Below the pieces are notes generated by a model, which made no database searches, was not told the DNA's origin, and was given only the letters and a program-made list of their open reading frames with translations. From positions 248,001-312,000 of the forward strand of contig JALCQD010000002.1 of the NCBI GenBank assembly GCA_022651005.1: a DNA stretch of 64,000 bases. The letters are read 5' to 3'. This DNA is from Bifidobacteriaceae bacterium. Lineage in GTDB: Bacteria > Actinomycetota > Actinomycetes > Actinomycetales > Bifidobacteriaceae. The translations under genes were made by a program, and so were the position numbers. Shown one piece after another: positions 1 to 64,000 of this stretch (position 1 is the stretch's first letter; the number at the start of each line of letters is the position of its first letter).

Positions 1-515
1 GGCAAGTTACGGGGCGAGTTGCCGGAGGTCCTTCGACGAACCTCGGAATTGAGCTCTTCAGAGATGAGCAACGGGATCATGATGAATATGGATATGAAGC
101 TCGAACGGCGGATGGTAGAGAATTGCGCAGCTCTTCTGTATATTACAGGAACAGTAAAGGGAAGATAATTGCAGCTTTCTGTGTGAACGTTGATCTTACG
201 CCGATGCAACAGGCAATGTTCTCTCTCGAGCAGCTGCTTCCCCCGAGTGACAGTAAGGAAAAGTCAGACGCGAGGGAGATTATTGCCCCAGATATTAGCG
301 AAGTTTTAGACGGAATGATTAGTGAGGCTTTTGATTCCATCGGTAAACCGCCTGCCATGATGACAAAGGAAGATAGAACTCAGATTATGCGATTGCTCGA
401 TGAGAGGGGAGTGTTCCAGGTAAAGCGTGCCATCGATCTTGTATCGCAGAGAATGGGGATTTCTCGGGTCACTGCGTATACTTATCTTAATGAGTCGAAT
501 GTGGCGGGTAAGTAG
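1..515 (+). CDS. YheO/DauR-type transcriptional regulator (5'-truncated)
   Basis: The reading frame is open from base 3 and the true start lies before the window. The remaining ~170 residues carry the end of a YheO-like PAS domain (GRELRSSSVYYRN then GKIIAAFCVNVD, as in PF08348) and a C-terminal HTH_22 domain (EDRTQIMRLLDERGVF, then GISRVTAYTYLNE). Proteins of this family are cytoplasmic DNA-binding sensors, for example DauR for D-arginine use. A TTG at 123 lies inside the PAS domain and is not a plausible start. The gene ends at TAG 513-515 and faces the MHS transporter across a hairpin. Position suggests control of the sugar-acid genes at 0.6-3.8 kb, but this is inference and the ligand is unknown. 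Confidence 0.8.
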   Translation, partial: QVTGRVAGGPSTNLGIELFRDEQRDHDEYGYEARTADGRELRSSSVYYRNSKGKIIAAFCVNVDLTPMQQAMFSLEQLLPPSDSKEKSDAREIIAPDISEVLDGMISEAFDSIGKPPAMMTKEDRTQIMRLLDERGVFQVKRAIDLVSQRMGISRVTAYTYLNESNVAGK

Positions 516-546
516 AGGCTTCGGTCGGATGCATTAGATACATAAC

Positions 547-594
547 AATAAAGGGATTCGGAAACTGTAATCAGATTTTCCGAGTCCCTTTATT
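547..594. terminator. Bidirectional terminator hairpin
   Basis: Arms 547-564 and 577-594 are 18 nt each with a single mismatch and a 12-nt loop. The outer bases are A/T-rich on both strands. It lies between the convergent regulator and transporter genes and could end both transcripts. Confidence 0.75.
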
Positions 595-618
595 GTCGTG
601 TCGTGGTAGTTTCGCCAA

Positions 619-1956
619 CTATTCTAGAGAGTAGAGGCGGTCAGCGTTCTTGGTGTCCGGTCTGAAAGATGCATATGCAGTGCCGATAATTCCAAGGATG
701 GCGATGACGGTTACATAAATAATGACCGGCCAAATACTGTTGAATGAAGAAGTCAGTGCCGTAGCGATCAGGGGGGCAAATCCGCCGCCAAGTGTGTTTG
801 ACAATTGATAGCCAATATTGATACCCGTAGTGCGAGCTTCAACGTCGAACATCTCTGCAAGCATGGTTTGAAGTGTGGCCATCATAGCGACACCGGGGAA
901 GGCGAATCCAATGACCATGCCCAGCCAAATGAGCCAAGGAACTTGTGTCTCATACAGTTTGAATGTCGGATAGACTAATGCGGCAAATAAGATACAAGCT
1001 GCAATATAGATTTTTCGTCTGCCTATCTTGTCCGAAAGTGCTCCGAATAGGGGCGCGACGACAATCTGGAAGAGTCCCACGATGAGAGTTCCGATGAAGC
1101 CCACTTGGGCTGGGACGCCTTTCGTGATGACGTATGAAACGCCAAAAGTCAGGATGATGTAGCCAGCAATGCTCTGTGGAAGTCCGATCAAAATGCCTAG
1201 GATAGCGTTCTTTGGATGTCGGAGGATTTGCTTAAAAGGCATGTTCTTTTTGCCATTTTCACGTTCCTCTTTTTGCATTTCTTTGAACTCGTCAGAATCG
1301 TCGATCTTCTCTCTTAATACAACGGCGATAATTGCGAGAAGCAGTGCGAACCAAAATGGGATACGCCAGCCCCAAGTCATGAAGAATCCATGATCTCCAC
1401 CGGCCAAAGTTGACATAAAGCCCGCGGAGAATACATTGGCAATGCCTGCGCCGCTGATGAGGAAGGCCCCAAATAATCCGCGGTGCCCAGTTGTGGCGTG
1501 TTCAGTAACGAGAGAGGCTGCTCCGCCCATTTCTCCGCCTACAAAAAGACCTTGGAACATTCTTAAAATGAGAAGAATGATAGGTGCGGCAATACCTATC
1601 TTTTCAGTAGGGGGGATCATACCAATTCCTGCTGTGGCGATACCCATGCCTACAACAGTTATAAGTAGATTGGTCTTTCTTCCCCAGCGGTCACCAATAT
1701 GCCCAAATACGAGACCCCCAATAGGACGTAACAAGAATCCTACGGCAAAGCTTCCAAAGGATTGCATTGTTCCCACGGCAGCGTTATCTGTTGGGAAGAA
1801 CACGGTTGGAAAAACTGCAGCCGATGCCAGACCGAAAAGATAATAATCGTAATATTCGATGAGGGTGCCGATCGCCCCAGCTGCGATCATCCGCCCGCCA
1901 TGCTGATTGGTGTCCTTTTTTATACTAGAGTCAGACACCTGTGTTGCTTGGACCAT
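619..1956 (-). CDS. MFS transporter, metabolite:H+ symporter (MHS) family
   Basis: A predicted 12-TM inner-membrane symporter of 445 aa in the ProP/KgtP/ShiA group. Hallmarks are the N-terminal IEYYDYYLFG, the TM2-3 loop GHIGDRWGRKTNLL and the central loop GALSDKIGRRKIY. The ATG at 1956 is preferred over a TTG at 1974 because AAGGAGG stands 5 nt upstream of the ATG. MHS proteins take up carboxylates, betaines or sugar acids. Next to a KDPGal-type aldolase and kinase, a sugar acid such as galactonate is a reasonable guess, but the substrate cannot be read from the sequence. The gene is AT-rich compared with ackA and pta. It diverges from the aldolase gene. Confidence 0.85.
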   Translation of the reverse strand: MVQATQVSDSSIKKDTNQHGGRMIAAGAIGTLIEYYDYYLFGLASAAVFPTVFFPTDNAAVGTMQSFGSFAVGFLLRPIGGLVFGHIGDRWGRKTNLLITVVGMGIATAGIGMIPPTEKIGIAAPIILLILRMFQGLFVGGEMGGAASLVTEHATTGHRGLFGAFLISGAGIANVFSAGFMSTLAGGDHGFFMTWGWRIPFWFALLLAIIAVVLREKIDDSDEFKEMQKEERENGKKNMPFKQILRHPKNAILGILIGLPQSIAGYIILTFGVSYVITKGVPAQVGFIGTLIVGLFQIVVAPLFGALSDKIGRRKIYIAACILFAALVYPTFKLYETQVPWLIWLGMVIGFAFPGVAMMATLQTMLAEMFDVEARTTGINIGYQLSNTLGGGFAPLIATALTSSFNSIWPVIIYVTVIAILGIIGTAYASFRPDTKNADRLYSLE

Positions 1957-2206
1957 TAGAGCCTCCTTGCTCAATGACTGGTCTTTATTTTTTGCTATTG
2001 CGATTTAATTTTGCTTTCCAGCATGTGTCTGCGGAGGTCGTCTTTGACTGGTTCAAATCCTGTTCTGTGTCCACACGCTTGGTTAATTAAAGAATATCAG
2101 ACACTTTACAAAAATTCTATAAATCTATAAAATAAATTAAGCATTGATGTGAGATGCGGTTAACAACGAGGTTAAATTTTACGACTCTGAATTGGAATGG
2201 TGAGAA
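1957..2206. promoter_or_regulatory. Divergent AT-rich promoter region
   Basis: This 250-nt gap lies between the MHS transporter (minus) and the aldolase (plus). It is AT-rich, with a TTTACA followed by TATAAA-like hexamers around 2103-2132 reading toward the aldolase, and GGTTAA occurs three times (about 2080, 2158 and 2170). No clear long palindrome was seen. Promoter assignment is inference. Confidence 0.4.
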
Positions 2207-2842
2207 ATGCAGCTTCAAATCATTGAGGAAAAGAAAGTAATTGCGATATTGCGTAATCTTCCGGACGCTCAGATCAGTCCGGTAATTGAGTCCCTTCACG
2301 ATTCTGGTATAGATCTTGTCGAGATAGCGTTTAATAGATTCAAATCGGCCCAAGACAATGCAAATAGAATTCAGCGTGCAGTCAATTTAGGCATACCGAA
2401 TATGCATATTGGCGCTGGGACTGTCCTGACCGTTGAAGGGGTAGATAAGGCTGCCGATGCGGGAGCAGAATTTATTCTTTCTCCAAATACTGTTGATGAA
2501 GTTATAGGAGAGTCCAAACGGCTTGGACTTATTTCGGTTCCTGCTGCGTTGTCTCCTAGTGAGATCTGGAGAGCTTACGAGTTGGGGGCAGATATTGTCA
2601 AAGTATTTCCCGCGTCGTCTTTAGGTCCACATTATTTTAAAGAAATCTTGAGCCCTTTGCCTGGCATTCCTCTTAGCGCTGTTGGGGGAGTGGACGTGAA
2701 CAATGCCCGTCAGTTCTTGGATGCGGGAGCTTTTTGTCTGGGAATTGGCTCGGCGCTCTTCCCCCGAAATAAGGAAGGTGTAGTTGATGCGGAGCTTGTG
2801 CGAAAGCAAGCAGAGGAACTTCTGGGAACTGTTAACTCCTGA
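2207..2842 (+). CDS. KDPG/KDPGal (KHG-family) class I aldolase
   Basis: A 211-aa Eda/DgoA family aldolase that cleaves a 2-keto-3-deoxy-6-phospho sugar acid to pyruvate and glyceraldehyde 3-phosphate. The Schiff-base lysine is K132 in DIVKVFPAS, the general acid/base glutamate is E39 in LVEIAFN, and the GAGTVLT and SAVGGVD phosphate/substrate loops are intact. Length matches the family (~205-215 aa). The following gene is a DgoK-like kinase, which argues for the 6-phosphogalactonate rather than the 6-phosphogluconate isomer. Stop and next start are 14 nt apart, so the two genes are probably cotranscribed. Codon use is AT-rich. Confidence 0.92.
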   Translation: MQLQIIEEKKVIAILRNLPDAQISPVIESLHDSGIDLVEIAFNRFKSAQDNANRIQRAVNLGIPNMHIGAGTVLTVEGVDKAADAGAEFILSPNTVDEVIGESKRLGLISVPAALSPSEIWRAYELGADIVKVFPASSLGPHYFKEILSPLPGIPLSAVGGVDVNNARQFLDAGAFCLGIGSALFPRNKEGVVDAELVRKQAEELLGTVNS

Positions 2843-2856
2843 TTTGTGGAGGAATG

Positions 2857-3837
2857 ATGTACTCAATTTATTTTGATACAGGTACTACCAATACTCGTGC
2901 ATATCTTCTGAAAGATTACAAAGTTATTCTTTCGAAGAGTAGACACGTAGGAGCTCGAAACACGTCAATGGAGCGCTCGCATTCAATTTTGCGAGATACC
3001 CTGGTCTCTTTATTTGAGGAACTTCTCGTTGATAGGGGACTTTATCCACAACAGATAGATCATGCTTGCATTTCTGGAATGGCTACAAGTGGGGATGGCA
3101 TCCAGACGGTTCCACATCTTGCCGTTCCAGTTTCAAAAGTTGATATTCAAAAATCTTTGGTGTTGCTGAAAAACCCCATCTTCCCGATAAGAACTTGGTT
3201 AGTACCTGGAGTGAAGACGGATAGTAGTAATGGTGTAGCAACCCCAGAAGAAGCTACGAGGATTCAACAGATTCGAGGAGAAGAGGTCGAGGTTTTCGGC
3301 GTAATTGAGGGGAACTCTTCCTTGAATGATTGCACCGTGATTCTCACGGGGAGTCATACGCAAATTGTCTTTGTTAAGGATAGAAAGATCGTAGATATTT
3401 TTTCTAATATGAGTGGTGAGCTGAGAGAAGCAATTATAAAGAACACAATTCTAGGAGGAGCGCTGTCAGAGGGCATCGATGGTTCTTTTAATGAAGAGAT
3501 GGTACTTCTAGGTTCGCATCAATGTGAAAAGTATGGGATTAACCATGCTCTTTATGGAGTAAGAACGATGGAAGTATATTCGAATGCAACCTCTATCGAT
3601 AAGCATTCGTATTTCCAAGGGGTCTTAACTTCAGGTGTCGTACATGGATTACTGCAACGCATGAAAGAAAATATGAACAGTGCCAGGCGGATTTTTGTGG
3701 TCGGAAGAAAGACCGAATTTGACACTTATCGGCTTATCTTCAACGACATTGACAAAGATTTCATCATCCATTATTTGGAGTCTGATATTGTTCCGTATTC
3801 TGTTCGAGGTTATACGGCGTTAATGAATTGCCGATGA
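2857..3837 (+). CDS. 2-dehydro-3-deoxygalactonokinase (DgoK family)
   Basis: A 326-aa member of the DgoK family (COG3734, ASKHA fold). It phosphorylates 2-keto-3-deoxygalactonate with ATP, giving the substrate of the upstream aldolase. The phosphate-1 loop is FDTGTTNTR near the N-terminus. ILTGSHTQIVFV and GGALSEGIDGSF match the family's substrate and phosphate-2 regions. Two adjacent ATGs exist (2854, 2857). The second is preferred because the GGAGGA touches the first. A galactonate dehydratase is not in the window and may lie to the left. Base composition is AT-rich and drops abruptly at the end of this gene. Confidence 0.88.
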   Translation: MYSIYFDTGTTNTRAYLLKDYKVILSKSRHVGARNTSMERSHSILRDTLVSLFEELLVDRGLYPQQIDHACISGMATSGDGIQTVPHLAVPVSKVDIQKSLVLLKNPIFPIRTWLVPGVKTDSSNGVATPEEATRIQQIRGEEVEVFGVIEGNSSLNDCTVILTGSHTQIVFVKDRKIVDIFSNMSGELREAIIKNTILGGALSEGIDGSFNEEMVLLGSHQCEKYGINHALYGVRTMEVYSNATSIDKHSYFQGVLTSGVVHGLLQRMKENMNSARRIFVVGRKTEFDTYRLIFNDIDKDFIIHYLESDIVPYSVRGYTALMNCR

Positions 3838-3871
3838 TATAAATCTTTTTTGAAACGGCAGAGTGCGCGGC

Positions 3872-3923
3872 ATGGAAAGAGGTGATCAGAGCTTGTTTGG
3901 AAGCTCTGATCACCTCTTTCCAT
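3872..3923. terminator. Perfect 23-bp hairpin between dgoK-like gene and ackA
   Basis: Arms 3872-3894 and 3901-3923 are perfectly complementary over 23 bp with a 6-nt loop (GTTTGG). It separates the convergent kinase and ackA genes and is the likely bidirectional terminator, although neither side ends in a strong T run. Confidence 0.75.
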
Positions 3924-3933
3924 ATAAAGAAAC

Positions 3934-5160
3934 TCAGGCTTTGAACTTGTGGCCGTAAGTGTCGCCTTCTGCGGCGATCTTTGCGGACTTGCGCGCGATG
4001 GCGAGTTCCTCGTTGGTGGGGTACACCACAACGGTGACCTTTGAATCAGGGGTGGAGATGATGCGCGGATCGTGGCTGCGAGTCGCGTTCTTCTCTTCAT
4101 CCAGCTTCACGCCGAACGGAGCGAGCTTGTCGATAACGCCCTTGCGCACCACGTCGTCGTTCTCACCCACGCCAGCGGTGAATGTGATGACGTCGAGGCC
4201 GCCCATCTGAGCGGTGTAGTTGCCGATGTAGCTGACAATGCGGTGGATGTAGATGTCGAGAGCGAGCTTTGCATTCTCGTCACCCTCGCTGATGAGGCGG
4301 TGCACCTCGCGCAGATCACCGAAGCCGGTCATGCCCATCATGCCGGACTTCTTGTTGAAGAGCTCATCGAGCTGGTCTACGTCCATATGAGCGTTGCGAA
4401 TGAGGTGGAAGACTGCCGCCGGGTCGATATCACCGGTGCGGCCGCCCATGACGAGGCCCTCGAGCGGGGTGAGGCCCATGGAGGTCTCCACCGGGACGCC
4501 GGACACCTGTGCGGACGCCGAAGCACCGTTGCCGATGTGCAGCACGATCTGCTTGAGGCCTTCAGCGGGCTTGCCAAGGAACTCGGGGATCACTCCGCCG
4601 ATGAACTCGTGGCTGGTGCCGTGAGCGCCGTAACGCTTGATCTTGTACTTCTCGGCAACTTCCTTATTGAGCGCGTAGGTTGACGCGGCAGCGGGGAGCT
4701 TGCTGAAGAAGGAGCTATCGAACACTGCGATCTGGGGAACGTCGGGCATGAGGTTGCTCATGACTTCGATGCCCTTTGCCTCGGGACCGTTGTGAAGCGG
4801 TGCGAGAACAGCGAGATCCTTGATCTTCGCGACGACGGCGTCGGTTGCTAGTGCGGGCTCGGGGAAGGTGGTGCCGCCCTGAACAACGCGGTGGCCGACG
4901 GCGACGATGCCTGCCTCTTGCAGGTTCGGACCGTATTCCTTGAAGAAGCCGAGCACGCGCTTCAAACCGGTTGCGTGATCCGGAATCTTCTCTTCGAGCT
5001 CGTGCTTTTCGCCGTTGTACTCGTGCTTGTAGTGGCCGTCGATCGGTTCACCAATCTTCTCGACGAGGCCAGAAGCGAGGCCTTCTCCGGATTCGAGGTC
5101 AACGAGCTGGTACTTGATTGAGCTTGAGCCAGCGTTGATGACAAGGACGGTTTGCGCCAT
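3934..5160 (-). CDS. ackA: Acetate kinase
   Basis: A 408-aa cytosolic acetate kinase: acetyl phosphate + ADP to acetate + ATP, the main substrate-level ATP step of the bifid shunt. The N-terminus QTVLVINAGSSSIKYQL, the HNGPEAKGIE region, the GAHGTSHE segment, the HIGNGAS loop and the FTAGVGEND adenosine site are all present. The start is the ATG at 5160 (MAQTV), with GGAGG 8 nt upstream. An in-frame ATG at 5175 would add only MEDAP. It lies 159 nt downstream of pta on the same strand and the two probably form an operon. It is G+C-rich, in contrast to the galactonate-type genes next to it. Confidence 0.98.
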   Translation of the reverse strand: MAQTVLVINAGSSSIKYQLVDLESGEGLASGLVEKIGEPIDGHYKHEYNGEKHELEEKIPDHATGLKRVLGFFKEYGPNLQEAGIVAVGHRVVQGGTTFPEPALATDAVVAKIKDLAVLAPLHNGPEAKGIEVMSNLMPDVPQIAVFDSSFFSKLPAAASTYALNKEVAEKYKIKRYGAHGTSHEFIGGVIPEFLGKPAEGLKQIVLHIGNGASASAQVSGVPVETSMGLTPLEGLVMGGRTGDIDPAAVFHLIRNAHMDVDQLDELFNKKSGMMGMTGFGDLREVHRLISEGDENAKLALDIYIHRIVSYIGNYTAQMGGLDVITFTAGVGENDDVVRKGVIDKLAPFGVKLDEEKNATRSHDPRIISTPDSKVTVVVYPTNEELAIARKSAKIAAEGDTYGHKFKA

Positions 5161-5319
5161 TGGGGCATCCTCCATCTAAATTTCCGGGCAATCGCATGCA
5201 TAGCGCTGCCCTTGTGGGATCATTTTCCTGTATTGAGACTACTCGGCGGACGCTACATCCGCATGAATGCATCGCCCGCCGAATGGTCTTATTTCACAAA
5301 TTTCGCGTACTGTCGTGCG
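5161..5319 (-). other. pta-ackA intergenic spacer with a hairpin
   Basis: This 159-nt gap between pta and ackA carries a 7-bp stem (5243-5249 with 5276-5282, TCGGCGG/CCGCCGA). It could be an attenuator or RNA-processing site inside the pta-ackA transcript. No gene seen. Confidence 0.35.
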
Positions 5320-7059
5320 TCACTTTTGAGCGCTGATGGCGGTCAGTGCGATGGTGTTGACGATGTCGCGTGTAAGTGCGCCACGGGACAGGTCGTTCAC
5401 CGGCTTGCGCAGGCCCTGAAGCACCGGGCCGATGGCCACGGCGCCGCTGGTGCGCTGCACTGCCTTGTACCCAATGTTGCCGGCGGAGAGGCTGGGGAAG
5501 ATGAACGTGTTGACGTGACCCGCGTACGGGTTGCCATTTGCTTTCTTCTCTGCAACCACCGGATCCCACGCGGCGTCGAACTGAATGGGGCCAACGACCT
5601 TGAGATCTGGGTAGTTCTCTTCGGCAATCTTTTCGCCCTCGGTGACGAGGTCAACGTCAGGACCGGAGCCGGAACCGAGCGTGGAGTAGGTGAGCATGCC
5701 GACGACGGGATCAATGCCAAAGGCTTCAGCCGTGCGTGCGGACTGGCGAGCGATCTCGGCGAGCTGCTCGGAGTTCGGATTGAGGTTGATGGCGCAGTCA
5801 GCGAACACATTCACGCGGTCCTCCATGCACATGAGGAAGGCGCCGGAGACGAGGTGATCGTCGGGGTTCGTCTTGATGATCTGCAGAGCCGGGCGCACCG
5901 TGTTTGCGGTGGAGTGTTTGGCGCCGCTCACCATGCCGTCGGCCAAACCGAGCTGGATGAGCATGGTGCCGAAGTAGCTGGGATCCTGCAGAGTGCTGGC
6001 TGCCTTCTCGGGCGTCATGCCCTTGTGACCACGCAGCTTGACGAGCTCTTCGATCATGGGATCAAGGACGGTCTTGTCGTTCATCGACTGGAAGGTCGCC
6101 TTGTCCGCAATGGCAGAGCCGAGGTTGAGGCCTTCTGCTTGGGCAAGGATGTCGGCTTTTTCGCCGACGATGACCACGTCTGCCACATCGCGGGAGAGCA
6201 GGTAGTCTGCGGCCTGGAGGATGCGATCGTCGTCGCCCTCGGGCAGCACGATCTTCTTTTTGTCGGACTTTGCCATGGCGAGCAGCGAATACTGGAAGCA
6301 GGCGGGCGTCACAACGGTGGTGACGGAGGAGGCGATGGCCGTGAGCACGTCGGTGTCGTCCACTGCGGATTCATAGGCAGAGGTCTGTGCCACGATCGCG
6401 GCGTCCGTATCGAGTTCTGCTGCCTCGGCGTCGGCAACGTACCATACGGGCAGCTCGTAATCCTTGAGTTCAGCGGTGGCTGCGGCCTTGAGTTCAGGGG
6501 AGCAGGGGCTCACGAAGACGCCAACAACGGGTGATCCGGTACCCTCGACGGCGGCGACAGAGGCCTTGATGGTCTCCGAGAGTTCGTAGGCGGTGCGGCC
6601 GGTTCCCTCCACCGTCACGATGACAGAGGACTGGAGGTCGGCGGCGATGAGCGAGTTGTTGAGCATCTTGCCCGGGTAGGCAACAGGGGTGTAATCGGAG
6701 CCGACGATGAGCGTGTAGTCGGCCTTCTTGAGGTCGTCGGACTCATAGAACTTGGTGACGATGTCCAGGCGTGCGTCGGCAGTGTTCTCGCGAATCTCTC
6801 GCGGCTTGACACCGATATGAGCCTCATGGTGTTCATTAGCGCCAGAGGTCTTTTCGTAGGCGCGGGCAGCGGCCAGGAAAAGATCCGTGGTGTGCTCGCC
6901 GTGTGCGCTTGCCGGACGGAAAACGCTGGGAGAGGAGAATTTTGTGGACAGCGACTTCAGAAGGCCTACGGCCACGGTGTCGCGTCCTGCGCCTCCCTCG
7001 GGGCTGAAAAGATACAGGCGGTCAGGTGTGCGGTTTCCGTGCAATGGAGCGATTTCCAT
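5320..7059 (-). CDS. pta: Phosphate acetyltransferase
   Basis: A 579-aa phosphotransacetylase interconverting acetyl phosphate and acetyl-CoA. The N-terminal ~250 residues are a P-loop-like domain (LFSPEGGAGRDTVAVGLLK). The C-terminal ~320 residues are the catalytic PTA_PTB domain (KKIVLPEGDDDRILQAA, then DGMVSGAKHST, STLGSGSGPDVD and NTFIFPSLSAGNIGYK). Length is close to other bifidobacterial Pta proteins as I recall them, and shorter than the ~700-aa enterobacterial form. AAGGAGA stands 6 nt before the ATG. It is transcribed ahead of ackA. With xfp at 14.2-16.7 kb it completes the route from phosphoketolase to acetate. Confidence 0.97.
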   Translation of the reverse strand: MEIAPLHGNRTPDRLYLFSPEGGAGRDTVAVGLLKSLSTKFSSPSVFRPASAHGEHTTDLFLAAARAYEKTSGANEHHEAHIGVKPREIRENTADARLDIVTKFYESDDLKKADYTLIVGSDYTPVAYPGKMLNNSLIAADLQSSVIVTVEGTGRTAYELSETIKASVAAVEGTGSPVVGVFVSPCSPELKAAATAELKDYELPVWYVADAEAAELDTDAAIVAQTSAYESAVDDTDVLTAIASSVTTVVTPACFQYSLLAMAKSDKKKIVLPEGDDDRILQAADYLLSRDVADVVIVGEKADILAQAEGLNLGSAIADKATFQSMNDKTVLDPMIEELVKLRGHKGMTPEKAASTLQDPSYFGTMLIQLGLADGMVSGAKHSTANTVRPALQIIKTNPDDHLVSGAFLMCMEDRVNVFADCAINLNPNSEQLAEIARQSARTAEAFGIDPVVGMLTYSTLGSGSGPDVDLVTEGEKIAEENYPDLKVVGPIQFDAAWDPVVAEKKANGNPYAGHVNTFIFPSLSAGNIGYKAVQRTSGAVAIGPVLQGLRKPVNDLSRGALTRDIVNTIALTAISAQK

Positions 7060-7482
7060 GGATTCTCCTTGGTACTACAGCGTGGCGTCATCGTCATGCG
7101 GTCATGACTTTCGCTGGGGCTTCTGCGTCCTGCGAACAGTTGGCAGTCTATCGCCGCAAGGAGACACTAAGAATAAGGAAGCAGCTTTCATTTGGCGCTC
7201 GTTGTGGGCCTTATTCGGGGTAAAAGAGAATTCGCACATCGACATATTTCTCTTTTTAATGCTTCAATATGATTATATTGCCTGTTTTTTATTAACGGTC
7301 TAACCCGATGAATAAGCCATAAAAGACGAAAGCGGAATGAGCAGAGGCTTGTGGAGCGTGTGCAAGGGTCGTGGAATATGAGAGAGCGACGACTACTCTG
7401 TTTGCTGACTGTGATGACACGGCCGAACGTGTGAGCTTTCTCACATGTTCGGCTAGATGGAAAGCGGCGGCAGCGTTTATGG
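7060..7482. promoter_or_regulatory. pta upstream region
   Basis: This 423-nt gap holds no convincing gene. On the minus strand a TATAAT hexamer (plus-strand 7272-7277) is a candidate pta -10 box. It is embedded in an inverted repeat, CAATAT-GATT-ATATTG (7265-7280), which could be an operator. The right-hand end contains the hairpin at 7422-7453. The long untranslated leader implied for pta (~200 nt) is inference. Confidence 0.4.
7422..7453 (-). terminator. Hairpin downstream of the SorC-type regulator
   Basis: A 14-bp stem (7422-7435 with 7440-7453, one G-T pair) with a 4-nt loop lies 30 nt after the regulator's stop. There is no T run, so it may be a weak or Rho-assisted terminator. Confidence 0.5.
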
Positions 7483-8517
7483 TCATTCTTGGAGCACTAA
7501 TTTCGCGGTGTCTCTGTCCACAATGAGGTGGGTGATGAACCCAGCTTTGAGCGCGACTCTGAGAGCGGCAGCTTTTTCCATGTCGGCGACTGCAAAGATA
7601 CGGATGGGAACGCGGAGCAACTCTTGCCGGGGCAAGCCGGTGGAACGCTTATTGACGGAGATGGATCCGGTGCTTCCGTCTTCTCGGAAGAAAAGGGAGG
7701 CGAGATTGCCAACGGTATGTTCGCGCGTCAATTCATCGATGTCCTTTGGGCTGATTCCCTCAGAACGAAAGAGGGGGGAAGGATGGGGGCCGCTGGAGGT
7801 TCCAAGCGAAGTGATGATGACGTCAAGGGACTTTCTCATGGAAAGCATATGTTTGATGCTAGGCTCCTCATACATCATCTTTCGTGTCTCTTCGGAAGCG
7901 AATACTGCGGGAACGGGGAAGAGGTAGACCGGGGCGTTGAAGGCGTTGCTGAAGCGCGTGAGAACTTGTGTCACGTAATTCTCGCCGTAGAGAACGGAGT
8001 CGCCGAACCCATGGAGCTGAAGGATTTTGATGCCGTCTTGCGGCGACGTCGTGAGATGGAGCGATATGGATTCCACGGTGCGCCCCCAGGCCACCCCAAT
8101 GGTCATATTCGGCGTGATGAGAGTGGCCAGCCACGCAGCAGCGTCTCGGCCCACTTCCATGAGGCGCATTTTGGAATCGGCCGACTCTGACGTCTCTGAA
8201 ACGATGACGGCCACACCGAAGCGTTTTCTGATGCGTTCCTGAAGTTCGGCCGTGGAATCCTTTTCCCTGTGAATCGTGAATTCGACGACGTGCTGCGCGC
8301 GAGCCAAGGCGAGTAATCGAGAAACTGTAGAGCGAGACACTTTGAGTCTGCGGGCCACCAGTTCGATCTTGAGTCCCTGTTTCCAGTAGAGTTCTGCTGC
8401 GTCGGCGATGCGCTCTCTCGTAGCACGCGACCCTGTGTATTCGGTCGTGGTTTCTTCTGATGCACCCGTGTGTGAATCGTTCTTTTGTGTCAACACAAAA
8501 ACAATCCTATGACACAT
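7483..8517 (-). CDS. SorC/DeoR-family sugar-binding transcriptional regulator (EryD-like)
   Basis: A ~340-aa regulator. The N-terminal HTH (IELVARRLKVSRSTVSRLLA) is followed by a C-terminal sugar-phosphate-binding domain of the SorC type (IGVAWGRTVESIS, KILQLHGFGDS, ITSLGTSSGP). EryD, the erythritol repressor, belongs to this family, and the neighbouring genes also resemble C4-sugar pathways. The start is uncertain: ATG 8517 has a poorly spaced GGGA, while GTG 8496 has AGGA 8 nt upstream. It diverges from the transporter operon. A palindrome at 8483-8500 overlaps its start region and suggests autoregulation and control of the operon. Confidence 0.85.
   Translation of the reverse strand: MCHRIVFVLTQKNDSHTGASEETTTEYTGSRATRERIADAAELYWKQGLKIELVARRLKVSRSTVSRLLALARAQHVVEFTIHREKDSTAELQERIRKRFGVAVIVSETSESADSKMRLMEVGRDAAAWLATLITPNMTIGVAWGRTVESISLHLTTSPQDGIKILQLHGFGDSVLYGENYVTQVLTRFSNAFNAPVYLFPVPAVFASEETRKMMYEEPSIKHMLSMRKSLDVIITSLGTSSGPHPSPLFRSEGISPKDIDELTREHTVGNLASLFFREDGSTGSISVNKRSTGLPRQELLRVPIRIFAVADMEKAAALRVALKAGFITHLIVDRDTAKLVLQE
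8483..8500. promoter_or_regulatory. Candidate SorC-type operator
   Basis: TTTTGTGTCAACACAAAA: 8-bp perfect arms around a 2-bp centre, in the intergenic region between the divergent regulator and the transporter operon. Overlap with the regulator's translation start fits autorepression. Binding is inferred, not shown. Confidence 0.55.
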
Positions 8518-8610
8518 TTTCCCAATTCGATGTTTTCCGTTTATGAATCTTCTTCGAAGTTGATACGTTTTCCAATAACAGCCATGTGGAATCACAAAGG
8601 AGTGGACCGT

Positions 8611-10026
8611 ATGTCACAAGAACCGCAAGACACGTTACCGGCGAGGCGTAGTCACTATCGCTGGGTAGTCCTCAGCACCATATTCGTCGGTTACGTCATC
8701 TGCATGGCGGACCGATCGAATATCGGCACCATTTTGCCCATGATGCGCGGAGAATTCGAGATCTCGAACTTTACCGCCGGCGCCGTTTCTTCCCTCTTCT
8801 TCCTGGGGTATGCGATTTCGCAGATCCCGGCAGGGCTCGTCATGGGAAAGAAAGGCACGAGGACCATCGTGTCGGTTGCAATTCTCGGATTCGCCATCGT
8901 TACCTTCCTCATTGGGCACACAACGGGAGCCTTGATGCTCCTGGTGTTGAGATTGTGCCTCGGCCTTATTGAAGGCGCGACGCCCGTTGGCATGACATCC
9001 ACCATCAATGCATGGTTCCCCTTCAAAGAAAAGGGAACGGCGACGGGTGTCTACATCGCATCGACAATGCTGGCTCCCATCATTGCCCCCATTCTCTCGA
9101 CTCACATCTCCAGTGCCTATGGGTGGCGACAGGTCTTCATCTGGGTGTCGGCCATTCCGGGGGTCATCATGGCGGTCGTTTTCTTCCTGGTGGTGCGTTC
9201 TCACCCATGGCAGAGTAAACACGTCAATAAGGCAGAACTCGACCATATCAAGGGCGACAGCGGATCTGCCGCCGCGGCTGCGCAAGATTTTGGCGATATG
9301 GGGATTCTTGACCGCATCATTCGTTTGACAAAGGCAAAGCCCTTCTCGACTAACCGTGAAGTGCTCAAATCGTGGAACATCTGGGGCGTTACGATTGCTT
9401 ACTTCTGCATGAACAACGTTCTCTATGGAATGATTACCTGGATTCCCAGCTATTTGCACGCAGCGCGAGGATACGATGTGATTTCTATGGGGTGGATGTC
9501 TGCAATGCCGTATATTGGCGGCTTTGTGGGAGCACTTCTCGGTGGCGTCGTCTCTGATCGCGTCTTCCACGGAAGGCGCAAGCCAACGATGATGCTGACG
9601 GCGCTCTTGACCGCAGTCATGATGGGATTGCTGCTCGTCACGCCGGACAATTCACTGCTTCTAGCCTTGGTGCTCATTTTCACTGGATTCTTCCTCAACA
9701 TAGGATGGTCCGCTTTCACTTCCATCGCTATGAACATGACCACGACGAAAACGTACCCCTTCGCCATCTCCATCATCAACAGTGGAGGCAATCTCGGAGG
9801 ATTCTTCTCGCCGATGATTGTGGGTGCAGTACTTGATCTCACTGGCAACTACACCATGGCCTTCAGCTACTTTGTTTTTATTCTTGTTGCAGCGTTCGTC
9901 ATTCTGTTCACACTGCGTGAATTCCGCCCTGGCTCCCGTCTCGAAGTCGGTGGCAAGGATGCAACTTCCGAGACTACGGCGTCGGTCTCTTCACAAGAGC
10001 CCGTTGCCGCGGCGAGCAATCGATAA
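8611..10026 (+). CDS. MFS transporter, anion:cation symporter (ACS) family
   Basis: A 471-aa predicted 12-TM proton-coupled symporter of the GudP/DgoT/ExuT type. It shows the ACS-like first segment RWVVLSTIFVGYVICMADRS, the SSLFFLGYAISQIPAG region and the RLCLGLIEGATPVG segment. The chosen ATG (8611) has AAAGGAG 8 nt upstream. Upstream in-frame ATGs lack this. ACS proteins typically import hexuronates, aldonates or aldarates. Here the next genes are a DUF1537 kinase and a PdxA-type dehydrogenase, so a four-carbon sugar acid such as threonate or erythronate is the best inference. It is the first gene of the operon, 15 nt before the kinase. Confidence 0.88.
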   Translation: MSQEPQDTLPARRSHYRWVVLSTIFVGYVICMADRSNIGTILPMMRGEFEISNFTAGAVSSLFFLGYAISQIPAGLVMGKKGTRTIVSVAILGFAIVTFLIGHTTGALMLLVLRLCLGLIEGATPVGMTSTINAWFPFKEKGTATGVYIASTMLAPIIAPILSTHISSAYGWRQVFIWVSAIPGVIMAVVFFLVVRSHPWQSKHVNKAELDHIKGDSGSAAAAAQDFGDMGILDRIIRLTKAKPFSTNREVLKSWNIWGVTIAYFCMNNVLYGMITWIPSYLHAARGYDVISMGWMSAMPYIGGFVGALLGGVVSDRVFHGRRKPTMMLTALLTAVMMGLLLVTPDNSLLLALVLIFTGFFLNIGWSAFTSIAMNMTTTKTYPFAISIINSGGNLGGFFSPMIVGAVLDLTGNYTMAFSYFVFILVAAFVILFTLREFRPGSRLEVGGKDATSETTASVSSQEPVAAASNR

Positions 10027-10041
10027 AGGAGGATCGATCGT

Positions 10042-11436
10042 ATGACACAGATCGGTATTGTCGCAGACGATGTGACTGGCGGCACAACAGTTGGGGCGCT
10101 TCTCGCGCGAGTCGGTACAACTCCCACGTTGTTTTACGACTATAAGCGTGTGGCGCAGGTCGCAGATCGCCGCAATCCTGCGGTCATCGTCAGCTCGAAC
10201 TCACGGTGCATGGAGGCGCAGGAGGCATATGACTCCGTCTTCGCTGCAACGCAAGAGCTCAAGAAGCTTGGAGTGACACAATTCTCAAAGCGCATTGATA
10301 CGACGTTGAGAGGAAACATCGGTGCCGAAGTAGACGCCATGCTCGATGCGCTTGGCAAGAATCACATAGCCGTCATTGTGGCATCCATGCCGCAATCAAA
10401 GAAAATTGTGCTCGATGGGTACTCGCTCATTGATTCCACCCTCCTGACTGACACTGCCGTGGTGCGGGATGTTCGCACGCCAGTGCATGAAGCGCACATT
10501 CCTACGTTGCTGCAATCTCAATTTCACGAACGCGTTGAACATGTTTCTCTCGATGTGGTGAAACGTGGAGTGACTGAAATCGAAGCCATGATGCGCACCA
10601 TGCTTGCTTCGTATTCGCGCATCTTTGTGATTGACGCCGTGACTCTTGATGATGTTGACACTATTGCATCAGCAGTCGTGAAACTGGGGAGACCAGTTGT
10701 AGCTGTTGATCCAGGCCCCTTCACGGTGAGCCTTGCGGTAGCGTCAGGAGCAATTGAGACTCATGACCACGTATGCCAAGCGGTGCGTGAGGAATGCCGC
10801 AGCGACGACAAGGGAACTGTAATGGTCGTCGCCGGCAGCGCCACTGGCGTCACTCAGATCCAGATGCAGCGCCTCCTCAAAGAACCAAGGACAGTCGCGT
10901 TCCTGGCAGATCCCCTGAAGCTGATCTCTTCCCACCCGGAAACTGTTGCAGAAGAGAATGCGCGTGTGGTGGCTGAAGCCGTCGAAGCCTTCACCTCTGA
11001 TGCGCAACCTCGTGTGGCAATACTTGCCGTTGACACGGCCATCACAGGGGAGCGGGCTTCCACTCGAGAGGAGCTGGAGAGCGCCAGTGGCTTGCCGGCT
11101 GATGAGGCTTCGAACCTCTTGACGCAACGTCTGGGCGAACTGGCTCGGCTCGTGTGCGATGTTGTGGGGCCTCAGCGTACTTCGGGGCTTTACCTCACCG
11201 GTGGAGACACGGTAGTACGTGTCTGGCAGGCGATCGGGGCCGACGGAATAAGGCTCACGGATTATGTGATTCCTCAGGTCGACCAGTCGCAGATCGTGGG
11301 CGGTCCCTTCGACGGTATCCCGGTGGTGTGCAAAGGCGGACTTACAGGTGACGACATCACTGCAGTCCAAGCAATTAATCGTCTGTTCGATGTGAACAGA
11401 ATTCATCAAACAATCGAAATGGAGAAGACAGTATGA
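10042..11436 (+). CDS. Four-carbon acid sugar kinase (DUF1537; DtnK/OtnK-like)
   Basis: A 464-aa member of the DUF1537 kinase family, whose studied members phosphorylate D-threonate, D-erythronate, 3-oxo-tetronate or related acids at O4. The N-terminal substrate domain has IGIVADDVTGG (family ADDLTGA) and KRIDTTLRGNIGAEVDA. The C-terminal ATP domain has YLTGGDTVVRVWQAIG and VCKGGLTGDD. AAAGGAGGA precedes the ATG. Its TGA overlaps the ATG of the PdxA-type gene (ATGA), so the two are translationally coupled. Pairing with a PdxA2-like enzyme points to D-threonate or a stereoisomer, but substrate specificity cannot be read from the sequence. Confidence 0.9.
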   Translation: MTQIGIVADDVTGGTTVGALLARVGTTPTLFYDYKRVAQVADRRNPAVIVSSNSRCMEAQEAYDSVFAATQELKKLGVTQFSKRIDTTLRGNIGAEVDAMLDALGKNHIAVIVASMPQSKKIVLDGYSLIDSTLLTDTAVVRDVRTPVHEAHIPTLLQSQFHERVEHVSLDVVKRGVTEIEAMMRTMLASYSRIFVIDAVTLDDVDTIASAVVKLGRPVVAVDPGPFTVSLAVASGAIETHDHVCQAVREECRSDDKGTVMVVAGSATGVTQIQMQRLLKEPRTVAFLADPLKLISSHPETVAEENARVVAEAVEAFTSDAQPRVAILAVDTAITGERASTREELESASGLPADEASNLLTQRLGELARLVCDVVGPQRTSGLYLTGGDTVVRVWQAIGADGIRLTDYVIPQVDQSQIVGGPFDGIPVVCKGGLTGDDITAVQAINRLFDVNRIHQTIEMEKTV

Positions 11437-12497
11437 GTACGAGGAAGCCAGTAACGGCAATCACTCTCGGAGATCCAGCGGGGATTGGTCCTGAAATTGT
11501 ACTCAAGACGATTCGCAGCCAGAAAGTTTACGACATCTGTGATCCGTTCATCATTGGACATCGGGACAGTCTTGAGCAAGCGGCAAAAGTTCTCGGCATC
11601 TCGGATCTGAATTTCAATATGATCAGCGATCCCTCCGAAGCAAAATATCAGCTGGGAACCATCGACCTTCTTCAAACGGATTGTGCTAATGACGCCGTTA
11701 TCGAATATGGCAGAATCCAGAAAGACGCTGCTCTACGTGCATACTCCTACCTGGAGAAGTCCATTGAGCTGGGGTTGGAGGGCAAGATCGATGCCGTGTC
11801 CACGTCCCCGATCAACAAGGCAGCGCTGAAGCTAGCGAACGTCCCCTACATCGGCCATACGGAGATCTACCAGGCCTTGACGAACTCCAAATACGCATTG
11901 ACCATGTTCAATGTTCATAAGTTGCGCGTTTTCTTCGTCAGCAGGCATGTGTCGCTGCGAGAGGCCTGCGATCTCGCCAATCATGACCGTATTCTCGACT
12001 TCATCAAGAACATCAATACTGAGTTCAAGAAGCTCGGCTTCGAGCACCCCACCATCGATGTTGCAGCCCTTAATCCTCATGTGGGCGAAGGCGGCATGTT
12101 CGGCACTGAGGAAATCACCGATATTGCGCCTGCTGTCAAAGATGCACAGGCGATGGGAATTGCTGCGCGTGGGCCGCTCTCTGCAGATGCTGTGTTCGCC
12201 ATGGATCTTGATGGCCATAGCGATTGCGTGCTCTCGATGTATCACGACCAGGGTCATATCGGATGCAAGACACTCGATTTTGAAAAGGCCGTAACCATCA
12301 CTCTGGGCCTGCCCTTCATGCGCAGTTCTGTGGATCACGGGACAGCTTTTGATCTTGCAGGAAAGGGAATCGCTCAGGGTAATTCGATGATTGAAGCGAC
12401 CCGAGTGGCATCTCTCTACGCAAAGATGCAGCTCGATCACAAAGAGAAAGTCGCTGCGCAACAAGCTCAGAAGGAAGCTCTCCTCGCGGCTCGGTGA
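11433..12497 (+). CDS. PdxA-family 4-phospho-sugar-acid dehydrogenase (PdxA2-like)
   Basis: A 354-aa homologue of 4-hydroxythreonine-4-phosphate dehydrogenase. PdxA2 enzymes paired with DUF1537 kinases oxidise a 4-phospho-tetronate, and the beta-keto acid loses CO2 to give dihydroxyacetone phosphate. Seen here: TLGDPAGIGPEIVLK, VSTSPINKAAL, the metal-binding histidines in GHTEIYQALT and AALNPHVGEGG, and the YHDQGHIGCK segment. It starts inside the kinase stop codon (ATGA overlap). A biosynthetic PdxA role in vitamin B6 synthesis is unlikely, given the kinase partner and the absence of other B6 genes nearby. Confidence 0.9.
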   Translation: MSTRKPVTAITLGDPAGIGPEIVLKTIRSQKVYDICDPFIIGHRDSLEQAAKVLGISDLNFNMISDPSEAKYQLGTIDLLQTDCANDAVIEYGRIQKDAALRAYSYLEKSIELGLEGKIDAVSTSPINKAALKLANVPYIGHTEIYQALTNSKYALTMFNVHKLRVFFVSRHVSLREACDLANHDRILDFIKNINTEFKKLGFEHPTIDVAALNPHVGEGGMFGTEEITDIAPAVKDAQAMGIAARGPLSADAVFAMDLDGHSDCVLSMYHDQGHIGCKTLDFEKAVTITLGLPFMRSSVDHGTAFDLAGKGIAQGNSMIEATRVASLYAKMQLDHKEKVAAQQAQKEALLAAR

Positions 12498-12525
12498 ACG
12501 GGGAATCAGAAAGGAAGAAAGTGCC

Positions 12526-12966
12526 ATGAAACTTGCTTTTGGTTGTGATCCCAATGCTACGGATCTCAAAGAAGTACTTATGAAAGAGGCGAAGAGTCTC
12601 GGCCACGAAGTCGTTGATTTTCCCTCAGAGGATCCCATTTATGCCAACGTTGCCATCAACGTGGCAAAGTCAGTCGCCGCAGGGGAGGAGGATCGCGGAA
12701 TCCTACTGTGCGGCACCGGAATCGGAGTCTCCATTGCCGCCAACAAGGTCGAGGGTGCCTACTGCGCCTGCGTTGCTGACATCTATCAGGCGGAACGTGC
12801 CACGTTGAGTAATGATGCAAACCTCATTTCGATGGGAGCTCAGGTTCTCGGGCCCAACACGGCCAAAGAGCTCATGCGTGCCTACCTCAGCGGTTCCTTC
12901 GATCCCAACTCTCGAAGCGCTCCGAAGGTAGAACGCATCAAAAAGTTCGAAGAAGAAAAGGCATAA
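12526..12966 (+). CDS. RpiB/LacAB-family sugar-phosphate isomerase (EryI/DerI-like)
   Basis: A 146-aa RpiB-type isomerase. The active-site cysteine is C62 in ILLCGTGIGVS, followed by the GTGIG oxyanion loop, and D8 lies in the N-terminal AFGCDP segment. The start ATG has AAGGAAG 9 nt upstream. A longer in-frame extension overlaps pdxA and is not supported. Housekeeping RpiB makes ribulose/ribose 5-phosphate. The same fold in erythritol and threitol pathways interconverts tetrulose 4-phosphate and erythrose 4-phosphate (EryI, DerI). Operon position favours the C4 role, by inference. The C-terminus is charged (KVERIKKFEEEKA). Confidence 0.85.
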   Translation: MKLAFGCDPNATDLKEVLMKEAKSLGHEVVDFPSEDPIYANVAINVAKSVAAGEEDRGILLCGTGIGVSIAANKVEGAYCACVADIYQAERATLSNDANLISMGAQVLGPNTAKELMRAYLSGSFDPNSRSAPKVERIKKFEEEKA

Positions 12967-12991
12967 CCGTATTCCTCAAGGAGGATCTCTC

Positions 12992-13759
12992 ATGGCCGTC
13001 GTGGCCCTCAGTCTCAAAATGTATTTCACGCGACAGCAGACGCTGGAGTACTGCCGCACGCTCGTTCGCCTTCTCAATGATCTCGATCGTAAGGAAGTCA
13101 AGGAGCGGAACGTCAGTATGGCAGTCCTGCCTGATTTCCTCAGCATTGCCGAGGTGGGGAACATTGTGTTGCCCGCAGGGATTCGCTTGGGATCGCAAGA
13201 TATATGTGCGGACGACAGAGGTTCCTTTACCGGCGAGGTATCGGGAACGGACTTGGCAGACTTGGGCTCCAGCGTGGCAGAGATTGGACATGTGGAGAGG
13301 AAGCTGCTGTTTCATGAGGAGCCGGCCTTGATTCGTCGAAAGGTGGACGCCGCGTGGCGTAACGGCTTGACTCCTCTGCTCTGCGTGGGAGAGAAGGAGC
13401 GTGCGGGTACGGACATGGCAGTTGACATATGCCTCAATCAGATTCGTGAGGCTGTGGGCACTGACGAGTCTTCTCCTCTGTGGGTGGCGTATGAGCCGTT
13501 GTGGGCCATCGGCGCCCGTAACCCTGCTCCTGCGGAATATGTGACTGCAGTGTGCTCCCGTCTCAAGGAGGCTGTAGCACCGCATGAGGATGCTGCAGTA
13601 TTGTACGGAGGGTCGGCAGGCCCGGGGCTTCTGACGCAGCTGTGGCCCTCGGTCGATGGTTTGTTCCTGGGGCGGTTTGCTCACAAACCAGAGGCTTTCA
13701 TCTCCGTATTGGAGGAGGCCTTGGAGCTCTCTACCATTCGGGAGCCGCTCACCATTTAA
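12992..13759 (+). CDS. Triose-phosphate-isomerase-family protein (TpiA2/EryH/LerI-like)
   Basis: A 255-aa TIM-barrel isomerase of the TPI family. The catalytic lysine is kept in SLKMYF, the catalytic histidine in EIGHVERK, the glutamate in AYEPLWAIG, and the phosphate loop in YGGSAGP. The canonical NWKMN is changed, so the conserved asparagine before Trp-Lys is a serine. This divergence fits an operon-specific paralogue. TPI homologues in erythritol and threitol catabolism isomerise tetrulose phosphates. Conversion of dihydroxyacetone phosphate to glyceraldehyde 3-phosphate is an alternative. AAGGAGG lies 7 nt before the ATG. It is the last gene of the operon. Confidence 0.85.
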   Translation: MAVVALSLKMYFTRQQTLEYCRTLVRLLNDLDRKEVKERNVSMAVLPDFLSIAEVGNIVLPAGIRLGSQDICADDRGSFTGEVSGTDLADLGSSVAEIGHVERKLLFHEEPALIRRKVDAAWRNGLTPLLCVGEKERAGTDMAVDICLNQIREAVGTDESSPLWVAYEPLWAIGARNPAPAEYVTAVCSRLKEAVAPHEDAAVLYGGSAGPGLLTQLWPSVDGLFLGRFAHKPEAFISVLEEALELSTIREPLTI

Positions 13760-13917
13760 GACGTGTCATCGTTGAAAATCGTGAAATTCCAGACCTTTCT
13801 ACTGGCATGTATGTTCTCATCTTTGCAAGTTTTAGTTGCTGTGCGATCGGTCAGCTTGAACTCGTTCGGAAGGAAGAGAGAACTGAGAAAGTGAGTAATT
13901 TCATGCTTTTCATTTTG

Positions 13918-14083
13918 CCCGGACCGAACTTCGGGATTGCTGCTTCTCTTTCCATGAGGAGAGAAGGCGGTGACATTGTAGGTACTTGATACTCATTCAA
14001 CAACGTATGAGCATTCCATGAGAAAGACCTACAACAAGCGGTTGGACATCGGATTCATCAGGATCTGGTCCAGCCGCTTTTTT
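13918..14083 (+). ncRNA. Candidate structured RNA or 3' UTR with rho-independent terminator
   Basis: Within the 434-nt gap between the TPI-like gene and xfp, successive stems can be read on the plus strand: 13924-13928/13930-13934, 13943-13949/13960-13966 (7 bp), 13977-13983/14027-14033 (TGTAGGT/ACCTACA) enclosing CTCAT 13992-13996 that can pair with either of two ATGAG copies (14007, 14018), and 14036-14047/14068-14079 (12 bp, one wobble) followed by TTTTTT. The last stem is a good terminator, about 280 nt beyond the stop codon. No promoter or known family was recognised, so this may be an operon 3' UTR or an independent small RNA. Bases 13760-13917 show no gene. Confidence 0.4.
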
Positions 14084-14130
14084 CGTCACCGTAAGGATGA
14101 AGATGGGAATCCGTTCTGCTGGTTGCATAC

Positions 14131-14166
14131 AAAGAACCCCTCCGCCCGAAAGCAGAGGGGTTCTTT
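14131..14166. terminator. xfp terminator
   Basis: A perfect 12-bp stem (14131-14142/14155-14166, AAAGAACCCCTC) with a 12-nt loop lies 27 nt beyond the xfp stop. On the minus strand it ends in GGGGTTCTTT. Confidence 0.85.
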
Positions 14167-14193
14167 ATGAACGACCTTAGTGATTGAGAATAA

Positions 14194-16671
14194 TCACTCG
14201 TTGTCGCCTGCGGTCGCAGCAGTTGCGCTGACGGCACCAGGCAGATCGGTCTTGACGCCAGGCCACACCCAGTCGGTGTAGTCAGGGTGATCGTAACCGT
14301 TGTCGACGGCGAACTGGAAGGCATCCGTACGGAACTTCTCCAGCTTGTCGATCTCGGCGGCGAACTTGTTGGCGTCGACGGCACGCAGTGCCTCGGCGGT
14401 GAGTTCGTAACGATCGATGTCGTTGACGCGGACCATGTCGTATGGCGTGGTGGTGGAGCCCTGCTCCTTGTAGCCGTGGACATTGAAGTTGTCGTGGTTC
14501 GGGCGATCGTAGATCAGGCCGCGCACGTCATGTGCATAGGAGTGATAGGCGAACAGAACCGGCTTGTCAGCAGTGAACAGATCGGTGAACTCTGCATCGG
14601 AGAGGGCTTCGTCGTTCTCCTTGGTGGACTGCAGCTTGAGCAGATCCACAACATTGACGACCTTGAATTTGACACCGAGCTTGTTGAGCTTGTCGGCAGC
14701 AGCCATGAGTTCCTGGGTGGGGACGTCGCCTGCGGCGGCGAGCACAACCTGAACCTCATCGTTGCTCTTGACGTTGGAAGCCCACGTCCACTCTGCAGCG
14801 CCCTTTTCGAGCTCTGCACGTGCCTCGTCGAGCGTGACCCAGGTAGCAGCAGGCTGCTTGCCAGCGATGATCGCGTTGATCTGGTTGGTGGAGTTGTAGG
14901 TGCGCTCTGCAACAGCGAGGAGCATGTTGGCATCCACAGGGAAGTAGATGTTGACAACGTGATCGTTGTTGAAGGTCTTGTTCAGCAGGAGCGACGTCAC
15001 GCCCGGATCCTGATGGCTGAAGCCATTGTGATCCTGACGCCACACGTGGGAGCTGACCAGGAGGTTCATCGAGGAGATGGGCTTGCGCCACGGAATCTCG
15101 CGGACCGTTGCTTCCAGCCACTTTGCGTGCTGGTTGAGCATGGAGTCGATGACGTGAACGAAGGACTCGTAGGAGCTCCAGATGCCGTGGCGACCGGTGA
15201 GGAGGTAGCCCTCGAGGAAGCCTTCCATCTGATGCTCGGAGAGCTGCTCGGTGACCTGACCGGTGACGGCCATGTGCTCGTCAACCAGGCTGGAGAGGTA
15301 ACCGGCATCCCACTGCTTGTTGGTGACTTCGTAGGCAGCGGAGAGACGGTTCGAAGCGGTCTCGTCAGGTCCGAAGATACGGAAGCTGTCAGGGTTGTTC
15401 TTGACAACGTCGCGGGTGTAAACGCCCAGACGACGAGTTGCCTCGAGCTGTCCCCAGCCGTGTCCGAATTCCTTGACTTCCTTGACCTCGTAGTCGTCGA
15501 GCTTCGGGAGCTTGAGATCCTCGCGGATGCGGCCACCGTTTGCGTTCGGGTTCTGACCGATGCGCAGTTCGCCCTTGGGCATGAACGCGGTGACTTCGGG
15601 ACGCAGAGCGCCCTTCTCGTCGAACAACTCGGCGGGCTTGTAGGAAGCCAGCCAGTTCTTGAGGACGTTGAAGTGTTCTTCGGTGTCGCGCGCGGAAGCG
15701 AGCGGAACCTGGTGTGCACGCCAGGAGCCTTCGGTCTTCTTGCCATCGATGAACTTCGGGCAGGTCCAACCCTTGGGCGTGCGGAAGATGATCATCGGGT
15801 AGAACGGACGCTCCATGTCGTTCGTCTGGGCAGCTGCCTTGATGTCGCAGATCTCGTCGAAGACGGTCTCGAACAGGTCGGCGAAGCGGCGGTGGATCGA
15901 AAGGTGATCCTCGTCGTCGAAGCCAGCGATGAACTCGTAGGGTTCGTAACCCATGCCGTGGAAGAACTCGTGCAGCTCGTCATCCGAGATGCGGGAGAGG
16001 ATCGACGGGTTGGCGATCTTGTAACCGTTGAGGTGCAGGATCGGCAGAACGATGCCGTCGGTGCGGGGGTTCACGAGCTTGTTGGACTGCCAGCCGGTGG
16101 CCAGAGGGCCAGTCTCAGCTTCGCCGTCGCCAACGATGGCGGGGACGAAGAGGCTGGGGTTGTTCATGATGGCGCCGTAAGCGTGGGAGAGCGCGTATCC
16201 GAGCTCGCCACCCTCGTGGATGGAACCGGGGGTCTCAGGTGCGAAGTGGGAGGGGATGCCGCCCGGGTAAGAGAACTGGCGGAAGAACTTCTGCATGCCC
16301 TCTTCGTTGTTGGTGATCTGCGGGTAGTACTCGGAGTACGTTCCGTCGAGATAAGACTGTGAGGTTCCTGCAGGACCGCCGTGGCCGGGTCCCATGATGA
16401 TCACGGTGTTCTGCTGGTGATCAGCGATGAGGCGGTTGATGTGTCCGATGAGGAAGTTCAGACCGGGAGTGGTGCCCCAGTGGCCGACGAGACGATGCTT
16501 GACATCCTCGCGCGTGAACGGTTCCTTCATCAAAGGATTGCTACGCAAATAAATCTGGCCAATGGACAGGTAGTTGGCAGCGCGCCAATACTTGTCGATG
16601 CCTTCAATGGCTTCCTCAGAAACGGGAGCGTCAAGCTTCTTCCAAGGAGTGCCGATAACAGGATTCGTCAT
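14194..16671 (-). CDS. xfp: Xylulose-5-phosphate/fructose-6-phosphate phosphoketolase
   Basis: An 825-aa thiamine-diphosphate enzyme, the hallmark of the bifid shunt. It cleaves fructose 6-P to erythrose 4-P and acetyl-P, and xylulose 5-P to glyceraldehyde 3-P and acetyl-P. Seen: [40 protein letters not shown], the TPP site beginning GDGEAETGP and ending LNGYKIANP, and the [17 protein letters not shown] segment. Length equals my recollection of Bifidobacterium Xfp. The ATG at 16671 has AGGAGA 6 nt upstream. An upstream extension to 16770 is not supported. It diverges from guaA, the usual bifidobacterial arrangement. Acetyl phosphate then passes to the nearby pta and ackA products. Confidence 0.99.
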
Positions 16672-17061
16672 TTGTTCTCCTGCACTTTTGTGCGATCGGT
16701 TATTGTTCTCGGAACGTCTTGAATCCGATAGATCACTTACTCTGTGTCGGTCTGGACTCTTGCGTTCCAATCGCCCCCTATCTTATGGGAATGAGGAGAC
16801 TTTTGCACCTTCTAATAGCTAAATGTGCGATGTCACTTAGCGGAACCGTTGGAATGCAAGGCGAAACACCGATTGGCACGTTCTACTAACAGTGAAGAAA
16901 GTAACAAAATCTATCAAAAATCTTAAGAATTGTTATCTTTTGTCCGTTCTGCTGAGAGAGTCGCAATGTCGGAACAAATCGGCATAATTGCTATATTCAC
17001 GCTCACTTAGAGAGGTCCTCTACGGCCGCCCGGCCAGTACATGACCACTTACGGAGGAAAA
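16672..17061. promoter_or_regulatory. Divergent xfp/guaA promoter region
   Basis: This 390-nt region between divergent xfp and guaA has no gene. The centre (16890-16945) is AT-rich, with a TCTTAAGA palindrome and a near-inverted pair GTAACAA/TTGTTATC. A TATATT at about 16990 is a candidate guaA -10 box. Just before guaA there is an AGAGG-T-CCTCT palindrome. Transcription starts are not resolvable by eye. Confidence 0.4.
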
Positions 17062-18624
17062 ATGGACAAAGGTCCCGTTCTCGTCGTCGATTTCGGAGCG
17101 CAGTACGCCCAGCTCATTGCGCGCAGGGTTCGTGAGGCGCATGTGTACTCGGAGCTCGTGCCGCATTCGATGCCTGTAGATGAGATGCTCGCCAAGAAGC
17201 CGCAGGCCATCATCCTGTCTGGCGGTCCTGCATCCGTGTACGAACCGGGAGCTCCCGGGCTCGATCCCAAGATCTTCGAGGCTGGCGTTCCCGTGCTCGG
17301 AATCTGCTATGGCTTCCAGGTGATGGCCCACGAGCTCGGCGGCGACGTCGACAAGGCGGCTCTCGGCGAGTATGGCAAGACGGAGGCTGTGATCTCCGAT
17401 TCCACAGCCATGCTCGAGGGCTCCCCGAAAGACCAGTCTGTGTGGATGAGCCACGGCGTGGCTGTAAAAGAGGCGCCAACGGGATTCGAGGTCATTGCTC
17501 ATACGGATGGTGCCCCGGTTGCCGCCATGGCGAACGAGTCCAAGAAGCTGTACGGGGTGCAGTGGCATCCCGAAGTCAGGCACACTCCTCTCGGCCAAGA
17601 GCTCATCTCAACATTCCTGCATGAGAATGCGGGCATTGAGAATAACTGGGATCCGCAAGGCATTATTGAGGATCAAATCGCAAAGATCCGTGAGCAGGTT
17701 GGCGACGACGAAGTGATCTGCGGCCTGTCCGGTGGCGTCGATTCCGCTGTTGCGGCCGCTTTGGTTCATCGTGCCATCGGGGATCAGCTTACGTGCGTGT
17801 TCGTGGATCACGGTCTCTTGCGTGAGGGTGAGGTAGAACAGGTGAAGCACGACTTCGTGGAAGCCACGGGCATCAAGCTCGTCACGGAAGACGCTTCCGA
17901 GACCTTCCTCAATGCTCTGGCAGGAGTGACCGAACCCGAGCGCAAGCGCAAGATCATCGGAGAAAAGTTTATTCGCACCTTCGAAAAGGCAGCGCGAGAA
18001 ATCGTGGCGGCAGCGGGAGAGAAGGGCACCAAGGTCAAGTGGCTCGTGCAGGGAACTCTCTACCCGGACGTCGTGGAATCCGGTGGCGGAGACGGTGCGG
18101 CGAACATCAAGTCACATCACAACGTTGGCGGACTCCCCAAGGATCTTGACTTCAAGCTCATCGAGCCGTTGCGTACCCTGTTCAAGGATGAGGTGCGTGC
18201 CATCGGCACGGAGCTGGGTCTTCCTGACGACATCGTGTGGCGTCAGCCCTTCCCGGGCCCTGGCCTCGGTATCCGCATCATCGGTGAGATCACCAAGCCG
18301 CGCCTCGATCTGCTGCGCCGTGCCGACGCCATTGCTCGCGACGAGCTCAGCAAGGCTGGATTGGATCGTGACATCTGGCAGTGCCCGGTAGTGCTGCTGG
18401 CCGACGTCCACTCGGTGGGCGTCCAAGGTGACGAGCGCACCTACGGTTCGCCCATCGTGCTGCGCCCCGTGAGTTCGGAAGATGCTATGACGGCCGACTG
18501 GTCACGCGTTCCCTACGACGTGCTCGGGGCCATCTCTACCCGCATCACCAACGAGTGCCGCGGCATCAACCGCGTGGTGCTCGACGTGACGAGCAAGCCG
18601 CCGGCAACCATCGAATGGGAGTAA
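17062..18624 (+). CDS. guaA: GMP synthase (glutamine-hydrolysing)
   Basis: A 520-aa cytosolic enzyme converting XMP, glutamine and ATP to GMP. The N-terminal class I glutaminase domain has the nucleophile cysteine in VLGICYGFQ (about residue 82) and the His/Glu of QWHPEV. The ATP-pyrophosphatase domain has the PP-loop [11 protein letters not shown]. The C-terminal dimerisation domain ends [12 protein letters not shown], as expected. The ATG at 17062 has GGAGG 4 nt upstream. An ATG at 17041 would add seven residues not seen in relatives. With xpt-pbuX at 43-45 kb it connects to purine salvage. Confidence 0.98.
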
Positions 18625-18632
18625 AGCCCTAG

Positions 18633-18684
18633 CGAAAATCCCCGCCACAATGAGACACAATCTCATAAGCGGCGGGGATTTTCG
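18633..18684 (+). terminator. guaA terminator
   Basis: A perfect 14-bp stem (18633-18646/18671-18684) contains a smaller TGAGA/TCTCA hairpin in its loop and is followed by a short T-rich stretch. It lies 8 nt after the guaA stop. Confidence 0.85.
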
Positions 18685-18758
18685 TTCTTAAAATAAGCGC
18701 CGGACGGTGAGTGGCGCTGGGCACTGATGCCAGAGCTGCGGAGAGGTTCAGAAAGAAA

Positions 18759-18801
18759 TTGACGATTCCTTGGTTAAGTATTAAACTATTAAGTACTTAA
18801 C
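18759..18801 (+). promoter_or_regulatory. Promoter with MarR-type operator for SDR-marR operon
   Basis: TTGACG (18759-18764) and TAAACT (18782-18787) are 17 nt apart and resemble a sigma-70-type promoter. The inverted repeat GTTAAGTA (18773-18780)/TACTTAAC (18794-18801) and the nested palindrome TTAAGTACTTAA (18789-18800) overlap the -10 box. This is the usual layout for repression by the MarR protein encoded as the second gene. Confidence 0.65.
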
Positions 18802-18814
18802 TAAGGAGGTCTTC

Positions 18815-19735
18815 GTGACTGAACGCACAATCATCATCACAGGCGGCAATTCCGGACTCGGATATCAGGCTGCGCTGGGCATTGCTCGCGCATGGCAAAA
18901 CGACACAATTATCATCGCTAGTCGCAATCAGCAGAAGGCGTCCGTTGCAGCCGAGACAATAATTGCGGAAACCGGCAACCACAATGTTCATGCGCGCACT
19001 TTGGATCTGGGGTCGCTCCAGTCAGTGCGCAAGTTCGCGGCGGACTTCAAAGAGTCGAATCTTCCTCCTCTCTATGCGTTGGTATGCAACGCGGGTGTGA
19101 ATCCGACAAAGACGAGTTACACGAAAGAGGGTTTCGAATCTACTTTCGGGGTGAATTACCTCGGGCACTTTCTGCTGGCGAACTTATTGCTTGGCTCGAT
19201 TGTCGCTAAAGGTCGCATTGTCTTCGTGTCGAGCGATACGCATAATCCGCCAAAACTCTTCCCCTTCCCTGCGCCGAGCTTCACCGACATCGAGCCGCTC
19301 GCGCATCCAGCTACGGATAGTAATGCGCTGCTGAGATACCCCACGTCGAAGTTATTGGACTTGATGGCTGCATACAGCATGTCTGAGAAGGCGACAGCGC
19401 AAACGGATAAGCAGATTACGGTGAATGCTTTCAACCCAGGACTGATGACGTCCACGGGCCTGAATGGTGATTCCGGTGCCAATCGTGTGATGAAGGCGAC
19501 CATGAACGCTTTCTCCTATTTGATTGGCCGTCATGGGAGTGCCGAGCAGTCTGGCAGGCAGCTCGCGGAGACTGTTACGAGTGAGAGCTATGACGGAGTG
19601 ACAGGCAAATACATTGATCGTGGAAATATCGTTGCCAGTTCGCCCGCCTCGTACGATAAAGCGGCACAAGCAAAGCTATGGCAGCAGAGCCTAGCATTGG
19701 CACAGGTTACAGCTGACGAGACAATTCTCGAGTAG
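18815..19735 (+). CDS. Short-chain dehydrogenase/reductase
   Basis: A 306-aa NAD(P)-dependent oxidoreductase with a Rossmann fold. It has TGGNSGLG at residues 9-16, the NAG motif in VCNAGVN, the FGVNYLGHFLL segment, catalytic serine in VFVSSDT and the YxxxK motif YPTSK. The start is GTG with AAGGAGG 5 nt upstream. It resembles the retinol dehydrogenase/WW-domain oxidoreductase-like group of SDRs. The substrate is unknown. It is cotranscribed with the MarR regulator that begins 9 nt later. The promoter carries a clear palindromic operator, so it is probably induced by a small lipophilic or electrophilic compound (inference). Confidence 0.87.
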   Translation: MTERTIIITGGNSGLGYQAALGIARAWQNDTIIIASRNQQKASVAAETIIAETGNHNVHARTLDLGSLQSVRKFAADFKESNLPPLYALVCNAGVNPTKTSYTKEGFESTFGVNYLGHFLLANLLLGSIVAKGRIVFVSSDTHNPPKLFPFPAPSFTDIEPLAHPATDSNALLRYPTSKLLDLMAAYSMSEKATAQTDKQITVNAFNPGLMTSTGLNGDSGANRVMKATMNAFSYLIGRHGSAEQSGRQLAETVTSESYDGVTGKYIDRGNIVASSPASYDKAAQAKLWQQSLALAQVTADETILE

Positions 19736-19744
19736 GAGTAGGGC

Positions 19745-20164
19745 ATGACCACTGACATTGAAGCAGCGTATTTGAAAACGATATTCCAGTTCAAGAATCT
19801 GATCAACACGAAGTTCGGCCGCGGCAAAAAACATGTGCTGGGGCTGACGGATCTGCTGATTTTGCGGGGCATCGCAGATGAGCAGAGTTCCGTCGAGATT
19901 TCGTTGGATTTGCAATTGACTAAGGCTGCCGTGTCGCAGTGCACCACGACCTTAGAGAAACGGGGATTGATTACACGCACAACCGATGCGAAGAACCGGC
20001 GCAACTTGGTGCTGGCTCTCACTCCAGAAGGTGAGAAACAGCTAAAGGAAACGAGTGATGACTTCAGTTACGCTTTCGTCGCCTTTGTTAACGAGATGGG
20101 TGCCTCTGATCTTGAAAAATTATTGTCGTTGATGCGAAAAATGGTCAGCATTCTCGACGAATAG
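19745..20164 (+). CDS. MarR-family transcriptional regulator
   Basis: A 139-aa winged-helix repressor. The HTH spans roughly residues 46-100 (VEISLDLQLTKAAVSQCTTT, then LEKRGLI) and a beta-wing TTDAKNRRNLVLALT follows, with helical dimerisation segments at both ends. AGTAGGG precedes the ATG. It lies 9 nt after the SDR gene and most likely represses the shared promoter at the palindrome 18773-18801. No conserved OhrR-type reactive N-terminal cysteine is visible; the only cysteine is in the HTH, so ligand binding is more likely than peroxide sensing. Confidence 0.9.
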   Translation: MTTDIEAAYLKTIFQFKNLINTKFGRGKKHVLGLTDLLILRGIADEQSSVEISLDLQLTKAAVSQCTTTLEKRGLITRTTDAKNRRNLVLALTPEGEKQLKETSDDFSYAFVAFVNEMGASDLEKLLSLMRKMVSILDE

Positions 20165-20184
20165 TGATTTTGGGAGGGGTAGTA

Positions 20185-20219
20185 AAAGGGCGACAGACAC
20201 AGAGTCTGTCGCCCTTTTT
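20185..20219 (+). terminator. Terminator of SDR-marR operon
   Basis: A perfect 14-bp stem (20185-20198/20204-20217) with a 5-nt loop runs into TTTTT. It lies 20 nt after the marR stop. Confidence 0.92.
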
Positions 20220-20532
20220 ACGTGAAGGATTTCTTTAGCGTCGCGCTTGTTCAGAGTCGCAAGAATGCGTGCTCAGATATGAGCGACGGGAATTGCCGCT
20301 GAATATTCGGCGTCGCTCGGCGTCTCCAAGTTGTAGTTGCCTGCCGGGCGAAGTCCCTCGGGGCCTAATTGGCCATATGACTGGCCGATGAACTGATCGA
20401 AGACAAGGCGCTCTGCGGCGGGCATGCTGAAGATAGCGTGGTCGCTCGCTTCCCGCGTCGTGTGCGTGACCATTTTACCGATGCGACTAAGAAACAGCGC
20501 GTGACTGCAATCACGCGCGGACGGCGTGAAGA
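20220..20532. other. Gap with no confident gene
   Basis: This ~310-nt stretch lies between the marR terminator and the WYL regulator stop. A 66-codon minus-strand frame (20273-20473) begins at an ATG without a clear ribosome binding site and resembles nothing I recognise. It may be a gene remnant. An 8-bp hairpin (20497-20504/20511-20518, GCGCGTGA/TCACGCGC) can act as terminator for the WYL gene. Confidence 0.3.
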
Positions 20533-21486
20533 CTATTGCTCTGCGTGATTCTCGTAGGGTGACAGTATCTCTTTTAGTAAGTTGCGATAAGCGTCGCGCA
20601 GCTGTGACGGTGACTCCACGTGCATGTCCTTTCCATACGAGAGCAGATAGTGCGCCATGTAGTCGAGTTCCTTCTGGTTGTAGCCTCCCACTAGATAGAT
20701 GCCATCCCGGTTCTCTTCGAGCCGCATGTTGGGATAGTGGTTGCGCAGGAAGTGCTCCTTGCCTCCCGGAGTGAGTGCACAGCGAAAAGGTACGTTGTGA
20801 TAGGTCGCCTCGTACGTATCCTGCATCTTTTTGAGGTCGCCCAGAGAAAGGGCGTCGGCGCGGGGATCCTCCAGACTCAGGTTACTGAGGTAATCGCAGC
20901 GGTAGGTTTCCCAGCGGTTCCTTTCCGTATCTTGTGCGCTGCAGAACCAGATGCCGTCGCGATAGAAGAGCTCATAGATTTGGAGATGGATTTTCTGAGC
21001 GGTGCGGGGCTGTGTATTTGTTCCGACCACAATCTTGCTCTCCAATATTGCTTGGAGAATCACGCCCAGATCGGTGACCTGCCGTACTGGCGCTGTGGCA
21101 TAGAAGTAGACGAAGCGTTCCATTTTGGCAACAACTTCTTGCTGGAGCGCAGGCAGAGTGGCAAGCATCTTTTCACGGATATGGGTATACGACCGTTCGA
21201 ACGGATTGCTCGACAGCGATGACATGGCGTTGAGGGCAAAGAAGATTGCCCGGATCTCGTCGAGATTGAAGTGAATTGGGGTGAGGATGACCTGATTCAC
21301 GAGATGATAGCCGCCGTTGCGCCCTGGTTCCGAATAATAAGGGAGTCCCATCGCTCCCAGCGCCTCAATGTCTCGCAGCGCGGTTCGCTTTGAGATGGTG
21401 AATTCGCACATGAGATCGCGCAGCCTGAATTCCGTCTTATTCCCGAGGAAAATGAGTTCCTGATTGAGCCGTGCCGCTTTATTCAT
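20533..21486 (-). CDS. WYL-domain transcriptional regulator (YafY-like)
   Basis: A 317-aa regulator. The N-terminal winged HTH (FRLRDLMCEFTISKRTALRD) is followed by a WYL-type effector domain (IYELFYRDGIWFCSAQDTER) and a C-terminal WCX-like extension. AGGA lies 5 nt before the ATG. It is divergent from the flavodoxin-fold oxidoreductase gene with a 91-nt gap containing the inverted repeat GGTGCC-N7-GGCACC, so it probably controls that gene and itself. WYL proteins often respond to nucleic acid or redox-type signals. The ligand here is unknown. Confidence 0.87.
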   Translation of the reverse strand: MNKAARLNQELIFLGNKTEFRLRDLMCEFTISKRTALRDIEALGAMGLPYYSEPGRNGGYHLVNQVILTPIHFNLDEIRAIFFALNAMSSLSSNPFERSYTHIREKMLATLPALQQEVVAKMERFVYFYATAPVRQVTDLGVILQAILESKIVVGTNTQPRTAQKIHLQIYELFYRDGIWFCSAQDTERNRWETYRCDYLSNLSLEDPRADALSLGDLKKMQDTYEATYHNVPFRCALTPGGKEHFLRNHYPNMRLEENRDGIYLVGGYNQKELDYMAHYLLSYGKDMHVESPSQLRDAYRNLLKEILSPYENHAEQ

Positions 21487-21511
21487 AAAATTCCTAAAAT
21501 CTTTTTTAAAT

Positions 21512-21530
21512 GGTGCCGCAAAGTGGCACC
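21512..21530. promoter_or_regulatory. Candidate operator GGTGCC-N7-GGCACC
   Basis: A perfect 6-bp inverted repeat in the 91-nt gap between the divergent WYL regulator and oxidoreductase genes. A WYL-regulator binding site is inferred from position. Confidence 0.45.
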
Positions 21531-21577
21531 TTTGGGTGTGAAACTTACTGTATCAACAAAGAAAGAAGTTAGTAAAT

Positions 21578-22234
21578 ATGAAAACGCTGCTGATCAACGC
21601 CCATCCCGATTTCGCGAACGACTCTCATTTTTCGAATCAATTGCAGGAGCGATTCCTGAAGGAGTACGCGTCCCGTTTTGCGATGTCGGATCTCACAGTT
21701 CTCAATCTGTATGACAGTGACATTCCGCACATCGAGGAAGGTCAGCTGTGGTCGGTGTGGGAGAAGCAGGCGGCGGGCGAGCAGCTCGACGAAGCTGAAA
21801 CTCTCGCTTACCGGCGATCCTCCGTGCTTCTGGAGCAGTTCAAGAGTCACCATCGTATTGTGATTGCGACGCCGTTGCACAATTTCAATGTCACCTCGCG
21901 CATGAAGGATTATTTGGACAACATCCTCATTGCTCGCCAGACCTTCCGCTACATTGCGCAACCGCTTGAGAACGGCAAGGCGTCAGTGGGTTTGATGACC
22001 GATGATTACCGCGCGCTTGTGCTCATCGCGAGCGGATCCGTCTATACCAAACACGACTACTACGAGCACATGGACTTTGCTCCGCGTTATTTGAAGGCCA
22101 TGTTCGCAGACGTGATGGGATTCAGCGACGTTGGGCTGGTGCGCGCGGAGGGAACCGCGACGCTTGAGTCGTCCGAAATTCTCGCAAGTGCTGAGTCTCA
22201 GCTGGGCAAGGCTTTCGAAAGACTGTATCGATAA
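21578..22234 (+). CDS. Flavodoxin-fold NAD(P)H oxidoreductase (azoreductase/quinone reductase-like)
   Basis: A 218-aa cytosolic flavoprotein of the AzoR/NQO family, which uses FMN to reduce quinones or azo compounds by two electrons. It starts TLLINAHPDF, the FMN phosphate loop region. TPLHNFNVTSRMKDYLDNIL is the typical FMN-binding PxxNFxxPxxLKxxxD-like segment, with S in place of the usual proline. The later GSVYTKHDYYEHMDFAPRYL region is also typical. It is divergent from a WYL regulator. An aldo-keto reductase follows on the same strand 92 nt later and may or may not share its transcript. Confidence 0.85.
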   Translation: MKTLLINAHPDFANDSHFSNQLQERFLKEYASRFAMSDLTVLNLYDSDIPHIEEGQLWSVWEKQAAGEQLDEAETLAYRRSSVLLEQFKSHHRIVIATPLHNFNVTSRMKDYLDNILIARQTFRYIAQPLENGKASVGLMTDDYRALVLIASGSVYTKHDYYEHMDFAPRYLKAMFADVMGFSDVGLVRAEGTATLESSEILASAESQLGKAFERLYR

Positions 22235-22326
22235 GTGCCGAACGCTATGGTGGACGCTGCAAATAACATATGACGGCGCATGGGAATATTTGCCTTCGTC
22301 CTCGCTCCAAGGTTTAGGCTGCAAGT

Positions 22327-23334
22327 ATGAACTACACGAAAATAGGTAATACTGGCATTGACGTGTCAGAGTTATGCGTGGGCTGCATGAGTTTCGGCAA
22401 GGCCGGCACCATGCACGACTGGACTCTTGACCCCGGGCAGAGCGAGCAGGTCATTGGGCACGCGCTTGATCTCGGTATCAACTTCTTCGACACGGCCAAC
22501 GTCTACTCGGCTGGGACAAGCGAGGAATACGTGGGTCGTGCGTTGAAAAATCTCACCTCTCGCGACAAGGTCGTCATCGCGTCAAAGGTTTATTTCAACC
22601 TGGGCAGACTCTCGAAGGAGGCCATCAACCGCGAAATCGACGGCACGCTCCGCCGACTCGGCACAGACTACCTTGACCTCTACATCATTCATCGCTTCGA
22701 CTACGAGACCCCCATCGAGGAAACCATGGAGGCGCTCAACGGATTAGTGAAGGCCGGTAAGGTTCGTGCGCTCGGGGCGTCGGCAATGTATGGTTACCAG
22801 TTCTCCGCCATGCAGCTCGCTGCCAGGGACAACGGATGGACGCCTTTCTCGGCGATGGAGAATCACTACAACCTGCTCTACCGCGAGGACGAGCGTGAAC
22901 TCATCCCCATCTGCGAGCAGAGCAACGTGATGCTCATGCCTTACAGCCCACTTGCTGCAGGCCGCTTGGCTCGACCCGATTGGGAGACGGATACGGTGCG
23001 CTCCCAGACCGATGTAGTGGCTCGAGGCAAATATGACCACACGAAACAATCGGATCTCGGCATCACCCAGCGCGTGCGCCAAATCGCCGAGAAGCATCAC
23101 GCCACCATGGCGCAAGTTGCCGTTGCCTGGCTGTGGGCAAAGGGTGTGGGCTCACCAATCATCGGTGCGACCAAGGCGAAGTATCTCGACGATGCGGCAG
23201 GAGCATTGAATGTGCACCTTTCTGAGGATGATATTGCTGATCTCGAGGAACTGTACGTGCCACACAAAGTGATCGGCGCCATTGATCACAATCCGGCTCA
23301 GGGAACGGTGCTTCTGGACGCGGACAAGAAGTAA
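22327..23334 (+). CDS. Aldo/keto reductase
   Basis: A 335-aa NADPH-dependent TIM-barrel reductase of the YajO/potassium-channel-beta type. The tetrad is visible: Asp in NFFDTANVY, Tyr in the same segment, Lys in VVIASKVYF and His in LYIIHRFDYETP. The SPIIGATKAKYLDDA segment near the C-terminus binds the NADP phosphate. The start ATG (22327) gives the usual KIGNTGIDVSELCVGCMSFG opening. The physiological carbonyl substrate is unknown. It belongs to a group of three AKRs in the window. Confidence 0.9.
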   Translation: MNYTKIGNTGIDVSELCVGCMSFGKAGTMHDWTLDPGQSEQVIGHALDLGINFFDTANVYSAGTSEEYVGRALKNLTSRDKVVIASKVYFNLGRLSKEAINREIDGTLRRLGTDYLDLYIIHRFDYETPIEETMEALNGLVKAGKVRALGASAMYGYQFSAMQLAARDNGWTPFSAMENHYNLLYREDERELIPICEQSNVMLMPYSPLAAGRLARPDWETDTVRSQTDVVARGKYDHTKQSDLGITQRVRQIAEKHHATMAQVAVAWLWAKGVGSPIIGATKAKYLDDAAGALNVHLSEDDIADLEELYVPHKVIGAIDHNPAQGTVLLDADKK

Positions 23335-23357
23335 GTCCCGTTTGCATAATGTGCGAG

Positions 23358-23394
23358 AATCCCGCTGAACAAGTACGTCTCGTTCAGCGGGATT
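23358..23394. terminator. Bidirectional terminator between two AKR genes
   Basis: A perfect 13-bp stem (23358-23370/23382-23394, AATCCCGCTGAAC) with an 11-nt loop between convergent genes. Confidence 0.85.
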
Positions 23395-23429
23395 CCTCGT
23401 ACGGTCGAAAACCGTGCGTGTGTTACCTC

Positions 23430-24272
23430 TTATCGCCCAAGCCTATCCAGCGTCGCGAAATCGGCATCGCTCAGTTCGATTTTCAATGCGGCAATATTCT
23501 GCACCGCATGGTCGGCGTTACTGGTACCGGGAATCGGCAGGATGACGTCAGAGCGGCGAAGCAGCCACGCCAGCGCAATCTGGGCGGGAGAGGCATCGTA
23601 CTTTGCGGCGATTCCCTTGAGCTCGTCGCTCTTGGCGAGCTTGCCGGTAGCGAGCGGGAACCATGGAATGAAAGCCATGTGATGGGCTTCGGCGTAATCA
23701 AGGACGTCTTCATCGGTGCGGTTGGTGAGGTTATAGAGATTCTGTACGGAGACAATCGGCGTGATCTTCTGGGCCTCCCCGAGTTGTGCCACGGACACCT
23801 GGCTAAGACCAATGTGCTTGATCTTACCTTCCTTTTGCATCGCCGCAAGTTCTCCCACTTGGTCGGCTAGAGGGTAATTGGGGTCCACGCGGTGCAGCTG
23901 CAGCAAATCGAGGCGCTCAAGACCCAGGGTCATAAGATTCAGCTCCACCTGTTGGCGCAAGTAGGCGGGTGCGCCCACCGGAGTCCAGATATCTGGACCC
24001 TGACGAGTGAGGCCTACCTTGGTGGCGACCATGACCTTTGCGGTCGGACGACGGTGCAAGGCCTCACGCAAGTACAGGTTCGAATACAGCGGTCCATAGG
24101 AATCGGCGGTGTCGATGAAGTTCACACCGTTGTCAATGGCCGTGACGATAACATTCGCGGCGTTCTCGGGGTCGGGTGAGGCGCCCCAGATTCCCTTGCC
24201 GGGAAGCTGCATGGTGCCGTAGCCGAGGCGGTTGACTGTGAGGTCACTGTCAAAAGAGAATGTTTTTTGCAT
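23430..24272 (-). CDS. Aldo/keto reductase
   Basis: A 280-aa AKR. It opens VNRLGYGTMQLPGKGIWG and keeps Asp/Tyr in FIDTADSYGP, Lys in VATKVGL and His in LLQLHRVDPNYP. IPGTSNADHAVQNIA is the cofactor-phosphate segment. This resembles the oxidoreductase group related to PdxI and YdbC-type AKRs. The ATG at 24272 is chosen because family similarity begins there. Longer in-frame extension to 24614 overlaps the divergent YjbR gene and looks non-coding. AAAGGA is located ~9 nt upstream. Confidence 0.88.
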   Translation of the reverse strand: MQKTFSFDSDLTVNRLGYGTMQLPGKGIWGASPDPENAANVIVTAIDNGVNFIDTADSYGPLYSNLYLREALHRRPTAKVMVATKVGLTRQGPDIWTPVGAPAYLRQQVELNLMTLGLERLDLLQLHRVDPNYPLADQVGELAAMQKEGKIKHIGLSQVSVAQLGEAQKITPIVSVQNLYNLTNRTDEDVLDYAEAHHMAFIPWFPLATGKLAKSDELKGIAAKYDASPAQIALAWLLRRSDVILPIPGTSNADHAVQNIAALKIELSDADFATLDRLGR

Positions 24273-24390
24273 AATGATGAAGTCCTTTCGTGTTCGCACG
24301 ACGGTTGGTGTGAGCGCTGAGTGACAAGCTACGCCTTGAAGTAGGGTTGAGGGCAAATCCATTTCTCTCAGAGGAAAACGGGCGAGAATC

Positions 24391-24756
24391 ATGCAGCGAG
24401 AAGAACTGATTGACTTTGTGCGCAGCGAGTTTGGGGTGGAGCCGGAGTATTCGTTTGCGAAGTTTCCGCGATACGCAGCGCTGAAGCATCCCGGTGGCAA
24501 GTGGTTTGGGCTCATCATGAATGTGCCGCGCAAGAAGGTGGGACTCGCCGGCGACGGCAGAGATCCAGATGAAGAGATCGATATTGCCGATTTCAAGATC
24601 GACCCCGAACTCAACTCAGCACTCCGGCGCGAGAGGGGGTACTTGCCCGGCTATCACATGTCGAAGGAGCACTGGATCAGCGTTATCCTCGCAGACTTCG
24701 ACCATCCCGAGGATCTCCGCAATCTCATCGACTCCAGTTTCGCAATGACGCGGTAA
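24391..24756 (+). CDS. MmcQ/YjbR family protein
   Basis: A 121-aa small protein of the MmcQ/YjbR family (CyaY-like fold), often annotated as DNA-binding. Family features are EYSFAKFPRYAALKH, GGKWFGLIMNVP and the C-terminal GYHMSKEHWISVIL followed by LRNLIDSSFAMTR. The biochemical role is not established. It diverges from the AKR gene and is followed 39 nt later by an NmrA-like gene. Confidence 0.87.
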   Translation: MQREELIDFVRSEFGVEPEYSFAKFPRYAALKHPGGKWFGLIMNVPRKKVGLAGDGRDPDEEIDIADFKIDPELNSALRRERGYLPGYHMSKEHWISVILADFDHPEDLRNLIDSSFAMTR

Positions 24757-24795
24757 CTATGGCTAACATGTCGTTGCATTGGATACAGTGAGGGC

Positions 24796-25674
24796 ATGAA
24801 ATATCTTGTGACAGGTGCAACCGGACACTTGGGTTCCGCGGTTGCAAAAGAGTTAGGCAAGTTGGCGTCTGCTTCCGACATTCGTTTGGGCGTGCACACT
24901 CCGAGTAAGGCGAAGGCGCTCGCGGCGGCTGGGTATGGCATTGTCCCGATTGATTTCAAGGATGAAGCCTCGCTTGCAAGGGCGTTTTCTGGCGTTGACA
25001 TTCTGATATACATTGCGAGCAAGAGTCATGATAGTTTTAGCCGCGTCACAGAGCTTGAGAACGTGATCACGGCAGCGGAAAGCGCGCAGGTGGGGCACGT
25101 GATCGCAATGGGCTTCATGGCCGATCAGGTCAACAATCCCTTTGACCTCAGTGCTTTCTACGGGTATCTTCCACGCCGGCTGGCAAGCATTGAGTTGCGC
25201 TATACGATTCTGCGCAACGCCCTCTACGCAGATCCCTTGATCCCGTATCTTCCTGAACTCGTCGAGCGTGGCAACGTTATCTATCCTGTGGAAAATCAGG
25301 CGTTGAGCTTCGTCAGTCTCATCGACAGCGCGAAGGCCTTTGCAAAAGTGGCAGTGACTCCCGAACTCCGCGAAGACGGTCGCATCTATACGCTTACGCA
25401 AAATCGCAGCTACACCATGCCCCAACTCGCCGCTGTTCTGTCGGAGGTGTCGGGACACAAAATCGGGTATGCGCCGGTATTCAGTGATGAATTCGGACGG
25501 CTGTATAACGAAGGCGGCGAGGGGCACATGCTTGCCTCCATGTACGCGGGCGGGGCGTTGGGATTGCTTGATGAAGTCAGCGGTGATTACGAAAGCATTA
25601 TGGGCAGGCCCGCAACGGATCTGACAGACTTCCTGAGGGCGCGCCTCGCAGTTGGAAAGGGCTCACGTGCATAA
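24796..25674 (+). CDS. NmrA/QorB-like NAD(P)-binding protein
   Basis: A 292-aa atypical SDR with the Rossmann motif YLVTGATGHLGSAV at the N-terminus. The active-site tyrosine/lysine pair of classical SDRs is not evident, as in NmrA and quinone reductase QorB relatives. The ELRYTILRNALYADPLIPYLP segment and the C-terminal AAVLSEVSGHKIGYAP region match this group. A redox-sensing or NADPH quinone reductase role is possible. The start ATG has GTGAGGG 4 nt upstream. Confidence 0.85.
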   Translation: MKYLVTGATGHLGSAVAKELGKLASASDIRLGVHTPSKAKALAAAGYGIVPIDFKDEASLARAFSGVDILIYIASKSHDSFSRVTELENVITAAESAQVGHVIAMGFMADQVNNPFDLSAFYGYLPRRLASIELRYTILRNALYADPLIPYLPELVERGNVIYPVENQALSFVSLIDSAKAFAKVAVTPELREDGRIYTLTQNRSYTMPQLAAVLSEVSGHKIGYAPVFSDEFGRLYNEGGEGHMLASMYAGGALGLLDEVSGDYESIMGRPATDLTDFLRARLAVGKGSRA

Positions 25675-25703
25675 GGTGAGTGCGACGGGTAGTAACGTGC
25701 TGC

Positions 25704-25772
25704 GGGGTAATTCGACTCACTCAATCATCAAATTCGTATCAATTTGGTTACACTTGTGAGTCAAATTGCCCC
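25704..25772. repeat. Long imperfect inverted repeat
   Basis: Arms 25704-25720 and 25756-25772 match at 15 of 17 positions. Inside them AAATT (25730) can pair with AATTT (25741). There is no terminal T run. It lies in the 202-nt gap between the NmrA-like and TetR genes, so it may be the terminator of the former or a small mobile/extragenic repeat remnant. Confidence 0.55.
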
Positions 25773-25850
25773 TTGCCGCAAGTTTGGCGAGTGAGGTAAT
25801 CTATCTGGTCAGCGATTATGCATTGAGATTAGAAATGAGATTTGTAACTG

Positions 25851-25865
25851 ACTGATTAATCAGTT
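25851..25865. promoter_or_regulatory. TetR operator, copy 1 (tetR promoter)
   Basis: ACTGATTAATCAGT palindrome just upstream of the tetR start. The same sequence recurs before the SDR gene at 26484-26499, which marks both promoters as targets of this TetR protein. Confidence 0.65.
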
Positions 25866-25876
25866 ATAGTGAGTGC

Positions 25877-26437
25877 ATGCGTACTGTGGATGAAAAGAAA
25901 GTTGTCGCTATCAAGAATGCCGTACTTGATCTGGTTGCAGACGATGGTCTCACAAACCTAACGACGGCGAAAGTAGCCAAGAGGGCGGGTGTCAGTCCGG
26001 CAACTATCTACGTGTATTACAGCGGTAAGGTCGATATGCTCAGCCGCATCTATGAAGAGGAAAAGGCGTTCTTGCACGACGGTCTGGCTGAAACCGTTGC
26101 GAAGCAAAGTACCCTTGATGCCAAGATTGCTGCGGCCGTGCGGTTTTCGGTGGGGCGGTATCAGAAGAATCCTCGTGAGGCTCGTTTCGTCAATGCACTC
26201 TGGAGCAATCGTGAACAATTGGACGAAAAGGCCGTTCACGCGGGTCTCGAGACGGCGGGACCCTTGCTTAACCTTTACGAGCAGATAAGTACGGCGAATG
26301 ACTATGTGGACGCTCCAAAGGAGAGCATTGCGGCATTCTTTACCGTACCTGTGCTGATTTTGGCGGATGATCCTACGCTAGGTGGGGCAAAGCTCGACCA
26401 GGTGTGTGCGATGGTGGTGCGGGCACTCAAGAAATGA
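25877..26437 (+). CDS. TetR/AcrR-family transcriptional regulator
   Basis: A 186-aa repressor. The N-terminal HTH (residues ~10-55) reads LTTAKVAKRAGVSPATIYVY, followed by YSGKVDMLSRIYE, typical of TetR domains. The C-terminal half is the ligand-binding domain. The gene is preceded and followed by near-identical palindromes (25851, 26484), which implies autorepression and repression of the SDR gene 75 nt downstream. The inducer is unknown. Confidence 0.92.
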   Translation: MRTVDEKKVVAIKNAVLDLVADDGLTNLTTAKVAKRAGVSPATIYVYYSGKVDMLSRIYEEEKAFLHDGLAETVAKQSTLDAKIAAAVRFSVGRYQKNPREARFVNALWSNREQLDEKAVHAGLETAGPLLNLYEQISTANDYVDAPKESIAAFFTVPVLILADDPTLGGAKLDQVCAMVVRALKK

Positions 26438-26483
26438 TTTGAGTAGGTGATTCGGAATTTATCCTTTGATATTTCTCAATATA

Positions 26484-26499
26484 AACTGATTAATCAGTT
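26484..26499. promoter_or_regulatory. TetR operator, copy 2 (SDR promoter)
   Basis: AACTGATTAATCAGTT, a perfect 16-bp palindrome 13 nt before the SDR start and directly upstream of its AAAGG ribosome binding site. It matches copy 1 at 25851-25865. Confidence 0.7.
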
Positions 26500-26512
26500 A
26501 TGAAAGGTAGAT

Positions 26513-27403
26513 ATGAAAAAGAAAATCATTTTAGTCACGGGAGCCACGGACGGGATTGGCAAGACCACTGCGATGGAGCTGGCGGCGGCGGGGAACCGCG
26601 TTATAGTGCATGGTCGCAGCGCGGAGAAGGCGAAGGCGGTAGTTGCCGAAATTTCGCAGGCCACTGGGAATGAGGAAGTGGACTATCTCCTCGCGGACTT
26701 GTTTTCGCCGGACGCAATTAAGAACATGGCCACGCAATTCGAGAAGAGCTTTGATCATCTCGACGTACTCATCAACAACGCTGGGGCTGTGTTCGACAAA
26801 GAGCGTCGTGAGACCGCCGAAGGGATTGAAATCACGATGGCGTTGAACGTGATGGCTCCTTTCTTGCTCAATGAGTTGTTGCTGCCGAGCTTGAGAAAGA
26901 GTCGGGAGGGCAGAATCATCAATATGTCTTCGGCTTCCCACAGGGCAAGTGGCAAGCCCGATATGAATGATCTCAACTTTGAGCATGTGGACTCCGCGCA
27001 ACGCAGATATTCGCTCTCGAAATTATTTGTCATTTGGAACACGCAGACTCGGGCACATCTGTTGCAGGAGAGGGGCATCGCTAACGTCGCAGTAAATGCG
27101 TCCCACCCCGGCACGGTTGCTACAGACTTTGGACAGAGCAGTGATAAGGGCTTCTGGACGAATCTCATTTACCGTTCTGCAATCTCGCTCGCCAAGATTC
27201 CTCCCATTGGGCGTGCCTTCTCCGTGGAACACGGTGCTGCCACGAACATCTATCTCGCTACAAGTGAGAATGTTAAGGGTGTGAGCGGGCGCTATTTTGG
27301 AAATAGTACGGAACAAAAACCGTATGCGAAGTACGCATCGGATCAGAACAAACAGAAATTGTGGGACTACTGCATGAGCGTTGCTGCTCCCTTTCTGAAG
27401 TGA
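26513..27403 (+). CDS. Short-chain dehydrogenase/reductase
   Basis: A 296-aa SDR with LVTGATDGIGKTTA at the N-terminus, LINNAGAV (NNAG motif), catalytic Ser in IINMSSASHR and YSLSK (YxxxK). The SHPGTVATDF segment follows. It resembles retinol-dehydrogenase-like SDRs. AAAGG lies 6 nt before the ATG. It is placed under the TetR operator at 26484-26499. The substrate is unknown; steroid- or retinol-like hydroxyl compounds or their aldehydes are family substrates. Confidence 0.88.
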   Translation: MKKKIILVTGATDGIGKTTAMELAAAGNRVIVHGRSAEKAKAVVAEISQATGNEEVDYLLADLFSPDAIKNMATQFEKSFDHLDVLINNAGAVFDKERRETAEGIEITMALNVMAPFLLNELLLPSLRKSREGRIINMSSASHRASGKPDMNDLNFEHVDSAQRRYSLSKLFVIWNTQTRAHLLQERGIANVAVNASHPGTVATDFGQSSDKGFWTNLIYRSAISLAKIPPIGRAFSVEHGAATNIYLATSENVKGVSGRYFGNSTEQKPYAKYASDQNKQKLWDYCMSVAAPFLK

Positions 27404-27409
27404 ATGAAC

Positions 27410-27447
27410 TCGTCTGAATCGCGACTGATGAAGAGCGACTCAGGCGA
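27410..27447 (+). terminator. Hairpin downstream of SDR gene
   Basis: Arms 27410-27422 and 27435-27447 pair over 13 positions with one mismatch and one wobble. It starts 7 nt after the SDR stop. No T run. Confidence 0.45.
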
Positions 27448-27501
27448 AGCGGTACCTTGGTGTGCGCGCTGAGTTTATGTGACGACCCTCACATTATTTC
27501 C

Positions 27502-27536
27502 TATATTTAGTAAGTTACATGCGTGTAGTATCTACA
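27502..27536 (+). promoter_or_regulatory. Candidate promoter/operator of transporter-kinase operon
   Basis: A TATATT hexamer near 27502 is followed by the palindrome TGTAG-TAT-CTACA (27524-27536), about 105 nt before the PnuC-like start. The implied leader has no recognised riboswitch. Confidence 0.35.
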
Positions 27537-27640
27537 TCTAGTGTTTTCGTCAGTCCGCTTGTGCGGCCAAACGATCCGAAGCGATGTAATAGACTACTCC
27601 ACGCCCTGCGCGCGAGAGCCATGCCGAGAAGGGGAATTTC

Positions 27641-28417
27641 GTGGGTTCTGTAAGTGCCAAGCCATCCGTCACATCGAGTGCTGTCCCTGAAAAGAGGGGC
27701 AACTATTTCTCGTGGCTCATGAGGCAGCTGAAAGGCTGGCCCCAGCAGAACTACTACTTGTTCTGGTTTGCCTTCGGTTGTCAGGTCATGACGCTGGTCA
27801 ACGCGCCGATGACCGCCGTTTCCGTTATTACTTTTATCGGCACGACGCTAGGCGTTTTGTGCGTGCTGGCCATCAATGCCACCAAGGCCGTCAATGGTTG
27901 GCTCGGACTCATCAGTGCCGCCTGCTTCATCTTCGTGGGCTTTACTGCAAAGAACTATTTGTCGATTTTTGAGCAGATTGCCTATGTCATCACGCTCGAT
28001 CTCCCCGTGCTCATCAGTGTGCGCACGTGGAACGAGGACACTCAGAACCATCTCCGCAAATTCGGCGCGAAGGAATGGGTTGTCTCCGTTGTAACGACGC
28101 TCGTGGTGTGGGCCGTGAGTGCTTATCTCATCGGCGCTCTCACCGATGATCCGCGTCCGTGGTTCGATGGCATGGCTTTCGCCATCTCGCTCACTGCTGG
28201 CGTGATGTGCTTCCTGCGTTACTCCAACCAGTACTTCTGGTGGCTTTTCAGCGGCATTGCTCAGCTCATTCTGTGGGGCGTTACCTTTGCTCAACACGAT
28301 GCCAGTCTGGGTATGGCCATCAACTCGAGCATTTACGTCATCAATGACATTCTGGCCTTCATGGTGAGCCCGTGGTTTAACCGCGGTCGCCGCAAGATGG
28401 GTCTCAAGGAAATCTGA
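27641..28417 (+). CDS. PnuC-family (deoxy)nucleoside transporter
   Basis: A 258-aa membrane protein with about seven predicted TM helices and the PnuC family signature regions: TWNEDTQNH loop, ISLTAGVMCFLRYSNQYFWW and SSIYVINDILAF. Family members move nicotinamide riboside or, in some lactic acid bacteria, deoxynucleosides, and rely on intracellular phosphorylation for trapping. The start is GTG, with AGGGGA about 6 nt upstream. The next gene, 14 nt downstream, is a deoxynucleoside-kinase-like protein, which favours a deoxynucleoside substrate over nicotinamide riboside. This is inference. Confidence 0.85.
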   Translation: MGSVSAKPSVTSSAVPEKRGNYFSWLMRQLKGWPQQNYYLFWFAFGCQVMTLVNAPMTAVSVITFIGTTLGVLCVLAINATKAVNGWLGLISAACFIFVGFTAKNYLSIFEQIAYVITLDLPVLISVRTWNEDTQNHLRKFGAKEWVVSVVTTLVVWAVSAYLIGALTDDPRPWFDGMAFAISLTAGVMCFLRYSNQYFWWLFSGIAQLILWGVTFAQHDASLGMAINSSIYVINDILAFMVSPWFNRGRRKMGLKEI

Positions 28418-28431
28418 GGGGGAACCACACA

Positions 28432-29160
28432 ATGATCTACATTCTTGGCAGTATCAGTGCCGGCAAGACGTCGCTCACCCGCCTGCTGTCGGCAGACATG
28501 GAGACCCCAGCTTATTACGAGGACGTGGAGGGCAACGGCATGATTGCCAATCTGCTCGACAAGTTCTACAAGGCGGGTGCGGATTCTCGCAAGCGCACTG
28601 GAGCAATTCTGCAGATCGCCTTCCTCACCACGCGGTACCAGCAGCTCAAGAAGGCGGTGATGCAGGAGAACGCGGTGATGGACTCGTCGCTCGAATCAGA
28701 CTTCATCATGGCCTCCCAGCTGCACAAAAACGGCGAGATTGACGACGTGGACTTCAACATCTACGTCACGCTTTCGCAGGAGATGCAGTCCAACGTCAAC
28801 GGCAGCCCGTGGAATGGTGCGCCTGATTTGGCAGTGTATCTGCGCATCGACCCCGAGCATGAGATTGAGGAGATTCAGTCGCGCGGACGTGAGATGGAGG
28901 ACATTCGCGAGAAGCCGGAGCTCGTTGACTACTACCATCGCGTGAACCAGGCCTACCGCGACTGGTCGAAGGGCTACACTCGTTCCTCGCTCCTCACTAT
29001 TGACCGCGAGGACTACGACTTCGTCAACAATGCGGAGGACCGCGCGGCGGTACTCGACACGATCGAGCAGAAGCTTGTGGACCTCGGCAAGTTGTCCACT
29101 CGCCGCTTTGAGGAGATCAAGGCGGTGCGTTCGCGGCGCAGCCTCGCGTTGATGAAATAG
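28432..29160 (+). CDS. Deoxynucleoside kinase family protein
   Basis: A 242-aa P-loop kinase of the dNK/dCK/dGK family that makes dNMP from imported deoxynucleosides. The P-loop is ILGSISAGKTSLTR at the N-terminus. MDSSLESDFIMA corresponds to the DRS-like segment of the family, and RGREMEDI to the lid arginine region. Length fits the bacterial dGK/dAK group. AGGGGG lies 8 nt before the ATG. It is cotranscribed with the PnuC-like transporter, so import and metabolic trapping are probably coupled. Confidence 0.87.
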   Translation: MIYILGSISAGKTSLTRLLSADMETPAYYEDVEGNGMIANLLDKFYKAGADSRKRTGAILQIAFLTTRYQQLKKAVMQENAVMDSSLESDFIMASQLHKNGEIDDVDFNIYVTLSQEMQSNVNGSPWNGAPDLAVYLRIDPEHEIEEIQSRGREMEDIREKPELVDYYHRVNQAYRDWSKGYTRSSLLTIDREDYDFVNNAEDRAAVLDTIEQKLVDLGKLSTRRFEEIKAVRSRRSLALMK

Positions 29161-29213
29161 CGCTTACGCGGCGCTTTTATGACGCCGATAAATTCGATGG
29201 AATGAAGAATGAT

Positions 29214-29247
29214 AAAAGCCCTCCGAGCTCCTGGCCAGTGGGCTTTT
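29214..29247. terminator. Bidirectional terminator
   Basis: AAAAGCCC (29214-29221) pairs with GGGCTTTT (29240-29247) around an 18-nt loop. It lies between the convergent deoxynucleoside kinase and LysE-type genes. A smaller GGCG/CGCC hairpin lies at 29170-29187. Confidence 0.7.
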
Positions 29248-29276
29248 GAATGTCACGCCAGTATTTAGTGTGGTAA

Positions 29277-29804
29277 TCATCGCCACAGATCCACTGCCGA
29301 GAAGACGAGCAGCAAAGCGACAATGACATTCAAACCTTTGTAATGACGATGATAGAACCGATTGATGAGTTGGCCGCTCGCGGTCCATGCGAAGGTGCCG
29401 AGACTGCAGATGGCGACCATGAGAAGCCACTTGAGGGATAGGGAACTGAGGGCCCCGGCAAGTTTGAAGGCGCCGAGGCCTGTGATGAAGTATAAATAAA
29501 CTTTTACGTTCGTCAATTGCAGCAGCAAGCCCGTGTGAAAACTGAAATTGTTGTCGCTCGAGTCGTCCGGCGTGCTGCGCCATACGTGATAGGCGAGGTG
29601 GAGCAGGTAGGCACTACCGATGATTTTCATAGCGAGAAGGAAGCTGGGGGAATTCTGCAGCCAGCTCGCGCACAGAGCCGTGAAAATGCCGATGAGGCCC
29701 ATACCGCACATCATTCCCATATTGAGGCTAAGGCTGCGGGTGAATCCGCGTTTCTGCCCAGCTGCCATGGCCATGATCGTGTTTGGGCCGGGCGTCAGAG
29801 ACAT
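29277..29804 (-). CDS. LysE-family exporter (start codon unusual)
   Basis: A LysE/RhtB-type amino acid or metabolite exporter with about six predicted TM helices. The signature is TMSLTPGPNTIMAMAAGQKRG. The first in-frame ATG (29804) falls inside TM1, giving 175 aa, which is short for the ~195-210-aa family. Upstream codons in the same frame encode a plausible N-terminus TTLAFLIFTFT back to a TGA, but contain no ATG, GTG or TTG. A GGAGG at 29840-29844 points to an ACG codon at 29834, five nt away. The gene may use a non-standard start or have lost it. It diverges from the marR gene across two TTGCATATGCAA palindromes. Confidence 0.75.
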   Translation of the reverse strand: MSLTPGPNTIMAMAAGQKRGFTRSLSLNMGMMCGMGLIGIFTALCASWLQNSPSFLLAMKIIGSAYLLHLAYHVWRSTPDDSSDNNFSFHTGLLLQLTNVKVYLYFITGLGAFKLAGALSSLSLKWLLMVAICSLGTFAWTASGQLINRFYHRHYKGLNVIVALLLVFSAVDLWR

Positions 29805-29867
29805 TGTAAAAGTGAAGATGAGGAACGCAAGCGTGGTGGCCTCCGAGGGTGGACTGGGTAAATGTCA

Positions 29868-29879
29868 TTGCATATGCAA
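29868..29879. promoter_or_regulatory. Candidate MarR operator, copy 1
   Basis: TTGCATATGCAA perfect palindrome on the lysE side of the divergent lysE-like/marR gap. It repeats at 29906-29919 with centres ~39 nt apart (about four helical turns). Confidence 0.6.
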
Positions 29880-29905
29880 CGATAAGAACGAGAATATCAT
29901 AATTC

Positions 29906-29919
29906 ATTGCATATGCAAT
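29906..29919. promoter_or_regulatory. Candidate MarR operator, copy 2
   Basis: ATTGCATATGCAAT perfect 14-bp palindrome 30 nt before the marR start. It is the second copy of the motif at 29868-29879. Confidence 0.6.
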
Positions 29920-29948
29920 AGAATCGATATGGAACAACATTCATCGAC

Positions 29949-30449
29949 ATGACGGAAGGTGGCAGAATCGTGGAAGGCAGGGGATCTCGCGTGAGTCATC
30001 GTGAAGATGTTCATAAAAAGAGCATTGGCACAACGGCCGCATCGGCCGATTTCTCTGTTATCCGCAGCATTGGTTCCATCGCACGTGCCGTGCAAAGTGA
30101 ATCCAATGCGCGTTTTCGTGACGAGGGCCTCAACAGCAATGGCTTCATTTATGTCATTCGCGTATGTGAACACCCCGGAATGTTTCTTGGGGAGCTCGCT
30201 GACTCCGTTCGCATCGATCGCACGACCGCTTTCCGTGCCATTAAAAAACTTATAGAGGCCGGATATTTGCGTCTGCAAGAGGATGCCTCTGATAAGCGTA
30301 TGCGGCGAGTTTTCCCTGGTAAGCGTGGAACGGAAATTTATCCACGATTACATGCGTATGAGATGGAGAACTCACGGAGGCTGTTGTTGCAGCTGACGGC
30401 GGAAGAACAGAAACTTTTGGCGGCTCTACTTAATAAGCTGACGTATTGA
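29949..30449 (+). CDS. MarR-family transcriptional regulator
   Basis: A 166-aa (ATG start) or 152-aa (GTG 29991, preceded by AGGGGA) winged-helix regulator. HTH: MFLGELADSVRIDRTTAFRA, followed by IKKLIEAGYLRL and the wing DASDKRMRRVFPG. It is divergent from the LysE-type exporter and is followed 30 nt later by a nitroreductase and then arsC. Two TTGCATATGCAA palindromes in the divergent promoter are its probable operators. The ligand is unknown. Confidence 0.9.
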   Translation: MTEGGRIVEGRGSRVSHREDVHKKSIGTTAASADFSVIRSIGSIARAVQSESNARFRDEGLNSNGFIYVIRVCEHPGMFLGELADSVRIDRTTAFRAIKKLIEAGYLRLQEDASDKRMRRVFPGKRGTEIYPRLHAYEMENSRRLLLQLTAEEQKLLAALLNKLTY

Positions 30450-30479
30450 AAGTGTGCTTATTGAGCGGAGGAAGAACCT

Positions 30480-31241
30480 GTGGAACAGAACGAGACAATT
30501 CATACAATCATGCGACATGCATCGCTACGCTCCTTCAGTGACCTAAAGCTCACGCGCAATCAGGTGGAAACCTTAGTGCGAGCCGCCCAGGCCGCCGCAT
30601 CATCGAACTTCTTCCAGGCATACTCAATCATCGACATCACAGATCCTGAGCTACTTCACAAGCTTGCGAAACTCTGTGGCGATCAGCCCTTTATCGCGAA
30701 GGGGGCGCGCTTCTTCGTGTTCTGTGCCGATATGGCGCGCAACGAACATATTGCGGCGAACGCAGGCAGTGACGTCTCGGAATCTGTGAGTGGAGCTGAT
30801 GCCTTCCTCGTGGCCAGCGTCGACGTGGCGCTAGCGGCGCAGAATATGATGCTCGCCGCCGAATCCATGGGCCTGGGTGGCTGCTATATCGGTGGTCTGC
30901 GAGAGAGCGTCTCCGAAATCTCTGATCTCCTGGACATTCCAGACCATGTGTATCCGGTTTTCGGCCTGGTGCTCGGCTATCCGGCCGAAACGTCACGTGG
31001 TGGAGAAATAAAACCGCGCCTGCCACTGAACGCCATCTATAGCGAAAACAGGTATGTGCCCGCTGTGGATCAAACTCTGAATGATTACAACGATGAGATG
31101 CAACGCTACTACGAGCGCCGCAATCCTGAAGCGGAACATCCGCACTGCTCATGGGCGCAGGGGGTTGCGCGCAGCCTCGTCACTCACCCGCGCAATTTCA
31201 TGCTCGCGTTCCTCCAGGAACGTGGCTGGCTGAGGCACTGA
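30480..31241 (+). CDS. NfsA-type NADPH-dependent FMN nitroreductase
   Basis: A 253-aa oxygen-insensitive nitroreductase/flavin reductase of the NfsA/FRP family. Family segments are MRHASLRSFSDLKLT, AAQAAASSNFFQAYS (FMN phosphate region), DVALAAQNMMLAAESMGLGG and YIGGLRE. The C-terminal extension with conserved RGW is present. The start is GTG with GGAGGAA about 6 nt upstream. It lies between marR and arsC in a tight operon (30-nt and 5-nt gaps) and probably detoxifies quinones or nitro compounds. Confidence 0.9.
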   Translation: MEQNETIHTIMRHASLRSFSDLKLTRNQVETLVRAAQAAASSNFFQAYSIIDITDPELLHKLAKLCGDQPFIAKGARFFVFCADMARNEHIAANAGSDVSESVSGADAFLVASVDVALAAQNMMLAAESMGLGGCYIGGLRESVSEISDLLDIPDHVYPVFGLVLGYPAETSRGGEIKPRLPLNAIYSENRYVPAVDQTLNDYNDEMQRYYERRNPEAEHPHCSWAQGVARSLVTHPRNFMLAFLQERGWLRH

Positions 31242-31246
31242 ACGCC

Positions 31247-31678
31247 ATGCGGTTACTCTATTTCCTCTGCACTGGGAATTCCTGCAGGAGCCAGATGGCA
31301 GAAGGATTTGCGAAAGCTGTTGCAGCCAGGAGTGGCGGGTCAGGTACCTGGGATATTCGCAGTGGCGGCGTCGAGACGCATGGGTTGAATCCCCTTGCCG
31401 TTCGCGTGATGGGGGAGCGCGGTATCGACATCTCTCACAATGCGTCCACGCTGATTGATGCTGATTTTTTGAACCAGTGTGATGTGGTGGTGACGTTGTG
31501 CGGCGACGCTCGCGATCGCTGTCCCGTGACGCCACGCAGCGTGCGCAGACTCCATTGGCCGTTACCTGATCCTGCTGCGGCTGTTGGGTCAGAGGGCGAG
31601 CGACTTGTGGTTTTTCGCTCGGTGCGCGACGATATCAGTCACAGAGTCGATGATCTCTTCGCGGGAATGAGTGTCTAG
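31247..31678 (+). CDS. Thioredoxin-coupled arsenate reductase (ArsC, LMW-PTP fold)
   Basis: A 143-aa protein of the low-molecular-weight phosphatase/ArsC family. The P-loop CTGNSCR gives nucleophile C8 and R14. C85 and C92 in TLCGDARDRC have the 7-residue spacing of the redox cysteines of thioredoxin-linked arsenate reductases (C82/C89 in the pI258 enzyme). WPLPDPA and the C-terminal FRSVRDDISHRV are also typical. So arsenate reduction to arsenite is likely, although no arsB/acr3 exporter is visible. Its 3' end overlaps the opposite-strand DUF523 gene by 90 nt. Confidence 0.9.
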   Translation: MRLLYFLCTGNSCRSQMAEGFAKAVAARSGGSGTWDIRSGGVETHGLNPLAVRVMGERGIDISHNASTLIDADFLNQCDVVVTLCGDARDRCPVTPRSVRRLHWPLPDPAAAVGSEGERLVVFRSVRDDISHRVDDLFAGMSV

Positions 31679-32167
31679 CTCAGAGGCCATCTCAGGTTCC
31701 AGATAAGAACGAACGGCGTGAGACGTGAGCGAAGTATCGGGGAATACTGAGATGCCATTATTCGTGAGCAACTGTGCGGTGACGCCGAGTCCCGTGATTT
31801 TTGTGCCGGTGAAACTGCCGTCATACACTCGAGCGGCTCCGCACGAGGGACTTTTGTCTTTGAGGAACGCGGCACGTACATGGTTTTTTAGCGCAATGCC
31901 GAGCGCCATATGGGCTCCTCGGAGAAAATTATCGGTGACGTCGGTGCCGCTTCGCGTGAGAATGCGCGCGGATCCAGAGAGAACATTCGCTGCTGTACCA
32001 CCCACTATTTCCGCAGGTTCTCGGGGTGTTGATAACCCCGACATAACTTCCGGGCACACGGTGAGTGCCTGACCTCGAGCAACGAGCCACATGGCGAGAT
32101 CGCGGGTTGCGGTTCCACCGTCGTAGCGCACAGGAAAACCCGCCAAGCAGGAGCTGAGAAGAAGCAT
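31589..32167 (-). CDS. DUF523/TudS-family protein
   Basis: A 192-aa protein of the DUF523 family, whose characterised member TudS is a [4Fe-4S]-dependent thiouracil desulfidase. Three conserved cysteines are present: C7 (SSCLAG), C38 (VCPE) and C109 (KSPSCG), with the FLKDKSPSCGAARVYDG signature. The last ~40 residues extend past the typical domain and are encoded antisense to the end of arsC. A role in sulfur removal from thiolated nucleobases or other thio-compounds is family-based inference. Confidence 0.85.
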   Translation of the reverse strand: MLLLSSCLAGFPVRYDGGTATRDLAMWLVARGQALTVCPEVMSGLSTPREPAEIVGGTAANVLSGSARILTRSGTDVTDNFLRGAHMALGIALKNHVRAAFLKDKSPSCGAARVYDGSFTGTKITGLGVTAQLLTNNGISVFPDTSLTSHAVRSYLEPEMASELDTHSREEIIDSVTDIVAHRAKNHKSLAL

Positions 32168-32217
32168 GTTCTCATTCTGCCATGGCGGGTTGTCGACTGT
32201 AATGCGTCTAGCGGGAT

Positions 32218-33078
32218 TTAGAACTGAGCTGTATCCGGATCTGTCGGTTCGCCCGCCACGCCCTTGAGACTATCGATCGTGAGCATATCCGAAGGAGAGA
32301 TTTCGAAGTCGAAAAGTCGACCATTCTCGGCAATGCGATCGGCGTGAACCGACTTCGGCAGCGGCAGGTAGCCATGCTGCAGCGACCAGCGCAGCACGAT
32401 CTGCGCGATGCTACGGCTGTAGCGATCTGCCATTTCCTGCAGCTCCGGAACCTTGAAAATCTTGCCGGTTCCCAGCGGGCTGTACCCTTCGCTGAGAATG
32501 TTGTGTGCTGTGTTGTAGGCGACTACCGCTGGCTGCTGGTCGGAGGGGTTGAGGAATATCTGATTGACAACCGGCGCAATCTCAGCGGTTTCGAGCAGTG
32601 CGTCGAGGTGCTGCGGACGGAAGTTGGAGACGCCGATGGCGCGAGCCTTGCCGGCACGCAGAATCTCTTCCATCGCGCGCCAGGTTGCAGCGTTGACGTC
32701 CTTCCAGTCGTCGTGGAACTTCTTCGGACGCGGCCAATGAATGAGATAGAGGTCGACGTAGTCCGTTCCAAGCTTGCGCAGGGATTCGTCCATGGCCTTC
32801 AGGGTGGTGTCGTAACCGTGGTCATCGTTCCAGAGTTTTGTGGTGAGGAAGATGTCGCCGCGGGCCACGCCCGAATCTTTAATGCCCTGACCCACCCCCT
32901 CTTCGTTGTAATAAGCGGCTGCAGTGTCGATGTGGCGGTAGCCGGCCTCGAGCGCGGCCTTGACGGATTCCCGTGCGACGTCGCCGTCTGGTGTTTGCCA
33001 TGTGCCAAAGCCGACGATGGGGATTTTGACGCCGTTCGCGAGGGTGTAGGTATCTGTAAGAGAAGTGGGTGATGCCAT
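32218..33078 (-). CDS. Aldo/keto reductase (2,5-diketo-gluconate reductase-like)
   Basis: A 286-aa AKR5-type reductase. It has GVKIPIVGFGTWQTP, catalytic Asp/Tyr in HIDTAAAYYNEE, Lys in LTTKLWNDDHGY, His in LYLIHWPRP, GVSNFRPQHLD and the PLPKSVHADRI cofactor segment. AAGGAG lies 5 nt before the ATG (33078). Upstream in-frame sequence is not conserved-looking. Substrates of this clade include diketogluconate, methylglyoxal and beta-keto esters. Confidence 0.92.
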   Translation of the reverse strand: MASPTSLTDTYTLANGVKIPIVGFGTWQTPDGDVARESVKAALEAGYRHIDTAAAYYNEEGVGQGIKDSGVARGDIFLTTKLWNDDHGYDTTLKAMDESLRKLGTDYVDLYLIHWPRPKKFHDDWKDVNAATWRAMEEILRAGKARAIGVSNFRPQHLDALLETAEIAPVVNQIFLNPSDQQPAVVAYNTAHNILSEGYSPLGTGKIFKVPELQEMADRYSRSIAQIVLRWSLQHGYLPLPKSVHADRIAENGRLFDFEISPSDMLTIDSLKGVAGEPTDPDTAQF

Positions 33079-33320
33079 GGGGCTCCTTCGATGTGATGAA
33101 AGGTGGTGCGCGGCGAGCGTTTCCGGACGGCCGTGATGTTTCAATTCTCCGCGTGTGTCGCACACCATGCCTGTCATTTCACGTTCGGCGTGGATATTTG
33201 CCATCCGTCACGTGCTGGAAAGGACTTTTCTTGAGTCGCTATGGTTTCCATCTGACGTGGAATGACCCACACTTTCCGGTAAGCGCGTCGACGTGGACCG
33301 ACGCTGAAAGGAGAGGCCTT

Positions 33321-33497
33321 ATGGCAACTGAAGATCAGGTTTTAAAAATTCTCAAGGACTCAACCGACCCGCTGAAGAGCGGTGAGATCGCCGAACAGGG
33401 CGGACTGGATAAGAAGGATGTTGCAGCTGCTATCAAAAAGCTGAAGGCATCCGGCCAAGTGACAAGCCCTATTCGTTGCTACTACACGGCTGAGTAA
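33321..33497 (+). CDS. Small winged-helix protein
   Basis: A 58-aa protein that is essentially one winged-helix unit: LKILKDSTDPLKSGEIAEQG, then LDKKDVAAAIKKLKASGQV and IRCYYT. It looks like a MarR/Dss1-type 'does the next step depend on X' HTH found as stand-alone proteins in bacteria and archaea. AAAGGAG lies 9 nt before the ATG. It has its own terminator. Whether it binds DNA is unknown. Confidence 0.8.
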   Translation: MATEDQVLKILKDSTDPLKSGEIAEQGGLDKKDVAAAIKKLKASGQVTSPIRCYYTAE

Positions 33498-33561
33498 CGT
33501 TCGCCGGTCCAGGCGTCACCGTCGAATGATCGCAGATGTGACGTCCTCGTAGTAAAGGAGC

Positions 33562-33605
33562 AAAGCCTCCGTGCGGTGCCTGAGTGCATGCACGGAGGCT
33601 TTTTT
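33562..33605 (+). terminator. Rho-independent terminator
   Basis: A perfect 13-bp stem (33562-33574/33590-33602, AAAGCCTCCGTGC) is followed by TTTTTT, 64 nt after the small winged-helix gene. Confidence 0.92.
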
Positions 33606-33641
33606 ATGCCGTGCGAAGTCGAAATTTTTCTCAAAGAGGAG

Positions 33642-33671
33642 TTGACATATTTTACTACCTTGCAATACTAT
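33642..33671 (+). promoter_or_regulatory. Promoter of the PadR-ABC operon
   Basis: TTGACA (33642-33647) and TACTAT (33666-33671) are 18 nt apart. ACTAC and GTAG repeats flank the -10 box and could be part of a PadR operator. Confidence 0.6.
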
Positions 33672-33745
33672 GTAGCAGTACTTGGTGATGCAGAGTACTG
33701 GAGATAGCGAGGCGTGCTACGGCGTCACGAGCGAGAGGGGACTCA

Positions 33746-34081
33746 ATGAAGGGGCTGACGGAATTGCTGAAGGGCGTTCTTGAGGGAATTGTTCTTGAGC
33801 GCATCTCCCAGGGTGAGACGTATGGCTACGAAATCACAAACTATCTGTTTGACATGGGATTCGAGGACATCGTGGAGGGAACGGTGTACACGGTTCTCGT
33901 CCGCCTTGAAAAAAAAGGGCTTTTGGCAGTTGAGAAGCGCAAGTCCGAGGTTGGGCCTCCTCGAAAATTCTATTCTCTCAACACTGCGGGCAAGGAGTAT
34001 CTTGCTCAATTTTGGGAGAAGTGGGCTTTCCTCGAAAGCCGCATCAATACTTTGAAGAATGCGAAAGGCAATGCACAATGA
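33746..34081 (+). CDS. PadR-family transcriptional regulator
   Basis: A 111-aa winged-helix repressor of the PadR family (ILERISQGETYGYEITNYLF, then VEGTVYTVLVRLEKKGLL and GPPRKFYSLNTAGKEYL). PadR proteins commonly repress adjacent multidrug transporters. GAGGGGA lies 4 nt before the ATG. Its TGA overlaps the ATG of the DUF1048 gene (ATGA), starting a four-gene overlapping operon with an ABC exporter. Confidence 0.93.
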   Translation: MKGLTELLKGVLEGIVLERISQGETYGYEITNYLFDMGFEDIVEGTVYTVLVRLEKKGLLAVEKRKSEVGPPRKFYSLNTAGKEYLAQFWEKWAFLESRINTLKNAKGNAQ

Positions 34082-34431
34082 AGAATCCTCTGGATCTGAT
34101 CATCGGATCAAAGAAGCGGTACAACGCTTATAAGAAGGTGAAGGCCACTCTCCCGGATGATTACCGGGAGGCAATGGACGCTCTCGAAAAGTACATGTGG
34201 AACTTCGCAAAGAACGACGATTTCATGGATGTTCTCAACGATGTTCTTCAGATGTTTCAGGAGAACGTGGGAGATGGCTCGACGCCGCGTCCATCGGTGC
34301 GATCGATTGTGGGGGAGGACCCCGTCGAATTCGCTGACGAGATCATGGCGCAGTACCCGAATGCGCTGTGGATTATTAATTACCGCAATAAGCTGCGTGA
34401 TGCGATGAAGCGCGTGGAGGCTAACGCATGA
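34078..34431 (+). CDS. DUF1048 domain protein
   Basis: A 117-aa helical protein of the DUF1048 family, usually found between a PadR regulator and an ABC exporter. Features: LIIGSKKRYNAYKKVKATLP, LPDDYREAMDALEKYMWN, then GEDPVEFADEIMAQYP. The role is unknown; a modulator or membrane-associated partner of the regulator is possible. It overlaps both neighbours by 4 nt (ATGA junctions). Confidence 0.9.
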   Translation: MKNPLDLIIGSKKRYNAYKKVKATLPDDYREAMDALEKYMWNFAKNDDFMDVLNDVLQMFQENVGDGSTPRPSVRSIVGEDPVEFADEIMAQYPNALWIINYRNKLRDAMKRVEANA

Positions 34432-35282
34432 CGAACGCCGCAGTTGCAATCAGTGTGCGCCATGTCGCAAAGAGCTTCGGAGAGACGCAGGTGCTCACAG
34501 ACGTCTCCTTCGACATCGCGCAGGGCGAGGTCTTCACCCTTTTGGGAGAAAATGGCGCTGGGAAAACAACGCTTATCTCGATTCTCTCCACGCTTACCGC
34601 TCCGGACTCAGGACAGGTGAGCGTAGGAGGCTTTGATGTGTCGCGTGAACCCGACAGTGTGCGGGAGATCATCAGCCTTAACTCTCAATCCACGACGCTT
34701 GACGAGGAGTTCAGTGGGTACGACAATCTCGCGCTCATTGCCCGTCTGCACGGGGTGAGGAAGCCTGAGGCGGACATTGAGAGGCTGTCTGCTCGCTTGA
34801 ATCTCAGCGATTTCCTCAAGCGGAAGGTGTCAACGTACTCGGGTGGCATGCGACGTCGCCTCGACGTGGCGATGTCACTCATCGGCAATCCCTCCATCAT
34901 TATGCTGGACGAGCCCACTACGGGCGTGGATCCGCGTAATCGCCTCGAGATCTGGGATATTATCCGTGAGATCAGAGACTCTGGAATCACCGTCTTACTC
35001 ACCACGCAATATCTGGATGAAGCAGACAAACTGAGTGACCATATCGCGTTTCTCCATGAAGGGCGCATCGCACTGTACGGAACTCCTGAGGAAGTCAAGG
35101 CCACGAGTCGGCAGGACTACAACGTGCGCATCGGGCAGAACGATGTTACCCATGCGCGTCAGGCGCTCAACGATGCGAGTATTTCCGTCGAAGACGTTGA
35201 ACCAGTGGAATCGGATCTCGAAACAGTGTTCTTCGCGGTGACGGAGAAAGAGGACAAAAAGAAACAGGAGGTCTCCCAATGA
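34428..35282 (+). CDS. ABC transporter ATP-binding protein (DrrA-like)
   Basis: A 284-aa nucleotide-binding subunit. Walker A is LLGENGAGKTT, the signature is YSGGMRRRLDVAM, Walker B is IIMLDEPTTG and the H-loop position holds Q in LLTTQYLDEAD, as in DrrA-type drug/antibiotic exporters. A C-terminal DUF4162-like segment (VKATSRQDYNVRIGQ onwards) follows. It overlaps DUF1048 upstream and the permease downstream, each by 4 nt. Confidence 0.94.
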   Translation: MTNAAVAISVRHVAKSFGETQVLTDVSFDIAQGEVFTLLGENGAGKTTLISILSTLTAPDSGQVSVGGFDVSREPDSVREIISLNSQSTTLDEEFSGYDNLALIARLHGVRKPEADIERLSARLNLSDFLKRKVSTYSGGMRRRLDVAMSLIGNPSIIMLDEPTTGVDPRNRLEIWDIIREIRDSGITVLLTTQYLDEADKLSDHIAFLHEGRIALYGTPEEVKATSRQDYNVRIGQNDVTHARQALNDASISVEDVEPVESDLETVFFAVTEKEDKKKQEVSQ

Positions 35283-36157
35283 GCGCGGCAGCGATACACA
35301 CTACAAAATCCTCACGCCCAAGTACACCTCACATTGGAGGACGTACGGTTTCGTCATGGACTCAGCTGCGGGTGCTTGTTGCCCGTATTCTGCGACAGAA
35401 TTTCACCAACGCAGACACCATGATCACGGTAGTTGCGATGCCAGTGTTCATGCTGCTGTTTTTCGTTTACGTCATTGGAGGCAACATAGCGTTGGGCACG
35501 GCGGAAACGGCGGGGGCGGCGGGAACGAACGGTGGCACGGCACTCAGCTACGTGGAATATTCGCTCCCCGGATTCCTCCTCATCGCAATGACGATGGGAT
35601 CAGCGTACACGGCCGTACGCATCAACATGGATAAGTCAAAGGGCTTCCTTGCCAGGCTCCAGAGCCTCCCCATCCGCCGCTGGGTGATACTCGGCTCACA
35701 CGTCGTAGCCTCCGTTGTCTTCATGCTCGTGGCTGAGGTGGCTGTTCTCATCGTGGGTCTCGTCATCGGCTATCGACCGCACATGGGAGCGGCACAAGTG
35801 GCATTGTTCGGTGTCATTTCGGTTCTTTTCGCCTTCGCCATTACGCTGCTCGCCGTTCCCTTCTCGCTGAAGGCGAAGGACTATGCCAGCGCGAGCGGCT
35901 TCTCCTACGTCCTCCTCATGCTGCTCTTCGTGAGCTCGGCGCTCATGCCGACCGCAGGGATGGCGGCCCCGGTACGCGCCTTTGCCAAGTATCAGCCGAT
36001 GACGCCCATCGTCGAATATGTGCGCAGCCTGCTGGACACGGGATACGCGGCTCCTGACTGGGCCGCCGCAGCGAGTTTCGGGTGGCTTGCGGCGCTCATC
36101 ATCGTCTTCGGAGCGTTCTCTTACAAGCGCTATCTCAGCGTTTTCGGCGGAAAGTGA
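35279..36157 (+). CDS. ABC-2 type permease (DrrB-like)
   Basis: A 292-aa membrane subunit with about six TM helices. WTQLRVLVARILRQNFTNAD at the N-terminus precedes the first TM segment, and LPGFLLIAMTMGS, FLARLQSLPIRRWVILGSHV and MTPIVEYVRSLLDTG are typical of ABC-2 drug exporters. It partners the upstream ATPase. The exported compound is unknown. Confidence 0.93.
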   Translation: MSAAAIHTTKSSRPSTPHIGGRTVSSWTQLRVLVARILRQNFTNADTMITVVAMPVFMLLFFVYVIGGNIALGTAETAGAAGTNGGTALSYVEYSLPGFLLIAMTMGSAYTAVRINMDKSKGFLARLQSLPIRRWVILGSHVVASVVFMLVAEVAVLIVGLVIGYRPHMGAAQVALFGVISVLFAFAITLLAVPFSLKAKDYASASGFSYVLLMLLFVSSALMPTAGMAAPVRAFAKYQPMTPIVEYVRSLLDTGYAAPDWAAAASFGWLAALIIVFGAFSYKRYLSVFGGK

Positions 36158-36254
36158 CGCCCCACTCCGGAGGTTGTTGAATGTCGTCTTGAGACCATAC
36201 CCTAGGAGCTTGTGACTGCCGGTAATGGCGACCTATGGCGAGGAGTTGTGCACA

Positions 36255-38093
36255 ATGCAACGTATCCGTGGCATTGATGGTCTCAAGGGTTTGTCGATCC
36301 TTGCGATTCTGGCATACCATCTCTTTGGCCGATGGCTTCCCGGCGGTTTTATCGGCATTGAGATTTTCTTTACCATCTCTGGTTTCCTTACCGCCAGAGG
36401 ATTGCTCATTCGTCTCAACACCACGCATCATCTGGGCCTGCGAAGGTATTTTGTGCGTCGTGCACGCAGAGTAGTTCCGGCGGTATGGCTCATGGCGATT
36501 CTCGTCGTTGCCGTAGCGTGGATAGGGAATGCTTCAGACGCTCTGGTGGGAATTCGCAGTCGTCTCCTGTCGGTGTTCACGTTTACCTCGAATTGGTATG
36601 ACATCGTTGTAGGGGCTGATTATTTCGCGTCTACTGGTCCTGAGTTATTCAAACACCTGTGGTTCATATCGCTGCTCGTGCAGTTCTATGTGATAGCGCC
36701 GCTCATCGTGTGGTTTTTCTGGAAGTACTGGGAACCGGTGCATGCAGGGGTCGCTGTACTCGTCCTCGCCTGTGGATCTGCGCTCGCTATGGGCGTGATT
36801 TTCGTTCCTGGAACTGACCCGACGCGTGTTTATTTTGGAACGGATACGCATTTCTTCGGCTTGCTGGTGGGCGTCGCTCTCGCATTCTTCGTCGATGGAA
36901 AGACGCATGCGAGCACGGATACCAGCGACGTTTTTGAGAATCATCGCAGGAGGTACCTCGCTGCAGCTCTTGTGGGTAGCGCCGCACTCGTGGGCGTCAT
37001 TCTTCTGATGGTATTGGTGATTCGCCAGGATTCCTCTGCTTTCCGAGGTGGCCTTCTTGCGGTGGCGCTGTTGACAGCTCTGATTCTCGTCGGGAGCATG
37101 GTGCCCAGATCATTCTTGGGAATGGCGTTGAGCTGGCGCCCTCTTGCAGCGTTAGGCAAGTATTCCTTTGCAACCTATCTGTGGCATTGGCCCATCGCAA
37201 CGTTATTGACTTTCTGGATCCCTCGGTGGCGCTCGCCTGGTCTTCCCTACATAGGCCTCATAACGTTGGCGCTGACTGGATTCATCACATGGGTATCCTA
37301 CATTTTCGTTGAGAAGCCCATTGCGACTCGAGGATTCTTCCGTGCGCTGCTGCCTGAGATCGGCTGCGGCGCCAAGGGATGGATGACGTGGTGTGCGGCG
37401 GTAATCATCGTTCTGCTGGGTGTGGCGGGGTGCACACGCGGGGTGCAATCCGCTCCAGGAGCCACGCAGACGGAACTGTTGCTGCGCGCCAACAAGCAGT
37501 TGCATTCGCTCCGTTATTTTGCCGGGCCGGAGGAACGTCCTCAAAAGAAAGAGCCACACGACGTCATCAAGGAAGCGCCTCCCGCACCCTCCCGAGAGAT
37601 GCCTCGCGGTAAGCAAATATCCGCGGTGGGGGATTCCGTGATGCTCGCCGCCGAACCAGCGCTTGATAAAACATTGCCGGGCATCGCCGTCGACGCACAG
37701 GAGTCGAGATCTCTGCCTGCAGGTATTGGAATCATCGCGAAGCTCAAACAAAATCGGACCCTGCGCGAATACCTCGTGGTGGGACTGGGAACGAATTCAC
37801 TCATTACTCCCGCTGAACTCGATGAGGTGCGCACTATTTGCGGGCCTGGCCGCGTACTGGTGCTTGTCAATGCCCATGCTCAGCGGTCATGGATCGATCC
37901 GACAAATACGGCTATCGCTCAATACGTTGACAAGCATTCCGACCAGGTGATACTTGTGGATTGGAACACGGTGGCGGCGGCACATGAGAGCGAGCTGTAC
38001 TCGGATGGGATTCATCCCATACCGGGCAAAGGCGCGAATCTCTACGCTTCGGCGGTTGCCGACGCTATCAAGTATTGGACGCAGCGGCACTGA
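36255..38093 (+). CDS. OatA-like membrane O-acetyltransferase (AT3 + SGNH)
   Basis: A 612-aa membrane enzyme. The N-terminal acyltransferase-3 domain has about 10 TM helices (GIDGLKGLSILAILAYHLF, FFTISGFLTARGLL, YFVRRARRVVPAVWLMA). After an extracytoplasmic linker rich in Pro/Glu/Lys comes an SGNH domain with the catalytic serine in AVGDSVML, a GLGTNSL block, and the Asp/His of YSDGIHPIP. This architecture matches OatA-type O-acetyltransferases acting on peptidoglycan or surface polysaccharide. The ATG at 36255 has GAGGAG 9 nt upstream. Confidence 0.9.
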   Translation: MQRIRGIDGLKGLSILAILAYHLFGRWLPGGFIGIEIFFTISGFLTARGLLIRLNTTHHLGLRRYFVRRARRVVPAVWLMAILVVAVAWIGNASDALVGIRSRLLSVFTFTSNWYDIVVGADYFASTGPELFKHLWFISLLVQFYVIAPLIVWFFWKYWEPVHAGVAVLVLACGSALAMGVIFVPGTDPTRVYFGTDTHFFGLLVGVALAFFVDGKTHASTDTSDVFENHRRRYLAAALVGSAALVGVILLMVLVIRQDSSAFRGGLLAVALLTALILVGSMVPRSFLGMALSWRPLAALGKYSFATYLWHWPIATLLTFWIPRWRSPGLPYIGLITLALTGFITWVSYIFVEKPIATRGFFRALLPEIGCGAKGWMTWCAAVIIVLLGVAGCTRGVQSAPGATQTELLLRANKQLHSLRYFAGPEERPQKKEPHDVIKEAPPAPSREMPRGKQISAVGDSVMLAAEPALDKTLPGIAVDAQESRSLPAGIGIIAKLKQNRTLREYLVVGLGTNSLITPAELDEVRTICGPGRVLVLVNAHAQRSWIDPTNTAIAQYVDKHSDQVILVDWNTVAAAHESELYSDGIHPIPGKGANLYASAVADAIKYWTQRH

Positions 38094-38140
38094 GCGGTTC
38101 CGCCTGTGCCGCAGCTGGTTGTGCAGGGAAGGATTTCGCA

Positions 38141-38506
38141 ATGCAGTACACACTTGATATTGAGCGCATTTACGGTGATGAGGAATTCCCGGATGCTTAC
38201 CGCATCCTTATCGACAGGCTCTGGCCACGAGGCATGTCGAAAGACAAGGCTCACCTGGACGAATGGGATAAAACCGTTGCTCCGTCGTCGGAATTGCGAA
38301 AGTGGTTTGGACACGACCCTGAAAAATTCGAGGACTTCGCGCGTCGGTATACGGCAGAACTCGACGCGAATCCGGACGCCGCAGCATTTGTGACGCACGT
38401 GGGAGAAAAGATGGCCGACGGAGATGTGGTGCTGCTCTTTGGTGCGAAAGACACCGAGCATAATCAAGCCGTCGTTCTGCGCGACTATGTGCTGAAGAAG
38501 TTATAA
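38141..38506 (+). CDS. DUF488 family protein
   Basis: A 121-aa protein of the DUF488/YeaO group: YRILIDRLWPRGMSKDKAHL, DEWDKTVAPSSELRKWFGHD and the C-terminal VVLLFGAKDTEHNQAVVL. Function is not established for the family. GGAAGGA lies 7 nt before the ATG. It follows the acetyltransferase by 47 nt and may share its transcript. Confidence 0.9.
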   Translation: MQYTLDIERIYGDEEFPDAYRILIDRLWPRGMSKDKAHLDEWDKTVAPSSELRKWFGHDPEKFEDFARRYTAELDANPDAAAFVTHVGEKMADGDVVLLFGAKDTEHNQAVVLRDYVLKKL

Positions 38507-38511
38507 ATATT

Positions 38512-38549
38512 GAGGTTGCACAGGAGAATTGTGATTTCCGCGCAACCTC
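38512..38549. terminator. Hairpin between convergent DUF488 and dehydrogenase genes
   Basis: GAGGTTGC (38512-38519) pairs with GCAACCTC (38542-38549). No T run, so the terminator call is tentative. Confidence 0.5.
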
Positions 38550-38571
38550 CATGGCCTCCGCGTGCCGGGAG

Positions 38572-39558
38572 TCACCTCACAGTGTTGCGAAGCGGCTCGT
38601 TGGCGAGGAAGTGACGCAGGTTTCCGGCACAGATGGCCGCCACGTTTTCCAAAGTTTGAGGAAGTTGATATCCGCCCGCGATGTGCGGTGTGATGAGTGC
38701 ATTCGGCACGTCCCACAGTGAATCCTCCGCCGGCAGCGGTTCGGGATCGGTGACGTCGAGACCCGCGCCCGCGAGGCGGCCATTGACAAGAGCGTCGCGG
38801 ACTGCATCGGTATCCACCACAGACCCGCGCCCGCCATTAAGGAAGTAGCTGGTGTGCTTCATTGAGGCAAAGAAGGCCGCCCCCAGCATATGGTGCGTCT
38901 CGATTCCACCCGGAAGGAATGACGCCACAACGTCGGCCTGAGGAAGAATCTGAGGCAGCTGATCCATCGTCACAATTCTTTGGACCCCCGACTCAGGCAT
39001 CGGCGCGCTCGCGTGCCTGCGCACGCCGATGACGTGAGCGCCCAGAGCGGAAACGAGTCGTGCGAAATGCCCGCCGATGTCTCCCAGGCCTAGGACCACA
39101 ACGTTTGCATCGACGAGAGTGGTCACCGCGCCCCGATTTTGCCACACGTGGCCGCGCTGGTTGTCGCGGTACAACGGCAGGTTCTTCATCAGCGAGAGCA
39201 ACATCGCCAACATGTGCTCACTTACCGCCTGACCATAGGCGCCGACGCAATTGGTGAGTGTGACGTTCGGCGGAATCTTGCCCGGTGCCATGTACGCGTC
39301 CGCTCCCGCCGAGGCCAATTGCACCCATTGGAGGTTTTTGGCCAGCGCGAGTTGACGCGGTGGCAAATTTCCCATGACGATATCTGCCAGAGCGACGTCG
39401 TCGTCGGAGGCAACATCCTTGCCGGAGTGCGCAAACAGCGCGGCGGGGGCCGCGGCCTCCACGGTGGCTCGCTCAGAAGCGGTGAAGGGGATAGCGACGA
39501 CAATATGAGGTGTGGCCGGCAATGTGCGTGAAGTGACCTGTGCGTTCATAGCATTCAT
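38572..39558 (-). CDS. D-2-hydroxyacid dehydrogenase family protein
   Basis: A 328-aa NAD(P)-dependent oxidoreductase. The Rossmann motif is VLGLGDIGGHFARL. The catalytic Arg is in NGGRGSVVD, the Glu in DVTDPEPLP and the His in LITPHIAGGY. These are the three active-site residues of the D-isomer-specific 2-hydroxyacid dehydrogenase family. The sequence resembles the group including glyoxylate/hydroxypyruvate reductases. The start may be M1 or M4 (39558 or 39549). Confidence 0.9.
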   Translation of the reverse strand: MNAMNAQVTSRTLPATPHIVVAIPFTASERATVEAAAPAALFAHSGKDVASDDDVALADIVMGNLPPRQLALAKNLQWVQLASAGADAYMAPGKIPPNVTLTNCVGAYGQAVSEHMLAMLLSLMKNLPLYRDNQRGHVWQNRGAVTTLVDANVVVLGLGDIGGHFARLVSALGAHVIGVRRHASAPMPESGVQRIVTMDQLPQILPQADVVASFLPGGIETHHMLGAAFFASMKHTSYFLNGGRGSVVDTDAVRDALVNGRLAGAGLDVTDPEPLPAEDSLWDVPNALITPHIAGGYQLPQTLENVAAICAGNLRHFLANEPLRNTVR

Positions 39559-39576
39559 GATAGGCGTTGGTGTCTC

Positions 39577-41016
39577 TCACTGGACCGGATTCGATGGAGC
39601 CGGCGACGGTGTGGCCTCCGCTGTCTCCGTAACCCGAGTGTGACGAACATGCGTATAGATGGCGCTCGCGAGAATTCCCAGTGCCAGAACAAAGAGAACG
39701 ATGAAATCGACTTTACTGCCCGACACCATCGCTGCCCGAGAGCCCTCGTACAGACCAAAGGAGGAAACGATCGCCGACATGACGGAGGTTCCTAATGAGC
39801 CCGCGTATTGCTGCATCATGGAGAACATGGAATTCTGATCGGCCTTTTGAGAAGGTTCCACCTGAGTCGAGCCATCCGAAATAGCGGTTCCGAAGCCCGA
39901 GTTGAAGCCGATGCGCAGCACCACATAAATGGCTCCGATGACGACGACGGTGAAGTTGTCGGTGAAGACGTAGAAGAGCAACAGGGCAAGGGAGGCCATG
40001 ATGGCGCTGAAAATCAGCGGACGAGATGGTCCGTGGATGTCATAATAGCGACCTGCGATAGGTGCGGTTGCAGCTCCGACGAGGGCTCCCGGCAGAATCA
40101 TCAGACCAGCCGTCATGGCCGAGGCCCCGAGAACCGTTTGAGCGAAAAGTGGCAGCACGAACGACAGGCCAATATTGATGAACTGCAAGCCGAAATAGTG
40201 AAAGAGACGCAGACGCAGGACGGGATTCTTCAGAATCGAATAGTCGAAGAGCTTGCGCGTTCCCTTGTGGATGTAGAGAACGAAGGCGGCGATAAGCAGG
40301 GCAGTGGCGAACATCCACAGCCAGAAGGTGAGCGACAGCCACCCGTGCGTGCCACCCTCAGTGAAGGTGAAGAGAAGGACTGTGAACACTGCGGCGAGGA
40401 GGAGGACGCCCACTACGTCGAATGTGCGGCCGCCAGTCCCTGATGGCTTGCCGTGAATGGCGTAAATTCCTAGAAACATGACGAGGACGATGAAGGGAAG
40501 AATTCCCACGAACAGCGCACGCCACGACCAGATGCTGGAGAGGATGCCGCCGTACGTGGGTCCAAGCGCGGGCGCCAGGGAAATGATGACGCTGGCAAGG
40601 CCCGTGTAGACCCCCAGCTTCCTGATGGGAACGTTCGTGAAGATGATCTGGAACATGAGTGGTGTTGAAAGCCCCGTAGCGACGGCTTGAAGGAGACGGC
40701 CCAAGAACAGGATCCAGAAGGTGGGTGCGATGAGACACAGCACGCCTCCCACGAAACAGACGGAGGCTGCCACGATGAAGATGGCTTTGGGCGCAAAGCG
40801 TTTGAGAACGAAGGCGGTGGTGCTCATCACGATGGTGGTGAAGAGCAAGTAGCCCGTAGTAAGCCATTGCACGGTGTCGAGGCTGACGTGCATCGAGGCG
40901 ATGAGCGCAGGGAATGTCACGTTCATCGACGTCTCGATAAGAATGCCGATGAAGGATAGGAGGCCTGCGGAGAGGATGGCGAGCTTCGCCTTGGTGGAAA
41001 CTTCTGATTGCGTCAC
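39577..41016 (-). CDS. MFS drug:H+ antiporter, DHA2 family (14 TM)
   Basis: A 479-aa exporter of the EmrB/LmrB group with about 14 TM helices. Family segments: LIETSMNVTFPALIASM, TVQWLTTGYLL, LGRLLQAVATGLSTPLMFQ and LAPALGPTYGGILSSIWSWR. The start is GTG with AAGGAG 6 nt upstream. An ATG at 41193 would add an implausible hydrophilic extension. It is divergent from the DUF3737 gene, and a 19-nt palindrome lies in the gap. Substrate is unknown. Confidence 0.9.
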   Translation of the reverse strand: MTQSEVSTKAKLAILSAGLLSFIGILIETSMNVTFPALIASMHVSLDTVQWLTTGYLLFTTIVMSTTAFVLKRFAPKAIFIVAASVCFVGGVLCLIAPTFWILFLGRLLQAVATGLSTPLMFQIIFTNVPIRKLGVYTGLASVIISLAPALGPTYGGILSSIWSWRALFVGILPFIVLVMFLGIYAIHGKPSGTGGRTFDVVGVLLLAAVFTVLLFTFTEGGTHGWLSLTFWLWMFATALLIAAFVLYIHKGTRKLFDYSILKNPVLRLRLFHYFGLQFINIGLSFVLPLFAQTVLGASAMTAGLMILPGALVGAATAPIAGRYYDIHGPSRPLIFSAIMASLALLLFYVFTDNFTVVVIGAIYVVLRIGFNSGFGTAISDGSTQVEPSQKADQNSMFSMMQQYAGSLGTSVMSAIVSSFGLYEGSRAAMVSGSKVDFIVLFVLALGILASAIYTHVRHTRVTETAEATPSPAPSNPVQ

Positions 41017-41221
41017 AAACTGCTCCTTGAAAATCTGAAAATACGCGAGAGATGCCCATGAAAGGAGTTTTCGTAAAAGTGCTCTGCCAAGCGGGAAACG
41101 GGTGGAGGACATCTGCCAGACCCGCTGACGTAAGTATAGCTTTTGTTCTGAACAATTGCTGTGATAATTGCGCCCCTCTGAGCTATCAGGCAATTTACCG
41201 ATATTTGCCGATGGTGATTTG

Positions 41222-41240
41222 ACTTAAAGTAACTTTAAGT
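41222..41240. promoter_or_regulatory. Candidate operator upstream of DUF3737-malY
   Basis: ACTTAAAGTAACTTTAAGT: two 9-bp perfect arms with a 1-bp centre, in the divergent gap (41017-41309) between the drug exporter and DUF3737 genes. The rest of the gap is AT-rich and without a gene. The cognate regulator is not in the immediate vicinity. Confidence 0.55.
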
Positions 41241-41309
41241 TGTTACTTTTGCTGTGGTCGCGGCATGAACGGTCACCTGACCGTATGGTTCGCGCAGAGT
41301 AAGGACTTT

Positions 41310-42191
41310 ATGAAGACGTATACGAATGACTATTACACGGGCGAGCGCTCGCTTTTCGCTGAAAAGAATGCGCTGGTGTCGGAAGTGACCTTTGGCGAGG
41401 GGGAGTCTCCGCTCAAGGAGGGGCGCAATCTCTCTGTTGAGAAGTCGATCTTTCAATGGAAGTATCCGCTGTGGTACTGCTCTCATGTGAACGTTGATTC
41501 CACCATATTTGAGACGATGGCGCGTTCGGGCATTTGGTACACCAAGCATCTCACCATGGAACATTCCAGTGTGCAGGCTCCCAAAATGTTCCGCAGGTGT
41601 TCAGATATCGCTCTCGATGACGTCCATTTTTCCGATGCGGCCGAGACGCTGTGGAACTGCGACAATGTGAAGCTCACGAACGTTCGCGTTCACGGCGATT
41701 ACTTCGGCATGCAGAGCTCTGACGTGTATGCGGATCACATTGAGGTCATTGGCAACTACGTGTTCGACGGCGCTCACAATGTGGAAGTGCATCATTCCAC
41801 CTTCGTCTCAAAGGACGCGTTTTGGAACTGTGAGAACGTTGCGCTCTATGACTGCGTCATTGATGGTGAATACCTGGCGTGGAACACAAAGAATCTCACT
41901 CTTGTCAACTGCACCGTGGAATCGAATCAGGGGCTGTGCTATGTGGATGGCCTCACGATTCGGCATGGCCGGCTCCTCCACACAGACCTTGCCTTTGAAT
42001 TCAGCAGGGACATTGACGCTCAGATTGATTCCACGGTGATGAGTGTCAAGAATCCCATCAGTGGCACCATCGCTGCTACGGGCATCGATGACGTCATCTT
42101 GGATCCGGATATGGTGGATCCGAGTGCCACGCGTATCGAGATCGTGGCGCCCGAGCGTACGGATGCGGAGGTGCACTGTGAGTGCCGATGA
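41310..42191 (+). CDS. DUF3737 right-handed beta-helix protein
   Basis: A 293-aa protein of the DUF3737 family. Repeating short beta-strand rungs such as NVDSTIFETMARSG, ALDDVHFSDAAETLWNCDNV and NVALYDCVIDGEYLAWNTKN with regularly spaced N, V/L and C/D residues indicate a parallel beta-helix. There is no signal peptide. TAAGGAC lies 3-4 nt before the ATG. Its 3' end overlaps the start of the MalY-type gene by 14 nt. The function of the family is unknown. Confidence 0.9.
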   Translation: MKTYTNDYYTGERSLFAEKNALVSEVTFGEGESPLKEGRNLSVEKSIFQWKYPLWYCSHVNVDSTIFETMARSGIWYTKHLTMEHSSVQAPKMFRRCSDIALDDVHFSDAAETLWNCDNVKLTNVRVHGDYFGMQSSDVYADHIEVIGNYVFDGAHNVEVHHSTFVSKDAFWNCENVALYDCVIDGEYLAWNTKNLTLVNCTVESNQGLCYVDGLTIRHGRLLHTDLAFEFSRDIDAQIDSTVMSVKNPISGTIAATGIDDVILDPDMVDPSATRIEIVAPERTDAEVHCECR

Positions 42192-43404
42192 GGTTTTGGG
42201 TAGGTCCACATATGATTTTGAGACCGTTCCACAGCGGCGCGGTACCGATTCCGTCAAATGGGACGTCGCCGCGGGGGAGCTCCCCATGTGGATTGCCGAC
42301 ATGGATTTTGCTACGGCTCCTGAAGTCATCGATGCCATGAAACGCAAGGTGGAAACGGGGATTTTCGGATACGAGTGGCCGCAGGAAGATTATTTTTCCG
42401 CTGTTTCCGAATGGTATTCAAAGATTCACGGCGTGCACATTCCTACGGAGTGGATGATCTTTTCTACGGGTGTGGTTCCCGCGATCTCGTCGATTGTGCG
42501 ACGGGCCAGCAACGTGGGCGACGACGTGGTGGTGCTCACGCCGGTATACAACATCTTCTACAACTCAATCCTCAACAACGGCCGACACGTACGTGAAGTC
42601 CCTCTCGCCTATGACTCGTCACTTCGCAGGTATTCCATCGATTTCACGACGTTGGAATCCGCCCTTTCTGGAGCCACCACCACGTTGATGATTCTGTGCA
42701 ATCCACAGAATCCGACGGGAAAAGTATGGACTCGAGGGGAATTGTCGCATATCGCCTCGCTGTGTTCTCGGTATGGGGTGACGCTGCTCAGCGACGAGAT
42801 TCACGGGGATTTGGTTCTCGGTGATGAGACCGGAGAGGGGCCAGATTACACACCTATCTCGACGCTCGAACCCGCCTTGGCTGCTGGCACAATCTCAGTA
42901 GTATCGCCGAGCAAGACCTTTAATCTGGCGGCGTTGCATGCGGCCACGGTCATTGTTCCTGAGGAACACCTTCGTGCTCTGGTGAATCGCGGGCTCAACA
43001 CGGATGAGGTGGCCGAACCGAATCTGCTTGCCCTTCCTGGATCGATTGCTGCGTACACCCATGGAGAGCCATGGCTTGCGGCGCTGAAGGGCCAATTGAG
43101 AAGGAACGTGGCCGTGGTACGGGACTTCTTGGAGTCACAGCTTCCGCAGGTTCATCTTGTTGAGGGAGAGTCCACGTACTTGCTGTGGCTCGACTGTGCC
43201 GATGTCGATCTCATGAGTCGAGCCGATATTGCCCATGACTCGTCAAAGCTGGCGTCCCTCATTCGCACCAGCACGGGACTCATTCTCTCTGATGGAGCGC
43301 AATATCGAGGCAATGGGAAAGACTTCTTACGCATGAATATCGCGTGCCCTGAATCTCTGGTACGCGAGGGACTCGCGCGCCTCAAGAAAGCGTTTGTTCA
43401 GTAG
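42178..43404 (+). CDS. MalY/PatB-type aminotransferase (cystathionine beta-lyase-like)
   Basis: A 408-aa PLP-dependent fold-type I enzyme. Features are YDFETVPQRRGTDSVKWD at the N-terminus, MWIADMDFATAPEV, ILCNPQNPTGKVW, LLSDEIHGDLVLG and the PLP lysine in SPSKTFNLA. These are typical of MalY/PatB C-S lyases, which release homocysteine, pyruvate and ammonia from cystathionine. The start is GTG 42178, with GGAGG 6 nt upstream inside the DUF3737 gene. Its 3' end overlaps the opposite pbuX gene by 23 nt. Confidence 0.92.
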   Translation: MSADEVLGRSTYDFETVPQRRGTDSVKWDVAAGELPMWIADMDFATAPEVIDAMKRKVETGIFGYEWPQEDYFSAVSEWYSKIHGVHIPTEWMIFSTGVVPAISSIVRRASNVGDDVVVLTPVYNIFYNSILNNGRHVREVPLAYDSSLRRYSIDFTTLESALSGATTTLMILCNPQNPTGKVWTRGELSHIASLCSRYGVTLLSDEIHGDLVLGDETGEGPDYTPISTLEPALAAGTISVVSPSKTFNLAALHAATVIVPEEHLRALVNRGLNTDEVAEPNLLALPGSIAAYTHGEPWLAALKGQLRRNVAVVRDFLESQLPQVHLVEGESTYLLWLDCADVDLMSRADIAHDSSKLASLIRTSTGLILSDGAQYRGNGKDFLRMNIACPESLVREGLARLKKAFVQ

Positions 43405-44848
43405 GTTCAGTAGTTTCCGATACCGTGGATTCTGCCGCAGACTTTGTATCGTCGGCGTCGGTTGCGGCGGCGGTGTTGTTGTTGTCGTCATCATCGCCGG
43501 TATTGCGCGTCACGAGGAAGTGATCTTCCTTGGGAAGTACAAGGTTGAGGATGACCGCCACGATGAAGCTCATCGCGATGCAGTTGTGCGCGAAGATCGA
43601 CTGGAACATGGCGGGGAACGACGCGAAGATGTCTGATACCTGAGTGAAGCCGATGCCCACCGTCAAAGAGATGGCGGCGATGGTGATGTTGCGCTGGGAG
43701 AAGCCCGCGTCGGCAATCATCTGGAATCCGGAGAGAATGATATTTCCGAACATCATGATGGTGCAGCCGCCCAGAACCGCCTCCGGCAGCGAATTAAACG
43801 TCGCGGAGATGGCGGGCACAAAGCCGGCCAGAATGAGAATTCCTGCACCGCTCGCGATGACCTTGCGATTGACGACTTTCGTCATTGCCACAAGACCCAC
43901 GTTCTGTGCGAAGGAGGTCAGAGGCAGGCAGCCGAAGAGACCGGAGATCGTAGAAATGATGCCGTCGCCGGTGATGGAGCCCGCAAGTTCTTTGTCCGTT
44001 GGTTTGCGTCCCAGCCCCACCTTCGTGAGGGCGGTGGTGTCTCCAATGACCTCGACAGCGCTCACGAGATAGAGCAATGCCATGGAGACGATCGCTCCAG
44101 CGTCAAACTGTGGTGCGAAGGGGAGAAACTTCGGTACGGACACGATCTGGAGGTTTTGGAATCCGGAGAAATCAACTTTTCCCATGAAAAGAGCCACGAC
44201 GTAGCCCACTACGAGACCGAACAATACGGAAAGCTGCTTGGCTGGCCCCTTCATGAGCAGCTGAAAAGCGAGGCAGGCAACGAGGGAAATCAATCCCAGC
44301 GTCATGTTCTGCCATGAACCGAAGTCCTTTGCGCCAGAGCCGCCGCCAAAGGAGGTTGCACCCACAGAGAGTAGCGAGAAGCCGATCGACGTCACCACGA
44401 TGGCTGCCACAATCGGCGGCACGAAGCGTCGCCAATATTTTGCGGTGAGACCGAGGAAGCCCTCGAAAAGTCCTCCGACAATAACAGCGCCGATGACGAC
44501 GTGATAGCCCTGGGACGCGATGAGCGCCACGGTAGCTGTGACGTAGGTGAAGCTGATGCCTGTGACGATGGGAAGCTTTGCTCCCACGCGCCAGATGGGG
44601 AAGAGCTGGACGAGCGTTCCCAACCCTGCAACAAGGAGTGCGTTCTGGATCAGGGCCGCCGATTGCGACGCGTCCATTTTCGCAGCCGCCGCAATGATGA
44701 AGATCGGCGCCAGGTTCGCCACGAACATGGCGAGGACATGCTGAAAGCCGTAAGGGATGCCTCTCCAGAAGGAGATCTTTCCGTTGAGGCTGGTGAGCGC
44801 GTTACCTGTGGACTCCGAATCGGGCGTTGATGCCGCCGAATTGCTCAC
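43382..44848 (-). CDS. pbuX: Xanthine/uracil permease (nucleobase:cation symporter-2)
   Basis: A 488-aa NCS2-family permease with about 14 TM helices. [17 protein letters not shown] is the TM1 signature, [14 protein letters not shown] and [16 protein letters not shown] carry the substrate-binding acids, and the tail is hydrophilic and Asp/Asn/Thr-rich. The start is GTG 44848, overlapping the TGA of xpt (GTGA), so the two are translationally coupled. Xanthine is the likely substrate. Confidence 0.93.
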
Positions 44849-45423
44849 GCGAAGACGACCTTTCCTTCTTCGGGATCCATCGACTGCACGATGGCGAGTG
44901 ACTGCAAATCGTATCCGGCCTTGCGCAGCTTGTCTCCGCCGCCCTGGAAGCCCTTTTCGATGGCGATGCCGATTCCTTCAACCACGACGCCCGCCTGTTC
45001 GCAAATCTCGATGAGACCCTGCAGCGCTTTGCCGTTGGCCAGGAAGTCGTCAATGAGCAGGACGTGCTCGCCCTTGGTGAGGAAGCGCTTGCCCACAATG
45101 ACGTCGAAGGTCTTCTGCTTGGTAAAGGAATAAATCTTGGTGGTGTATTGCTCACCATCCAAATTGATGGACTGCGTCTTCTTTGCAAAGACCACTGGAA
45201 CGTTGTTGAAGTGCTGTGCAGCGATGCAGGCGATGCCGATTCCCGAAGCCTCAATGGTGAGAATCTTGTCGATGTGCTTGCCCTCGAAGAGACGAGCCCA
45301 TTCGGCTCCCATGTGGTCAAAAAGCGTGATATCGCACTGGTGGTTTAAAAACGAATCAACTTTGAGGACGTCACCAGGCTTCACTGTTCCATCCTTGGCG
45401 ATTCGTTCTTCAAGCTCTTTCAT
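44845..45423 (-). CDS. xpt: Xanthine phosphoribosyltransferase
   Basis: A 192-aa enzyme that makes XMP from xanthine and [27 protein letters not shown] and the PRPP loop [14 protein letters not shown] are typical of Xpt. The start chosen is ATG 45423 ([12 protein letters not shown]). Longer in-frame extension to 45891 reaches into pcrA and is not supported. It is the first gene of the xpt-pbuX operon and diverges from pcrA. Its product XMP is the substrate of GuaA encoded at 17-18.6 kb. Confidence 0.95.
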
Positions 45424-45591
45424 GCCCGGCTCGACCTTTCTTTGCAGTGCTTTATATGACAGATAGCTTACCAACACGCAAGGGACGAGTAATGGTGCTG
45501 TGTCGCAAGAATTCCGACGAGCCCGTGTGGTACATATGAAGGTCGCGATATAGAGGCATGACGGAGAAGGAATCCAGAGAAAAGAGGAACG

Positions 45592-48300
45592 GTGAGCAAC
45601 GATCCCGACCTGATTCAGCGCTCTGCTGAGGAACTCATTGGCGATCTTAACCCGCAACAGGCGGAAGCTGTGGCCTATCAGGGCCCGGCTCTCCTCATCG
45701 CAGCAGGCGCGGGCTCGGGCAAGACGCGCGTCCTCACGCGTCGCATCGCGTGGATTCTCAGTCAGTTTCATGCCTGGCCGAGCCAGATTCTCGCCATCAC
45801 TTTCACGAACAAGGCCGCTGCCGAGATGCGCACGCGTCTGCAGTCGCTCATCGGTCCCGTTGCTCAGCGCATGTGGGTGTCCACGTTCCACTCGGCATGC
45901 GTGCGGATTCTGCGCCGCGACGGCAAATCCATCGGCCTGAACTCGGGTTTCTCCATCTATGATCAGCAGGATTGCGAGAGACTCGTCAAGCTCATCGCCA
46001 CCAGTCTCAACATCGATATCAAGCGATATACGCCGAGATCGATTCTCGCTAAGATTTCCGATTTCAAGAACAACCTAGAGACGTGGCAGGATCAGCTCAA
46101 GCAGTTTGCCCCAGATTTCAAGCCGGGCATAGTGGGCCAGCAGATGGGGCGAGTGACCTCCGTCGAGGAGATTTACGCGAAGGTGTATGCCGAGTATCAG
46201 CATCGCCTCGCTGCCGCCAACGCCGTTGACTTCGACGACCTCATCGGCCGTACCGTTGAGCTACTGCGCACGGATCCGCTGGTGGCCCAGTACTACCACA
46301 AGAAATTCCGCTACATCTTGGTGGACGAGTACCAGGACACCAATTACGCCCAGTACATGCTCATCCGAGAGCTTGCTGGCTTGGAGGCGACGCCCGGTGC
46401 CTCGAACGGTGCCGCCAGCGCATCCGGCGATGCCGCTGCAGTGATGGACGACGACGGTTTCGCGTCGGAGGTTCAGGCTCGTCCCACCGATCATGCGTGG
46501 GTCACAGTGGTGGGAGACTCCGATCAGTCGATTTACGCTTTCCGTGGCGCCGACATCCGCAATATCCTCGAATTCGAGAAGGATTTCCCGGATGCCAAGA
46601 CGATTCTGCTCGAGCAGAATTATCGTTCCACGCAAACGGTTCTCGATGCCGCGAACGCCGTCATCAGCCTCAATCCCGGGCGCAAACCCAAGAAGCTGTG
46701 GACTGCATTGGGAGCGGGAGATCTCATCACGGGTTATGCCGCCGACAACGCTCAGGGCGAGGCCCAATACGTGGCCACTGAGGCCGCACGCCTTCATGCG
46801 GAGGAGGGCTTCGCCTACTCGGACATGGCTATCATGTACCGTGCCAACGCTCAGTCGCGCTCGCTGGAAGAGGCGCTGGTCAAGTCGCATACTCCATATC
46901 AGATCGTGGGAGGCACACGATTCTATGAACGCGCCGAAATCAAAAACGCTCTGGCGTACTTGCGCGCCATCGTCAATCCCGACGACGACGTGAGCATGCG
47001 CCGCATTCTCAACACCCCAAAGCGCGGACTGGGGGATAAGGCGGAGTTTGCCGCCGCCGCCTACGCCGCCGATCACGGTGTGAGTTTCTGGCAGGGCATC
47101 GAGCACGCGAACGAGCTCGGCCTCGCCACCCGCAGTGCCCACCAAATGGGCGCCTTCCGCGAACTCATCGAATCTCTGCAGCAGCAGAATACCGACAATG
47201 CCAAGCCGAGCGAGATCGTGCGCGCCGTGCTCTCCGAATCCGGGCTCGTATCGGACCTCGAGAACCACACGAGCTCTACCGATCCGGAAGGGCTGCAGAA
47301 CCAAAGCCGGTTGGAGAATCTCGCACAGCTGGAATCAGTGGCCTCCGAATACGAACAGAACACTCCTGACGCCACGCTCGAAGGCTTCCTCGAGACCACA
47401 GCGCTCGTCGCTGACTCTGATCAGCTGCCCGATGCCGATTCCGATTCCGGTCAGATCACACTCATGACGCTGCATACCGCCAAGGGCCTCGAATTCCCGG
47501 TGGTGTTCCTCACCGGCATGGAAGAGGGAACCTTCCCCCATTCCCGCTCGCTCAACGACGAAAAGGAATTAAGCGAGGAGCGACGATTGGCATATGTGGG
47601 CATCACGCGCGCTCGCAAGCGGCTGTACTTGACGCGCGCCGCCGTGCGCACGCAGTGGGGTAGAAGCGAGGAACTGCTGCCCAGCCAGTTCCTGGAAGAC
47701 ATCCCCGACAATCTCATCGACTGGAAACGCAAGGAAACCGGCATCGAACGGATGCGTGCCCGAGATCCCTTCGGCGACTCTGACGACGGCTTTGCCTCAG
47801 ATGGTGGCTTCGGCGGTTTTGCAGACGGTGATGACTTCTCCGGGCACGCGTATGGCTCTGGTGGTTCCTCGTCCTCGTACGGATCCTCCTACGGATCAAA
47901 GTCACGCTCGTATGGTGGCGGATCGTACGGCGGTGGCTCCTCATACGGGTCGTCATACGGCGGTGGTCGTTCGTACGGTGGTTCGTCGCATGGGTCAGGT
48001 TCGGGAGGCGCTTACGCCTCATACAAGGCCAAGAAGGCGGCCGCCAAAAATGGCGGGGGCAAGGTTAAGGTGACGCACCGCTCGGCGGCGGCGAGCACTA
48101 CAGCGGCAACGGCAAAGTCGGCCTCGGGGCTCACTGTGGCAGATTTTGCAGTGGGGGATAAGATTACGCACGATCAGTACGGCTTGGGGACTGTCACCGG
48201 TATCCAGGACAAGGGCGCAAATTCAGTTCTCGAGGTGGATTTCCGGTCCGAGGGCGTCAAGCGGCTCATGATTCGCGTGGCTCCCATCGAGAAGCTGTAA
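45592..48300 (+). CDS. pcrA: UvrD/PcrA-type SF1A DNA helicase
   Basis: A 902-aa 3'-5' DNA helicase in repair and plasmid or replication-fork processing. Walker [13 protein letters not shown], motif Ia [11 protein letters not shown], Walker B DEYQDTN, motif [37 protein letters not shown], and [16 protein letters not shown] are in order. Two unusual stretches: an acidic/Ala-Ser insertion (residues ~265-302) between motifs II and III, and a Gly-Ser-Tyr repeat linker (~residues 750-815) with SSYGSSYGG-type units before the C-terminal Tudor-like domain ([20 protein letters not shown]). The start is GTG with AGAGGAA 3 nt upstream. Confidence 0.95.
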
Positions 48301-48569
48301 ACAGAAAAGCTGGAGGTGGCCACTGCCTTCCGACGGCGCTTTGTTTCCGCAGTGGGCTCACTGAGAAGCCACGCAGCAGTGATCCGCACGGTGGTGTAAG
48401 CTATCTCTTTGGTGTCTGCCACAGTGGCAGAACCTATCTGGAGTCTTAGCCCGTCAGCGGTTCGGTAGCGGGGCACTTTCGGGTGTCAGGCTATTTAGCG
48501 TTGGAGAGGCTGACTCGGTGGGATTTTCCCACTTCCGTTCAGATAACGACAGAGTTAGTAAGGATTAAC
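48301..48569 (+). promoter_or_regulatory. pcrA-rpsD spacer and rpsD leader
   Basis: No gene in this 269-nt gap. A hairpin at 48320-48326/48349-48355 may end pcrA transcription. Further on, TCTGCCAC (48415-48422)-A-GTGGCAGA (48424-48431) is a perfect dyad extended by GGT/ACC with one bulge. This lies in the likely 5' leader of rpsD and may be an autoregulatory structure for S4 or a promoter-proximal operator. Confidence 0.4.
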
Positions 48570-49196
48570 ATGACTAACGTTCAGCGTTCGCGTCGTCAGG
48601 TTCGCCTGTCCCGCGCACTGGGTATTGCACTGACGCCCAAGGCTCAGCGCATTTTCGAAAAGCGTCCCTATGCTCCTGGTGAGCATGGCCGCAACCGTCG
48701 TCGCACCGAGTCGGATTACGCCGTTCGTCTGCGCGAGAAGCAGCGTCTGCGTGCCCAGTACGGCATCAGCGAGAAGCAGCTGCGTGCTTCCTACGAAGCA
48801 GCAACTCGCGAGGCTGGCCAGACCGGCAACGCGATGATTCAGGACCTCGAGGTTCGTCTCGACGCCCTCATCCTGCGTTCGGGCTTCGCTCGCACTGTCG
48901 CTCAGGCTCGTCAGTTCGTTGTGCACCGCCACATCATGGTGGACGGCAACATCGTCGATCGCCCCAGCTACCGCGTGCGTCCCGGCCAGACCATTCAGGT
49001 CAAGCCGAAGAGCCAGACTATGGTTCCGTTCCAGATCGCCGCTGAGGGCACGCACCGCGATGTGCTCCCCGCAGTTCCCGGTTATCTCGACGTTGAACTG
49101 ACTCAGCTCAAGGCCACTCTCACGCGCAAGCCTGAGGCCGAGGAAGTTCCGATTCAGATCAACATCCAGTACGTGGTCGAGTTCTACGCACGCTGA
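48570..49196 (+). CDS. rpsD: 30S ribosomal protein S4
   Basis: A 208-aa ribosomal protein S4. It starts MTNVQRSRRQVRLSRALGIA, has EKRPYAPGEHGRNRRR, the S4 RNA-binding domain RLDALILRSGFARTVAQARQ followed by FVVHRHIMVDG, and ends INIQYVVEFYAR. The zinc-binding cysteines of the C+ form are absent, as in the C- variants. AAGGA lies 6 nt before the ATG. It is monocistronic with its own leader and terminator. Confidence 0.97.
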   Translation: MTNVQRSRRQVRLSRALGIALTPKAQRIFEKRPYAPGEHGRNRRRTESDYAVRLREKQRLRAQYGISEKQLRASYEAATREAGQTGNAMIQDLEVRLDALILRSGFARTVAQARQFVVHRHIMVDGNIVDRPSYRVRPGQTIQVKPKSQTMVPFQIAAEGTHRDVLPAVPGYLDVELTQLKATLTRKPEAEEVPIQINIQYVVEFYAR

Positions 49197-49217
49197 TCTG
49201 CAATCTGCAGCTCTTTC

Positions 49218-49258
49218 AAGAACCCCGTGGTTGGCTTCGGCCGCCACGGGGTTCTTTT
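49218..49258 (+). terminator. rpsD terminator
   Basis: A perfect 13-bp stem (49218-49230/49244-49256, AAGAACCCCGTGG) with a small inner TTCG loop and trailing TTTT, 21 nt after the stop. Confidence 0.9.
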
Positions 49259-49352
49259 GTACAGTACTTTTAAAGAACTTATCAACAGCATGTACGATAG
49301 TTGCAGCACATCAACGGCGAAGTGTTGAACGATAAATACAAGGGGTCATACC

Positions 49353-51659
49353 GTGGGAAAACCTATTTATCTCAATCCGAATGAGACTGTCAACAATCGA
49401 GTCAACGATCTCATCTCCAGAATGACTCTGGAAGAGAAAGTCGGGCAGCTGATGCAGCTCGAGGCTCAGCGGGATATGACCGACATCGTGATGAACAAGC
49501 ACGTTGGCTCCATTCTGCATGCGTCACCGTCCAACCTGAAGAAGGCTGCTGGAATGGTGCAAGAGACGCGCCTGAAGATTCCGCTCATCGTCGGTGAAGA
49601 CTGCATTCATGGATACTCGTTTTGGCCTGGCGCCACTATTTTCCCCACGCAGCTGGGGATGGCCGCCACGTGGGACCCGCGCATGGTAGAGCACGTTGCT
49701 CGCGTGACGGCAGAAGAGGTTGCCCCGACAGGAGTGCACTGGACTTTCTCGCCGGTTCTCTGCATTGCACGGGATCTGAGGTGGGGACGAGCGGATGAGA
49801 CTTTTGGTGAGGATCCTTATCTCATCGGAGAATTTGCCAGTGCCATGGTGAGGGGGTACCAGGGTAAGGATTTGCGTGATCCTACGGCAATTCTTGCAAC
49901 AGCAAAACATTTTGCAGGATATTCGGAGACGCAGGGCGGACGCGATGCGTCAGAGGCAGACATCTCGCAACGCAAACTGCGTTCGTGGTTCCTGCCGCCC
50001 TTTGAAAGAGTTGCTAAAGAAGGATGCCGTACGTTCATGTTGGGCTATGAATCGATTGACGGCGTTCCCATCACGGTGAACGATTGGGTGCTCAACGACG
50101 TGCTCCGCGGTGAATGGGGGTACACGGGGACGCTGGTGACGGATTGGGACAACGTCGGGCAGCTGGTTCGGGTCCAGAAATTGCAGCCCGATTTTGCTCA
50201 TGCCGCAGCAGCAGCTGTGAAGGCCGGCAACGATATGGTGATGACAACTCCAGAATTCTTCGACGGAGCTCAAGAGGCCGTGAGACTTGGCCTTATCGAG
50301 GAATCCGATCTTGATGAGTCTGTGGCGCGCTTGTTGAAGTTGAAGTTTGAACTGGGACTTTTTGAGAATCCGCGTGTTCCGGATCCGCAGAGAACGGCAA
50401 CCGAGATTGGGAAGTCCGAGCATACGAAGGCCAATCTCGATGTGGCGCGTCAGTCCTTGGTCTTGTTGCGGAATAATGGCACTTTGCCCTTGTGCTCCGG
50501 GAACGCCTCAGAAGTCAGTAACCACGAGAATGGGAAAAAGATCGCAGTCATCGGGCCACTTGCGGACGATGCCGATTCCCAGCTCGGCGATTGGGCGCAG
50601 GGGTCGGGACAGACGACGTGGATAAAAGAAGCTCCGCGTGACAAGGTCATCACACTGCTCGATGGGTTGCGCGAAGAGATCCCCGATTCGTGGAGCGTGG
50701 CGTATGCGAAAGGCGCTGAAATCCTCCATCTCGAGCCTGATCCCGAGGGAACACAATTTGCGGACGGACAGCCTCGTCCGCAAATTGCGGTGGCTGAGAA
50801 ACCAAACGCTCGACTTCTGGACGAGGCAACGCAAGCGGTGTCGCAAGCCGATGTGAGCATTGTGGCAGTGGGCGATCGCATCGAACTCGTAGGCGAGGGG
50901 AGATCAACGGCGACGCTGGAGCTCTTCGGGGCGCAAATCGATCTCATCAATCATGTGGCAAAGGAGTCAAAGGAACAGGGCACGCCATTCGTGCTCGTGC
51001 TCATGGCGTCGAAGCCCCTGGTGTTGCCTCCCTCTGCGTACGAGGCGGCGGCAATTATCTGGGCGGCGAATCCCGGTATGCAGGGTGGCAGGGCGCTTGC
51101 GGAACTTCTCCTCGGCAAAATCGAGCCCAGCGGACGCCTGCCGATTTCCTTCCCTCGTCACGTTGGTCAGCAGCCGGTGTATTACAACCAGGTACGAGGC
51201 CAGCACGGAACACGGTACGCGGATCTCACTCAGGAACCGGCCTTTGTTTTTGGAGAGGGACTTTCTTATTCGCAGATCGAGTATTCGGAGGTGAAGGTCT
51301 CGAAGGCGGGAGAGTCCAGTGATTCTGTTGAGCCGAGAGCTTTCTCTGTTTCAGATACCATCGCCGCCACGGTGACGCTAAAGAACACGGGCGCCCGCCC
51401 CGTCTTGGAAACGGTGCAGCTGTATGTGAGCGATCTCGTCACTTCGGCGAGTTGGGCAAACAGGGAGCTGAAGGGATTCACTCAGGTCCACGTACCGCCC
51501 TACTCCACAGCGGTGGCAAAGATCCAAGTGCCTGTGTCCGACCTCACGATTGTGAATGCCGCAGGAGAGCGCGTGGTGGAGCCTGGAGAGTTTGACATTC
51601 TTGTTGGGCATTCATCGAAGGACGCTGATTTATTGGCGCAGCGCATCAGAGTGGAATAG
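49353..51659 (+). CDS. Glycoside hydrolase family 3 (beta-glucosidase-like)
   Basis: A 768-aa cytoplasmic GH3 enzyme without signal peptide. The N-terminal (beta/alpha)8 domain has ISRMTLEEKVGQLMQ, RWGRADETFGEDPYL, AKHFAGYSETQGGRD and the nucleophile Asp in LVTDWDNV. The alpha/beta sandwich domain (SLVLLRNNGTLPL onward) and the C-terminal fibronectin III-like domain (VTLKNTGARPVLETVQLYVS) complete the usual architecture. GTG start with AGGGG 7 nt upstream. Substrate may be beta-glucosides or xylosides from plant material. No adjacent sugar transporter is seen. Confidence 0.93.
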   Translation: MGKPIYLNPNETVNNRVNDLISRMTLEEKVGQLMQLEAQRDMTDIVMNKHVGSILHASPSNLKKAAGMVQETRLKIPLIVGEDCIHGYSFWPGATIFPTQLGMAATWDPRMVEHVARVTAEEVAPTGVHWTFSPVLCIARDLRWGRADETFGEDPYLIGEFASAMVRGYQGKDLRDPTAILATAKHFAGYSETQGGRDASEADISQRKLRSWFLPPFERVAKEGCRTFMLGYESIDGVPITVNDWVLNDVLRGEWGYTGTLVTDWDNVGQLVRVQKLQPDFAHAAAAAVKAGNDMVMTTPEFFDGAQEAVRLGLIEESDLDESVARLLKLKFELGLFENPRVPDPQRTATEIGKSEHTKANLDVARQSLVLLRNNGTLPLCSGNASEVSNHENGKKIAVIGPLADDADSQLGDWAQGSGQTTWIKEAPRDKVITLLDGLREEIPDSWSVAYAKGAEILHLEPDPEGTQFADGQPRPQIAVAEKPNARLLDEATQAVSQADVSIVAVGDRIELVGEGRSTATLELFGAQIDLINHVAKESKEQGTPFVLVLMASKPLVLPPSAYEAAAIIWAANPGMQGGRALAELLLGKIEPSGRLPISFPRHVGQQPVYYNQVRGQHGTRYADLTQEPAFVFGEGLSYSQIEYSEVKVSKAGESSDSVEPRAFSVSDTIAATVTLKNTGARPVLETVQLYVSDLVTSASWANRELKGFTQVHVPPYSTAVAKIQVPVSDLTIVNAAGERVVEPGEFDILVGHSSKDADLLAQRIRVE

Positions 51660-51689
51660 TGGAGGAAACACGATACGTGAGCCTTTGCC

Positions 51690-51715
51690 CTAAAGGGCAG
51701 AAGTCTGCCCTTTAG
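51690..51715. terminator. Dyad after the GH3 gene
   Basis: CTAAAGGGCAGA (51690-51701) and TCTGCCCTTTAG (51704-51715) are perfectly complementary over 12 bp with a 2-nt gap. GCCCT-AAAGGGC at 51687-51698 gives an alternative hairpin. No T run; it may be a terminator or an operator. Confidence 0.5.
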
Positions 51716-51720
51716 ACGGT

Positions 51721-51746
51721 CTCGATACTCTCTCATTCTCGATACC
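51721..51746. promoter_or_regulatory. Direct repeats TCTCGATAC upstream of the ABC gene
   Basis: TCTCGATAC occurs at 51721-51729 and 51738-51746, 17 nt apart, about 45 nt before the start of the ABC gene. A response-regulator site is plausible because a NarL-type two-component system is encoded just downstream. Not demonstrated. Confidence 0.4.
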
Positions 51747-51788
51747 TTTTCTGTGTAACAACAAAGAATCACGGAAAAGGCCATCGTA

Positions 51789-53804
51789 ATGAGTTATCTC
51801 GAACTGCATGACATTCACAAGTCGTATTACTTGGACAAGGTCGAATTCCCGGTGTTGAAGGGTATCAATTTGAACTTCAACCTTGGTGAGTTTGTCTCGA
51901 TTCTCGGTGAATCAGGCGGTGGAAAATCAACACTTATGAACATCATTGGCGGCCTCGACCGTCAATTTCAAGGTGCTGTTTTCATAGATGGCAAACGACT
52001 GGATCACAAAGATGCCAAAGCGCTGGATTCCTACAGGCGCGAAACAGTAGGTTATATCTACCAGTCGTATAACCTCATCAGCCACCTGAGCGTTCTGGAC
52101 AACGTGATGATTCCGCTCGAAATGACCACTCTCAGCCGTCGCGAACGGGAGCAGCGGGCTCGTCAGCTTCTTGACAAGGTGGGGCTGGGCGGTCAGATGA
52201 TGAAGTATCCCAATCATCTTTCAGGTGGTCAGAAACAGCGTGTCGCTATTGCTCGCGCCTTGGCGAGCGATCCCAAGGTCATCATCGCAGACGAGCCAAC
52301 GGGCGCCCTGGATGCGCAGAACACCAAGGAAGTTCTTGCCATCCTTGATCAGATAGCCTCTGAGGGACGTCTTGTGATCACAGTGACACACTCTCAGGAG
52401 GTCGCCAATTCTGGCACGCGCATCGTCCACATGGAAAACGGAAAGATAGATTCCGATGAGATGGTCAAGAAGCCGTACGTACCCATTTCCACTCCTCCCG
52501 CCATCGTTTCGCGCCTACTCCCTTCAACCTCCAGTTACAAGAACGCCGCAAAGCACTTGCGGTATAACTTCTGGCGCAACATGCTCATCGTTCTGGGTGT
52601 CACCATTGGTCTCTTTGCCGTGGTGCTTTTCAATGGTATTGGCAATGGCACCACGAAATACGTGGATCAGCAGATCAATGACATGGCTAATCCGCGGCTC
52701 ATCAGTGTGAGCGCTTATACGAAACCGTCGGAATCTTCTGCGTCGGCATCCTCCGGAAGTATGAGCAGCCTTGCATCCATGTACGGCTCGGGACTGAGTG
52801 CTGCAAAGGCGCTAACTTCTTCCCAAATCTCACAGCTTGAAGAGCTTGGAAACGTTACTAGCGTCTCGCCTAGCTACACGGCGAATTCGGTGACAGTGCA
52901 GCGGAGCAAGGGCTCTGCTGCGAAATCAACCACGATCTCTGCCATCAAGAACTGGAACTCTTCCAGCTCCACTAGCACACTCGTTGCAGGCACTAAACCT
53001 GGGCCTGGAGAAATTCTCCTTGATAAAGCTGATGCGACAAAGCTCACCAAGAATTGGAAGTCTCTCGTCGGCACAACCATTTCGCTGAAGTATCAGACGC
53101 TGAATTCGCACAAAGTTTTGACGACGGTAAAGTTTGCCGTGAAGGTCTCTGGCATTGCCGAGGCCAAGAACAGCATGGGTATGACTGACCTCACTGCCAT
53201 TGACACTGCCACTCTCACGAAGGCGATGAAGGTCGCTGACGTCAGTACGCAGCCAACCACAGAATCAGTCGTCGTGAACAGTATTGACAACGTGAAGTCA
53301 GTAACGTCAAAAATCAACAAGCTGGCATCGAGTAGCGATACCCGTGAGTTCACTGCTACGGGTATGAGCGACGGCATCTCTACCATCAAGACCTACATCA
53401 ATCTTGTTGCCTACATCCTCTCCGGGATTGCGGCTATCTCGCTCGTTGTATCTGCACTCATGATCATCGTCACCATGTTCATGTCGGTAAACTCGCGCAC
53501 TAAGGAAATCGGTATTCTCAGAGCGCTAGGACAGTCGAAAAAAGACATCCGCCGCCTGTTCACTAGCGAATCTTTGATTCTCGGAGTCTTGAGTGCGACA
53601 CTCGCCACGGCGATTGCTTTTGGCTTGGGCGCACTGGCGAATCTGGCGCTGTCGTCCTTGGCGTCATTCGATATCGTGCAGATTACTGGGCTCAACGTGA
53701 TTGAGGTCTTCGTCATGGCGCTCATCATCTCACTTATCGCGGCATACGCTCCGGCTCGTCACGCTGCAAGGCTCAATCCGATTGATGCGCTGGCGTCTGA
53801 CTGA
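51789..53804 (+). CDS. MacB-like ABC transporter, fused ATPase and FtsX-type permease
   Basis: A 671-aa single-chain ABC protein. Residues ~1-230 are the ATPase: LGESGGGKSTL Walker A, HLSGGQKQRVAIARALA signature, VIIADEPTGALD Walker B, VTHSQEVA H-loop. TM1 follows (NMLIVLGVTIGLFAVVLF), then a ~230-residue Ser/Thr/Lys-rich extracytoplasmic domain (residues ~295-525), then three TM helices with RTKEIGILRALGQSKKDIRR (FtsX motif). It resembles antimicrobial peptide exporters. It lies just upstream of a histidine kinase/response regulator pair, suggesting a sensing and resistance module. Confidence 0.92.
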   Translation: MSYLELHDIHKSYYLDKVEFPVLKGINLNFNLGEFVSILGESGGGKSTLMNIIGGLDRQFQGAVFIDGKRLDHKDAKALDSYRRETVGYIYQSYNLISHLSVLDNVMIPLEMTTLSRREREQRARQLLDKVGLGGQMMKYPNHLSGGQKQRVAIARALASDPKVIIADEPTGALDAQNTKEVLAILDQIASEGRLVITVTHSQEVANSGTRIVHMENGKIDSDEMVKKPYVPISTPPAIVSRLLPSTSSYKNAAKHLRYNFWRNMLIVLGVTIGLFAVVLFNGIGNGTTKYVDQQINDMANPRLISVSAYTKPSESSASASSGSMSSLASMYGSGLSAAKALTSSQISQLEELGNVTSVSPSYTANSVTVQRSKGSAAKSTTISAIKNWNSSSSTSTLVAGTKPGPGEILLDKADATKLTKNWKSLVGTTISLKYQTLNSHKVLTTVKFAVKVSGIAEAKNSMGMTDLTAIDTATLTKAMKVADVSTQPTTESVVVNSIDNVKSVTSKINKLASSSDTREFTATGMSDGISTIKTYINLVAYILSGIAAISLVVSALMIIVTMFMSVNSRTKEIGILRALGQSKKDIRRLFTSESLILGVLSATLATAIAFGLGALANLALSSLASFDIVQITGLNVIEVFVMALIISLIAAYAPARHAARLNPIDALASD

Positions 53805-53898
53805 GCTCCCGATGGACTAACTTCCACTAGACTGATCTCCAAACGGAGCATGGTCCGTAATTTATAGTGACGAATACATAACTTTTCGGAATAATATG

Positions 53899-53926
53899 GG
53901 GAAGTCGGCCGTAGAGCTGGCTTCCC
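53899..53926 (+). terminator. Terminator hairpin after the ABC gene
   Basis: An 11-bp stem (53899-53909/53916-53926) with two wobble pairs, followed 7 nt later by TGTGTTTATTT, in the 172-nt gap before the kinase gene. A separate promoter for the two-component genes is therefore possible. Confidence 0.6.
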
Positions 53927-53976
53927 GATATTGTGTTTATTTGACTCGTATCGTTTATTAGGACAAAGGGATTTGG

Positions 53977-55266
53977 ATGAAAGACACGGATCAGCGCTCG
54001 CAGATGGCTGCCGCTCGTCCAGCGATCACGCTTTGGATTGTGATTGTGGGCTTCCTCTCGGTCTATGTGCTCTCGTGCAGTGTCAGTGGCATCGGGACAG
54101 TCAAAGCGGTAACAGATAGCTTCTGGAATGGAATTGGTAGTATCGGCAGCGGAGTGGTCCGCAGCTTCAACGGTATTAATTTCGCCATCCAGATCTTGAT
54201 CATCGTCGGCTGGGTTCTCATCGAGGTGCTTCTGGCGTGGATGTCACCGAGATTAGTGGCGCTACATCCCTTCGTTCTCATGGGTTCGCAGCTGGCTTTT
54301 ACCTTCACGACCACTTATGCCCTCACCAATGACATGCCCGCATTGTTCGTGGGTGTAGCGCCAATCCTGATGATCGAATGCATCAATTACTTCAGCAAGC
54401 CCTTGGCTTCGCTCATATTCCTTTCGGCTTTGTATATGGGCCTCGTCATCTATTACGTTTTTGTCAGTGGTTGGCTCCAGGCTTTTATCACGGCACAGGC
54501 AATGGTCTTCCTGCTGTTTGTCGTCGGGTTTTATTGGCGTTTCTACAACAGTCAGCGTGTGGAGCGGCAACGTGCCCAGGATTTGCTTGAAGAAGTGAAG
54601 ATAGCATATTCACAGGTTGAGCTTTCGGCCCAGCGCGCGGAACGTCAGCGTGTGGCGCGTGAGATGCACGACACTCTAGTGCAGGGACTCGCTGGAACGG
54701 TGCTGCGGCTCGAGGCATCGCAGAGCTTCCTCGATCAGGGAAAGTCCGAGCGCGGACGCGAGGTTCTCGAAGAGGCGACGCTCATCGCTCGTGAGACCTT
54801 GCGGGAGTCTCGGGTTAGTTTGACGCAGTTGCGAGGCGATGATGAGCGTGGGCTGAGTACACAGTTGCGCATGCTTGTGGCGACTTTTGAGAAGGACTAT
54901 GGCCTACAAGTCGACCTTGACCTTGCCGTTAACATGCCTGTGCTCGAGCAGTCGCAGCAGACGAACGTTGTGCGCATCGTATCGGAAGCGTTGATGAATG
55001 TTGTCAAACACGCTGGTGTCGCTTTCGCCTCAGTGCATGCGAGCGTCGACAACGGTTTTCTCGCCCTCATAGTGAGCGACCACGGAACAGGTGCTCCCGC
55101 CAAAATCAAGAAGGGCCATTATGGCCTCCAAGGCATGAGCGAGCGAGCGAGCGCACTTGGTGGAACTCTTGAGGTCGTAGGAGAAAAGGGGCAAGGAACC
55201 AGCGTGATTCTGAGGATTCCCACGCAAACATCTGCTTTTGCTCCGGAAAAGAAAGAGGAACGATGA
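53977..55266 (+). CDS. Sensor histidine kinase (HisKA_3/NarX-like)
   Basis: A 429-aa membrane sensor with about six N-terminal TM helices (residues ~12-180) and no large extracellular domain, so it probably senses through the membrane or a partner. The phospho-acceptor His is ~H231 in AREMHDTLVQGLAGT. The HATPase domain follows with SEALMNVVKHAGVAF (N-box), VSDHGTGAP and HYGLQGMSERASALGGTLEV. The stop overlaps the response regulator start (ATGA). It lies downstream of an ABC exporter and likely controls it. Confidence 0.93.
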   Translation: MKDTDQRSQMAAARPAITLWIVIVGFLSVYVLSCSVSGIGTVKAVTDSFWNGIGSIGSGVVRSFNGINFAIQILIIVGWVLIEVLLAWMSPRLVALHPFVLMGSQLAFTFTTTYALTNDMPALFVGVAPILMIECINYFSKPLASLIFLSALYMGLVIYYVFVSGWLQAFITAQAMVFLLFVVGFYWRFYNSQRVERQRAQDLLEEVKIAYSQVELSAQRAERQRVAREMHDTLVQGLAGTVLRLEASQSFLDQGKSERGREVLEEATLIARETLRESRVSLTQLRGDDERGLSTQLRMLVATFEKDYGLQVDLDLAVNMPVLEQSQQTNVVRIVSEALMNVVKHAGVAFASVHASVDNGFLALIVSDHGTGAPAKIKKGHYGLQGMSERASALGGTLEVVGEKGQGTSVILRIPTQTSAFAPEKKEER

Positions 55267-55907
55267 CGCGACTTCTCATAGTGGATGACCATCCGATCGT
55301 GCGCACAGGGTTGAGCCTGATTTTTGAGACTATCGAAGGTTTTGAGGTTGTCGCCGAGGCAGATGATGGCGCGGAGGCGCTTGGCAAGATTGAGGCGTAT
55401 CGGCCCGACATCGTGCTCAGTGACATTCGCATGCCCGGCATGGACGGCATCGAAATGCTTCGGAAGGTGCGGGCGACGTATCCAGACCTCCCGGTCGTCA
55501 TGCTGACGACTTTCGATGATCAGGAACCTGTTCAACAGGCAATGGCGTTGGGCGCCAACGGCTTTCTGCTGAAAGACGCAGATAAGGTGACGATTGTCAC
55601 AGCTCTCCGAGAGGCGCTCGCCGGAAAGGTGTATTTGGATCCACAGATTGCGGGAAAGGCTTTCCAGCATGCGCCAGAGCCTGAGCGCGTGGCAGTTTCA
55701 AAAGATCACATATTTCTCAGCGCGCGCGAACAACAGATTCTCGCGGCGGTTGCGCAAGGGGAGAGGAATAAAGATATTGCGGGGCTGCTGAACGTAAGCG
55801 TTCGCACAGTGAAATCGGATCTCACGACGATCTATCACAAGTTAGACGTGTATTCGCGTGCGGAAGCAGTGGCTGTTGCGTTGAGCAAGGGCCTCATCGG
55901 GCGTTGA
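55263..55907 (+). CDS. NarL/FixJ-family response regulator
   Basis: A 214-aa response regulator. Receiver domain: D8/D9 in IVDDH, phospho-acceptor D54 in VLSDIRMPG, T82/T83 and K104 in FLLKD. A C-terminal LuxR-type HTH (LSAREQQILAAVAQGERNKD then LLNVSVRTVKSDLTTIYHKL) binds DNA. Its start overlaps the kinase stop codon. Probable targets include the upstream ABC promoter, where the direct TCTCGATAC repeats lie. Confidence 0.95.
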   Translation: MTRLLIVDDHPIVRTGLSLIFETIEGFEVVAEADDGAEALGKIEAYRPDIVLSDIRMPGMDGIEMLRKVRATYPDLPVVMLTTFDDQEPVQQAMALGANGFLLKDADKVTIVTALREALAGKVYLDPQIAGKAFQHAPEPERVAVSKDHIFLSAREQQILAAVAQGERNKDIAGLLNVSVRTVKSDLTTIYHKLDVYSRAEAVAVALSKGLIGR

Positions 55908-55929
55908 CGGAAATTTTTCTGTTGTGGCG

Positions 55930-56052
55930 TTCGCACCTTTGATGACGTGTTGTGATTGTGTGAACGTCAAAAATGCTGAGACCTCTGTGATTGCTGCGAT
56001 CTCGCGTGATGAAGTCTTTCGCATCTTTCGCGTGACCATAAAAAGGTGCGAA
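55930..56052. repeat. Distant 11-bp inverted repeat
   Basis: TTCGCACCTTT (55930-55940) and AAAGGTGCGAA (56042-56052) are perfectly complementary with 101 nt between them, in the 178-nt gap between the response regulator and holin-like genes. The inner sequence also holds TGACG/CGTCA pairs. It may be a folded RNA or a coincidence. Confidence 0.4.
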
Positions 56053-56085
56053 GGAAAGTTCGGTAGCTCTTGGCGAAGGTTCCTG

Positions 56086-56454
56086 TTAATCGCTAATAAT
56101 CGAGTTGATGATCCCCGAGATGAACGCGATGATCGCCGATGCGATGACCGACCACCAGAAGCTTGAAATCGTGACGCCCACGCCGAAAACGGACAGCGCG
56201 AGCCAACTCGCCAGATTCATGAAGGCGACGGTGAGCACGAGCGAGAAGAGTCCCAAGCTCAGAATCGTCAGAGGTAGCGCCAACAGGTGCACAATCGGCT
56301 TAATCCATGCGTTGATGAGCGCCATGAAGAGCGCGAACGCGGCCACTGCGAGAACCTTCTCGCCCACAATGCCGAAGCCGGGGATGATCGAGACTACAAT
56401 CGCCACTGCGATTGCCAACGAGAACCAGCGTCCTAAGAACTTTGCCATGCCCAC
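56086..56454 (-). CDS. Phage holin 4_2 superfamily membrane protein
   Basis: A 122-aa hydrophobic protein with four predicted TM helices (VSIIPGFGIV, AAFALFMALINAWIKPIV, PLTILSLGLFSLVLTVAFMN, SVIASAIIAFISGIINSII). This matches the phage_holin_4_2/YvlD family of small membrane proteins found in chromosomes without prophages. The start is GTG 56454 or ATG 56448. Function unknown. Confidence 0.85.
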   Translation of the reverse strand: MGMAKFLGRWFSLAIAVAIVVSIIPGFGIVGEKVLAVAAFALFMALINAWIKPIVHLLALPLTILSLGLFSLVLTVAFMNLASWLALSVFGVGVTISSFWWSVIASAIIAFISGIINSIISD

Positions 56455-56498
56455 TATTATCCGGTAGAGGCATGGAGGAAGTGCAATAATACGGAAGT

Positions 56499-57170
56499 AT
56501 GATCCTTCATTTGCATCTGGTCCGTCATGGGCAGACCTATTTCAATCGCTATAACCGTCTTCAGGGCTGGTCGAACTCACCGCTGACCCAGCCAGGTATC
56601 GATGACGCCACTAAGGCCGGCGAAAAATTGAAGAACGTCCGCTTTGCGGGAGCCTTCTGCTCCGACACAACGCGCGCCGAGCAAACGGCGCAGCGCATTC
56701 TTGACGTTAACGCGGCAGAAGGTTCCGTGACCTCGCCACGTTCGGCCATGTACTTCCGTGAGCAGTTCTACGGCTATTTCGAGGGGCAAGACATGGCGAT
56801 GGCGTGGTACGCGGCGGGCGCGCCTCACGGAGCGAAGACCTACAACGAGATCGTTGCAAAGTTCGGTCTCGCTGCCACGAAGGATTTTCTCAAGGAGGCG
56901 GATCCCTTCCACGATGCTGAATCCGAGGATGAGTATTGGGCTCGTGAAGAGAAGGGTTTTGATCTCATTGCCAACGATAAGACCCTCCATGACGGCGACG
57001 ACGTGCTCGTCATTTCCCATGGCAACACGCTGCTCAGCATCATGCAGCGTTTTGCAGGGCCAGGGTATGACCTCAGCGAAAGACCGGGCAACGGATCGGT
57101 GACAGTTATCGATTTTGACACGGAGAAGGATTTTGCCGAGAGCCTTACCGTGCGTTCGTACAATCAGTGA
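56499..57170 (+). CDS. Histidine phosphatase family protein (phosphoglycerate-mutase-like)
   Basis: A 223-aa phosphatase with the RHG motif in HLVRHGQTYFNRYNRLQGW, the SDTTRAEQTAQ segment, and the second His in VLVISHGNTLLS. A cofactor-dependent phosphoglycerate mutase usually has a longer core and the residues around LTERHYG, which are not seen, so a general phosphatase (PhoE/CobC-type) is more likely. Substrate unknown. Confidence 0.9.
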   Translation: MILHLHLVRHGQTYFNRYNRLQGWSNSPLTQPGIDDATKAGEKLKNVRFAGAFCSDTTRAEQTAQRILDVNAAEGSVTSPRSAMYFREQFYGYFEGQDMAMAWYAAGAPHGAKTYNEIVAKFGLAATKDFLKEADPFHDAESEDEYWAREEKGFDLIANDKTLHDGDDVLVISHGNTLLSIMQRFAGPGYDLSERPGNGSVTVIDFDTEKDFAESLTVRSYNQ

Positions 57171-57270
57171 GCGGGCGGTGAGCGGGTCGCACAGCGTCGC
57201 TAGAGACAGGTAAAGTGAGTCGATATCTGAATCCAACTTGGCTTGGCATAAGCCGAGAAAGAGGTGTGAG

Positions 57271-57708
57271 ATGGGCATTGGTGAGATTGCAGGCTTGATT
57301 GCGGCCATCGCTTTCGCCATCCTTGCGGGCTTCATGATTTATCCGCTGATCAAACTGGGCAAGCTGTTCGAACAGATTGGCACGACCGTTAAGGACACGG
57401 GAGACCACGCCATTCCGGCTCTCGACGAGGGAGTCACCACCGTTCAGCAGGTCAACAAAACGCTCACCGATGTGAACTCCATCACCGAATCTGCTTCGTA
57501 CACCGCGCAGAACGTGGGTGCTCTCACGGATCTCTACAGCTCCATGCTGGGCAAGCCGCTCATCAAGCTGGCCTCTGCATTCTGGGCGGCAAAGGAGACC
57601 GCCACCTCGTTCATGGGCAAGAAGTCTGCAGATGACGCGGACGCATCTGTTCCTGATGAGAGTGCGGCCGCAGGTAAAGCCGCAAAGTTCACGAAGAACG
57701 CGAAGTAA
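57271..57708 (+). CDS. DUF948 domain membrane-anchored protein
   Basis: A 145-aa protein with one N-terminal TM helix (IAGLIAAIAFAILAGFMIYP), then a helical region (LFEQIGTTVKDTGDHAIPAL...QQVNKTLTDVNSI) typical of DUF948, and a Lys/Ala-rich tail. GAGGTG precedes the ATG. It is 18 nt before another small membrane protein and just upstream of alaS, a placement common in actinobacteria. Confidence 0.88.
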   Translation: MGIGEIAGLIAAIAFAILAGFMIYPLIKLGKLFEQIGTTVKDTGDHAIPALDEGVTTVQQVNKTLTDVNSITESASYTAQNVGALTDLYSSMLGKPLIKLASAFWAAKETATSFMGKKSADDADASVPDESAAAGKAAKFTKNAK

Positions 57709-57726
57709 CAGGGAGAGACGAACAGC

Positions 57727-57972
57727 ATGTTCAAGCGACTTTTTTGGATTGGTGTGGGTGCCAGCATCGGCGTGATCGCCGTTACAAAGGCAAAGGCTTA
57801 CCTGCGCACGCACACTCCCGACGCTCCCCGTCAGTTCTTTATGGGGCCCGATGAAGCGGACGAGAACGTTCCGCTGAGAACCGCTCGCGCCCTGTATGAG
57901 GAGTTTGATAAGAAACGGCAACAGCGTGAAGCTCAGCTCACCGCTCGTTTCGTCGATCGCAATCAGAGGTAA
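57727..57972 (+). CDS. Small membrane-anchored protein of unknown function
   Basis: An 81-aa protein with an N-terminal hydrophobic segment (FWIGVGASIGVIAVTKAKAY) and a charged tail (LYEEFDKKRQQREAQLTARF). It follows the DUF948 gene by 18 nt and precedes alaS, as small hypothetical proteins often do in actinobacteria. No function recognised. Confidence 0.78.
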   Translation: MFKRLFWIGVGASIGVIAVTKAKAYLRTHTPDAPRQFFMGPDEADENVPLRTARALYEEFDKKRQQREAQLTARFVDRNQR

Positions 57973-58116
57973 TTCTGTAGCAGTCGTGCGTGCCGTCTTG
58001 CTCATTGCAAAAGATGCCTGAGTAGTATGGTGTCTTGCGCCTTTGCGGCGTCACGCCTGCTGTGCAAGTTGTGGAAGATTTGATTTAGATATTAGTTAAG
58101 GAGAGGAACTGCCTTC

Positions 58117-60807
<2,691 letters not shown>

Positions 60808-60814
60808 GCCGCAG

Positions 60815-61297
60815 ATGCCAGCTTGGATGGGTGTGGACCTCGGCAACGCGAGGGTAGGGATTTCGTTATCAGATCCCGAACTCAGCGTTGCCACCCCACT
60901 GTGTAACGTGAGCGTGTGGTCGGACTATTTTGAGGCACTTGACGACGTCGTCGACCTCATTGCTGAGCATGCGGTGACCCACGTTGTTGTGGGATATCCT
61001 CTCAATATGGACGGTTCTGAGGGGAAGGCTGCCAAAAAGGCGCGGCGATGGTCCTCACAATTGGGAAAGAGGCTCCGGCAAGCGGAGAATGATCACCCAG
61101 ACAGCGCCGAGTTGAACGCTGTTGACATTGAGCTCAAAGACGAGAGACTCACCACAGTGAGTGCGCATCGTCAGCTTTCGGAGGCGGGAAGGGGATCCAA
61201 GAAGCACCGGCAGGTCGTCGATCAGCAGTCGGCGGTGCTCATTCTGCAGTCGGCGTTGGATCAGACCGCGCATCAACGTGAAGAGGGAGACGCGTGA
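60815..61297 (+). CDS. ruvX: YqgF/RuvX RNase H-like family protein
   Basis: A 160-aa protein of the YqgF/RuvX family, implicated as 16S rRNA maturation nuclease or Holliday junction resolvase. The DLGNARVGISLSD start contains the acidic active-site residue, VVVGYPLNMDGSEG matches the second motif, and DERLTTVSAH and VVDQQSAVLILQSALD the last. It lies between alaS and mltG, as usual for actinobacteria. Its TGA overlaps the ATG of mltG by 4 nt. Confidence 0.94.
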   Translation: MPAWMGVDLGNARVGISLSDPELSVATPLCNVSVWSDYFEALDDVVDLIAEHAVTHVVVGYPLNMDGSEGKAAKKARRWSSQLGKRLRQAENDHPDSAELNAVDIELKDERLTTVSAHRQLSEAGRGSKKHRQVVDQQSAVLILQSALDQTAHQREEGDA

Positions 61298-62496
61298 TGG
61301 CAGGACATGATTTGGAAGAGTTCTTCCAAGCGGCTCAAAGCGAGCAACAGACCGACGAGACGTATCAGAAGATGGGCATTTCAGCACCTCCGGCTCCGCC
61401 GCAGACCCGGCTGGAGCTTCATCAAGCTGCACGTAAAAAACACCACGCTAAGGTGATTCGCCGCGTGGTCATTGTGGGGCTATTCGTTGTTTTTGTGGCA
61501 GTTGCCTGGTTCGTTTTTTCGCGCATTCACTTCACTTCGTCGGGCACTCAGGACGCTGAAAGCCACTCCGTGGTGCAGGATTATCCGGGGCCGGGAACCG
61601 GCTCCGTTGAATTCACCGTCGAAACCGGTGACTCCAGCGCGGCCATTGGCAAAAGACTTGCGGCGCGAGACATCGTGTCGTCCGCCGAGGTGTTTACGCA
61701 GGCCGTGCTGAACGCCGACTCCGAGTCAAGCCTGCAACCGGGTGTGTTCTCTCTGAAATATCACATGAGCGCAGCGGACGTCGTCACCATTATCACGAAT
61801 CCGGCGAATTCCAAGGGACTACTGCAGGTCACTTCCGATGCACGGGTAAGCGATGTCATCGAGGCGGCCGCGACACTGTCGAAGCTGCCGAAAAAAGACT
61901 TCACAAAGATCATCAGCGACAAGGGTAAGGGAATTCTGCCGGCCGAGGCGAAAGGCTCCTTTGAGGGTTGGCTTGAGCCGGGAAACTACGATGTGCGCAA
62001 GATGGGCAGCGCAAAGAAGATCCTTAAAGAGTTGGTGAGCAAGCGCATCGAGAAGCTTGACGCTCTTGGTGTTCCTACCGGAGCCGAGCGAGAGCGCATC
62101 ATTACAATCGCTTCCATCGCGGAAGGCGAAGTCAACAAGTCTGAATATTACCCAAAGGTAGTGCGAGTCATCCTCAACCGCCTCGACAAGGATATGGCTC
62201 TTGGAATGGACTCCGTGGTGGCGTACGGCAATGACGTCGCTCCCCGTGAGCTCACCACGAAGATGCTGGAGGACACGAGCAATCCGTACAATTCTCGCGT
62301 CAAGAAGGGGCTTCCGCCCACTCCCATTAACAACCCGGGAGACGAGACGCTTACTGCTGCCATGAACCCGGCAAGCGGTGACTGGTTGTACTTCGTCACC
62401 GTCAATCTTGATACCGGTGAAACGAAGTTCACCTCAAGTGCTTCTCAGTTCAAGAAGTACTCCGAGGAATATCAGGCGTGGGAAAAGAAGAACTGA
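61294..62496 (+). CDS. mltG: Endolytic murein transglycosylase MltG (YceG family)
   Basis: A 400-aa single-pass membrane lytic transglycosylase that cuts nascent peptidoglycan. A cytoplasmic N-terminal ~60 residues are followed by the TM helix VVIVGLFVVFVAVAWFVF, a LysM-like region (EFTVETGDSSAAIGKRLA) and the YceG catalytic domain. The catalytic Glu is in IASIAEGEVNKSE, followed by RLDKDMALGMDSVVAYG and PYNSRVKKGLPPTPINNPG. It starts inside the ruvX stop. Confidence 0.93.
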   Translation: MMAGHDLEEFFQAAQSEQQTDETYQKMGISAPPAPPQTRLELHQAARKKHHAKVIRRVVIVGLFVVFVAVAWFVFSRIHFTSSGTQDAESHSVVQDYPGPGTGSVEFTVETGDSSAAIGKRLAARDIVSSAEVFTQAVLNADSESSLQPGVFSLKYHMSAADVVTIITNPANSKGLLQVTSDARVSDVIEAAATLSKLPKKDFTKIISDKGKGILPAEAKGSFEGWLEPGNYDVRKMGSAKKILKELVSKRIEKLDALGVPTGAERERIITIASIAEGEVNKSEYYPKVVRVILNRLDKDMALGMDSVVAYGNDVAPRELTTKMLEDTSNPYNSRVKKGLPPTPINNPGDETLTAAMNPASGDWLYFVTVNLDTGETKFTSSASQFKKYSEEYQAWEKKN

Positions 62497-62511
62497 CGGA
62501 TCACCTACAGC

Positions 62512-63003
62512 TCACCAAACGGCTGCCATCACATAGGTGAGAACTGCCGCCGCAACAATGACGGGAACAAAGGGAATACTTGCGGCACCGCGTTGCGTAT
62601 CAGTGGTGTGATTGTGACTGCGGCTATGACTGCAGCTGTGCGCGCTCACCAACAGTGTTGCTAATCCAATAAGTCCCATGAGCAACCACCACACACAGAG
62701 GCCTGCGATTCCGTGAAACATCGCGATTCCCACAGCCATGAGCGTGGTGGCGGTGGCATCTCCCAGGCCAATGGCTCCGGGACGAATAAGGGTGAGAACA
62801 AGCTGCACCAGGCCGCAGCACAGCGCAAGAACGATTGCCGTGCCCAGTTTCTGCCACGAGAACAATGCGACGGCGGCAAAAACGAGAATCTGCGACACGA
62901 ATCCCGCGGCGACAACGGAGCGGGGAACCCTCCGGGTGCGCACGTCAGTGACGCACAGCAGAACGGCCGCTATGAGACTGGGCATCAGACTGAGGTAGTG
63001 CAT
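62512..63003 (-). CDS. A24-type prepilin peptidase-like membrane protein
   Basis: A 163-aa membrane aspartyl protease-like protein with about five TM helices. The two catalytic aspartates of the A24 family are recognisable: LCVTDVRTRRVP (D-x6-P, first) and IGLGDATA (GxGD motif, second). It lacks the N-terminal methyltransferase domain of PilD, like CpaA/TadV. Histidine/serine repeats (HSCSHSRSHNHTTD) lie in a loop between TM segments. It is encoded opposite to mltG and aroC, 15 nt from the mltG stop. Possible substrates are Flp/Tad pilins encoded elsewhere. Confidence 0.82.
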   Translation of the reverse strand: MHYLSLMPSLIAAVLLCVTDVRTRRVPRSVVAAGFVSQILVFAAVALFSWQKLGTAIVLALCCGLVQLVLTLIRPGAIGLGDATATTLMAVGIAMFHGIAGLCVWWLLMGLIGLATLLVSAHSCSHSRSHNHTTDTQRGAASIPFVPVIVAAAVLTYVMAAVW

Positions 63004-63085
63004 TGGCTAGTATGGTCTTTCAGTGTGGGCGTTAGAGGAATAGGCCTTCAAAAACGAGTTCGAGTGATGCGTGGAAAGGGTTGCC

Positions 63086-64000
63086 ATGTTGCGTTGGCAG
63101 ACAGCGGGGGAGTCTCACGGGGAGGCGCTCGTCGCCATGATCGAGGGCCTGCCGTCGGGTGTAAAAGTCACCTCAGACGATATTAAGTCTGCTTTGGCCC
63201 GCCGTCGACTCGGTTATGGCCGCGGTGCACGCATGAGTTTCGAACAGGATCAGGTGCGCGTGCTCACCGGCGTGCGACATGGCTCCACCCTGGGCTCTCC
63301 GCTTGCCGTAGAGATTGGCAATACCGAATGGCCCAAGTGGGAAGAGATCATGAGCACGGATCCGCTTCCCGAAGGCACAGTTCTGAAGGATACGGGACGT
63401 AACGCGCCGTTGAGCCGTCCGCGCCCCGGTCATGCCGATCTCACCGGCATGCGTAAGTACGCCTTCACCGATTCGCGCCCCATTCTTGAGCGGTCCTCGG
63501 CCCGAGAGACGGCGTCGCGCGTGGCATTGGGGCAGATTGCCGCCAACTTCCTCGAGCAGACGATTGGCATTCGCACGATTTCACACGTTGTGTCTCTGGG
63601 GAAGGCCGAGGCGAGCGGTGCAACGCCGCTTCCGACTCCCGATGACCGTGCCGCACTCGACGCCTCGCCGACGCATACCCTGGATAAAGCTGCAGAGAAG
63701 GCAATGATTGCCGAAGTGGATGCAGCCAAGAAAGACGGTGATACCCTTGGCGGCGTCGTGGAGGTTCTTGCTTACGGTGTTCCAGCAGGACTGGGGACAT
63801 ACGTGGAATCTGATCGCAGGCTCGATGCCGCACTCGCCAGCGCGCTCATGGGCATTCAGGCGGTCAAGGGCGTTGAGATCGGCGACGGCTTCAAAGAGGC
63901 CTTCCGACGTGGCACTGAGGCTATGGATGAGATCGAGATTGGCCCCGACGGCACCATCACGCGCCTGACGAACCGTGCAGGTGGTCTTGAAGGCAGCATG
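63086..64000 (+). CDS. aroC: Chorismate synthase (3'-truncated by window end)
   Basis: The first 305 codons of chorismate synthase, the last step of the shikimate pathway, which needs reduced [58 protein letters not shown] and [15 protein letters not shown] are the family signatures. GGAAAGGG lies 5 nt before the ATG. The frame runs open to base 64000, so the C-terminal part (about 90 residues) is outside. aroK/aroB often follow in bifidobacteria. Confidence 0.97.

Follow-up and report, generated by a model that had tools for sequence, protein, structure and literature searches.

Gene organization and regulatory region

The window, a stretch of 64,000 nucleotides from a Bifidobacteriaceae bacterium, contains a regulator gene divergent from five closely spaced genes. 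The features of this locus are:

7483..8496, minus strand: SorC/DeoR-type sugar-binding regulator, divergent from the operon (Sugar-bind PF04198, 177.5 bits)
8510..8573, plus strand: operator-like copies TGACACATTTTCC (8510-8522) and TGATACGTTTTCC (8561-8573), 51 bp apart
8611..10026, plus strand: MFS transporter, related to D-galactonate/acid-sugar symporters (MFS_1 PF07690, 223.7 bits)
10042..11436, plus strand: DUF1537-family acid-sugar kinase of an isomerase-linked clade (PF07005 and PF17042; SBD_N 172 and NBD_C 82 bits), motif DDVTGGTTVG
11433..12497, plus strand: PdxA2-type oxidative decarboxylase (4-phospho-acid dehydrogenase; PdxA PF04166, 320.5 bits)
12526..12966, plus strand: RpiB-like protein (LacAB_rpiB PF02502, 135 bits)
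12992..13759, plus strand: TPI-like protein (TIM PF00121, 168 bits)

In a Pfam profile search of the operon proteins, all six families were found far above the cut-off. The gene order given in an earlier, sequence-only reading (SorC regulator divergent from MFS, DUF1537 kinase, PdxA2, RpiB-like and TPI-like genes) was confirmed, as were its coordinates for all six genes and its spacing: 15 nt between the MFS and kinase genes, an overlap of 4 nt between the kinase and PdxA2 genes, and 28 and 25 nt upstream of the RpiB-like and TPI-like genes, respectively. To this can be added the flanks of the operon: pta-ackA (3934-7059) on one side and xfp (14194-16770), the gene for phosphoketolase, on the other. 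In two relatives (L010 and L011) the operon also adjoins xfp. The top NCBIfam model of the MFS protein is the D-galactonate transporter TIGR00893 (210.9 bits, below the cut-off of 395), and the protein is probably the acid importer.

The regulator carries a SorC sugar-binding domain (PF04198), and its top NCBIfam model is DeoR of the Bacillus type (180.8 bits, below the cut-off of 420). Orthologues with 47-61% identity are encoded divergently from the same operon in relatives. The sequence-only reading had pointed to EryD, a SorC-type repressor; the regulator is indeed of the SorC type and resembles the kind found in erythritol operons, but this support is partial and does not extend to kinship with EryD itself. 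The longest reading frame of the regulator begins at 8595. However, the start is best placed at GTG 8496, because ATG 8517 falls within a conserved operator-like site.

This site has two exact matches in the window, with 0.21 expected when up to one mismatch is allowed, and the rest of the genome has no further exact match. The identical pair with 51-bp spacing is present in G016, and the site was found with at most one mismatch in seven of nine homologous intergenic regions, G079 being one of those searched in which it was not found. The SorC protein would repress the operon via the TGACACATTTTCC sites, with repression lifted when a phosphorylated intermediate, which might be its effector, shows up.

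The two isomerases group with erythrulose-phosphate isomerases

Hallmark residues of ordinary TPI and RpiB are missing from both isomerases, which instead fall among the erythrulose-phosphate isomerases of the EryH/LerI and EryI/DerI types. The RpiB-like protein, for which the best solved relative is 5ifz (123 bits), passes the broad RpiB subfamily model NF004051 (144.1 bits, cut-off 135). The Asp-His and His-Asn motifs that canonical ribose 5-phosphate isomerase B has at the ring-opening site are absent: both ring-opening histidines are gone (DP for DH and SN for HN), with CDPNA and LSND replacing DHAG and H-N, whereas CGTGIGV is retained. These changes are common to the RpiBs of erythritol, apionate and DAK operons and absent from canonical RpiBs, and in the tree the protein clusters with the former (95/94). 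Against the DerI model it scores 135.9 bits and does not reach the cut-off of 240; this model appears to derive from the rhizobial branch, whose members L028 and L030 reach 256 and 252 bits. Given the score below the DerI cut-off, the isomerase pair is therefore regarded as a divergent branch of tetrulose isomerases.

The TPI-like protein scores 168 bits against PF00121, compared to 290 bits for the canonical TPI encoded elsewhere in the genome. It keeps the catalytic Lys, His and Glu, whereas Asn11 is changed to Ser (SLKMYF), so that the motifs read LSLKMYF, GHVER and AYEP and the canonical GNWKMN is missing. In the tree it falls into a clade of 12 sequences together with TPIs of DAK- and EryAB-type operons (100/99), apart from canonical TPIs, and this clade is a branch separate from the GTSWKMN type and not nested in it. 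A role as spare glycolytic TPI was rejected, since a canonical copy exists and the Asn of GNWKMN is missing from the one in the operon.

The tetrulose-phosphate type that had been suggested for both isomerases was borne out by the lost canonical residues and by this grouping, and their sequences strongly suggest that they act on tetrulose phosphates. LerI converts L-erythrulose 1-phosphate to D-erythrulose 4-phosphate, and DerI converts D-erythrulose 4-phosphate to erythrose 4-phosphate (PMC10733421). Alternatively, a hexonate or hamamelonate could be degraded, in which case a C6 acid phosphate would yield a pentulose phosphate and the isomerases would form ribulose or xylulose phosphate for phosphoketolase. 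This would follow the oxidative-decarboxylation logic of 6-phosphogluconate dehydrogenase and fits the adjoining phosphoketolase gene. Still, we consider it very unlikely, as the loss of both pentose-ring-opening histidines in the RpiB-like protein points to an open-chain tetrose-type substrate, and TPI-type enzymes work on carbonyls adjacent to CH2-O-phosphate.

The kinase and PdxA2 belong to an isomerase-linked clade

Against the D-threonate kinase model NF047819 the kinase scores 186.9 bits and does not reach the cut-off of 450; three isomerase-free homologues are below this cut-off as well (182-255 bits). The OiaK model gave no match. PdxA2 passes the PdxA model NF002992 (477.4 bits, cut-off 470), while its 273.1 bits against the D-threonate-4-phosphate dehydrogenase model NF002891 are below the cut-off of 583. 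The phosphate and metal motifs of PdxA (GHTE, SRH/TRH, NPH, YHDQGH-K and R297) are all retained in the PdxA2 clade, to which A130, A286, V287, T288, M296 and S298 are particular. In the acid-binding motif of the kinase, T15-T16 is found in the isomerase-linked clade compared to N15-A/G16 in the isomerase-free clade.

All 11 analysed sequences of this kinase/PdxA2 clade, from Bifidobacteriaceae, Actinomyces israelii, another Actinomycetales genus, Micropruina and Klebsiella, are joined to tetrulose-type isomerases, in contrast to none of the ten in the sister group. The latter consists of related DtnK-PdxA2 operons that lack isomerases; their kinases and their PdxA2 proteins fall into a clade of their own. 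Isomerase linkage was a single change on the tree in 100% of the bootstraps for the kinase and in 97% for PdxA2. We know of no enzyme of the isomerase-linked clade that has been assayed.

The claim of the sequence-only reading that a C4 acid is converted to a C3 phosphate was not supported: the operons in keeping with it, in which DtnK-PdxA2 is accompanied by a GntP or SLC13 permease, have no isomerases. If a C4 acid of the D-threonate/D-erythronate type were converted to dihydroxyacetone phosphate (DHAP) by kinase and PdxA2, the two tetrulose isomerases would be without a substrate, unless they merely assist with triose or pentose phosphates or act on tetrulose phosphate from another source. 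The best named models are in line with such a C4 acid (D-threonate kinase, far below the cut-off, and PdxA), and related enzymes are known to form DHAP in this way (Zhang 2016, as cited in PMC9997740). Against it stand the separate clade of the isomerase-free operons, the canonical TPI already present in the genome, the missing canonical residues in both isomerases and the five carriers without a DAK kinase to supply them, and we regard this reading as unlikely. DUF1537/PdxA2 pairs can also supply pyridoxal phosphate synthesis (Thiaville 2016, as cited in PMC9997740), and a role in vitamin B6 salvage from phospho-threonate or 4-hydroxythreonine was considered. However, the layout, with a transporter and two sugar-phosphate isomerases in an inducible operon, is catabolic, which makes such salvage extremely unlikely.

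Distribution of the operon

A DUF1537 kinase of this type was found in 6 of 151 sampled Bifidobacteriaceae genomes, including the source genome. The gene set is identical each time and is therefore not due to chance. In class-wide and order-wide genome searches, most other actinobacterial DUF1537 kinases were distant (29-36% identity) and close ones rare; a GTDB scan with strict patterns gave only 8 loci.

The isomerase types differ between lineages. Bifidobacteriaceae and A. israelii combine an SLKMYF-TPI with a DPNA-RpiB, Micropruina a GTSWKMN-TPI with a DN-type RpiB, and Klebsiella a GTSWKMN-TPI with a DD-type RpiB plus transaldolase and transketolase. In all four the TPI gene lies in the operon or just beyond the divergent SorC gene. 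In the Actinomycetales genomes G595, G716 and G849 the operon contains RpiB alone and a LerI-type TPI is encoded elsewhere. All carriers have at least two TPIs, compared to one in four genomes with an isomerase-free operon.

Among the six Bifidobacteriaceae carriers, no DAK (erythrulose kinase) gene was found in five (the source genome, G023, G109, G079 and G081), so that for these genomes we rejected the possibility that the isomerases serve an erythrulose kinase encoded elsewhere, as in G016. In G016 and A. israelii, sister operons pair the same TPI type with a DAK-type kinase. Since an erythrulose kinase is lacking in five of the six carriers, the tetrulose phosphate should come from the kinase and PdxA2. 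This strongly suggests that PdxA2 produces a tetrulose phosphate.

A proposed route to erythrose 4-phosphate

By PdxA2 chemistry a tetrulose phosphate can be formed only from a C5 acid, and L-erythrulose 1-phosphate, the substrate of the TPI-type enzyme, would derive from 2-C-(hydroxymethyl)tetronate. We therefore propose, with somewhat more confidence than doubt, that the operon imports and degrades a branched C5 sugar acid, likeliest this compound ('isoapionate'), which corresponds to the known intermediate 3-oxo-isoapionate after reduction. After uptake by the MFS protein, O-4 of the acid would be phosphorylated by the DUF1537 kinase. PdxA2 would then oxidize the C3 hydroxyl with NAD+, and the resulting beta-keto acid would lose CO2 to give L-erythrulose 1-phosphate, in parallel to the conversion of threonate 4-phosphate to DHAP. 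The TPI-like enzyme would convert this product to D-erythrulose 4-phosphate and the RpiB-like enzyme would form D-erythrose 4-phosphate, which transaldolase, transketolase and the phosphoketolase of the adjacent gene would carry into the bifid shunt. Our literature search gave no report of naturally occurring free isoapionate; the substrate is thus deduced purely from chemical logic, which points with moderate confidence to a C2-branched acid. Apionate itself was rejected, as its tertiary C3 is not oxidisable by PdxA chemistry.

A linear pentonate could also lead to erythrose 4-phosphate, the output suggested by the transaldolase-transketolase context in Klebsiella. The kinase would form a pentonate 5-phosphate, PdxA2 would yield erythrulose 4-phosphate by C3 oxidation and decarboxylation, and the RpiB-like enzyme would complete the route, with the TPI-like enzyme correcting stereochemistry or being auxiliary. 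Pentonates occur widely in material from plants and the gut, and three genomes keep RpiB alone in the operon. To our knowledge, however, characterised DUF1537 kinases and PdxA/PdxA2 use acids phosphorylated on the carbon adjacent to C3, from which a 5-phosphate is one carbon too far away. The TPI-type enzyme would moreover be dispensable, yet it is present in or beside the operon in four lineages. A linear pentonate is therefore rather improbable as the substrate.

For the pathway as a whole, an end at erythrose 4-phosphate is very likely in view of the isomerase type, the Klebsiella context and the LerI/DerI reactions. Of the earlier suggestion that the operon joins two ideas and delivers C3 phosphates and perhaps erythrose 4-phosphate, a bifid shunt intermediate, the second outlet stands, but the C3 branch is replaced by a single linear route. 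We found no description of this route in the literature on apionate and isoapionate or on bifidobacterial use of threonate and erythronate. The chances seem evenly balanced that it is an undescribed one, in which 4-phosphorylation of a C2-branched C5 aldonate by a DUF1537 kinase is followed by one-step oxidative decarboxylation by the PdxA2 clade, isomerisation to erythrose 4-phosphate and, in Bifidobacteriaceae, entry into the bifid shunt at this intermediate, and which came together separately, using other isomerases, in further Actinomycetota and in Klebsiella.

Erythrose 4-phosphate is the bifid shunt node that sets the bifidobacterial central pathway apart. If the proposal is true, bifidobacteria gain an entry at this node, a sugar acid without a known degradation route gains one, and one PdxA2 clade gains a new physiological product, a tetrulose phosphate rather than DHAP. 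Because the kinase motif, the dehydrogenase residues and the isomerases change together, the operon yields a sequence signature. With it, genes of gut and soil bacteria that now carry the labels 'threonate kinase', 'PdxA', 'ribose-5-phosphate isomerase' or 'triose-phosphate isomerase' would then be annotated correctly.

Comparison with known systems

In the D-apionate pathway, as in the proposed route, a branched C5 acid ends as erythrose 4-phosphate. Like the operon, the D-apionate system (OiaK/OiaX and LerI/DerI, as in L028 on a plasmid of Rhizobium sp. N731) places erythrulose-phosphate isomerases of the TPI and RpiB types after a DUF1537-family kinase; the L028 operon scores 786 bits for OiaX (cut-off 700) and 256 for DerI (cut-off 240). 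In that system, however, ApnO isomerises the acid to a 3-oxo acid, which is phosphorylated and then decarboxylated by the RuBisCO-like OiaX. ApnO and OiaX/OiaC families were absent in the profile search of the operon proteins, the kinase is not OiaK-like, and the PdxA2-type enzyme would oxidise and decarboxylate a hydroxy acid in one step.

The D-threonate system (DtnK and PdxA2) shares both enzyme families and the reactions at C2-C4 of the acid. The operon differs from it in the kinase motif (TT instead of NA/NG) and the clade-specific PdxA2 residues, by missing the DtnK and PdxA2 equivalog cut-offs, and by its predicted product, a tetrulose phosphate instead of DHAP.

With the erythritol/threitol system (Brucella EryABCD-HI; LerK/LerI/DerI) the operon shares a SorC-type regulator and isomerases of the TPI and RpiB types on the way to erythrose 4-phosphate (PMC5992420; PMC10733421), but it has no polyol dehydrogenase and no polyol or erythrulose kinase, and its input is an acid. 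The DAK-type erythrulose operons of Pantoea, Erwinia, Arthrobacter plasmids, G016 (L103) and A. israelii (L017) encode an SLKMYF-type TPI in the clade of the operon TPI (100/99), and L103 in addition has a related SorC regulator and an RpiB that is 79% identical to that of the operon. In these operons a dihydroxyacetone/erythrulose-type kinase makes the tetrulose phosphate, whereas here it would be formed from an acid by the kinase and PdxA2.

Gene set, surroundings and occurrence

All six genes of the operon (7483-13759 in the window) were found where the sequence-only reading had placed them, with identical gaps, and Pfam backed the family of each: a SorC-type regulator (minus strand) divergent from MFS, DUF1537 kinase, PdxA2, RpiB-like and TPI-like genes. 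The window's genome (2.16 Mb, Bifidobacteriaceae) has Bifidobacterium catulorum and B. asteroides among its family relatives. The operon is flanked by pta-ackA (3934-7059) and xfp (14194-16770), and the gene set also adjoins xfp in the Bifidobacteriaceae loci L010 and L011. The kinase is present in 6 of 151 Bifidobacteriaceae genomes, the window's own counted, and all six carry the complete set. The predicted route is rare in this family and occurs in other actinobacteria and Klebsiella as well. In B. asteroides ESL0199 the MFS gene is present as two ORFs and the kinase in two pieces; this operon looks damaged and may be decaying. A second acid-sugar gene group lies beyond ackA:

Window 619-3837: MFS transporter, KDPG/KHG-type aldolase and 2-keto-3-deoxygalactonokinase

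At 3.0-4.0 kb of the window the G+C content falls to 0.43. The region around pta-ackA-xfp has the look of a landing site for sugar-acid genes.

Between the SorC and MFS genes, two copies of the operator-like site TGAYACRTTTTCC (8510-8522 and 8561-8573) lie 51 bp apart, the sole exact matches in the window's genome. The pair recurs at identical spacing in G016, a genome of the same genus, and 7 of 9 homologous regions contain a copy with one mismatch or none. Since the first copy covers the ATG at 8517, the GTG at 8496 is the more probable start of SorC.

The isomerases

Of the two TPIs that the window's genome encodes, one is canonical (290 bits) and the other is the operon copy (168 bits). 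The latter retains the catalytic Lys, His and Glu and has LSLKMYF in place of GNWKMN; the Asn-to-Ser change is also a mark of TPIs from erythritol, apionate and most DAK operons. In the tree it falls into a 12-row clade (support 100/99) with TPIs beside DAK-type kinases or EryA/B-type genes, separate from every canonical TPI. Its best solved relatives include, besides ordinary TPIs, 3s6d (a fungal protein without assigned function) and 11ef (an 'L-erythrulose-1-phosphate isomerase').

The RpiB-like protein, whose nearest solved structure is 5ifz, has DP for DH and SN for HN at two His positions of ordinary RpiBs, with CGTG kept, and in the tree joins the RpiBs from erythritol, apionate and DAK operons (95/94). 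From RpiB chemistry, loss of the ring-opening His would be expected, because tetrulose 4-phosphate is unable to form the pentose-phosphate furanose ring. D-erythrulose 4-P is formed from L-erythrulose 1-P by LerI and is in turn the substrate from which DerI makes erythrose 4-P (PMC10733421); EryH/EryI of Brucella are the published counterpart (PMC5992420).

A DPNA-type RpiB, 60% identical, lies beside a canonical-type TPI on the Cryobacterium plasmid pA10BH1 (L027), together with a two-subunit DhaK/DhaL kinase, an aquaporin, a class II aldolase and a split transketolase. The window's own genome encodes a short RpiB/LacAB-like protein (61 bits; G000:C5:32282-32617, about 9235-9918 of L108) with a shifted active-site motif (CGTGEGA), adjoining a transketolase and a short-chain dehydrogenase; this is an unrelated sugar-phosphate locus.

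Two clades of kinase and PdxA2

We compared ten isomerase-free DUF1537 kinase-PdxA2 operons (two Bacillota MAGs, one E. coli plasmid and seven actinobacteria) with eleven that contain tetrulose-type isomerases (five Bifidobacteriaceae including the window, A. israelii, Micropruina, three genomes of another Actinomycetales genus and K. pneumoniae). None of the first ten has an isomerase; a GntP-type permease is usual there, with SLC13 in E. coli. A single branch separates the two groups in the kinase tree, with support of 97/100 and recovery in all bootstraps, and likewise in the PdxA2 tree, in 97% of bootstraps. The kinase DDxTG acid-binding motif is followed by TT in 11/11 isomerase-linked and by NA or NG in 10/10 isomerase-free sequences. 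In PdxA2, clade differences are concentrated at residues 286-298, the substrate-binding loop, where position 288 presumably aligns with Asn283 of E. coli PdxA.

The operon kinase, dehydrogenase and RpiB-like protein fall below the curated cut-offs of DtnK, PdxA2 and DerI, respectively, and are therefore not filed in those equivalog families; it is claimed that they would work like these enzymes.

The Klebsiella operon (L031) is an odd PTS/acid-sugar-kinase hybrid, with a glucitol/sorbitol PTS IIB-type domain fused ahead of the DUF1537 kinase (7617-9335), a PTS IIA gene and a KDG-permease-type gene.

Bifidobacteriaceae and A. israelii combine an SLKMYF TPI with a DPNA RpiB, Micropruina a GTSWKMN TPI with a DN-type RpiB, and Klebsiella a GTSWKMN TPI with a DD-type RpiB. 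In Klebsiella, genes for transaldolase and transketolase come next, and both enzymes use erythrose 4-phosphate. In three genomes the TPI gene lies outside the operon. Judged from these sequences, the isomerases were not inherited as a single block across lineages, and the gene sets would have been assembled independently. That the same kinase/PdxA2 clade gained different yet functionally matching isomerases is the strongest single argument for placing them in one pathway.

Probable source of the tetrulose phosphate

A DAK-type kinase gene is found upstream of the TPI gene in A. israelii, where this TPI gene sits directly across the SorC gene, and G016 carries a second operon:

G016:C17:33000-52000, 9958-17937 (L103): SorC, DAK (family confirmed), TIM-barrel isomerase, PdxA-like, GntP permease, RpiB (79%) and TPI (67%)

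These layouts indicate that isomerases of this type do serve erythrulose kinases. The PdxA-like protein of L103 has DELR instead of the GHTE substrate motif, and its activity may be different or lost. No DAK gene was found in the window's genome or in four other Bifidobacteriaceae carriers, and therefore the operon itself must supply the tetrulose phosphate there.

PdxA2 acts on a 4-phospho-acid by oxidation at C3 with loss of CO2, as established for threonate 4-P and 4-phosphohydroxythreonine. For L-erythrulose 1-P (HOCH2-CHOH-CO-CH2OP) to be the product, the structure of the acid has to be HOOC-C(OH)(CH2OH)-CHOH-CH2OP. The deduced PdxA2 substrate would be 2-C-(hydroxymethyl)tetronate 4-phosphate, that is isoapionate 4-phosphate, from which C3 oxidation and CO2 loss would release L-erythrulose 1-P. 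A single oxidation step separates this compound from the known 3-oxo-isoapionate 4-phosphate, which is the more oxidised of the two; free isoapionate had no match in the searched literature. The acid could possibly be a linear pentonate instead; a plain C4 acid is a less probable alternative.

Comparison with known routes

The sequence-only reading of a C4-acid operon yielding C3 phosphates and perhaps erythrose 4-phosphate (E4P) was partly supported: E4P is kept as the end product, and the reading is sharpened to a pathway predicted to lead from a C5 acid to E4P, as a variant of routes of the apionate/erythrulose-phosphate type. In the apionate operon of a Rhizobium sp. N731 plasmid (L028), OiaX decarboxylates 3-oxo-isoapionate 4-phosphate, and the same isomerase pair as in the window's operon follows. 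For the kinase family and the isomerases, as for the branched C5 skeleton, the rhizobial operon is a precedent; only the PdxA2 step is new in the window's operon.
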